From a virus, in the IMG/VR virus record IMGVR_UViG_3300032053_009476, positions 1-27,633 of that record: a stretch of 27,633 nt of DNA. One strand, given 5' to 3'. The notes under the pieces were generated by a model. The model saw nothing but the letters and a program-made list of their open reading frames with translations. It was not told the DNA's origin and did no database searches. Shown here in pieces: positions 1 to 27,633 of this stretch. Positions within the stretch are counted from its first letter, which is position 1. Every line of letters begins with the position of its first letter. The translations under genes were made by a program, and so were the position numbers.

Positions 1-145
1 CAATACAGATCTGCTCATCGACAAGCTCTCTCAGCTGGCTGAGGATGTTGTGCTCTGCACTGCTCTTACGTGCATCTTCCTCAGCAAGCTCGCGCAGTTC
101 TCTAAGAACGTCTTGCACGTTGTAGCCCTTATCCTCGTGTGTCAT
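1..145 (-). CDS. partial hypothetical protein, N-terminus only
   Basis: An open frame starts with ATG at 145 and runs off the left edge; 48 residues are visible, beginning MTHEDKGYNVQDVLRELREL. The visible part is charged and probably helical or coiled-coil (repeated LREL). Its ATG overlaps the TGA of the upstream nuclease gene as ATGA, so the two are probably translationally coupled, and a purine-rich AGAGAGAAG lies just upstream. No family is recognised. Confidence 0.6.
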   Translation of the reverse strand, partial: MTHEDKGYNVQDVLRELRELAEEDARKSSAEHNILSQLRELVDEQICI

Positions 146-1494
146 GCGGTCTTCTCTCTAGACCTGCTTATACCGCGCCTGGTGATCTCACCGTAGACAA
201 CATCGCGGCCCACCTTCAGCTCCTTACTGACCGCTGAAACCGACAAACCAGTGGAGTAGAGACGCGCGATCTCGTCGCGGACCTCCTGCGGCACACGAAG
301 AAGCCGGCTCTTGGCCTTTCCCCGCAACAGGTTACGTTCAGTGAGAATCTCTTCGACCGTCGTGTTGGAGCGGCCTGATTTCGCGGCCGTCTGCATGACC
401 GTAAGGCCACTGGTGTAGAGAGCAGCGATGCTGTCGCGCTCAGGCTCAGTTGTGGCATTCACATGGGATGGGACGTTTGGTCCTGGCGCTACAGTGTCGC
501 CTGGAACGACGATGGCAAGGATACCTTTGGCATCAAGCGCGGCCTCATCCCACATCTCGAACGGCAGCGTCGGTTGTGTGAGCTTGAACTTCTCGATGGC
601 CTCGCCTGACTTGGGCCGCAACCAACCCTTGACGTCGATAATCTTGGTGAGCGTGTTGGTGCTGTCGTAGAGCCAGAAGTCGGGTGTGTAGACGTGGCCA
701 TCTCCGATGTCGTAGCCGCACTCTTCGTAGTTCCACTTGAGATCCTGCTGGTCTAGCCAGATCGCCGTCTTGATCTCCCACATTGATCGCATGTGGAAAA
801 CGCGGCCATTCTTATCGGACCACTTGAAGCCGGTGGCCTCATCAAATGAGCGGACCTCGACACCGTGGTCACGGAGAACCTTCTTGATCGGATCGGCGGA
901 GCACTCATTGTTCTGGGCGAGTGCTGTTACCGACCACCCGCTCTGATAGAGCCTTACAATCTCGCTCTTCTTGTCAGGCTGATCGGTAAACAGGCCACGA
1001 TTGTGGTTGCCGGCTGAGTTGTTCGTCAACCTACGGCGCTGCAGCTCAGAATAGACAACGGCTCTGGTAGCGAGTGGATTGTTGATGATCGCGACTATCT
1101 GATCACCAGTCTTACCGGTGATATAGAGTGCGGCAATCTGGTCCCGCACCGCTTGCGGCACCCTCGCGAGCTTCTTGGCCGCGTGGCCAAGCAAGATACC
1201 GCGCAGCCTAAGGTGTCTATCAACAGCCTGCTCAGTGCAATCCAGCTGGCCGGCAATCTCCTTGGTCGTCTTACCGACCTGATAAAGCCCGACAGCCGTC
1301 AGTATCTCCGTCTCTGTCAGCTTGTGACCGGATTTACGACGCCGGACAATGAGGCCTCGTCTACTGAGCGCCTTCCAGATTGTTTGCTCAGCGACACCGT
1401 TATCGCGACCTAATTGCGCGATAGAAATCCCGGCGGCGTAGCCGCTAAAGATGACCTCGTATTGGGCCTCTGTGAGCTTAGCCATAAAACGCAT
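142..1494 (-). CDS. HTH-array PD-(D/E)XK nuclease, probable free-standing homing endonuclease
   Basis: The protein has 450 residues. I see six helix-turn-helix-like repeats of about 40-45 residues at roughly 6-50, 59-101, 112-156, 175-214, 350-390 and 401-443. Repeats 3 and 6 are very similar (RVPQxVRDxIAxLYxTG, then VVYxExxRR), which suggests internal duplication. Between repeats 4 and 5 sits a compact domain with E240 (SMWEIK), P271-D272 (YTPDFW) and D287-V-K289 (IIDVKG), a textbook PD-(D/E)XK arrangement. I infer a sequence-specific nuclease whose HTH units read a long site. It follows the tail sheath gene and overlaps the next gene by ATGA. Two starts are possible: the ATG at 1494 lies only 2 nt from an AGGAGG, while the ATG at 1485 (MAKL) has 11 nt spacing and may be the real one. 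It could instead be a regulator with a nuclease fold. Confidence 0.75.
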   Translation of the reverse strand: MRFMAKLTEAQYEVIFSGYAAGISIAQLGRDNGVAEQTIWKALSRRGLIVRRRKSGHKLTETEILTAVGLYQVGKTTKEIAGQLDCTEQAVDRHLRLRGILLGHAAKKLARVPQAVRDQIAALYITGKTGDQIVAIINNPLATRAVVYSELQRRRLTNNSAGNHNRGLFTDQPDKKSEIVRLYQSGWSVTALAQNNECSADPIKKVLRDHGVEVRSFDEATGFKWSDKNGRVFHMRSMWEIKTAIWLDQQDLKWNYEECGYDIGDGHVYTPDFWLYDSTNTLTKIIDVKGWLRPKSGEAIEKFKLTQPTLPFEMWDEAALDAKGILAIVVPGDTVAPGPNVPSHVNATTEPERDSIAALYTSGLTVMQTAAKSGRSNTTVEEILTERNLLRGKAKSRLLRVPQEVRDEIARLYSTGLSVSAVSKELKVGRDVVYGEITRRGISRSREKTA

Positions 1495-1532
1495 AGCCTC
1501 CTGCCACCAGTGAAGGATAGCAGGAGGCTATG
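1492..1532 (-). promoter_or_regulatory. 13-bp hairpin burying the SD and first start codon of the nuclease gene
   Basis: A perfect 13-bp inverted repeat, CATAGCCTCCTGC (1492-1504) and GCAGGAGGCTATG (1520-1532), has a 15-nt loop. On the minus-strand transcript the 3' arm contains the AGGAGG SD and the first ATG of the downstream nuclease, so folding would block initiation. It also lies about 50 nt past the tail sheath stop, so it could partly act as a terminator, but only TTTT follows the stem. RBS-sequestering hairpins are known for T4 homing endonucleases such as I-TevI. Confidence 0.6.
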
Positions 1533-1584
1533 ATTGTGTCAAGCTGTCAGGTTAGTTATTTTGTCTTTGACTTAACTTTTCGTC

Positions 1585-4506
1585 CTAACCTGTAGCAGTG
1601 CCAGCGGGTTGCGTTAATGTGAATATCACAAACTCAGCCGGCTTCCCCGGGGTGAAGCCGATGTCGATAATGACCTTGCCCTGGTCGATCGATGCCTGGC
1701 TGTTGTTGTTGGCGTTGCACTTGATGAAGTAGGACGTCTCCTGCGTCGACCCACCAAAGTAACCGAGGCGGAACAGCGAGCTGTAGTAGCCCTTGAGCGC
1801 CGCTTCGATCTTCTGCCAGAGGGCGGGTCCGTTGTTCTCGAACACCGTCCACTGGAGCTGCTGCTTCGTCGTGTACATTAGGAAGTTGTTGAGGAGGCGC
1901 GCATTGATGTAGCGCCACCGAACTTCCTTCGCGAGAGACCGCGCGCCGTTGACGATGTAGCCGGTCGCGGCCGATGTCGGGAGCGGGTTGATACGGGCCT
2001 GGTAGAGGTTGTCCTGGTCCGTACGGCTGAGCTTGATTTCCGGACCAACGACTCCGTCTGCGTCCAGCGCGCCGTCCACAATACCGGCTGGCGACTTGCC
2101 AATATTCTTGTTCCGGGCTGTCTTAGCGTAAACGCCAGCTACGAAGCCCGACGCCGGAAGAAGTTCGACGATGTCCGTCGCGTCATTGACGAAATAGACG
2201 TTCGGGAAGTAAATCGCGCAGTTCTTCGAGTCGAAAGCCTGCGTGACCAACACGTATTGAATCGCCTCGCCGACCGTCGTGCCGTTAGCCAATGAGAAGA
2301 TCGCGAACCTGTCCTGCCGTGCATCGCAGAAATCTACGATATCGGCCTGGACGAATGCGCTGCCCTCAAAGTCCGGAACGACGACGTTAAGGGGCTCCTC
2401 GACAAGGTCGAGCGCGTAGATGCCCTTCAGACTCGCCTCAATAGTCGGGTTCGAGATGTCGTTACGCGAGATCACCGTGCCGTCCAGACCACCGGCCAGC
2501 TGGAACTGAATGGCCTGAGCAAGCTTCACATAGGACGCTGTGATCGGAGTAGCCGCCGGAGGCGCAACCGCCCACGTAAAGTCGAGCGAACCTACGTTGT
2601 AGTCGATCGTGTTGACGCCGGCCGCGTTCACGTCGCCTACGATCGCACCAAGGCCGTTGTCGTAGGCATACTGGCCGGTCTGGTAGTAAACATCGATCGT
2701 CGAACCGGTGAGCGGAGCAGCTGTCGTCACAAGGGTGACGAGTCCTGTGTCAGTGTTGACCGTCGACGCTGTAGACGCGTCGCCGAGCAATCCACCTGTA
2801 GTGTTCGAGTAAACGTTTCCGAGCACTACGTAATCAACGTAGAAGAAAGTCCCGGCTGCCGGCGCCACAAGCGTCTTAACGTCGATAGGTCCAGACGTTG
2901 GAATGTTAGCGGTCTGGCTGTTGACTAGGTCAACAGTGTTGATACCGAGCGGGTCGATCGATCCGTTAAGCGGCACACCGACCTCAAGATCATTGAAGTA
3001 GGCGAGTGTGGCTGTGGCTGTTCCCGGTGCAGTAAGATTGACGATCGCGCCAGCGGCGAAGTCCGCGACCGATGTAACCTTGACACGCGCCACGCCGGAC
3101 ACGAGCGACAACAGGGTGCCCGTTGCTGCACCCTGCGTTAGCGCGTCGCCAGCGGCCCACGGACCGACAATCGCCGTCAGCTCAAGGGTCTGAACCCGGA
3201 ACTTCGTAATGATGTTCGACTGGTAGTAGTTCGCGGCCACGTTAGAGAGGGCCGTGAGCGCCGCCGTCGTACCAGTCATCGCTCCGGTGACGTAGTTAAT
3301 CGTGCCGCCAAGAGGGAGCGCACCTTGTGTTCCAGACAGGACACCGGCGCCATCGTCGGTAATCGTCGCGAGTCCGATGCCGTTGACGTTCACAGAGATC
3401 GTCACTGTGCCGGGGTGGACAGGACCGGTGAGAGGTGTCGTTCCGAGGACATAGGTGGCCGGCAGAGCGCCGATCACCGCGAGCGCTGGCGTCGAGACAG
3501 CTGTGAAGGCGTACTTCAACTTGAACGACACGATGTCGCGGTGGAGCGGGTTGTTGACCACACCAGCACTGAAGATGAAGTCCTTGTTGACGCCGTTGAT
3601 CAGACCGGAGCTGGCCGGCAGAACTTCATTCGTGACCAGCAACTTCTGATAGAAGAGTCTGGCTGAGCCCTCAACCACTGAAATGTTGGTGAGTGCAAGA
3701 GTGAAGGCCGTGTTCACGCCGTTGATTGCGCCGGTAGTTGGCGCGGTCGGCAAGTACTTCGTCGTCCCAGACACCGCCTTGATCGCGAGCGTGTTCTCAA
3801 GCACAGGTACGTTCGCGAGCGTTGCCATGAACCGCGATGCAAGGGGTGCCCCGCCGCCAGTTCCAATAGACTCGTTCGTCACGACAGTCGGAAGCATGGC
3901 CGACGGCACGCCACCAACACCGACAATCGTCCTGACCAGAAGGCTAGGCTTGCGCGGGTCAGCGATTACGTTGATGAGATAGTCCGCCTGCGACGGATCA
4001 TCGAACTGGACCTGCTCGTAGGTCTCGACCGCGTCCAAGAACGCCGGGTTGAAGTCGGATGGCGCGAGGATGAGAAGGTCGAACTTATCCCACGAATTCG
4101 TGGTCGGGTTGAGGAAGTTTCGATTGCCACGAATACGAATAGCGAGGTCGTTGCCCCACGTACCCTCACCGTTGGCAATGAACGTCCACTTGGACGGTCC
4201 GGGAACCGCATCGATGGAGACCTGGGCCGCGACCGCATCGGACGGTGCGACACGGGACACCCATGCGCGCTCTCCGCCGGTTCCAAAGAATCCGCGAATC
4301 TGCTGCGGAATGACACCACGGCTGTTTGTCGGACCGAAGACCCGCGTGAAGTCCTCGACCGATCGAACCTGGATGGGGTAGTTTGACGGGCCCTTCTGGG
4401 TCCACCCAACAAACCCAACCTTAGCTGGCGAGAACTGGTCCGGCGCACGCGCGGGAGCCTTCTCGACACCGTAAACGCCTGCTGACTTGAACTCAGTTAT
4501 GGGCAC
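1585..4506 (-). CDS. contractile tail sheath protein
   Basis: This 973-residue protein matches the phage tail sheath family at both ends. The N-terminus has the pattern of a proline-rich start (SAGVYGVEK), FVGWTQKGP and VEDFTRVFGP. The C-terminus (about 830-973) contains RTDQDNLY, VNGARSL, WRYINARLL, TKQQLQWTVFE and a final strand GKVIIDIGFTPGKPAEFVIF, typical of the sheath C-terminal domain that forms the contractile polymer around the tail tube. T4 gp18 is about 659 residues; the excess lies in a Gly/Ala/Thr/Val-rich middle (about 215-680) that repeats an INGVNxxF motif and is probably beta-rich and surface-exposed. The start is GTG with GGAGG six bases upstream. It follows two small structural-type genes in one transcriptional direction. 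Confidence 0.93.
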   Translation of the reverse strand: MPITEFKSAGVYGVEKAPARAPDQFSPAKVGFVGWTQKGPSNYPIQVRSVEDFTRVFGPTNSRGVIPQQIRGFFGTGGERAWVSRVAPSDAVAAQVSIDAVPGPSKWTFIANGEGTWGNDLAIRIRGNRNFLNPTTNSWDKFDLLILAPSDFNPAFLDAVETYEQVQFDDPSQADYLINVIADPRKPSLLVRTIVGVGGVPSAMLPTVVTNESIGTGGGAPLASRFMATLANVPVLENTLAIKAVSGTTKYLPTAPTTGAINGVNTAFTLALTNISVVEGSARLFYQKLLVTNEVLPASSGLINGVNKDFIFSAGVVNNPLHRDIVSFKLKYAFTAVSTPALAVIGALPATYVLGTTPLTGPVHPGTVTISVNVNGIGLATITDDGAGVLSGTQGALPLGGTINYVTGAMTGTTAALTALSNVAANYYQSNIITKFRVQTLELTAIVGPWAAGDALTQGAATGTLLSLVSGVARVKVTSVADFAAGAIVNLTAPGTATATLAYFNDLEVGVPLNGSIDPLGINTVDLVNSQTANIPTSGPIDVKTLVAPAAGTFFYVDYVVLGNVYSNTTGGLLGDASTASTVNTDTGLVTLVTTAAPLTGSTIDVYYQTGQYAYDNGLGAIVGDVNAAGVNTIDYNVGSLDFTWAVAPPAATPITASYVKLAQAIQFQLAGGLDGTVISRNDISNPTIEASLKGIYALDLVEEPLNVVVPDFEGSAFVQADIVDFCDARQDRFAIFSLANGTTVGEAIQYVLVTQAFDSKNCAIYFPNVYFVNDATDIVELLPASGFVAGVYAKTARNKNIGKSPAGIVDGALDADGVVGPEIKLSRTDQDNLYQARINPLPTSAATGYIVNGARSLAKEVRWRYINARLLNNFLMYTTKQQLQWTVFENNGPALWQKIEAALKGYYSSLFRLGYFGGSTQETSYFIKCNANNNSQASIDQGKVIIDIGFTPGKPAEFVIFTLTQPAGTATG

Positions 4507-4524
4507 AGGTCGCCTCCTCGCAGC

Positions 4525-4722
4525 TTATCGGCTGAAGTTCGGAATTTCGCGCGCCGACATTTCACGGATCGCGTTGATCCGGAGGAGGCGAACGATGTGT
4601 GGATTGAGCGGGTTGCCTGAGAAAGTATGCCCAGACGGGTAGCTAACAGCGTTTCCGTCCGGTGTCTCAACCATCACCGCGCTCTTAGCGACTACCTGAA
4701 ACGTCTTGTTACGTGCGTTCAT
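4525..4722 (-). CDS. small hypothetical protein in tail module
   Basis: The 65-residue protein begins MNARNKTFQVVAKSAVMVET and contains a PSGHTF segment and NPHIVRLLRIN. ATG is preceded by GGGAG at 7 nt spacing. It lies 18 nt upstream of the sheath start and 3 nt after the preceding gene, so it is co-transcribed with the tail genes. The first half looks like short beta-strands. I recognise no family; its location suggests a tail or neck accessory role, but this is only inferred from context. Confidence 0.6.
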   Translation of the reverse strand: MNARNKTFQVVAKSAVMVETPDGNAVSYPSGHTFSGNPLNPHIVRLLRINAIREMSAREIPNFSR

Positions 4723-4725
4723 GGA

Positions 4726-5589
4726 TCAGCTCCCGTATACGCCTTCGCGAATGATAGGCTGGCCAGTACCATAGAGTCCGCCAGGTCCCGGATTGGGATC
4801 AGCGACCCCGCCGCCGGCCAGAGGAATACCGTTGGCATCAGCGGGGACTAGCCCATACCCGCCAGGGCCGGGAACAAGTTGGTAACCGCCAGGGCCACTC
4901 GAAACGCCAGGCAGTGGTGTCTTGGTTCTTGAGCCGGTGAAGGCCGGAGCCGAGAACGGCGTTCTGTCGAGGGTAAGCTCAGCCTCAGCCTTGATCGAGA
5001 GCGCGTAGCCCGGGATCCGGTCAACCATGGAGCTTACGTCGGTGAGGTCATTAACGCCTTGCTGAAACAACGCGTAGGTGCGCGGATTCCCGATACTATC
5101 GGTGAGTGTCACGGCGCCTCTGTGCGGGAAGGCGCGCATGACCATCGCGAGGAGCATCTGGGAGACAGTCCTGTAGCGAGACCAGCACTCGAACGTATAA
5201 AACAGATCGTAAGGCTGCTCCTTGTCCTTGGTCTCGTAATTGGTGAAGCCGACCTCACCATTGGCTGAGACGGCGTGCGCGCCCTCTGCTGGAAGACGGT
5301 ACTGCTGGACCGGGGAGAGAAGACGGTTCTCAGCAGGAACGATCGAATCTCGAATAACAGCGATCATCGGCAGAATAGCCGTGATCTGCGTAGGCTCCGG
5401 ACGCTTGTAAACAACCAACGCGCGGTCAACCGGCTGCTCGCGGCCTTCGACCTTGATGAAGATCCCGTTGAGAGGCAGATAGAATTGGTTCTTGCCCGCG
5501 TCTTCGAGTGCGCCGAAGCCACGGATCATCGCGTCGTCCCAGTCGAGGAGATCGACGCTTCCAGTTCTATAGCCAAAATCGAGCGCCAT
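4726..5589 (-). CDS. putative tail-completion or sheath-associated structural protein
   Basis: The 287-residue protein begins MALDFGYRTGSVDLLDWDDA. Residues 1-210 look like a mixed alpha/beta domain with YDLFYTFECWSRYRTVSQML followed by MRAFPHRGAVTL, the latter reminiscent of tail terminator or sheath-stabiliser proteins that handle multi-subunit rings. The last 80 residues are Gly/Pro-rich with repeated GPGGY units (VSSGPGGYQLVPGPGGYGLV), probably a flexible tail. It sits directly upstream of the small protein and the tail sheath, where T4-like genomes keep neck and tail-completion genes. The family assignment is weak and rests mainly on position. A hairpin lies just before its start. Confidence 0.45.
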   Translation of the reverse strand: MALDFGYRTGSVDLLDWDDAMIRGFGALEDAGKNQFYLPLNGIFIKVEGREQPVDRALVVYKRPEPTQITAILPMIAVIRDSIVPAENRLLSPVQQYRLPAEGAHAVSANGEVGFTNYETKDKEQPYDLFYTFECWSRYRTVSQMLLAMVMRAFPHRGAVTLTDSIGNPRTYALFQQGVNDLTDVSSMVDRIPGYALSIKAEAELTLDRTPFSAPAFTGSRTKTPLPGVSSGPGGYQLVPGPGGYGLVPADANGIPLAGGGVADPNPGPGGLYGTGQPIIREGVYGS

Positions 5590-5593
5590 GCTT

Positions 5594-5616
5594 GGGCGGT
5601 GACTCCATCACTGCCC
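5594..5616 (-). promoter_or_regulatory. hairpin immediately upstream of the tail-completion candidate
   Basis: GGGCGGTGA (5594-5602) pairs with TCACTGCCC (5608-5616) around a 5-nt loop, giving 9 bp with one G-T wobble. On the minus strand the loop reads TGGAG, an SD-like sequence, and the stem ends four bases before the ATG at 5589. It may present or limit the ribosome site. Because it also lies on the left side of tnpB, it might instead be part of an insertion-sequence end. Confidence 0.4.
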
Positions 5617-5734
5617 ACATACTAACTCGCATCATGAGGATCAGTCGATAGTAAGACTGCGATTAGTCCAGTAGACTCAAAGGGATGCGCACTAACCGTT
5701 GACCGCTGCCACTCCTAGTGCGTATGATCCAGAG

Positions 5735-6856
5735 ATGCAGCGTGTAGTGACTCTTACGCTTGAGGATGACCCTGACCTTCGATCGACCATCGAGTCGTTT
5801 AGAATCATCCAACAGGCTGTTTCAGAAATCGCTGCCAAATTAGTTAATGCTTCGTCTGCGATTGCCCTCCATCGCAAGAGTTACTCAAGGGTTCGTGGTC
5901 CACTGAAGGCGCAGTTGACGTGCACCGCAATTCGCTCAGTCGCGGCTGCCTATGGTCAACGAGGCGATAGCAAGATCAAGGACCCGATCCAGTTCAATAA
6001 GCCCAGGGCGATGTTCCTAATCGGGAAGGCTAAGCGCGACGCAAGCATCAACAAAGACGGGACAGTTACAGTGTGGACGATCGGTGGCCGTAAACGACTT
6101 AAGTTTACTGTGCCGCAGCAGTTCAAGTCCGCAATGGCTCAGGCTGAGTCGTTCGATGCGCTGTGCGTAGCTATCAGCCGTGGTAGGCTCCACGCAACGC
6201 TCTCAGTCACGCTACCCGATCCTGAGTGCGTAGGCGCGCTCCCCGTCGGCGTGAACCTAAACGATGTGAATGCTATCGCGGCCATTGACATGAATGGCCG
6301 GTCAATGTGTGTAACAGGCGTCGCTCACCGGGCAATGATGAAGTCTGGAGAGAAAACCAGGAGGAGACTAGAGGACCGCCTCTCGACCCGAAAGGCAGAG
6401 GGCCGCGAAACACGTTCGGTTCGCCGGCTCCTCAAACGGCTAGGTCGGAAGCGCTACCTTCAAACGAAGACGTTCTGCAGCACGGCAGCTAAGTCCCTGG
6501 TTGACTGGGTTGGTCCGAGAGCGGTGATCGTACTTGAGGACTTCCGCCACCAGTCACCATCAAGGCGAAAGCTGCCGACTGTTGTCGGTCCTGTGTTCTA
6601 CGAGAACATCCGACACAGGATCGAGTCGCGGGCCGCCGCGTCGGGGATCGCCGTAGCTTACGTTGATCCGCTGAGCAACCTACCCTGCTCACGTTGCGGC
6701 AGTGAGGGTTCGCATCGTCGCGGCCAGTTCACATGTCCGCATTGTGCGTTTCAAGCACCCGTGGATAAGAACGCGGCCACCAACGTGAGGAACAAGTATA
6801 CGGTCTTTAAGGCCGTGGGCTGTAGCCAGCCTGCCCCGAAGCTCGACATCGGGTAA
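5735..6856 (+). CDS. tnpB: TnpB-family RNA-guided protein with an altered RuvC-I catalytic residue
   Basis: This 373-residue protein has the normal TnpB length. Numbering from the ATG at 5735, it has an N-terminal helical region, the RuvC-II strand VIVLEDF (E268), a zinc ribbon with C318/C321 and C334/C337, and RuvC-III DKNAATN (D344). The RuvC-I strand reads GVNLNDVNAI, where TnpB proteins have GVDL or GIDL, so the first catalytic Asp appears to be Asn174 (codon AAC). This predicts a guide-RNA binding protein with weak or no cleavage activity, unless D177 or D185 substitutes. It is on the strand opposite its structural-gene neighbours. No tnpA is nearby. A TTG at 5699 would add 12 residues; neither start has a clear SD. 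The surroundings suggest a solitary or immobilised element. Confidence 0.88.
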   Translation: MQRVVTLTLEDDPDLRSTIESFRIIQQAVSEIAAKLVNASSAIALHRKSYSRVRGPLKAQLTCTAIRSVAAAYGQRGDSKIKDPIQFNKPRAMFLIGKAKRDASINKDGTVTVWTIGGRKRLKFTVPQQFKSAMAQAESFDALCVAISRGRLHATLSVTLPDPECVGALPVGVNLNDVNAIAAIDMNGRSMCVTGVAHRAMMKSGEKTRRRLEDRLSTRKAEGRETRSVRRLLKRLGRKRYLQTKTFCSTAAKSLVDWVGPRAVIVLEDFRHQSPSRRKLPTVVGPVFYENIRHRIESRAAASGIAVAYVDPLSNLPCSRCGSEGSHRRGQFTCPHCAFQAPVDKNAATNVRNKYTVFKAVGCSQPAPKLDIG

Positions 6857-6885
6857 ATCCAAGGCGTAAGCTCTGGATAGCTGGC
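6825..6885 (+). ncRNA. candidate omega-RNA (reRNA) scaffold overlapping the tnpB 3' end
   Basis: The last tnpB codons and the 29 bases after its stop can fold as a three-way junction: outer stem GCCAGC (6825-6830) with GCTGGC (6880-6885); hairpin CCCGA (6835-6839) with TCGGG (6849-6853); hairpin ATCCA (6857-6861) with TGGAT (6874-6878), topped by GGC-GTAA-GCT, a GNRA tetraloop. TnpB guide RNAs are known to overlap the gene's 3' end and to run into flanking DNA, so the guide would begin near 6886. The stems are short and were found by eye; the 5' end of such an RNA cannot be placed. Confidence 0.35.
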
Positions 6886-6894
6886 GAAAAACTA

Positions 6895-7626
6895 CTACTG
6901 AGCGCCGTGTTTGATGTCTGCAGCGGTCCTCGAGTCGTGCTTTGTCTCTGGTGGCCGACCGTCGCCGTTCAGTTGATTGTCGAATGCCTTTGTGACGGCC
7001 GCTCCATCCGTCATCGACTGAACGTGTCCTGCTACCGTGGCCCAGATCGGCGTCCTCGGGAAGCCACCAAGTCCGAATTCCAGCCGTCGAGTTAGGAAAT
7101 CGATGTCAGCCATGACGCTGCCGTTGATCGTCGGTAGACCGCTGGCGCTGACCTTCTTGCCGACGCGGGTAAGGATTGCCATGATCGAGGAATGCTCGCT
7201 CTGAAGCCTTTTTCGGTGAAAGTCGACTTCTGATTCACTCGCTGGACGTACTAGAACGTCTGACGCGATTCCGCCGACCACGCACGGAAGGGCGTCGATC
7301 GCCCATGGATTGTATTGCCCCAAGATCTGAGCACCCTCGTCGCCACCTTGGAACCAAAGCAGCGACTTATCGGCCTCTACTTGATCGAACGAGAGCTGTG
7401 CGATGCCTGCGATGCCCCACTCAGTTGGACTGATCTCGATGAAATCGACGGCGTGCCTATAGACGTCGAACCAGCCACCCTCTTGCGGAATCATGGATCT
7501 GATTTTGGCCGCCAATTCTGCGGCCAATACAGCTCCAGCTGACTCAGCAGCCTCGCCGACCTTCTGGGGCAACCCATCGATCGCCTTTTGAACAGCTGCG
7601 TGGTTACTCTTGATCGAGAACTGCAT
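6895..7626 (-). CDS. putative neck or head-tail connector protein
   Basis: The 243-residue protein begins MQFSIKSNHAAVQKAIDGLP. The first 55 residues are an amphipathic helical stretch (VGEAAESAGAVLAAELAAKI) followed by a short strand region, loosely like HK97 gp10-type neck proteins. The rest has no motif I recognise; the C-terminus is polar and probably disordered. Its ATG lies five bases after the portal stop, so it is co-expressed with the portal, which fits a virion assembly role. The tnpB gene lies convergently only 38 bp beyond its stop. Function is inferred from context only. Confidence 0.5.
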   Translation of the reverse strand: MQFSIKSNHAAVQKAIDGLPQKVGEAAESAGAVLAAELAAKIRSMIPQEGGWFDVYRHAVDFIEISPTEWGIAGIAQLSFDQVEADKSLLWFQGGDEGAQILGQYNPWAIDALPCVVGGIASDVLVRPASESEVDFHRKRLQSEHSSIMAILTRVGKKVSASGLPTINGSVMADIDFLTRRLEFGLGGFPRTPIWATVAGHVQSMTDGAAVTKAFDNQLNGDGRPPETKHDSRTAADIKHGAQ

Positions 7627-7631
7627 CGTAG

Positions 7632-10600
7632 TTATTTCTTGTGCCCACGACCGCGCGGGGCCGCGACAACAGACCCGTTGCCATTCCTTGCGAACGCCGT
7701 GTGCCGGAACTCTTGCAGGAAGGCGTTCGTCTGGTTGAGGCGTGACGCGAAAGCACGGTCGGTCGATACAACCTTAACCAACGTGTCCATGATCTCGTCA
7801 TGGCGCTTCTCAGAGAGCTTTTCTTTCTTCTCCTCTAGACGGCGTGCATTGTCGAAGCTCTTCCACTCGCCGGCAGTATTGGGCCGACCAGCGGTGCCAG
7901 GAGGCGGCCCAATGTCTGGGCTGCCAGGAGGCGGAGCCGCTGCGCCTGGCGCTCCAGTCAGAGCGCCAGAGGTGTCCGGCATCTGCAGTGGACCGGATGC
8001 CGCGCCGCCCGGAGCGCCGCCCTGCTGCTGCTGCTGTTGAGCCGCTTGCTCTTCTTGCTCCTTCTTGATTTCCTTCTCCAGGATGTCGATCTCCTCATCA
8101 CTCATCTTGAAAACGACTTTCTGGATATAGCGCTTGGAGACGAAGGGCTGAATGCGGCCGGCAAAGTCGGCGCGAGCGTTCTTGACCTCCATGTGAGCAA
8201 GCTCGTAGATACCAGACGGAACCGTCATCATCACTTGAAGGTCATGCTTGAACGGGTCGATGCCACGGGCCGCGAGGTCGATCTGGACGAGTCGGCGGAT
8301 GCTGTTCCGCACTTCGCGCTGAACGCCCATTGTTACGCGCGCGGCCCTGACGTCCTCATTCGACAGAATCGATTTACCAGGGACTGCGTCGTCCTGGCCA
8401 AGATAACTGCGCGGTACTTTCAGAACGCCGTGAAGCTTCCTGGCAAAGTAGTCGACGTCGTCCGTTGCCTGGTAATCGGGACCCTGAAGGACTTCAACTC
8501 GTGCGAGTTCGCGGCCCTCACGGACAGCGATGAAGAAGTCCTCAGAGTTATCCATCGGATTGAATCTCATATCAAGCCGCTGGGTTCTTGGGTTTACCAT
8601 CTTCTGTTTACGTAGGTCTTGCTTTGCTTTTCTTAGGAAGGATTCAACCTTATCGCCAGGAATATCGGTAACGTCGATATAAAATGCGAAGCGGGCCGGA
8701 GCGCGTGTATTGTGAACCGGGACACCGTTAGCGATGAAGTTATGCTCATCCGCCTCAACGCCAATGTCCCAGATGTCGTCGTTCGAGACCTCTTCGACGG
8801 ACGTGATAGGCTCGCTAAGAGGTGCCTGCTTGAAGTAGAAATCAAGTGTATAGCTTGTAGTCGGAGGCATGCGTCGACCGGTCTTCTGGTCTACGACGTG
8901 ACCACCAGCCCGATTCCTCTCACGGACGAGGCAAACAATAAGGCCAAGCTGCATGGCCAGTTCACGAACGTCCTCAAGCAGTGCCTTGTTACACAACTCG
9001 ATAGAGATCCGACCGCCCTTAGGCCGACGATGCCCATCAGCGTCGACGAGACCTTCGAGCAGCGCGAGCTTGATCGACGGATGTGCCTTGTAGATCCAAT
9101 CGGGCAGCCGCTTTTCTGCCGCTCCAGGAATGAAGCCGTTCAGCTTCATAAACTCTGCGAACGCGCTGGAATAGACAGCGTAGGAGCCTAGCCGTCCACC
9201 GTTGTCGGCAACAAGTTTTAGATTGGTTCCAGCGTACCTCTCAAACAGCGTTCGGTAGCGCGAGTTCATCTCCTGATCATCGCCAAGAGCGAAGCCGACC
9301 TCGTTACACGCCTCGTAGCCATCCTTGTGATGACGCGTTGTAATGAAGCCATCGCCGAGCATAAATCCGAACCAACGGGAAAAGTCTGCATCTACCACAT
9401 CTGGAACGTTGATTCCGTAGACCGGTGTTCCGGTGCGACCGCTCCAGCTCTCCTTAATGTCGAGGTGCTCAGATCCGTAGCCGTTAGCCTCAAGAAGAGC
9501 AACGGCGGTGTCAGCTACCAGGTCGTAGTTACCGGCAAAGAAGTCCTCAGTCCGATACGCGTGGACGCCTAGCTTCTTAGCGATATCCGGCAGAGGCATC
9601 TTCCTGGTCAGCCCGGTGGCGACCGATGATTGCTTGATTCGAGCCTTGCGGACCAACTCCGGCTTGACCAGGTGAACGGGCTCCCAGTCCTCGGCATTCT
9701 TCTTGGGCAGGAACAGACTGTGCTTACCGGGAACTAGACTCTTGACCTCGACATAGTCGGCGTGACGAACCTTCGCTCTACCACTGCCGAAGTGCTCAGT
9801 CCACTCCACGAGCACGGGGTGCGTCGCGTTCGCAAACAGTTCGCGATGCTTACTGCGGATCTTGAAGATCCGATCTTGCCCGTTGTGCTTCTTGTAGACG
9901 ACCTTTGTCTTCTTGAGTTTGTCTTCTGTGGTGTACGAGTAAACCTCGTCGCCCTCATTGAGGTCCTTGATGGCCTTGCGACCATCAGGTGTCCAGATCT
10001 GCGAGTCTCCGCGCAGGCAGAGCTTATAGATGAGCATTGCATCTTCGAGAAGAACGAGGCGCTTCCAGATCCAGCGAGCGCCGTCACTAATGCTCACACC
10101 GTAAGGAGACCGACGAGTCGTACCACGGAGCCGCGTGTGAAGGACTTGCCACTCCTCGAAGAGCGCAACGTGATCCGGGATCTTTGTCTGCCCAGCAAGC
10201 ATGCCGCGAAGGTCGGCCGCGTCTTGAGTGAACTTACCTGTGATGTCTTGGACGTAGCCAATCAGAGAGCCATTAGCCTGCTCGACACGACGCATCGTCG
10301 GAACGGGGAGCGCATTGAGGCCGATTACGCCGTTCTCGGTGACTAGGACCTCCTCGTAGTCGTTTCCGTACTTGACGGTCGTGTAGACGATGCTCCAGAT
10401 CTCGTCCTCGATCTTGAGCCGCTTATGGAGCAGTGTTTCCGCAAGCTCCTTTAGCGCGTGGTCATTCGAGTGGACCCAAATCGTTCGACCGGTGTCGATG
10501 TCAGGCTGCGTCGCGTCGTTCGTGAAGTAGTGGTTGGCGCTATTATGAACCACAACGCCGTTAGCGACGAAGTTGTGCGTCTTCGTCGTGACATCGTAAA

Positions 10601-11231
10601 CGTCAGTCACTCCTGCGTCAGACGGATTCTCCACCACGGTGACGTAGTGGGCCGCCGGATAAGAAAAGATGCTGAGTTGAGACGTGCTGAAACCGGCCCA
10701 CGAAGAGACGATCTTGTCGTCCTTCTTAAGCAGTTCGGCGTTCACGTAGCCAGTGCCGTGCTTGAGGAACTTATGGTCCTTCGTGCACTTGATCGTCTCG
10801 CCGTTGCTCAGCTTGATAGCAATGACCGGAATGTTATTGGCCGTGAGTCTGGGGTTTTCGCCTTGCACGAGGACGAGCTTGGAGGTCTCCAGGTCGTAAG
10901 CAAGGATCTGGTAGCCGCCGCCCTCAGCGGCCAGATCATGAATTGCGGCCGGTTTAATCACTGAGCCTTCAGCGATATAGACCTTCGTATCACCTGCTAG
11001 ACAGTTAATGTCGGGGTACTCATCCATCTGTTCGCAGTCGGCGAACTTATCCATCAAGTTCTGAGAGACGGTGAGCAGGCCGCCGACGTCTTCGCGTCCC
11101 CAAACACTGAAAATCGAAGACGGTAGGTTTCGTTCAGCTTCAGCTGAGGGAGACTCCGCCCTCTCGCGTTCGGCGCGTTCGCGGCCGAACACTTGGCGTA
11201 GGAACGTAATAGCGTCGTCTCTTAGACCCAC
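7632..11231 (-). CDS. portal protein precursor containing two inteins
   Basis: The precursor has 1199 residues. Exteins are 1-76, 231-404 and 842-1199, giving a spliced portal of about 608 residues. The C-extein has the T4 gp20 signature RAPARFAFYIDVTDIPGDK followed by ...EDFFIAVREGRE and DDVDYFARKLHGVLKVPRSYL. The portal is the dodecameric vertex through which DNA is packaged. Its C-terminus adds a coiled coil, a six-Gln run and a Pro/Gly-rich linker, then a helical tail. Intein 1 joins N76 to S231; intein 2 joins L404 to T842, exactly before the conserved RAP motif. Both junctions have Cys1, terminal His-Asn and Ser or Thr at +1, so both should splice. The start is GTG with GAGG upstream. 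Confidence 0.92.
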   Translation of the reverse strand: MGLRDDAITFLRQVFGRERAERERAESPSAEAERNLPSSIFSVWGREDVGGLLTVSQNLMDKFADCEQMDEYPDINCLAGDTKVYIAEGSVIKPAAIHDLAAEGGGYQILAYDLETSKLVLVQGENPRLTANNIPVIAIKLSNGETIKCTKDHKFLKHGTGYVNAELLKKDDKIVSSWAGFSTSQLSIFSYPAAHYVTVVENPSDAGVTDVYDVTTKTHNFVANGVVVHNSANHYFTNDATQPDIDTGRTIWVHSNDHALKELAETLLHKRLKIEDEIWSIVYTTVKYGNDYEEVLVTENGVIGLNALPVPTMRRVEQANGSLIGYVQDITGKFTQDAADLRGMLAGQTKIPDHVALFEEWQVLHTRLRGTTRRSPYGVSISDGARWIWKRLVLLEDAMLIYKLCLRGDSQIWTPDGRKAIKDLNEGDEVYSYTTEDKLKKTKVVYKKHNGQDRIFKIRSKHRELFANATHPVLVEWTEHFGSGRAKVRHADYVEVKSLVPGKHSLFLPKKNAEDWEPVHLVKPELVRKARIKQSSVATGLTRKMPLPDIAKKLGVHAYRTEDFFAGNYDLVADTAVALLEANGYGSEHLDIKESWSGRTGTPVYGINVPDVVDADFSRWFGFMLGDGFITTRHHKDGYEACNEVGFALGDDQEMNSRYRTLFERYAGTNLKLVADNGGRLGSYAVYSSAFAEFMKLNGFIPGAAEKRLPDWIYKAHPSIKLALLEGLVDADGHRRPKGGRISIELCNKALLEDVRELAMQLGLIVCLVRERNRAGGHVVDQKTGRRMPPTTSYTLDFYFKQAPLSEPITSVEEVSNDDIWDIGVEADEHNFIANGVPVHNTRAPARFAFYIDVTDIPGDKVESFLRKAKQDLRKQKMVNPRTQRLDMRFNPMDNSEDFFIAVREGRELARVEVLQGPDYQATDDVDYFARKLHGVLKVPRSYLGQDDAVPGKSILSNEDVRAARVTMGVQREVRNSIRRLVQIDLAARGIDPFKHDLQVMMTVPSGIYELAHMEVKNARADFAGRIQPFVSKRYIQKVVFKMSDEEIDILEKEIKKEQEEQAAQQQQQQGGAPGGAASGPLQMPDTSGALTGAPGAAAPPPGSPDIGPPPGTAGRPNTAGEWKSFDNARRLEEKKEKLSEKRHDEIMDTLVKVVSTDRAFASRLNQTNAFLQEFRHTAFARNGNGSVVAAPRGRGHKK
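8709..10019 (-). mobile_element. intein 2 in the portal, with LAGLIDADG homing endonuclease
   Basis: Residues 405-841 form a 437-residue full intein. Block A is CLRGDSQIW; block B is FANATHPVL, with Asn in the place usual for Thr; blocks F and G are WDIGVEADEHNFIANG and VPVHN, followed by Thr+1. Between them are two LAGLIDADG-type helices, FGFMLGDGFI (about intein residue 217) and LLEGLVDADG (about 320), both keeping the acidic residue, so the homing endonuclease is predicted to be active. The site, immediately before the conserved RAP motif of the portal, is typical of homing into highly conserved coding sequence. Confidence 0.92.
10542..11003 (-). mobile_element. mini-intein 1 in the portal (no endonuclease)
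   Basis: Residues 77-230 of the precursor form a 154-residue Hint domain. Visible blocks are A (CLAGDTKVY), B (TKDH within ETIKCTKDHKFL), F (VYDVTTKTHNFVANG) and G (VVVHN), followed by Ser+1. There is no LAGLIDADG or HNH insertion, so it can splice but cannot home by itself. It interrupts the N-terminal part of the portal at PDIN/SANHYF. Mini-inteins usually derive from larger ones that lost the nuclease. Confidence 0.9.
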
Positions 11232-11279
11232 ATTAACCTCAGTCCGGCTTCGGTAATCTAGACCTATAGTCTACCAACT

Positions 11280-11993
11280 TCATATCTTAAGGAAAACGCC
11301 GGAAACAGCAACCGTATCTGCGGTATCTATTGTCGCCGTGAAGACGTCCTCTAAGTGGCCCACTTCCACTGAGAGCACCCGGTGATTGGGCTTAAGGATG
11401 ATACTCGCAGAGCTGGAGCCCAGCTGGTCGTATTCATCGAACAGCGCTTGAGCGTCCTCGACCGCCTGTATAATGCCATAAGACCTAGACTTAGATGCCT
11501 TGGCGATGTTCTGCGTAATCTGCAAGTTATCGGGGTGGTAGTTCTTTCGGTTTTTGTCAATGTGCTCGACGAACGTACCGGGTGGTAGTTTCTGACCAGT
11601 CTTCCACTCAGCCACAAGTCTTGAGAATTTATAAGGTTGTGTCGTTCCTGGCTCTTTATAGGTCGGGTAACCGTGGGCGTCTTCGCTGGTGTAGAGCGGT
11701 AGAAGGCTATCGCCGTCAACGAGTTCAGGTGGCAACTTCGTGGTGCGGTTAAGCATCACAAAGCTTGAACTGGCGGACACATACAGCCTGTCACCGCTAT
11801 CTAGTTCGACTATAAAGATCTGCTCTTGCCCTATTGCCCTGAAGTCTAAAGCCTTGGCTACGTAGAACCGCGTTCCGGTCCAAACGAAGACTGAAACTGA
11901 GAGGCCTTGGCTAGTCTCGCAACGTCGGGCAAGTTCAGAAACAGAGACCGGACCAGAGGTCGTCTCGATCCTCATGTCACCGCGAAGACCCAT
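11280..11993 (-). CDS. free-standing intein-derived HNH endonuclease, splicing residues lost
   Basis: This 237-residue protein is laid out like an intein with an HNH insert, but it is a complete gene of its own with ATG and GAGG upstream. The start MGLRGDMRIETTSG corresponds to intein block A (CLRGD) with Gly in place of Cys1. Block B (LYVSASSSF) has Ser where the His belongs. The C-terminus (VEVGHLEDVFTATIDT, then VAVSGVFLKI) corresponds to blocks F and G, with Lys-Ile instead of His-Asn. Between them, about 130-160, is VEHIDKNRKNYHPDNL, an HNH motif. All autocatalytic splicing residues are absent, so I infer a former intein now working as a DNA endonuclease or binder. It lies directly upstream of the double-intein portal gene. 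Confidence 0.75.
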   Translation of the reverse strand: MGLRGDMRIETTSGPVSVSELARRCETSQGLSVSVFVWTGTRFYVAKALDFRAIGQEQIFIVELDSGDRLYVSASSSFVMLNRTTKLPPELVDGDSLLPLYTSEDAHGYPTYKEPGTTQPYKFSRLVAEWKTGQKLPPGTFVEHIDKNRKNYHPDNLQITQNIAKASKSRSYGIIQAVEDAQALFDEYDQLGSSSASIILKPNHRVLSVEVGHLEDVFTATIDTADTVAVSGVFLKI

Positions 11994-12008
11994 ACACCCC
12001 TCAACCTA

Positions 12009-13268
12009 CTATCGATCGGCAAGCAGGATTGGGCTAGCCGCCGCTTGCTCAAGAACTGTAGGAATAAAAGTCTCTGTTCCGAGAGCATCGATCACGGAGA
12101 ATCCATCTCGGGACGCCACGGCGCGCAACGGCGTTGTGCCCTTAAACCGCGCAGCCTTGCCTCTCTTCAGATAGGCGACTGTCATGTGCGGGATATAGTC
12201 GTCGTGCGTTTGACTACGAGTATGCGGCAGCTTCATAAGCGCGCGCCGGAGCCCCAGCAGGCCCTCACTCACGATCTCGATATAAAGCACGTCGTGATCA
12301 GGCGCGTCGAAGAAGTTCATGGCGCCTAGCGAGACCCTAATTGGTCGCCCATAATCGGCGCCGGCTTCGGCTATGAGCTGTTGGTCCTGTCGATCTAGAC
12401 CGTAGACCAAGGTGACGTGTGGCCGCCGTTCGACTCGCTCGATCATCGACTCAGCGAGATTATCGGCGACCCATTTACTGAGCGGCCCGGCCACACTCGG
12501 TAGGTCAATCTGGGACTGCAGGAAGTTCTCGTCGCTCTGCTCCAACAACGAGTCCTCAAAGATCTCACGGTTCCTGAACGGTGCGACCAAGCTCAGAAGA
12601 ACCTTCTTCATGGTTGAACCAGATCGCTGCATCCTGAGTCCAATCCGGCCGCGACCTAGGATTGTATCGGCCATGACTTCCGCAAAAGACTCAGCCGGAT
12701 CAGCGTTCGAGTAGTCGGTCGGAAACTCGTTAGAGACACGCTTGGTCTGGAGCCAAGCCTTGAACGCCTCAAGGTCTGGTCCAAAGTGCTTCTTGAAGAA
12801 AAACCATAAGTTGTGTCTGTCCGGGTGCTTAGAGACAAGCCGTGTGATTGCATCGGCAGCACTGGGCGGGATCGGTTTCCCCATGCTGTTTGCGATGACG
12901 GTCCAAACCTCTTTGGCATCCTTAGAGAGGAGCTTGTACCAAACGCGATGCGCAAGCTCGTGGACAATAGTCCACAACCAATCGGGCGCCCCTCTTACCT
13001 GAGGGTAGAAGATCTTCGACTCGTCGCTCTCTGGTGCGTAGCGACCATTGGCGCGCTCTCCGGGTTCACGATGGACAACTTTAATCGCTCCGCCAAAGTC
13101 TCTGTCGCGGAGGCCGAAAGCTCTTAACTTCTCGACCGCGATATAGCTTGCATCGAGAAAATCGCCGATGCCCTCAGCCGGAACATCGTAATTTGCAGAG
13201 ATGCGGAGCGGGCCGAGCTTATGCTGCTTGGGCGACAGCAGGCGAAACGCGGCCAACACACGCTTCAC
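12009..13268 (-). CDS. fusion of predicted zinc metallopeptidase and 2H phosphoesterase
   Basis: The 419-residue protein has two recognisable parts. Residues 90-205 include H103-E-L-A-H107 (TIVHELAH) and a later acidic stretch, PAESFAEVMAD (E193, E197), the pattern of gluzincin-like metallopeptidases. Residues 280-375 have two H-x-T motifs, H284-V-T286 and H361-M-T363, about 77 residues apart, diagnostic of 2H (LigT-like) phosphoesterases that act on cyclic or 2',3'/2',5' phosphodiesters. Phage anti-CBASS Acb1 belongs to this superfamily, but I cannot assign a substrate. It sits upstream of the portal region, so it may be a virion or assembly protein. A methionine at 220 might allow separate expression of the second half. 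Start overlaps the preceding gene by ATGA. Confidence 0.7.
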   Translation of the reverse strand: MKRVLAAFRLLSPKQHKLGPLRISANYDVPAEGIGDFLDASYIAVEKLRAFGLRDRDFGGAIKVVHREPGERANGRYAPESDESKIFYPQVRGAPDWLWTIVHELAHRVWYKLLSKDAKEVWTVIANSMGKPIPPSAADAITRLVSKHPDRHNLWFFFKKHFGPDLEAFKAWLQTKRVSNEFPTDYSNADPAESFAEVMADTILGRGRIGLRMQRSGSTMKKVLLSLVAPFRNREIFEDSLLEQSDENFLQSQIDLPSVAGPLSKWVADNLAESMIERVERRPHVTLVYGLDRQDQQLIAEAGADYGRPIRVSLGAMNFFDAPDHDVLYIEIVSEGLLGLRRALMKLPHTRSQTHDDYIPHMTVAYLKRGKAARFKGTTPLRAVASRDGFSVIDALGTETFIPTVLEQAAASPILLADR

Positions 13269-13564
13269 TCGGACACTTCCTCACTACTAGGCGATTGTTT
13301 GGACTCAATGTAGCCATCGTATTTAGAAGAGTGCATCACCAGGACCTTGCGCACGATGTCGTGAGGGTAAGCGGCATGCTTCCCGTCTTCCAGCAGAAGA
13401 TAGACGCGCTCAGAGTCGAAGCTGGCTCCGTAGATAGAATGCATCACGCTCTTTCGACCTAGGTCGACAAACTCAACTTCAACGTTCCATGGAGCTGGCC
13501 CGTCCGAAGTCCTATCCTCGTCAGGCTCAGAGGGCTCTGGCTTCGGGGGCTGGCGCTTAGTCAT
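13265..13564 (-). CDS. hypothetical protein with acidic, proline-rich N-terminus
   Basis: The 99-residue protein starts MTKRQPPKPEPSEPDEDRTS, a probably disordered segment, followed by a small beta-rich domain (about 27-85) with VEVEFVDLGRKSVMHSIYG and VYLLLEDGKHAAYPHDIVRKV. Its stop overlaps the start of the metallopeptidase/2H gene by ATGA, implying coupling. No family recognised. It belongs to the virion-side operon by position. Confidence 0.6.
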   Translation of the reverse strand: MTKRQPPKPEPSEPDEDRTSDGPAPWNVEVEFVDLGRKSVMHSIYGASFDSERVYLLLEDGKHAAYPHDIVRKVLVMHSSKYDGYIESKQSPSSEEVSE

Positions 13565-13578
13565 TGGTGCTAACGCTC

Positions 13579-13767
13579 CTAGGGAAGTGTTTCGGTTAGC
13601 AGGCGTGGTCCGCCTGGCTTGCTCTCTTTGAGTGCTTGCTGGAAGCGCTTAGCCTCGCTTTCACCGACCTCGATCTGTTGCTTCGACCCATCGTCGTTCT
13701 GCATCGTGACGAAATACTTCTCGCCATCCGCACGGAAGGACTTGTCGACTGACACTACACGAGCCAT
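13579..13767 (-). CDS. small hypothetical protein
   Basis: The 62-residue protein begins MARVVSVDKSFRADGEKYFV and looks like a three-stranded sheet followed by a helix (GESEAKRFQQALKESK). A good SD, GAGG at 5 nt spacing, precedes the ATG. It is the first gene of the leftward block; a plus-strand gene starts only 26 bp away, so promoters or ribosome sites for the two are intermingled. No function assigned. Confidence 0.6.
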   Translation of the reverse strand: MARVVSVDKSFRADGEKYFVTMQNDDGSKQQIEVGESEAKRFQQALKESKPGGPRLLTETLP

Positions 13768-13793
13768 TCTGTCCTCACACTGGTTGGTAAACC

Positions 13794-14714
13794 ATGGACT
13801 ATCGTAACAGCCAACACCCCAACATCCATAGTAGTTTCACCTCTTCGACGGGCAGCAATGCCGGATGGCAGGTATACGTAGACATGAGCCAGAACACGTC
13901 TAATCCGAATTTCACCTACCTAACCGATGCTGGTCCGAGGACGGTTAGCGTAAGCACGCTGCAGCCGACCGCCGTTTACGCCTACATCTGCCACTGTGGC
14001 TGTGAGCAAGTATTCACAGCCTCTGGCGATGAGATCGTCAAGAAGCCGATTATCAGCGGTCGCGTTCCACTGCCTAGCACTACCTATACGGTAAACGCCG
14101 CACCGTCCGCAGTGCCGCCGACCGTTCCTACTGCTCCAGTAGCGGCGTCAACTAACGCGGCGGCTGCCTGCGAAGTGCGGCTGTCGGTCTCGTTGATCTC
14201 TCCGCCTACGGTGCGATCCGAGGCAATGGCCGCCGACAGCGGAGCCAATGTCGCTCTTACCACAAAAGGAGGCGGGTCAATGGAGTTTGACGACATGGTC
14301 ACGGGGTTCGAAGAGACTGAGGAAGACACGACGCCGATCCCGGCGCTCAAATCAGTCGATGCATCCACCAAGATCGAACCTACCCGTGAACCTAAGATCG
14401 GCGACATCGTCTGGTCAAAGGCGACTGGAAGAGGGCCACTCACGATCATCGCCGGGACAACCATCAATGTCCGCGCTCCGAAGCTTGAGATCGACACACC
14501 GGACGGCACCTACACTCGCGAGCGCACCAAGTCCGACGAGGTGCTTCGGTTGGATGCCTGGCTGGTGAGAGACGACAGCGGTCGGCTTACGACATTCGCT
14601 AAGCCTGAGCTAACGCTCGTGCACCAACCGGCTCGATTCAGTCTCCTCAAGATTGTGATGTGGGTCTCGACTTTTGCGTCATTTATTGCGGCTGGTTGGC
14701 TCCTGCATCGTTAG
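13794..14714 (+). CDS. tail-anchored membrane protein of unknown function
   Basis: The 306-residue protein runs opposite to both neighbours. Residues 64-70 contain a Cys/His cluster (ICHCGCE). Residues about 100-150 are Ala/Pro/Thr-rich and low complexity, then an acidic stretch (FEETEEDTTPIPAL). Near residue 200 a small domain starts with EPKIGDIVWSKATGRGPLTI. A single hydrophobic segment at the very C-terminus (about 283-303: LLKIVMWVSTFASFIAAGWL) is followed by His-Arg, the layout of a tail-anchored protein. The ATG lacks a clear SD. The last 32 bp overlap convergently with the zinc-finger gene. The strand switch and composition suggest a separately acquired gene, perhaps acting at the host membrane; that is inference. 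Confidence 0.6.
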   Translation: MDYRNSQHPNIHSSFTSSTGSNAGWQVYVDMSQNTSNPNFTYLTDAGPRTVSVSTLQPTAVYAYICHCGCEQVFTASGDEIVKKPIISGRVPLPSTTYTVNAAPSAVPPTVPTAPVAASTNAAAACEVRLSVSLISPPTVRSEAMAADSGANVALTTKGGGSMEFDDMVTGFEETEEDTTPIPALKSVDASTKIEPTREPKIGDIVWSKATGRGPLTIIAGTTINVRAPKLEIDTPDGTYTRERTKSDEVLRLDAWLVRDDSGRLTTFAKPELTLVHQPARFSLLKIVMWVSTFASFIAAGWLLHR

Positions 14715-15072
14715 CCTTTCGCCAACCTTTATTGTAGTGTCGCGCGCACAAGGCTTTCGCACGGACATGGGCCGTGCAGCCCGGCTCTGCGCAGCTCTTC
14801 TGACCTAGTAGGTACTCGCGGTCCGGCGTCAACTGACCGTAGAGTCGTATCTGTCGAGCGTGTTTACGGCAGTAGCCGTGGATCGCAGTCGCGAGCTTGC
14901 ATGCCGGCGCTGAGCACGGTGTTGGGCCTCTGTGCTCGCGCTGCGGCGTCAGTTGACCGTGCCGCAGGATCTGCATGTAGTGTCTCTTGCAGTGCCCGGT
15001 CGCATATGTTTTGCGGCCACAATCGGGCGCGGTGCATACTGAGGTTACTTGTTGCTTAGGCTTCTTAGCCAT
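14683..15072 (-). CDS. three-finger zinc-binding protein related to HNH endonuclease DNA-binding region
   Basis: The 129-residue protein is almost entirely three repeats of about 40 residues with the ligand pattern CX4CX9CX2H: C13/C18/C28/H31, C53/C58/C68/H71, C94/C99/C109/H112. The first two repeats end in near-identical linkers, GQLTPQRE and GQLTPDRE. The HNH endonuclease at 22.2-23.0 kb carries the same 40-residue finger layout at its N-terminus (CX4CX10CX2H). I infer a DNA-binding zinc array, either a remnant of an HNH endonuclease that lost its catalytic domain or a repurposed regulator. It starts right after a small hairpin and overlaps the gene before it. Confidence 0.7.
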   Translation of the reverse strand: MAKKPKQQVTSVCTAPDCGRKTYATGHCKRHYMQILRHGQLTPQREHRGPTPCSAPACKLATAIHGYCRKHARQIRLYGQLTPDREYLLGQKSCAEPGCTAHVRAKALCARHYNKGWRKANDAGANQPQ

Positions 15073-15090
15073 TGATCGAACTCTCGATCA
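15073..15090 (-). promoter_or_regulatory. hairpin abutting the zinc-finger gene start
   Basis: TGATCGA (15073-15079) and TCGATCA (15084-15090) form a perfect 7-bp stem with a 4-nt loop. On the minus strand the stem ends at the base before the ATG, and the purine-rich SD-like CGAGAG lies in the upstream arm and loop. It may tune translation. The stop codon of the previous gene lies within it. Confidence 0.4.
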
Positions 15091-15489
15091 GGATACTGCC
15101 ATCCGAAGCTCGTGAGCGGAAGGCCACGGTCGATGTTTAGAACTGCGGCCAGTCCCACCCTCAAAGGCTAACCGATCTAGTAGGCTTGGCGCGACGAGTT
15201 TTGAGCAGCGTACCCGCCAACGACTGCCGCGTATTTGGGAGAAGACTTTCGGCGCTCCATCGAGCACGATGGTGCACCGCTCTTGATAGTCGTCGATGGT
15301 TACGATAAAGCCGCGTAAGAACGGCCGCATTTTTGGGTCAGTGACCCAGACAAAGTCGCCAATAACGAAATCGCGATGTCCAAGATCCTGACGGAGCTTG
15401 GACATCGCGGAAATCATTACAGACCTGGGGTAGACGCGGCTGCCGCTCACTGTATCGCACTGACCGATCACACCGCGTGCGACGACCAC
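15088..15489 (-). CDS. hypothetical protein downstream of HU
   Basis: The open frame can begin at GTG 15489, directly after the HU stop, giving 133 residues, or at ATG 15417 or 15405. The confident part is the region from about residue 29 on: MSKLRQDLGHRDFVIGDFVW, followed by a small beta-barrel-like segment (RGFIVTIDDYQERCTIVLDG). DFVIGDFVWVTD resembles the start of small SH3/KOW-like modules, but I cannot name a family. None of the starts has a strong SD. A perfect 13-bp inverted repeat covers the ATG at 15405. The C-terminus (GRSSKHRPWPSAHELRMAVS) is basic. Confidence 0.55.
   Translation of the reverse strand: MVVARGVIGQCDTVSGSRVYPRSVMISAMSKLRQDLGHRDFVIGDFVWVTDPKMRPFLRGFIVTIDDYQERCTIVLDGAPKVFSQIRGSRWRVRCSKLVAPSLLDRLAFEGGTGRSSKHRPWPSAHELRMAVS
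15372..15409. promoter_or_regulatory. perfect 13-bp inverted repeat over a start region
   Basis: CGCGATGTCCAAG (15372-15384) and CTTGGACATCGCG (15397-15409) are exact reverse complements separated by 12 nt. The 5' arm on the minus strand contains a possible start codon (ATG, 15405-15403). As RNA it is a strong hairpin that could control translation of the small gene after HU; as DNA it could be a dyad operator. The coding sequence MSKLRQDLGHR spans it. Confidence 0.5.
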
Positions 15490-15490
15490 C

Positions 15491-15817
15491 TTACTTCGTT
15501 GCGGACGGAGCCTTGACGGCCGCCTTCGTGTTCAGGCGGGTCTTGAACTCCTTGCCAAGCTTGAATGCGACAGTCTTGCTGGCCGGAACATCGACCACGG
15601 CACCGGTCTTCGGATTGCGAGCCTTGCGGGCCGCGCGGTCTCGCGGCGTGAACACACCGAAGTCGCGAAGCTCAATCCGTTCGCCATTCCCCAGCGATGT
15701 CGTAATGACATCGAGGAACGTCTGAACGACTGCCAAGACCTCCGTCTTGTTCGTGCCCGGAGTCTTGACTGCGACCATGTCAACTAGGTCGCGCTTTGTA
15801 ACGGTCTTCACACCCAC
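15491..15817 (-). CDS. HU/IHF-family DNA-binding protein
   Basis: The 108-residue protein follows the HU fold: helix 1 TKRDLVDMVAVKTPG, helix 2 TEVLAVVQTFLDVITTSLGN, then GERIELRDFGVFTPRDRAAR, the DNA-binding arm KARNPKTGAVVDVPA, and VAFKLGKEFKTRLN. HU dimers bend and compact DNA and assist replication and recombination. A lysine/alanine-rich C-terminal tail (AAVKAPSATK) extends about 10 residues beyond the typical bacterial HU of about 90. The start is GTG with AGGAGG six bases upstream. It lies downstream of the polymerase genes, suggesting a role in phage genome handling. Confidence 0.92.
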   Translation of the reverse strand: MGVKTVTKRDLVDMVAVKTPGTNKTEVLAVVQTFLDVITTSLGNGERIELRDFGVFTPRDRAARKARNPKTGAVVDVPASKTVAFKLGKEFKTRLNTKAAVKAPSATK

Positions 15818-15924
15818 GATTCGCCTCCTATTTCTTTTAGACTACGCGGATAACCCGTTCTACCCGATGCTGACGACCTCTGCGTAGTAAATCCTTGTGC
15901 AGTCGCACACGATGACGCATCGCG
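15818..15924 (-). other. HU leader region with a 7-bp long-range stem
   Basis: This 107-bp gap between HU and the upstream small gene contains ACTACGC (15841-15847) and GCGTAGT (15882-15888), a perfect 7-bp pair enclosing 34 nt. On the minus strand the structure ends about 17 nt before the HU AGGAGG. It could be a 5' UTR structure. There is no following T-run, so it is not a convincing terminator. No gene or tRNA is seen here. Confidence 0.35.
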
Positions 15925-16176
15925 CTAGGTCTCTTCGGCAAGCCGATCAAGCGCGGTCACGATCTTGAGGTGCTGACCATCGAACCACATCGGTGAATTG
16001 TGGGCCTTGCTGAGCACGAAAGCGCCACCCTCGTAATATGGCGGCGCAAGGCTCTTAAACGAGCCATCAGGCTGCCTTACTGGGTGCCCGACAGGTGGCT
16101 TGCAAACCCAACCACGCCGGCCGTCCGGCTCGCCTTTGACAGGGTAGACGACCTGCTCGCCATAACGGAAAATCAT
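15925..16176 (-). CDS. small hypothetical protein coupled to DNA polymerase
   Basis: The 83-residue protein begins MIFRYGEQVVYPVKGEPDGR. It looks beta-rich, with GSFKSLAPPYYEGGAFVL and MWFDGQHLKIVTALDRL. Its ATG overlaps the polymerase stop in a TGATG junction, so translation is probably coupled. No family is recognised. Confidence 0.65.
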   Translation of the reverse strand: MIFRYGEQVVYPVKGEPDGRRGWVCKPPVGHPVRQPDGSFKSLAPPYYEGGAFVLSKAHNSPMWFDGQHLKIVTALDRLAEET

Positions 16177-18425
16177 CAGTGAGCAGCCTCCCAGTTAACA
16201 CCACTCCTTACGTCGACCAGGAAGGGCACAGAAAGATTCTTGGCCGCTCCTTCCATGTAGGTTTTGATGATAGACATCATCTCTTCGCGCAGTTCTTCCC
16301 GACCCTGAAGAACCAATTCATCGTGGACCTGAATCAAGAATCTAAACTGCTCCCACAACTTAGATTCGGCTGGTCCAGTCGAGGAGACACGTCGATTCCT
16401 CTCATCATAAATCCTTATCATGGCGAGCTTTATGATCTCTTGGCAGCTCCCAGAAACCTCAAACTGGATCGCCTGTCTGCCGGCCCGATGATCGGAAAGC
16501 CGATAGTCATCATCCAACCGACGACGCCTCCGCATAAGGTTGTAAGCTACCAAGTGATTTTTGATCAGCTTCGCGATGACGGTCTTGTGCCACGGCTTGA
16601 TCCCGGGATAGGCCTCATGCCATTTCTCGATCAACTCCCGAGCGTAGTCGACGCGCGGATGTCCGGCGTCGTCATAGAGATCACAGTAGATCGCGAACTT
16701 AAGAGCCCCCATCTCGTAAAGAAGTCCGAAGTTTGAATTCTTGGCAAGTGGGTCGCGCTTAACGTTTACATCTTCTGCTGTTCTTTGATGCAAATCGACG
16801 TGTCGACAGCGCTTCTGGTGTTCTACCTTTGGTGAGTTGCATGAGCCGCAGGATGCAATTCCGTGCTCTGTCTTAGGTATGCCAATCTTGCCGCAACCAT
16901 CAGCGAAGCACTTAAAGTGCATGTAGCGATCACACGGGCCGCCGGCTACGCCATCGCCGTCCTTACCATTCTTACACCCAGCAGTGTTGCGAAAGACCTC
17001 AAGCATGCCCTTCTCCTGGGAGAGATGGGCCGCCATTCTCAGTTCCATTTGTGAATAATCAGCATCCAGCATAATCAACTTGCTGCTATCAGAATCTGTG
17101 TCGTTTGGCAGCCTTGCGCAGAAAGACTTGCGAATTAGATTCTTTTCACGAGGCTGATTCATAAGGTTTACTGGATCTGCACAAGAAAGTCTTCCGATTT
17201 TTGTACCAGTTTGCCTAAAACGTGCATGAACACGGCCCTCATCTTGCGCGATGCCGATAAGCTTCTGTGAGAACGATCTTGATATTACTTCCTTCGATCG
17301 ATAGTCAAGTAGGAGCTTCACAATCGGCTCCTTCTTTCCGAAGTGCGCTATGGCCTTGTCAGCGGTTGAGTAGGTATCAGCGCTCTCATTGTAGGTGTCA
17401 TCAAGATTGTCTGTTGACAGCCCAAGACCTCCCTCCTCTTTTGGTTTGTAGAGGAAGTCACTGACCTGCTTAGGGGATCTCAAGTTCGGCGCCCAGCCGG
17501 CCAACTTCTGGATCTCTTCCATGATGGCGAGCTTTTCGCTTTCCAAGCGCTGCTCAACCTGCACCAACCACTCCCAGTCAATGAGGCAGCCTTGGATCTC
17601 CATCTCCATGAGAACGCGTTGAACCTTCATCTCAACGTTCCAGAAGATCTTTTCCAAGTCACTGAAGACTCCGGGAAGACCATCATCGAACCACGGCGAC
17701 TTCCAGTCAGAGCCCTTGTGCTCGCGCGGAGGATCTTGCTGGCGCAAAGACTCCATAGCCCACTTCCAAAGACGGAAGGTCCATGTCGTGTCATCCATAG
17801 CGTAAGCGCCAAGAGGCCTTTTGTTTGCGAACGAAAATACACTCTGTTTGCCGGACGCCTCCTCATAGGTCGTCATACGGTGTCCGAAAACCTGTTCGAC
17901 TCGCCGCTTCAACCCGTATTGCAGGTGCCGTTCGTCGGCGACATAGTCGGCGAGCATGCTGTCCGCGATCATGTTCTTGATTATGATCGGAGTGTCTGTA
18001 CCGCTGGCTGTGTAGAGGAACGCATCGTCGAATCCACCGTTATGGCGGACCGCGATCAGTCCCGGTATCGACCACAACTCTCGCAGCTGTTCCATCGTCT
18101 TGCACTGATCAAGCGCCGGGCGCGTAGAAATGACCTCGCCGCCATCGGCGTAGTCCATGGTGCCATCAACAAATGGAAACCAGGCCCGCACGGGCTTCCG
18201 TCCCGGATCCCTCTCATTGGGGATGTAGAACGCGACACCCTCGATACGATGTTTACGAGGGTTGAGCCCCGATGTTTCTAGATCGTAGGCCATCAGTCCC
18301 TCAGCCTTAGCTGCGCTGATGAGGAACGGGATAGACACATCACCATGGTCCCCAACATCCCATGCGGGTTCATCAACGTCGCCCGCCGCCAGAAGCACCG
18401 GTTTCCGCTTCCCACCCTTCGCCAT
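16176..18425 (-). CDS. family A DNA polymerase with 3'-5' exonuclease and Cys-rich fingers insertion
   Basis: The 749-residue protein carries a proofreading exonuclease: ExoI AYDLETSG (D48, E50), ExoII RHNGGFDD (N129, D133), ExoIII YAMDD (Y208, D212). The polymerase domain has motif A LDADYSQMELR (D456), motif B RDPLAKNSNFGLLYE and motif C QVHDELV (D702, E703), so all catalytic groups are intact. Position 565 in the NFG segment is Phe, corresponding to F762 of E. coli Pol I. No 5'-3' exonuclease is fused. Between motifs A and B, residues 484-540 contain seven cysteines (C484, C498, C506, C511, C526, C529, C540), including CGSC, an unusual apparent zinc-binding insertion. This should be the phage replicative polymerase. 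It precedes a coupled small gene. Confidence 0.93.
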   Translation of the reverse strand: MAKGGKRKPVLLAAGDVDEPAWDVGDHGDVSIPFLISAAKAEGLMAYDLETSGLNPRKHRIEGVAFYIPNERDPGRKPVRAWFPFVDGTMDYADGGEVISTRPALDQCKTMEQLRELWSIPGLIAVRHNGGFDDAFLYTASGTDTPIIIKNMIADSMLADYVADERHLQYGLKRRVEQVFGHRMTTYEEASGKQSVFSFANKRPLGAYAMDDTTWTFRLWKWAMESLRQQDPPREHKGSDWKSPWFDDGLPGVFSDLEKIFWNVEMKVQRVLMEMEIQGCLIDWEWLVQVEQRLESEKLAIMEEIQKLAGWAPNLRSPKQVSDFLYKPKEEGGLGLSTDNLDDTYNESADTYSTADKAIAHFGKKEPIVKLLLDYRSKEVISRSFSQKLIGIAQDEGRVHARFRQTGTKIGRLSCADPVNLMNQPREKNLIRKSFCARLPNDTDSDSSKLIMLDADYSQMELRMAAHLSQEKGMLEVFRNTAGCKNGKDGDGVAGGPCDRYMHFKCFADGCGKIGIPKTEHGIASCGSCNSPKVEHQKRCRHVDLHQRTAEDVNVKRDPLAKNSNFGLLYEMGALKFAIYCDLYDDAGHPRVDYARELIEKWHEAYPGIKPWHKTVIAKLIKNHLVAYNLMRRRRRLDDDYRLSDHRAGRQAIQFEVSGSCQEIIKLAMIRIYDERNRRVSSTGPAESKLWEQFRFLIQVHDELVLQGREELREEMMSIIKTYMEGAAKNLSVPFLVDVRSGVNWEAAH

Positions 18426-18476
18426 TTCCCGCCGCTCTTCCTACGTAGTTCTACCTGAAGACCGATCCTCAAAAGC

Positions 18477-18509
18477 AAGACGCCACGCCATTTATTGGCG
18501 TGGCGTCTT
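18477..18509 (-). terminator. stem-loop terminator between the SSB candidate and polymerase
   Basis: AAGACGCCACGCCA (18477-18490) and TGGCGTGGCGTCTT (18496-18509) form a perfect 14-bp GC-rich stem with a 5-nt loop in a 109-bp gap. On the minus strand the stem is followed by GCTTTT, a moderate T-run, consistent with a Rho-independent terminator after the SSB-like gene. On the plus strand only a short T-run follows. Confidence 0.75.
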
Positions 18510-18534
18510 TGCGAGCTGGTTGGAACTCCTGAGA

Positions 18535-19404
18535 CTAGTACTTGATTTCAGCCTCAGCGCCAGCCGTAGTCGCTGGCGTGTCGCTGGCGTCGTTCTCGTT
18601 GCTGGACGACGGCCCACCAGAATCCTTCATCGCCGTCGGATCGTCCTTGACGGCGTTGGCGATGGCCATGAGCTGCTTGTGGTCCTTCGCCTTGAGGAGG
18701 AAGTCGTAGTCGAACGGCTTGATGAAGGTCTCGACGGGGAGGCCGTACTTGGCCGCCGCTCCCTCGAAGTCCTTCTTCATCTCCTCTTCCGTCATCTTAC
18801 CTTCGGGGAACCAGAGGTCTCCGATACGAGGCGAGTTCTGGAAGGAGACATACTTCGCACCGTTCTTGCCGACCTTCTCTTCGGGCTTCGAGCGGCTGAT
18901 CGTGAACTTCGAGCCGCGAACGCCCTTAGCCTTGTCCACGTAGAGCTGCATCGTGGGCTTACGGCTGAGAGCGATGAGGACGAGTCGACGGTTGTCCGTG
19001 TAGACGATGTCCTTGTTCTTGCCATCGGGCGGGGACCACTTCGACCGATCGATGCAAGTGAGGCAGGCGAACCACGACGGCGGCTTATTGAAGACGAGGC
19101 AAACCGGACAGGGCCTCGGATCGTTCTCCGTCTTCGAGCAGACGACCATGTTGTCCTTGGTATCACCAAGGTTGAAGACGTGAAGGTTGGTCGTGTAGCA
19201 GTCATCGAGCGACGTGAGAGCGTCGAGCGTGACGACCGGACGATCCTTCTCTTCGATGTTGATCTTGAGACCGCGAACCAGCTTCAGTTCGGTACCAGCC
19301 TTGCCCGCCACCTTCTCAGAGAGGTAATACGTGGGCTTTGAGCTTTTGAAACCGCCACCACCGCCGAACTTCTCCGGCGGCTTTCCTGCGCCTCGATACG
19401 CCAT
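18535..19404 (-). CDS. putative single-stranded DNA-binding protein with zinc site
   Basis: Starting at the ATG with GGAGG 8 nt upstream, the protein has 289 residues (MAYRGAGKPPEKFGGGGGFK...). A mixed central domain includes a four-cysteine site C99-P-V-C102 and C114-L-T-C117, plus nearby C89. Residues 125-170 have a strand-rich segment (RRLVLIALSRKPTMQLYV). The C-terminal 35 residues are Ser/Asn/Asp/Glu-rich and disordered, like the acidic tails SSBs use to recruit partners. Its placement upstream of the polymerase supports SSB; the assignment is from layout and composition and lacks a definitive motif. A TTG 18 bp upstream could add six residues but overlaps the SD. Confidence 0.6.
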   Translation of the reverse strand: MAYRGAGKPPEKFGGGGGFKSSKPTYYLSEKVAGKAGTELKLVRGLKINIEEKDRPVVTLDALTSLDDCYTTNLHVFNLGDTKDNMVVCSKTENDPRPCPVCLVFNKPPSWFACLTCIDRSKWSPPDGKNKDIVYTDNRRLVLIALSRKPTMQLYVDKAKGVRGSKFTISRSKPEEKVGKNGAKYVSFQNSPRIGDLWFPEGKMTEEEMKKDFEGAAAKYGLPVETFIKPFDYDFLLKAKDHKQLMAIANAVKDDPTAMKDSGGPSSSNENDASDTPATTAGAEAEIKY

Positions 19405-19456
19405 GATAGAGCCTCCACACAAGGGGCGTTGTCGAATTGACGTTGCCCAAAGAACA

Positions 19457-19478
19457 GGTCAGATCGAGAGATCAGACC
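19457..19478. other. small imperfect hairpin between the CobT-like gene and SSB candidate
   Basis: GGTC-A-GATC (19457-19465) pairs with GATC-A-GACC (19470-19478) around GAGA, with one A-A mismatch. It lies in the 91-bp gap between the CobT-like stop and the SSB start. No long T-run follows on either strand, so it is a weak terminator candidate or an mRNA leader structure. Nothing else was seen in the gap. Confidence 0.3.
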
Positions 19479-19495
19479 TAAGGGGGTTATACCTA

Positions 19496-21154
19496 TCACC
19501 GAAGAGATAGGACCAATCTTTCTCGGAGAACTTTCTTAAGTAGTTCATAAAACTCTGCGACCAGATTGGTTACGTTAGAGACGACGACTGAATTTGTGTA
19601 GAACTGCTTAACTGCATCACTCGCAATCCCGACACCGAAGACGGTAATACCGGCCGATTCAACCTGCTTAACGGCCCTTACCAAATGCCGACTCAATACA
19701 TCCACGCTCTCTGGCTGCGAAGCTGGTTCACCATCAGAGAAGACAATGAGAACCGGATTCTCACGACTACGGGCCCTCGAGAGTAGGCGCCTGGATGCCC
19801 ACAACACAGCCTCTCCATCGATGTTCTCAGAGCACTGTTCATAGAGCGCCAGCGACACAAACCCGGCTCGACAGGCGTGCGCACTCTTATTGAACGGTTT
19901 GATGATCAAATGCCGAAGCGGTCTTACTCTGTCGAATCCAGCCTGGCTCGTGACCGGCGCCCTCGTCGTCGTGAACGCCAAGCACTCGTTCGGAATCTTT
20001 AGAAGATCGAGGACCGACGAAACTGCGGCCGCAGCCTGGGCCGCGATGAAGAGCTTAGATCTAAAGACAACTGGCTCGTTCGGAGACGCCTCCGGCCTGG
20101 CGTTGTGAGTCATTGACGATGAGCAGTCAACGAGCAGAGTTACTACCGATCGATGGGTGATCGCTCGTCGTGACGCCTTGTAGACTCGTGGATCGTCCAT
20201 TATGACTCGATGGAGCGACCTCTCATCGAGCTTGCCAGTCTTGAGGTGCCGCGACTCTTTGCGACCAGCGTTCCTGAACTCCATAAGTAGCCGCCGTCGC
20301 AGAGTTGGAACGATCTTTCGGATTCCATCAAAGAAGACGCCGTAAAGCTTGTAGACATCAAAGGATGGCCGCCGTATCGTTTCGACTCGATCATTGTCGG
20401 ATCGCGACCTGTAAGAGTTGGATGGCGTGAACTCCAGCTTGCTCACGGCGCCCTTGCGCTCAGCGGCGGCGCTTAGCGCGTAGACTGACAATTCATCAGC
20501 GGCCGCGTCTTCTGGTGCTGCGTATACCTCAGTCGAGGTCTCGACGGGCTGCCAGTGCCAGTAGTCGGCAAGTTCACGAGCGACGTCTACTACTTCAAGC
20601 GTGGAGGTGCAGTTGGTAACTCGCGCGACCAGGTCTGCGACCGGCGCGTAGAGATCTCGGAGGTCCTCTCCCAACTTGGCCGCCACATAGTCGATGTCGC
20701 GGCCATAGGCGAGTAGACTCATGCCGCAGAGAGCGCGTGCTCTCAGTCCTAGCTCACCGTCATCCTTGGTCGCGGCCACAATTCTTGCGATGGCACGCAC
20801 CGAAGAGCGTTCGAGGTTCTCACCGCAGCCGAACCACTCCTGGGCCATGAGTCGTTCGATCCGGCCGTCCTCGATGGAGTTCATGATGGTCTTGACCATC
20901 TTGCGGTCTACACCGGCGAAGGCTGCACGGTCGGTGAACTTGATGTGCCCCAACTCGTGGTCGCAGTCACCGCGAACATCCTCGACAGCCTCGTCTGAGA
21001 GTAGATCAGGGATCGGTCTGAGATGAACAGTGCGATTTTCGACATCCGCCCAAGGTGAAACAGCATCCCAAACAACTGCGACATTGTTGTCCGTAAACGC
21101 GCTGGCAATCGCCTCCTGGGCCGACATCAAGTGGTTGGAGTTCGGTCTAGTCAC
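19496..21154 (-). CDS. cobT: CobT-like VWA-domain protein with N-terminal HExxH metal site
   Basis: The 552-residue protein has a C-terminal VWA domain (about 335-550): MIDAS DCSSSM (D343, S345, S347) and VLIVFSDGEP (D473). Before it is the segment GKLDERSLHRVIMDDPRVY, typical of CobT. Residues 66-70 read HELGH, with MNSIEDGRIERLM following (E95, E100), a possible zincin site. CobT-family proteins pair with CobS AAA+ ATPases; here a CobS-like gene lies 3.6 kb upstream on the same strand. The pair probably forms a MoxR/VWA-type remodelling machine rather than making cobalamin, since no CobN-like subunit is in the window. The start is GTG with GGAAG six bases upstream; the gene follows RNase H with a 3-bp gap. 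Confidence 0.8.
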   Translation of the reverse strand: MTRPNSNHLMSAQEAIASAFTDNNVAVVWDAVSPWADVENRTVHLRPIPDLLSDEAVEDVRGDCDHELGHIKFTDRAAFAGVDRKMVKTIMNSIEDGRIERLMAQEWFGCGENLERSSVRAIARIVAATKDDGELGLRARALCGMSLLAYGRDIDYVAAKLGEDLRDLYAPVADLVARVTNCTSTLEVVDVARELADYWHWQPVETSTEVYAAPEDAAADELSVYALSAAAERKGAVSKLEFTPSNSYRSRSDNDRVETIRRPSFDVYKLYGVFFDGIRKIVPTLRRRLLMEFRNAGRKESRHLKTGKLDERSLHRVIMDDPRVYKASRRAITHRSVVTLLVDCSSSMTHNARPEASPNEPVVFRSKLFIAAQAAAAVSSVLDLLKIPNECLAFTTTRAPVTSQAGFDRVRPLRHLIIKPFNKSAHACRAGFVSLALYEQCSENIDGEAVLWASRRLLSRARSRENPVLIVFSDGEPASQPESVDVLSRHLVRAVKQVESAGITVFGVGIASDAVKQFYTNSVVVSNVTNLVAEFYELLKKVLRERLVLSLR

Positions 21155-21157
21155 CGG

Positions 21158-21703
21158 TTACTTCCACTGCTCCACCAAGCTTATGGCCTTCTTACCGGAG
21201 CAAAGAGCGTCGGCCAGATTATTGAACTTGGTGAACTGGCTATCGTCCCGTTGATGGCCGCCATGATGAAAGAAGTTCAACGTCAGATCACGCTCATCGA
21301 TGATCTTCATGACTTCACGGATCTGGTCCTGAACCTCAGGACTCTTGACCTCCCAACCACCGGTGATCCAAGCTCCGACGCCGACATAGTCATGTACGAC
21401 CCATACAGGAATTCCTGGTTGGGCGTGCTTGAGCCCTAAGATGAGTCCGTTCATCTCAGCGCCGACGTTACGAGTCGGTGTTGGTTGGGAGTGGGCCGCG
21501 ATTTTGTGGATGCTAAGGTGAGGCAATATGAGAACTGCTGCGTGCCAGCCAGTAGTCGAGCCATCAGTGAAGATCCAGGTGTAGCCCGGAAGAAGCTCAG
21601 CCGGTGACTCTGAGTAACGAAGCCAGTTCTTCTTGTACTTGACCGCTGCGGCCTTCTTACTGGTCGTTGAGACGAAGTCAAGCACCCTAGGTCGTCTGTT
21701 CAT
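21158..21703 (-). CDS. rnhA: ribonuclease HI
   Basis: The 181-residue protein has the RNase HI catalytic set: D47 (WIFTDGSTTG), E83 (NVGAEMNGLILGL), D105 (VVHDYVGVGAW) and D165 in a C-terminal NNLADAL, with the His-rich loop FHHGGHQRDD before it. RNase HI removes RNA from RNA-DNA hybrids, such as lagging-strand primers. An extra 40-residue N-terminal segment precedes the core. The SD is weak. It sits between def and the CobT-like gene in a tightly packed minus-strand block. Confidence 0.88.
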   Translation of the reverse strand: MNRRPRVLDFVSTTSKKAAAVKYKKNWLRYSESPAELLPGYTWIFTDGSTTGWHAAVLILPHLSIHKIAAHSQPTPTRNVGAEMNGLILGLKHAQPGIPVWVVHDYVGVGAWITGGWEVKSPEVQDQIREVMKIIDERDLTLNFFHHGGHQRDDSQFTKFNNLADALCSGKKAISLVEQWK

Positions 21704-21712
21704 GCACTAGTT

Positions 21713-22219
21713 CTACCGATCGGGTCCGGCTTCAAGCCGCTTGAGTTTGCCTCTAATTGCAACTTTGCGTGCAGGTGTCAACCGATCGATGAACAAAACG
21801 CCTTCGAGGTGGTCAATTTCGTGCATTAGGCATCGGCCTAGCATCCCCTTGACGCCGAAGGCCAAGATCTCGCCATCCAGGCTGGCCGCAAGGACTTTGC
21901 ACGTCTGCGGCCGCTCAACCTTGGCACGGACGCCGGGGACAGAGAGACATCCCTCTTCTTCGAGCCATGTCGCCTTCGATGGCTCTGCGATGACCGGATT
22001 GACGAGGATGAGATCGTCTTCCGGCTTGCCGGTCAAATTGCAAACCACTAGTTGCGCGTTCCAGCCAACCTGGCTGGCACTCAAACCTATTCCGCCCTCA
22101 CTACGCATAAGCCTAAGTAAATCAAACGCGCGCCTTTTATCGTCCAGAGTTAGATTCGTGATGAATTCAGCCTTTAATCGCAACCGTGGGTCTGGATAAA
22201 TGAGTATCGAATCGGTCAT
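21713..22219 (-). CDS. def: peptide deformylase, full length
   Basis: The 168-residue protein has the three deformylase motifs: I GIGLSASQVG (Q50), II EEGCLSVPG (C91) and III LMHEIDHLEG (H133, E134, H137). C91, H133 and H137 bind the metal and E134 is catalytic. It removes the N-formyl group from new proteins in a bacterial host; phage copies are known in cyanophages. Motif I has Ser-Ala-Ser where most have Ala-Ala-Pro. Its ATG follows directly on the TAG of the HNH gene without a gap. A diverged N-terminal fragment of a second def lies upstream, beyond the HNH gene. Confidence 0.95.
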   Translation of the reverse strand: MTDSILIYPDPRLRLKAEFITNLTLDDKRRAFDLLRLMRSEGGIGLSASQVGWNAQLVVCNLTGKPEDDLILVNPVIAEPSKATWLEEEGCLSVPGVRAKVERPQTCKVLAASLDGEILAFGVKGMLGRCLMHEIDHLEGVLFIDRLTPARKVAIRGKLKRLEAGPDR

Positions 22220-22975
22220 CTACTCCACTCCATTTGATTTTGACCAGTGTCGGTAACCGTTCGTGCCGCGCCTGGTCAGTATCCGACCAACAACAACACC
22301 AAGTTCTTTCATTTCAGAAGGAGAGAATATGTTATTGCGAACAGAATTGCATATATCACAACAGCTTACCACATTCTCAATTTCGTAACCCTTACTGTTG
22401 TCGAGTCGATCAAGTCCGACGCCATAGGCAACCTTACTAGGCAGTCCGCAGTAGTTACAAGGCGCAACCGCGAGTCGACAATAGTCTTCCTTAGAAAGCG
22501 TCCAGGACTTGCCACGTTTCTTGGCCTCCCATCGGTTCGCTGCATATCGTCGACCTGGTGTTCGTCTCTGAACCAGATATGACTCAACACATGCTCGACA
22601 TTTTCTATTTGTGCTTCCCACTTCGATCGGTGAACTACACGCAGTACAAAGACCAAGTTTGGTATTTTTTTCTCGTTTGGCCTTCCTTTGTGAAGAGGTG
22701 TAGATCAGATGATCTGAACAATAGGACCGACTAACGGCGGCGCTTTCGTTACAACCATTCCACAGGCAGGCGCCAATTAACCTTTTGGCAGCTCTAGTAG
22801 TCTTGGAACGGTCTCTCGCATAGTTTAGATGCTCAGAGCAGTAATTATGGTCTGCCGCGATCACGGCCTTGCAACCACCACTGATGCATAATCCTAATAG
22901 CCTCTTTTTAACTTGCCGGTTCCGGTCGTGAACTCTTTGGTTCGCCCGCTCATCGGCCTTATTCTTGTAAGCCAC
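22220..22975 (-). CDS. HNH endonuclease with N-terminal zinc fingers
   Basis: The 251-residue protein has two fingers of pattern CX4CX10CX2H (C30/C35/C46/H49 and C70/C75/C86/H89), a third four-Cys site (C110/C113/C126/C129), a linker, and a C-terminal HNH-type domain: CNYCG (C173/C176), GLDRLDNSKGY, ENVVSCCDICNSVRN. The fingers should bind DNA and the HNH domain should nick or cut it; this is the layout of phage free-standing homing endonucleases. The start is GTG with GGAGG six bases upstream, inside a strong hairpin. It lies between a def fragment and a full def, and its stop is immediately followed by the def ATG. Confidence 0.85.
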   Translation of the reverse strand: MAYKNKADERANQRVHDRNRQVKKRLLGLCISGGCKAVIAADHNYCSEHLNYARDRSKTTRAAKRLIGACLWNGCNESAAVSRSYCSDHLIYTSSQRKAKREKNTKLGLCTACSSPIEVGSTNRKCRACVESYLVQRRTPGRRYAANRWEAKKRGKSWTLSKEDYCRLAVAPCNYCGLPSKVAYGVGLDRLDNSKGYEIENVVSCCDICNSVRNNIFSPSEMKELGVVVGRILTRRGTNGYRHWSKSNGVE

Positions 22976-23008
22976 AGATGTCCTCCAACTGATGGAAGAC
23001 TATCTGTG
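22973..23008 (-). promoter_or_regulatory. hairpin burying the SD and GTG start of the HNH gene
   Basis: On the minus strand CACAGAT and ATCTGTG pair over 7 bp, then a bulged A, then GTCTTCC with GGAGGAC (7 bp, one G-U), with a 7-nt loop ATCAGTT. The 3' arm contains the GGAGG SD and the GTG start codon. Folding would therefore block initiation of the endonuclease. The arrangement parallels the hairpin before the HTH-array nuclease. Confidence 0.55.
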
Positions 23009-23033
23009 CATCAGTAATACTGCAAGCCCTATG

Positions 23034-23192
23034 CTACACAACCTGCGGCGCGGCGAGCCCTATGCCGCCGTCTTCCCGCATAAGCTTGAGCATGTCAAAC
23101 GCTCGTCGCTTGTCGTCAAGCGTGATGTTCGTCATCCGCTCAGCCTTCTGGCGGAGTCGTGAATCCGGGTATCGAAGAACTTTGTCCAGCAT
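23034..23192 (-). pseudogene. def: truncated peptide deformylase (N-terminal 52 residues)
   Basis: An ATG at 23192 begins MLDKVLRYPDSRLRQKAERM, which aligns to the full def over about 51 residues with 36 identities by eye (roughly 70%). The frame stops with TAG right after GGIGLAAPQVV, the first catalytic motif, so C91 and the two metal His residues are absent. Motif I here is the canonical LAAPQ form. The first 53 bp overlap the methyltransferase end. A 13-bp near-repeat, GC(A/G)AGCCCTATGC, occurs at 23022-23034 and 23053-23065. It is a relic of a replaced gene or a coding fragment; it cannot be catalytic. Confidence 0.8.
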
Positions 23193-24114
23193 TATCACTC
23201 CGCATGTCAGTGGTTTCGATGGTTACAGGCGTCTCTTTGGAGAGCTTTTCGAGTTCGCCGATTACACGTTCGTGTGTCCACAACGCCCAACTCTTATTAT
23301 TGGAGTCCCCGAAGAGGTCTCCTCCTACGAAATCGCGGCCGTACCTTACAGAGGCCACGGCTGTGTTTCCGGACCCGACGAAGGGGTCGCACACTAATCC
23401 GCCTGGTGGGCAGAAACATCTAACGACATCCTCCGCAAGTCGCATGCAAAACCTAGCCGGATGATTCGTTGCGATAGCCTCCGGTTCGTCGTTGCCACGA
23501 CCACCTACTGAACTGTAGTTCCAAAGAGTTCCACGCTCGCGGACACCGGCTGCGATTATTGAGCCGGACAACACCCGCCTCTTGAAATTGCCATTCTTCA
23601 ATCTTGTAGAGGCCGCACCCGTTGATTTGGTGGAAGCCTCTTCATTGAGGCATGTCTTATCAAAAAACGGCTTGGACTCGCCGCCAACCTTCTGGAACCA
23701 AAACAAGGGTTCCCAGTCGTTCCTGAACCGTCCGAGGAATCGCCCGATCGTTCCTCTTCTACCGTAGACGAGTCGGTCAGGAACACGGAATCCGATGCGT
23801 TCCGCCCAGTCGAGCATGACCTTAAATGGCATGAAGGAGCGCTCAGTGCCCTTGCCCTTGCGCCACTGGTAGACTGGCCCATTTAGAACCATTAGCATGT
23901 GACCGCCAGGCTTTAGCGACGCGTGAGCCGCGTCGCCAAGTCGCTGGTAATCCTCGAATGACCACGAGACGTCGTTCCCGTAGGTCCTAGCATTTTCATA
24001 TGGTGGCGATGTGAATATAAGATCGCAGCCAGCGGCGGCAGCAAGCGACGTCTCAAAATCAGCGATATAAACGATTGAGGAGTTCGTCACATAGGTGATA
24101 GGTTGGGTGTCCAT
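23140..24114 (-). CDS. DNA methyltransferase (SPPY type)
   Basis: The 324-residue protein has motif IV TSPPY (35-39) near the N-terminus and motif I CDPFVGSGNTAVASVRYGRD (242-261) near the C-terminus, the order of beta-class amino methyltransferases. SPPY is typical of N4-cytosine enzymes and occurs in some N6-adenine enzymes, so the base is uncertain. SAM is the methyl donor. A region about 150-200 probably includes the target recognition part. No restriction endonuclease is adjacent, so it is a solitary enzyme, probably protecting phage DNA. The ATG is directly preceded by GGAG, an unusually short SD spacing. Confidence 0.85.
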   Translation of the reverse strand: MDTQPITYVTNSSIVYIADFETSLAAAAGCDLIFTSPPYENARTYGNDVSWSFEDYQRLGDAAHASLKPGGHMLMVLNGPVYQWRKGKGTERSFMPFKVMLDWAERIGFRVPDRLVYGRRGTIGRFLGRFRNDWEPLFWFQKVGGESKPFFDKTCLNEEASTKSTGAASTRLKNGNFKRRVLSGSIIAAGVRERGTLWNYSSVGGRGNDEPEAIATNHPARFCMRLAEDVVRCFCPPGGLVCDPFVGSGNTAVASVRYGRDFVGGDLFGDSNNKSWALWTHERVIGELEKLSKETPVTIETTDMRSDNAGQSSSIPGFTTPPEG

Positions 24115-24145
24115 CTCCGGAGTATACTCGACAGCATCGACCAGT

Positions 24146-24748
24146 CTATGTCCTTACGGGTGACTGAGACTTCACCTTGTCGAGTTTTTTCTTGTTGAAG
24201 TCAATGGTGTTCTGGAACTTGTCGATCCGCCTAAGAAAGCTGGCCTCTGCGGCTTCGAACTTCTCTCGGACGGTCGCGAGATCGAGCTTTGCCTGCGCGA
24301 GCGCCATCTCAGCCTCATCGATTCTGCCGTATTCAGCCGATCGTTCAGGGACGACCGGCGGATTCTTAACACTCTTTGCGACCTCGTCCAGCTCCTTACC
24401 GTAGCCATAACGTCCACCAAGCCCGTCCTTGATGTGCACGAGCAGTTGAGCGGCGGCTAACGGCGGCATGACGAAACCGTCGTCACCGGTCACAGCCGCA
24501 ATTAACGTCAGCTCGTCGAGCTTGTTCTTGAACTTGACTGGCTGCCAAAGGAGGACATCGAGGCGCTGCCTACTGGTCCTCGACTCAGTGGCATGGACGG
24601 GCTTGTGGTAGCTGCTTGTAGGCTTGAAACATATCTCTTCGTAAGCTGGGTGTCGACAGTTCTCCAGCTCCTTGATCTCTTGACAGGCCCTATCCACCAC
24701 TGACTTGAGGGCGTCGGTTGACCAAGCTGTCGCGTTGATGATCTTCAT
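24146..24748 (-). CDS. hypothetical protein with C-terminal coiled coil
   Basis: The 200-residue protein begins MKIINATAWSTDALKSVVDR. The first 130 residues have no recognised motif. From about 140 on, the sequence is a long charged helix with heptad-like spacing (EAEMALAQAKLDLATVREKF), likely a coiled coil. ATG follows GAGGAGAAC, a good SD. It sits 7 bp downstream of the CobS-like gene, so it is co-transcribed with the AAA+ ATPase and may be its adaptor. No function assigned. Confidence 0.6.
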   Translation of the reverse strand: MKIINATAWSTDALKSVVDRACQEIKELENCRHPAYEEICFKPTSSYHKPVHATESRTSRQRLDVLLWQPVKFKNKLDELTLIAAVTGDDGFVMPPLAAAQLLVHIKDGLGGRYGYGKELDEVAKSVKNPPVVPERSAEYGRIDEAEMALAQAKLDLATVREKFEAAEASFLRRIDKFQNTIDFNKKKLDKVKSQSPVRT

Positions 24749-24755
24749 GTTCTCC

Positions 24756-25970
24756 TCAGCTCACCGGCTTTTTGGCCGTCGATCCGTAGACCCTGTTGAC
24801 AAAGTCTTCGATCGTCTGGCAATCCTCAGGAGTGGCCCTATTCTGAACCGCGAATTTCCAGGCGTCCTCAGGTGTGAATCCGGCCGCGATACTGCTCGCG
24901 ATCGAGATAGTTCGTCTCATGGTCATTGCGAACATGATCCGGTCGGAAGCGAGCGCACGACGAAGTTCAGTGGCTGTCTTTACGATCTTCTCAGCCTGCT
25001 TCTTTGGGACTCCGGTCCTCTTGCACAGGATCAGAACCTCAATGTCGTTCGTCGGATAATCTACGCGAATATAGACTGGCCAACGATCGAGGAAGGCCTC
25101 ATCCTGGTGAGACCGACCGTGATGCAATCCCCGATCATCACCGCGTCCTTCGGTGTTCTGTGTGCCTACAGCTCTGAAGTTCTTATGTAGAGGAACGGCC
25201 CCTTCGTAGCCCTGTCTGGCAATACGCATATCCTTGCCAGTCAAGGCTCTGTAGAGGGAGTAGCAGGCCTCAGCCGGCGCCGCATCGACCTCGTCCAGCA
25301 GTAGACCGTGACCCTCTTTTACAGCCAAAGAGCACGGTGAAAGTGTGAACACTGTCTCCCCACCACGGATATCGATCTTGCCCTCGAAGTCGTCGGCCGA
25401 CATTGCCGGCGTACACGAGATGATCTGCAGGGGTTGACTACGCTTCTTAAAGAGGCGCTCGACTGATTCCGATTTACCGCTGCCAGCCGGTCCGATGAGT
25501 AGAACCGGCTGGTTGTTCTGAATGAAGCGCTCCAGAGCAACGAACCAAGGAGGTTCGACATAAAAATCCTGATCCAACGCGCCATCGACCACAGGTGCCG
25601 CCAACATCGGCGTGCTTACGTGCGTCTGTCGGTTAAGCTGACCATCAGAGCTAATGTAGAAGGAGAAGCCACGGCGGGCAGCCGCTCTGATGAAATATGG
25701 ATGGACTACTAGACCGGCAAGGTCGGCTACTGAGAGCAGTTTAACTGCCTCATCAGGCGTGTAGACCTCTTTGCCGGTCGATAGAAGGCGATCAACTAGG
25801 TCATCACACAGGTTCGGGTCCATGACAGTTTCGGCGTTTTTGCGTACAAGCTCATTTAGCGCTCCAAATGGAGAGGTGATGAGTCCCGCAAGCCCACCAC
25901 TATCAGCACTAAGCTTTTCGAGAACTTGCTTAGCCGTGTGTACCGACCTTTTTGCCATCATGCTCTCCAT
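24756..25970 (-). CDS. cobS: CobS-like MoxR-family AAA+ ATPase
   Basis: The 404-residue protein has Walker A GPAGSGKS (160-167), Walker B LLLDEVD (223-229), sensor-1 VGTQNT (N272) and an arginine-finger segment FLDRWPVYIRVDYP (R296). The AAA core starts after a roughly 130-residue N-terminal domain. The layout matches CobS/MoxR AAA+ ATPases, which form rings and partner with VWA proteins; a CobT-like protein is encoded further along the same strand. cobS is a common gene in cyanomyoviruses, where its function is unclear. SD AGAAGG lies 5 nt before ATG. A divergent plus-strand gene starts 42 bp away, so this gap probably carries promoters for both. Confidence 0.82.
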   Translation of the reverse strand: MESMMAKRSVHTAKQVLEKLSADSGGLAGLITSPFGALNELVRKNAETVMDPNLCDDLVDRLLSTGKEVYTPDEAVKLLSVADLAGLVVHPYFIRAAARRGFSFYISSDGQLNRQTHVSTPMLAAPVVDGALDQDFYVEPPWFVALERFIQNNQPVLLIGPAGSGKSESVERLFKKRSQPLQIISCTPAMSADDFEGKIDIRGGETVFTLSPCSLAVKEGHGLLLDEVDAAPAEACYSLYRALTGKDMRIARQGYEGAVPLHKNFRAVGTQNTEGRGDDRGLHHGRSHQDEAFLDRWPVYIRVDYPTNDIEVLILCKRTGVPKKQAEKIVKTATELRRALASDRIMFAMTMRRTISIASSIAAGFTPEDAWKFAVQNRATPEDCQTIEDFVNRVYGSTAKKPVS

Positions 25971-26012
25971 GTTGACCTTCTCTGAAGCTACTTATACCCA
26001 AGGTGAGCCTCA

Positions 26013-26684
26013 GTGTCGGATCAAGACCGGTCATCAATAATGATGGGTCGGATCCGTCAACAACGAGTGGAACTCACGACGCTAGATATACTTGCGCTAC
26101 TCACGCTCTCGCACCAAGCGTTGATCGCCAAGATATCCTACGCCGTAAGGAACGCGATCATCGATGCTACACGTTTGGCGAGCATGCTCTACGACGACAC
26201 AGACGATCAGAGCCAGTTCTTAGCTGAGCTTCAAGCAGAGGTTGAACGTCAATCGAATGTTCACAAGAGGCGTCGTGCGCTGAGACTTAAGCACCAACAA
26301 CTAACGAAGAAGGATAGGATCCAGACTATCGCAGGTCGAGTTTTCGATAGGCCGACCAACTGGGCTGGTCGGGGTCGGCGCATAACACAGGCCGAGTTGC
26401 CGTTTGTCGTCTACCACTGGGTATGTTGTCGCAACGGGGCCAGAGCGGCAGGAGTGGGGATTGACAATGCGGGCTCCGAATTAAACCTACTGGTTTACAG
26501 AACAAGCGGCACGACTACTACTCACTACGTAGTCCTTCCAACACGCACGTCCTGTCTAAATGAGGCGTTCGATGTCTTAGGGCTCACCAAGCGGTCACAA
26601 GAACTCGCACACGTAGAGGTCGACTGGGCCGGTAAACGATTCAAAATCAATAACCGTGACCTGATGCCGTGGCGGTATTCATGA
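26013..26684 (+). CDS. hypothetical protein, first gene of a rightward block
   Basis: The 223-residue protein starts at GTG with AAGGTGAG upstream (MSDQDRSSIMMGRIRQQRVE). The N-terminal half is helical and charged, with a basic stretch around 85-95 (NVHKRRRALRLKHQQ). The C-terminal half is mixed, with CCRNGARAAG and a final HVEVDWAGKRFKINNRDL. I recognise no family. It diverges from the CobS-like gene and may be expressed at a different time from the leftward genes. Confidence 0.6.
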   Translation: MSDQDRSSIMMGRIRQQRVELTTLDILALLTLSHQALIAKISYAVRNAIIDATRLASMLYDDTDDQSQFLAELQAEVERQSNVHKRRRALRLKHQQLTKKDRIQTIAGRVFDRPTNWAGRGRRITQAELPFVVYHWVCCRNGARAAGVGIDNAGSELNLLVYRTSGTTTTHYVVLPTRTSCLNEAFDVLGLTKRSQELAHVEVDWAGKRFKINNRDLMPWRYS

Positions 26685-26730
26685 CTCGCGCAAGTCGCTA
26701 CCAGGTAGAAGAGGTAATAGGAGTGTCTAC

Positions 26731-27102
26731 ATGAAGTATGCCGGTCGTGGTGCGCCGCCGAATCAGACAGTCGTGAACGCTGTCATCATCAGTCGTGTTC
26801 CGGCGTCGTCGTCAATCCGATACAACGACCTTCTTGCCAACCTAGGCAAGGACATCGCTGAGGCTAGGCTGAAGGGCTTTGACTTCTACAAACACTCACG
26901 GCAGGCTTCGCCGGAGTGTATGCTGAGGTTCATCATCGAGCGCGGTCTGCTCTCCTATACCGGTGGCGGCGGTAGCGGTGCCGTATCGCGCAACGATAAG
27001 ACAGAGCGCTACATGAGCCGCCTCCATAAGCGTGTCATCAACATTGTTGATAAGATCCCTATGAGCGACCCGCTCACTCTTCTAGCCGGCGCAGCTGACT
27101 AA
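26731..27102 (+). CDS. hypothetical protein
   Basis: The 123-residue protein begins MKYAGRGAPPNQTVVNAVII. A good AGGAG lies 7 nt upstream. A middle segment, SSSIRYNDLLANLGKDIAEA, and a Gly-rich SYTGGGGSGAVSRND are visible; the rest is helical with many charged residues. It may have a small helical DNA- or RNA-binding fold, but no family is recognised. It is the second gene of the plus-strand block. Confidence 0.55.
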   Translation: MKYAGRGAPPNQTVVNAVIISRVPASSSIRYNDLLANLGKDIAEARLKGFDFYKHSRQASPECMLRFIIERGLLSYTGGGGSGAVSRNDKTERYMSRLHKRVINIVDKIPMSDPLTLLAGAAD

Positions 27103-27123
27103 GAGAGCGTCTTGGAGTTCCAT

Positions 27124-27549
27124 GTGACGAACCGCAATGGGCTCCCCACGACTAACGTGAACGACCGACGTAACATCGCCGTTAGTTTTCTGGTCCGCCG
27201 GCTTCCTGAGCTACCAGATGGGATTAGGCTCGCGCAGCTTGAGGCTGCTGTTCTGCGCGACTTTGAACCATGTTGCCGCGAACAAAAAGGCTTCGGCGCC
27301 AACTATTGCAAGGACTACGGAGCTTGGCACCGCTACAAGGACTTCATACGCTTCGCCATGAAGCTCCAAACCAGCGGCTACGTCGTGATCAAGACCGGTG
27401 TCGTCATCGCGAACAGGAAGACCGTGACGCCGGATTCGCTAATTTATCGCGGCCGCAATGCAAGCCACTGCATACCCAAGCGCGGAGTCGTGGCTCGCTA
27501 TCTAGAGCGCTACGACATCAATCCACTTGACCTGCTCGCCTCTCTCTAG
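27124..27549 (+). CDS. hypothetical protein
   Basis: The 141-residue protein begins at GTG 27124 (MTNRNGLPTTNVNDRRN) with GGAG six bases upstream; a TTG at 27112 would add four residues but has a weaker site. It contains a Cys pair (FEPCCREQK), a YCKDYGAWHRYKDF segment and a C-terminal RYLERYDINPLDLL. No family is recognised. It starts 21 bp after the stop of the preceding gene. Confidence 0.55.
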   Translation: MTNRNGLPTTNVNDRRNIAVSFLVRRLPELPDGIRLAQLEAAVLRDFEPCCREQKGFGANYCKDYGAWHRYKDFIRFAMKLQTSGYVVIKTGVVIANRKTVTPDSLIYRGRNASHCIPKRGVVARYLERYDINPLDLLASL

Positions 27550-27589
27550 GTGCGGCCTCCAGTCGGGTATAAGAACAGCGGGAGATCGC

Positions 27590-27633
27590 ATGGCCGACGC
27601 TAAGAAGCATAAGCTGTTCGTCGTTGGTGGGAA
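27590..27633 (+). CDS. partial protein, N-terminus only
   Basis: An ATG at 27590 follows GGGAG at 5 nt spacing and opens MADAKKHKLFVVGG before running off the right edge. It continues the plus-strand block. Too short to assign. Confidence 0.5.
   Translation, partial: MADAKKHKLFVVGG

What the first reader, a model, noticed from the sequence alone, without database searches (positions are those of the whole stretch)
5735..6856. Phage TnpB with RuvC-I Asp replaced by Asn, a candidate natural nuclease-dead RNA-guided binder
RuvC-II Glu, RuvC-III Asp and the zinc ribbon are intact, but the RuvC-I strand reads GVNLN where the family has GVDLN or GIDLG. One G-to-A change would account for it. Exapted TnpB-like repressors with dead RuvC domains (TldR) are known, some in prophages. 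Here it lies inside a virion gene block, without tnpA, where it could act as a guide-directed repressor.
Basis: partly seen in the sequence, partly recalled or inferred. Interest (0 to 1): 0.8.

Follow-up and report, generated by a model that had tools for sequence, protein, structure and literature searches.

The report
Phage TnpB protein with dead nuclease
A phage carries a relative of the RNA-guided DNA cutter TnpB whose cutting site has lost a key residue in every copy found, while the rest of the protein and its probable guide RNA stay under strong selection, so it is probably an RNA-guided DNA binder that no longer cuts.

Summary
Window 5735-6856 (+) encodes a 373-aa TnpB-family protein, and residue 174 sits exactly in the RuvC-I catalytic Asp column (Asp in 38/38 relatives). 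It is Asn here and in a second contig, and Ser in a third contig from a phage about 90% identical. Its closest intact relatives, two TnpBs in another phage (about 40% identical), read GIDLN, so Asp is ancestral, D177 aligns with Glu, and D185 aligns with a separate Asp. The pair also lost a stretch after RuvC-II and the TS-x-x-C motif before the zinc ribbon. Glu268, Asp344 and four zinc cysteines remain. Despite this the gene is under strong purifying selection (dN/dS 0.07; 13 amino-acid changes against about 45 expected without selection). Its 3' end plus downstream spacer, where TnpB guide RNAs lie, is the best-conserved stretch of the locus and folds. No tnpA was found. Most likely it is a nuclease-dead, RNA-guided DNA binder that works like TldR repressors. 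No convincing target was found and no activity is shown, so membership in TldR is not claimed. Novelty: new variant of a known kind.

The parts
5735..6856 (+). tnpB-like CDS, 373 aa, RuvC-I Asp replaced by Asn
   Evidence: dN 0.0156, dS 0.230 against L003
6254..6256 (+). codon 174 AAC (Asn) at the RuvC-I catalytic position; AGC (Ser) in L003; Asp in 38/38 relatives
6536..6538 (+). codon 268, RuvC-II Glu, intact
6545..6592 (+). segment after RuvC-II (lid region by analogy with Cas12): 5 residues shorter than L077 copies; the conserved Trp (36/38) is lost
6671..6679 (+). remnant of the conserved TS-x-x-C motif before the zinc ribbon (SN here, GN in L003; Ser at the second position in 38/38 relatives)
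6686..6745 (+). four-Cys zinc ribbon, intact
6764..6766 (+). codon 344, RuvC-III Asp, intact
6758..6928 (+). best-conserved stretch between window and L003: 1 difference in 171 nt (position 6873, where the L003 base would turn an A.C mismatch into A-U), against 10.2% divergence over 6.7 kb
6797..6892 (+). candidate omegaRNA scaffold: hairpin, then outer stem GCCAGC (6825-6830)/GCUGGC (6880-6885) enclosing two hairpins, then a GAAAAAC tail
   Evidence: analogy with L077 copies
6893..6912 (+). inferred guide segment, start uncertain by several nt; overlaps the 3' end of the opposite-strand gene 6895-7626
   Evidence: inference from the L077 scaffold/guide boundary
5699..5728 (+). promoter-like TTGACC-18-TATGAT just upstream of the ATG; hexamers kept in L003 while the spacer differs
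   Evidence: 0.5 such sites expected by chance
6895..7626 (-). flanking phage gene, 243 aa, no family match; its 3' end overlaps the inferred guide
4726..5589 (-). flanking phage gene, 287 aa, no family match

Best explanation
The gene encodes a TnpB-family RNA-guided protein whose RuvC nuclease was inactivated in the common ancestor of two phage lineages and which was then kept as an RNA-guided DNA binder. Steps shown by sequence: loss of the RuvC-I Asp (now Asn or Ser); loss of neighbouring nuclease-region motifs; strong purifying selection on the protein; strong conservation of the 3' end and spacer, which folds like a TnpB guide-RNA scaffold. Steps inferred: the RNA from about 6797 to 6912 binds the protein; the segment from about 6893 is the guide; the complex binds matching DNA next to a TAM without cutting it; and it blocks transcription or another DNA process there, as TldR and Cas12m do.
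For: Position 174 is Asp in 38/38 relatives, Asn/Asn/Ser in the three contigs. The two nearest relatives are intact TnpBs with GIDLN, and the four form one 100/100 clade inside Asp-bearing TnpBs, with a longer branch to the Asn/Ser pair (1.39 against 0.61). Both members share the other losses (shortened post-RuvC-II segment, Trp, TS motif), so inactivation probably predates their split. tnpB dN/dS is 0.07; 13 amino-acid changes against a mean of 45 (minimum 31) in neutral simulation, 80% of which gain a stop. A 171-nt block with one difference has simulated P = 0.0002 if differences were scattered at random; no synonymous change in the last 31 codons against 50 in the first 342, P = 0.009. The block folds better than shuffles, z -2.65. 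The AlphaFold model (pLDDT 73.9, pTM 0.50) matches TnpB, Cas12f, Cas12k and Cas12m structures over the whole length. Precedents: TldR (PMC13418256) and Cas12m, including an N-D-D ortholog that binds but does not cut DNA (PMC11013384).
Against: No DNA target was identified; matches elsewhere in the window or in the related phage are about what chance gives. The guide boundary is inferred, not measured. No Rfam match. AmaTnpB needs its RuvC site to process its own guide RNA (PMC10278001), so host RNases would be needed here. The general TnpB model score is low (58 bits against a cut-off of 100), so RNA binding itself could have changed. Selection was measured on a single pair of lineages.
Confidence: 0.6

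Rival explanations
1. A decaying homing-type element: a former RNA-guided cutter that spread through these phages lost its nuclease after fixation and is on its way out, with no present function.
For: The phage is rich in other mobile genes (portal inteins, HNH proteins). Broken remnants of the same subfamily lie in Acidobacteriota genomes. Intact relatives sit in another phage's virion block with two different candidate guides.
Against: dN/dS 0.07 with no stops or frameshifts at dS 0.23, although the shared losses place inactivation before the split. The candidate guide RNA is the best-conserved stretch of the locus.
Confidence: 0.15
2. Still a nuclease through a rearranged active site (for example D177 helping) or with a changed substrate.
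For: Glu268 and Asp344 are kept. Some TnpB clades with rearranged RuvC-II still cut (PMC10278001). D177 is acidic in both lineages.
Against: Intact relatives also carry an acidic residue at the 177 position together with the Asp at 174, so it is not a replacement. Asn and Ser alternate at 174. The post-RuvC-II segment and the TS motif are lost as well.
Confidence: 0.12
3. The product acts on RNA only: the protein protects or processes an antisense RNA that overlaps the 3' end of the 243-aa virion gene and tunes its expression, without DNA targeting.
For: The gene and its 3' RNA run antisense to the 243-aa gene, and the conserved block extends about 30 nt into that gene.
Against: All TnpB guide RNAs run into flanking sequence, so overlap is expected. 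The conserved N-terminal columns (10 of 10 in L003, 9 of 10 in the window) are those of the recognition/wedge region, which argues for the usual RNA-DNA role.
Confidence: 0.12

Closest known systems
L077 TnpBs (IMGVR_UViG_3300031449_000004, two copies)
   Same: Same subfamily (41% and 37% identity, 100/100 clade), in a phage virion gene block on the opposite strand, foldable 3' scaffold, no Y1 tnpA in the record.
   Different: Intact DED triad, TS motif and post-RuvC-II segment; passes the NCBIfam guided_TnpB cut-off (137.9 bits against 100); the two copies have different candidate guides.
TldR (TnpB-like nuclease-dead repressors; PMC13418256, citing Wiegand et al. 2024)
   Same: TnpB descent, inactivated RuvC, retained guide-RNA region, phage location, no transposase found.
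   Different: Single triad residue changed here; no flagellin, csrA or other partner gene; no target found; placement against published TldR clades not tested.
Cas12m (type V-M)
   Same: Non-canonical RuvC triads including Asn at the first position (NED, N-D-D); DNA binding without cutting (PMC10442227, PMC11013384).
   Different: About 600 aa with CRISPR array; here 373 aa and no repeat array.
ISDra2 TnpB (8exa, 8h1j)
   Same: Fold over the whole length, zinc ribbon, RuvC-II Glu, RuvC-III Asp.
   Different: Active DED nuclease.

Membership tests
TnpB family (homology) | Wedge/recognition domain, RuvC and TNB zinc ribbon in TnpB order | tested here: met
   Pfam Cas12f1-like_TNB 37.9 bits against cut-off 26.3; fold match to TnpB and Cas12f; alignment
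TnpB family (curated models) | Score over NCBIfam guided_TnpB and Pfam OrfB_IS605 cut-offs | tested here: not met
   58.3 against 100; 17.9 against 30.5; intact relative P0002 passes the former
Active TnpB nuclease | DED catalytic triad | tested here: not met
   N-E-D in the window, S-E-D in L003
Active TnpB nuclease | RNA-guided DNA cleavage | not testable with these tools
   needs an assay
TldR | TnpB-derived protein with inactivated RuvC | tested here: met
   by sequence only
TldR | Guide RNA retained next to the gene | tested here: inconclusive
   conserved, foldable 3' block; expression and boundary unknown; no Rfam match
TldR | Guide matches a DNA target beside a TAM | tested here: inconclusive
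   no match beyond chance in the window or the related phage; an 18-nt guide core finds only the same phages in viral contigs; host unknown
TldR | RNA-guided DNA binding and repression | not testable with these tools
   needs an assay
TldR | Phylogenetic place within published TldR clades | not tested
   published TldR sequences were not in hand; nearest relatives found are intact TnpBs
Cas12m / CRISPR type V | Associated CRISPR array | tested here: not met
   no direct-repeat family of 20 nt or more with copies within 200 nt in the window
IS200/IS605 element | Y1 transposase tnpA | tested here: not met
   no PF01797 match in three phage records, controls positive

The most novel reading that the evidence does not exclude
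The dead TnpB is a phage-borne silencer of competing phages. As in any TnpB element, its guide equals the flank of the insertion site, here the end of the 243-aa virion gene. A related phage without the element would offer an uninterrupted TAM-plus-target in the middle of its late operon, so binding would block transcription into its tail genes, while the carrier is spared because the element separates TAM and target.
Probability: 0.12. Interest if true: 0.85.

Novelty: new variant of a known kind. Interest (0 to 1): 0.56.

Why it matters
It would be a further, probably independent case of TnpB turning from cutter to binder, caught with an intact sister lineage in phages and with two different residues at the dead site, in a virion gene block rather than next to a flagellin gene. 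The small set (Asn, Ser and Asp relatives with their guide RNAs) makes the order of steps in such exaptation directly testable.

Tried and rejected
Sequencing error: rejected, three contigs. D177 or D185 as the displaced catalytic Asp: rejected by alignment with L077. Guide-target search in the window and the related phage: only chance-level hits; the best is a 12/12 match at 1361-1372 (+) to 6895-6906, with roughly 0.06 such matches expected (my estimate: one 12-mer in about 55 kb, times about 18 start positions), and it lies where L003 has no matching gene. Empty-site relatives by the flanking 243-aa protein: only the same phages found. More relatives in genome contigs by peptide or by a GVxLNDVNA DNA pattern: none are TnpB. 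Searches of Actinomycetota, Acidobacteriota, Pseudomonadota, Planctomycetota and one further phylum gave distant TnpBs and two broken remnants of the subfamily. The first structure model from four sequences was poor. Relaxed change at ex-nuclease sites: positions 174, 313 and 314 are 3 of the 13 differences, but I picked those motifs after seeing them, so I give no P value.

Full report
What was checked. The window ORF 5735-6856 (+) is open and reads as described, with GVNLN at residues 172-176. Pfam finds the Cas12f1-like TNB domain above cut-off, while the OrfB and guided_TnpB models score below theirs. IMG/VR holds two further copies: L080/L002, with identical tnpB in a contig with 10 differences from the window over 7,395 bp, and L003, 97% identical in protein from a phage whose virion region is about 90% identical. 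Residue 174 is Asn, Asn and Ser (AAC, AAC, AGC). A single read error cannot explain this.

Is 174 the catalytic position? A first alignment with eight distant TnpBs put it in the RuvC-I Asp column. A DNA pattern built on WT-GGRKR then found L077, a 20-kb phage contig with two TnpBs of the same subfamily, 41% and 37% identical over their length. They align without gaps across the motif: PVGVNLNDVNAIAAIDMNGR against PVGIDLNETNALVAVDADGR. N174 is their Asp, D177 their Glu, D185 their second Asp. In an alignment with 38 relatives the column is Asp in 38 of 38.

The loss is not confined to one residue. Of 37 columns conserved in at least 85% of the 38 relatives, both lineages keep Glu268, Asp344, the four zinc cysteines and Asn350; of the 10 conserved columns in the N-terminal part, L003 keeps all and the window all but one. 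Both depart at 174, at Leu270 and Lys299 (38/38 in relatives, replaced by Phe and Arg), at Trp287 (36/38) and at the TS pair before the zinc ribbon. Against L077 they are also five residues shorter just after RuvC-II, where Cas12 enzymes carry the lid (the lid comparison is from general knowledge of Cas12). Because both lineages share these losses, inactivation probably came before they split. In the tree the pair and the L077 copies form a 100/100 clade among Asp-bearing TnpBs, and the branch to the pair is the longer one (1.39 against 0.61).

Is it decaying? No sign of it. Between window and L003 tnpB has dN 0.0156 and dS 0.230, ratio 0.07, beside 0.02 and 0.04 for the flanking genes. Placing the same 68 substitutions at random gives 45 amino-acid changes on average, never fewer than 31, and a stop in 80% of trials; 13 and none are seen.

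The guide RNA. In TnpB elements the guide RNA overlaps the 3' end of the gene. Here 6758-6872 is the longest identical run in 6.7 kb of comparison, and 6758-6928 has one difference (simulated P 0.003 and 0.0002 under random scatter). The last 31 codons carry no synonymous change against 50 in the first 342 (P 0.009). The one difference, at 6873, would turn an A.C mismatch inside a predicted helix into A-U. The region folds into a hairpin and an outer stem enclosing two hairpins (z -2.65). In L077 the two scaffolds are alike up to CTTTAGC and then differ, which marks the guide start six nt after the outer stem. By analogy the guide here starts near 6892-6893, at the end of the opposite-strand 243-aa gene. 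This boundary is inference.

Target. No match beyond chance was found in the window or the related phage; an 18-nt core of the inferred guide occurs in viral contigs only in the same phages. The host is unknown. The target is therefore open.

Context. The gene lies opposite to a virion block with portal and tail sheath; the two flanking genes have no family match. L077's copies also lie in a virion block (major head protein); the genes beside them were not identified. No Y1 transposase was found in the three records, with positive controls. A promoter-like site lies just upstream of the ATG, its hexamers kept in L003 although the spacer changed.

Reading. A nuclease-dead, RNA-guided DNA binder is the best-supported account (0.6). 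TldR proteins show that inactivated TnpBs can be transcription factors, some of them phage-borne (PMC13418256), and Cas12m shows that Asn at this position goes with binding without cutting (N-D-D ortholog, PMC11013384; NED triads listed in PMC10442227). One caution is that AmaTnpB needs RuvC to process its own guide RNA (PMC10278001), so host RNases would be needed here. It works like a TldR by inference; it is not filed as one, because target, binding and clade placement are untested.

Structure. The second AlphaFold model (pLDDT 73.9, pTM 0.50) places residue 174 on a strand (169-175) and matches Cas12f, TnpB, Cas12k and Cas12m chains. Active-site distances were not measured.

Noticed in passing
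window 7632-11231 (-); L003 6898-11010 (-): The portal gene carries inteins (intein N- and C-terminal models match). By reading the translations, L003 has inteins at two sites (VNPR|TQRL and GKSIL|SNED) that are empty in the window, so intein content differs between two phages about 90% identical there.
   Followed up: partly
L068 and L072: Broken remnants of the same TnpB subfamily in two Acidobacteriota genomes (frameshift, stops), which hints at past spread in that phylum and perhaps at the host group.
   Followed up: partly
window 11280-11993 (-): Free-standing 237-aa protein with HNH motif; its ends look intein-like by eye, next to the portal gene.
   Followed up: no
window 19496-21154 and 24756-25970 (-): CobT-like VWA protein and MoxR/CbbQ-type AAA ATPase in the same phage.
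   Followed up: no
window 1575-16047 against 16565-27561: Identity to the L003 contig is about 90-92% in the virion half but mostly 72-85% in the other half, suggesting mosaic exchange.
   Followed up: no
L005 1477-2784: A Deinococcus plasmid TnpB lies beside SAVED-domain and TniQ genes.
   Followed up: no
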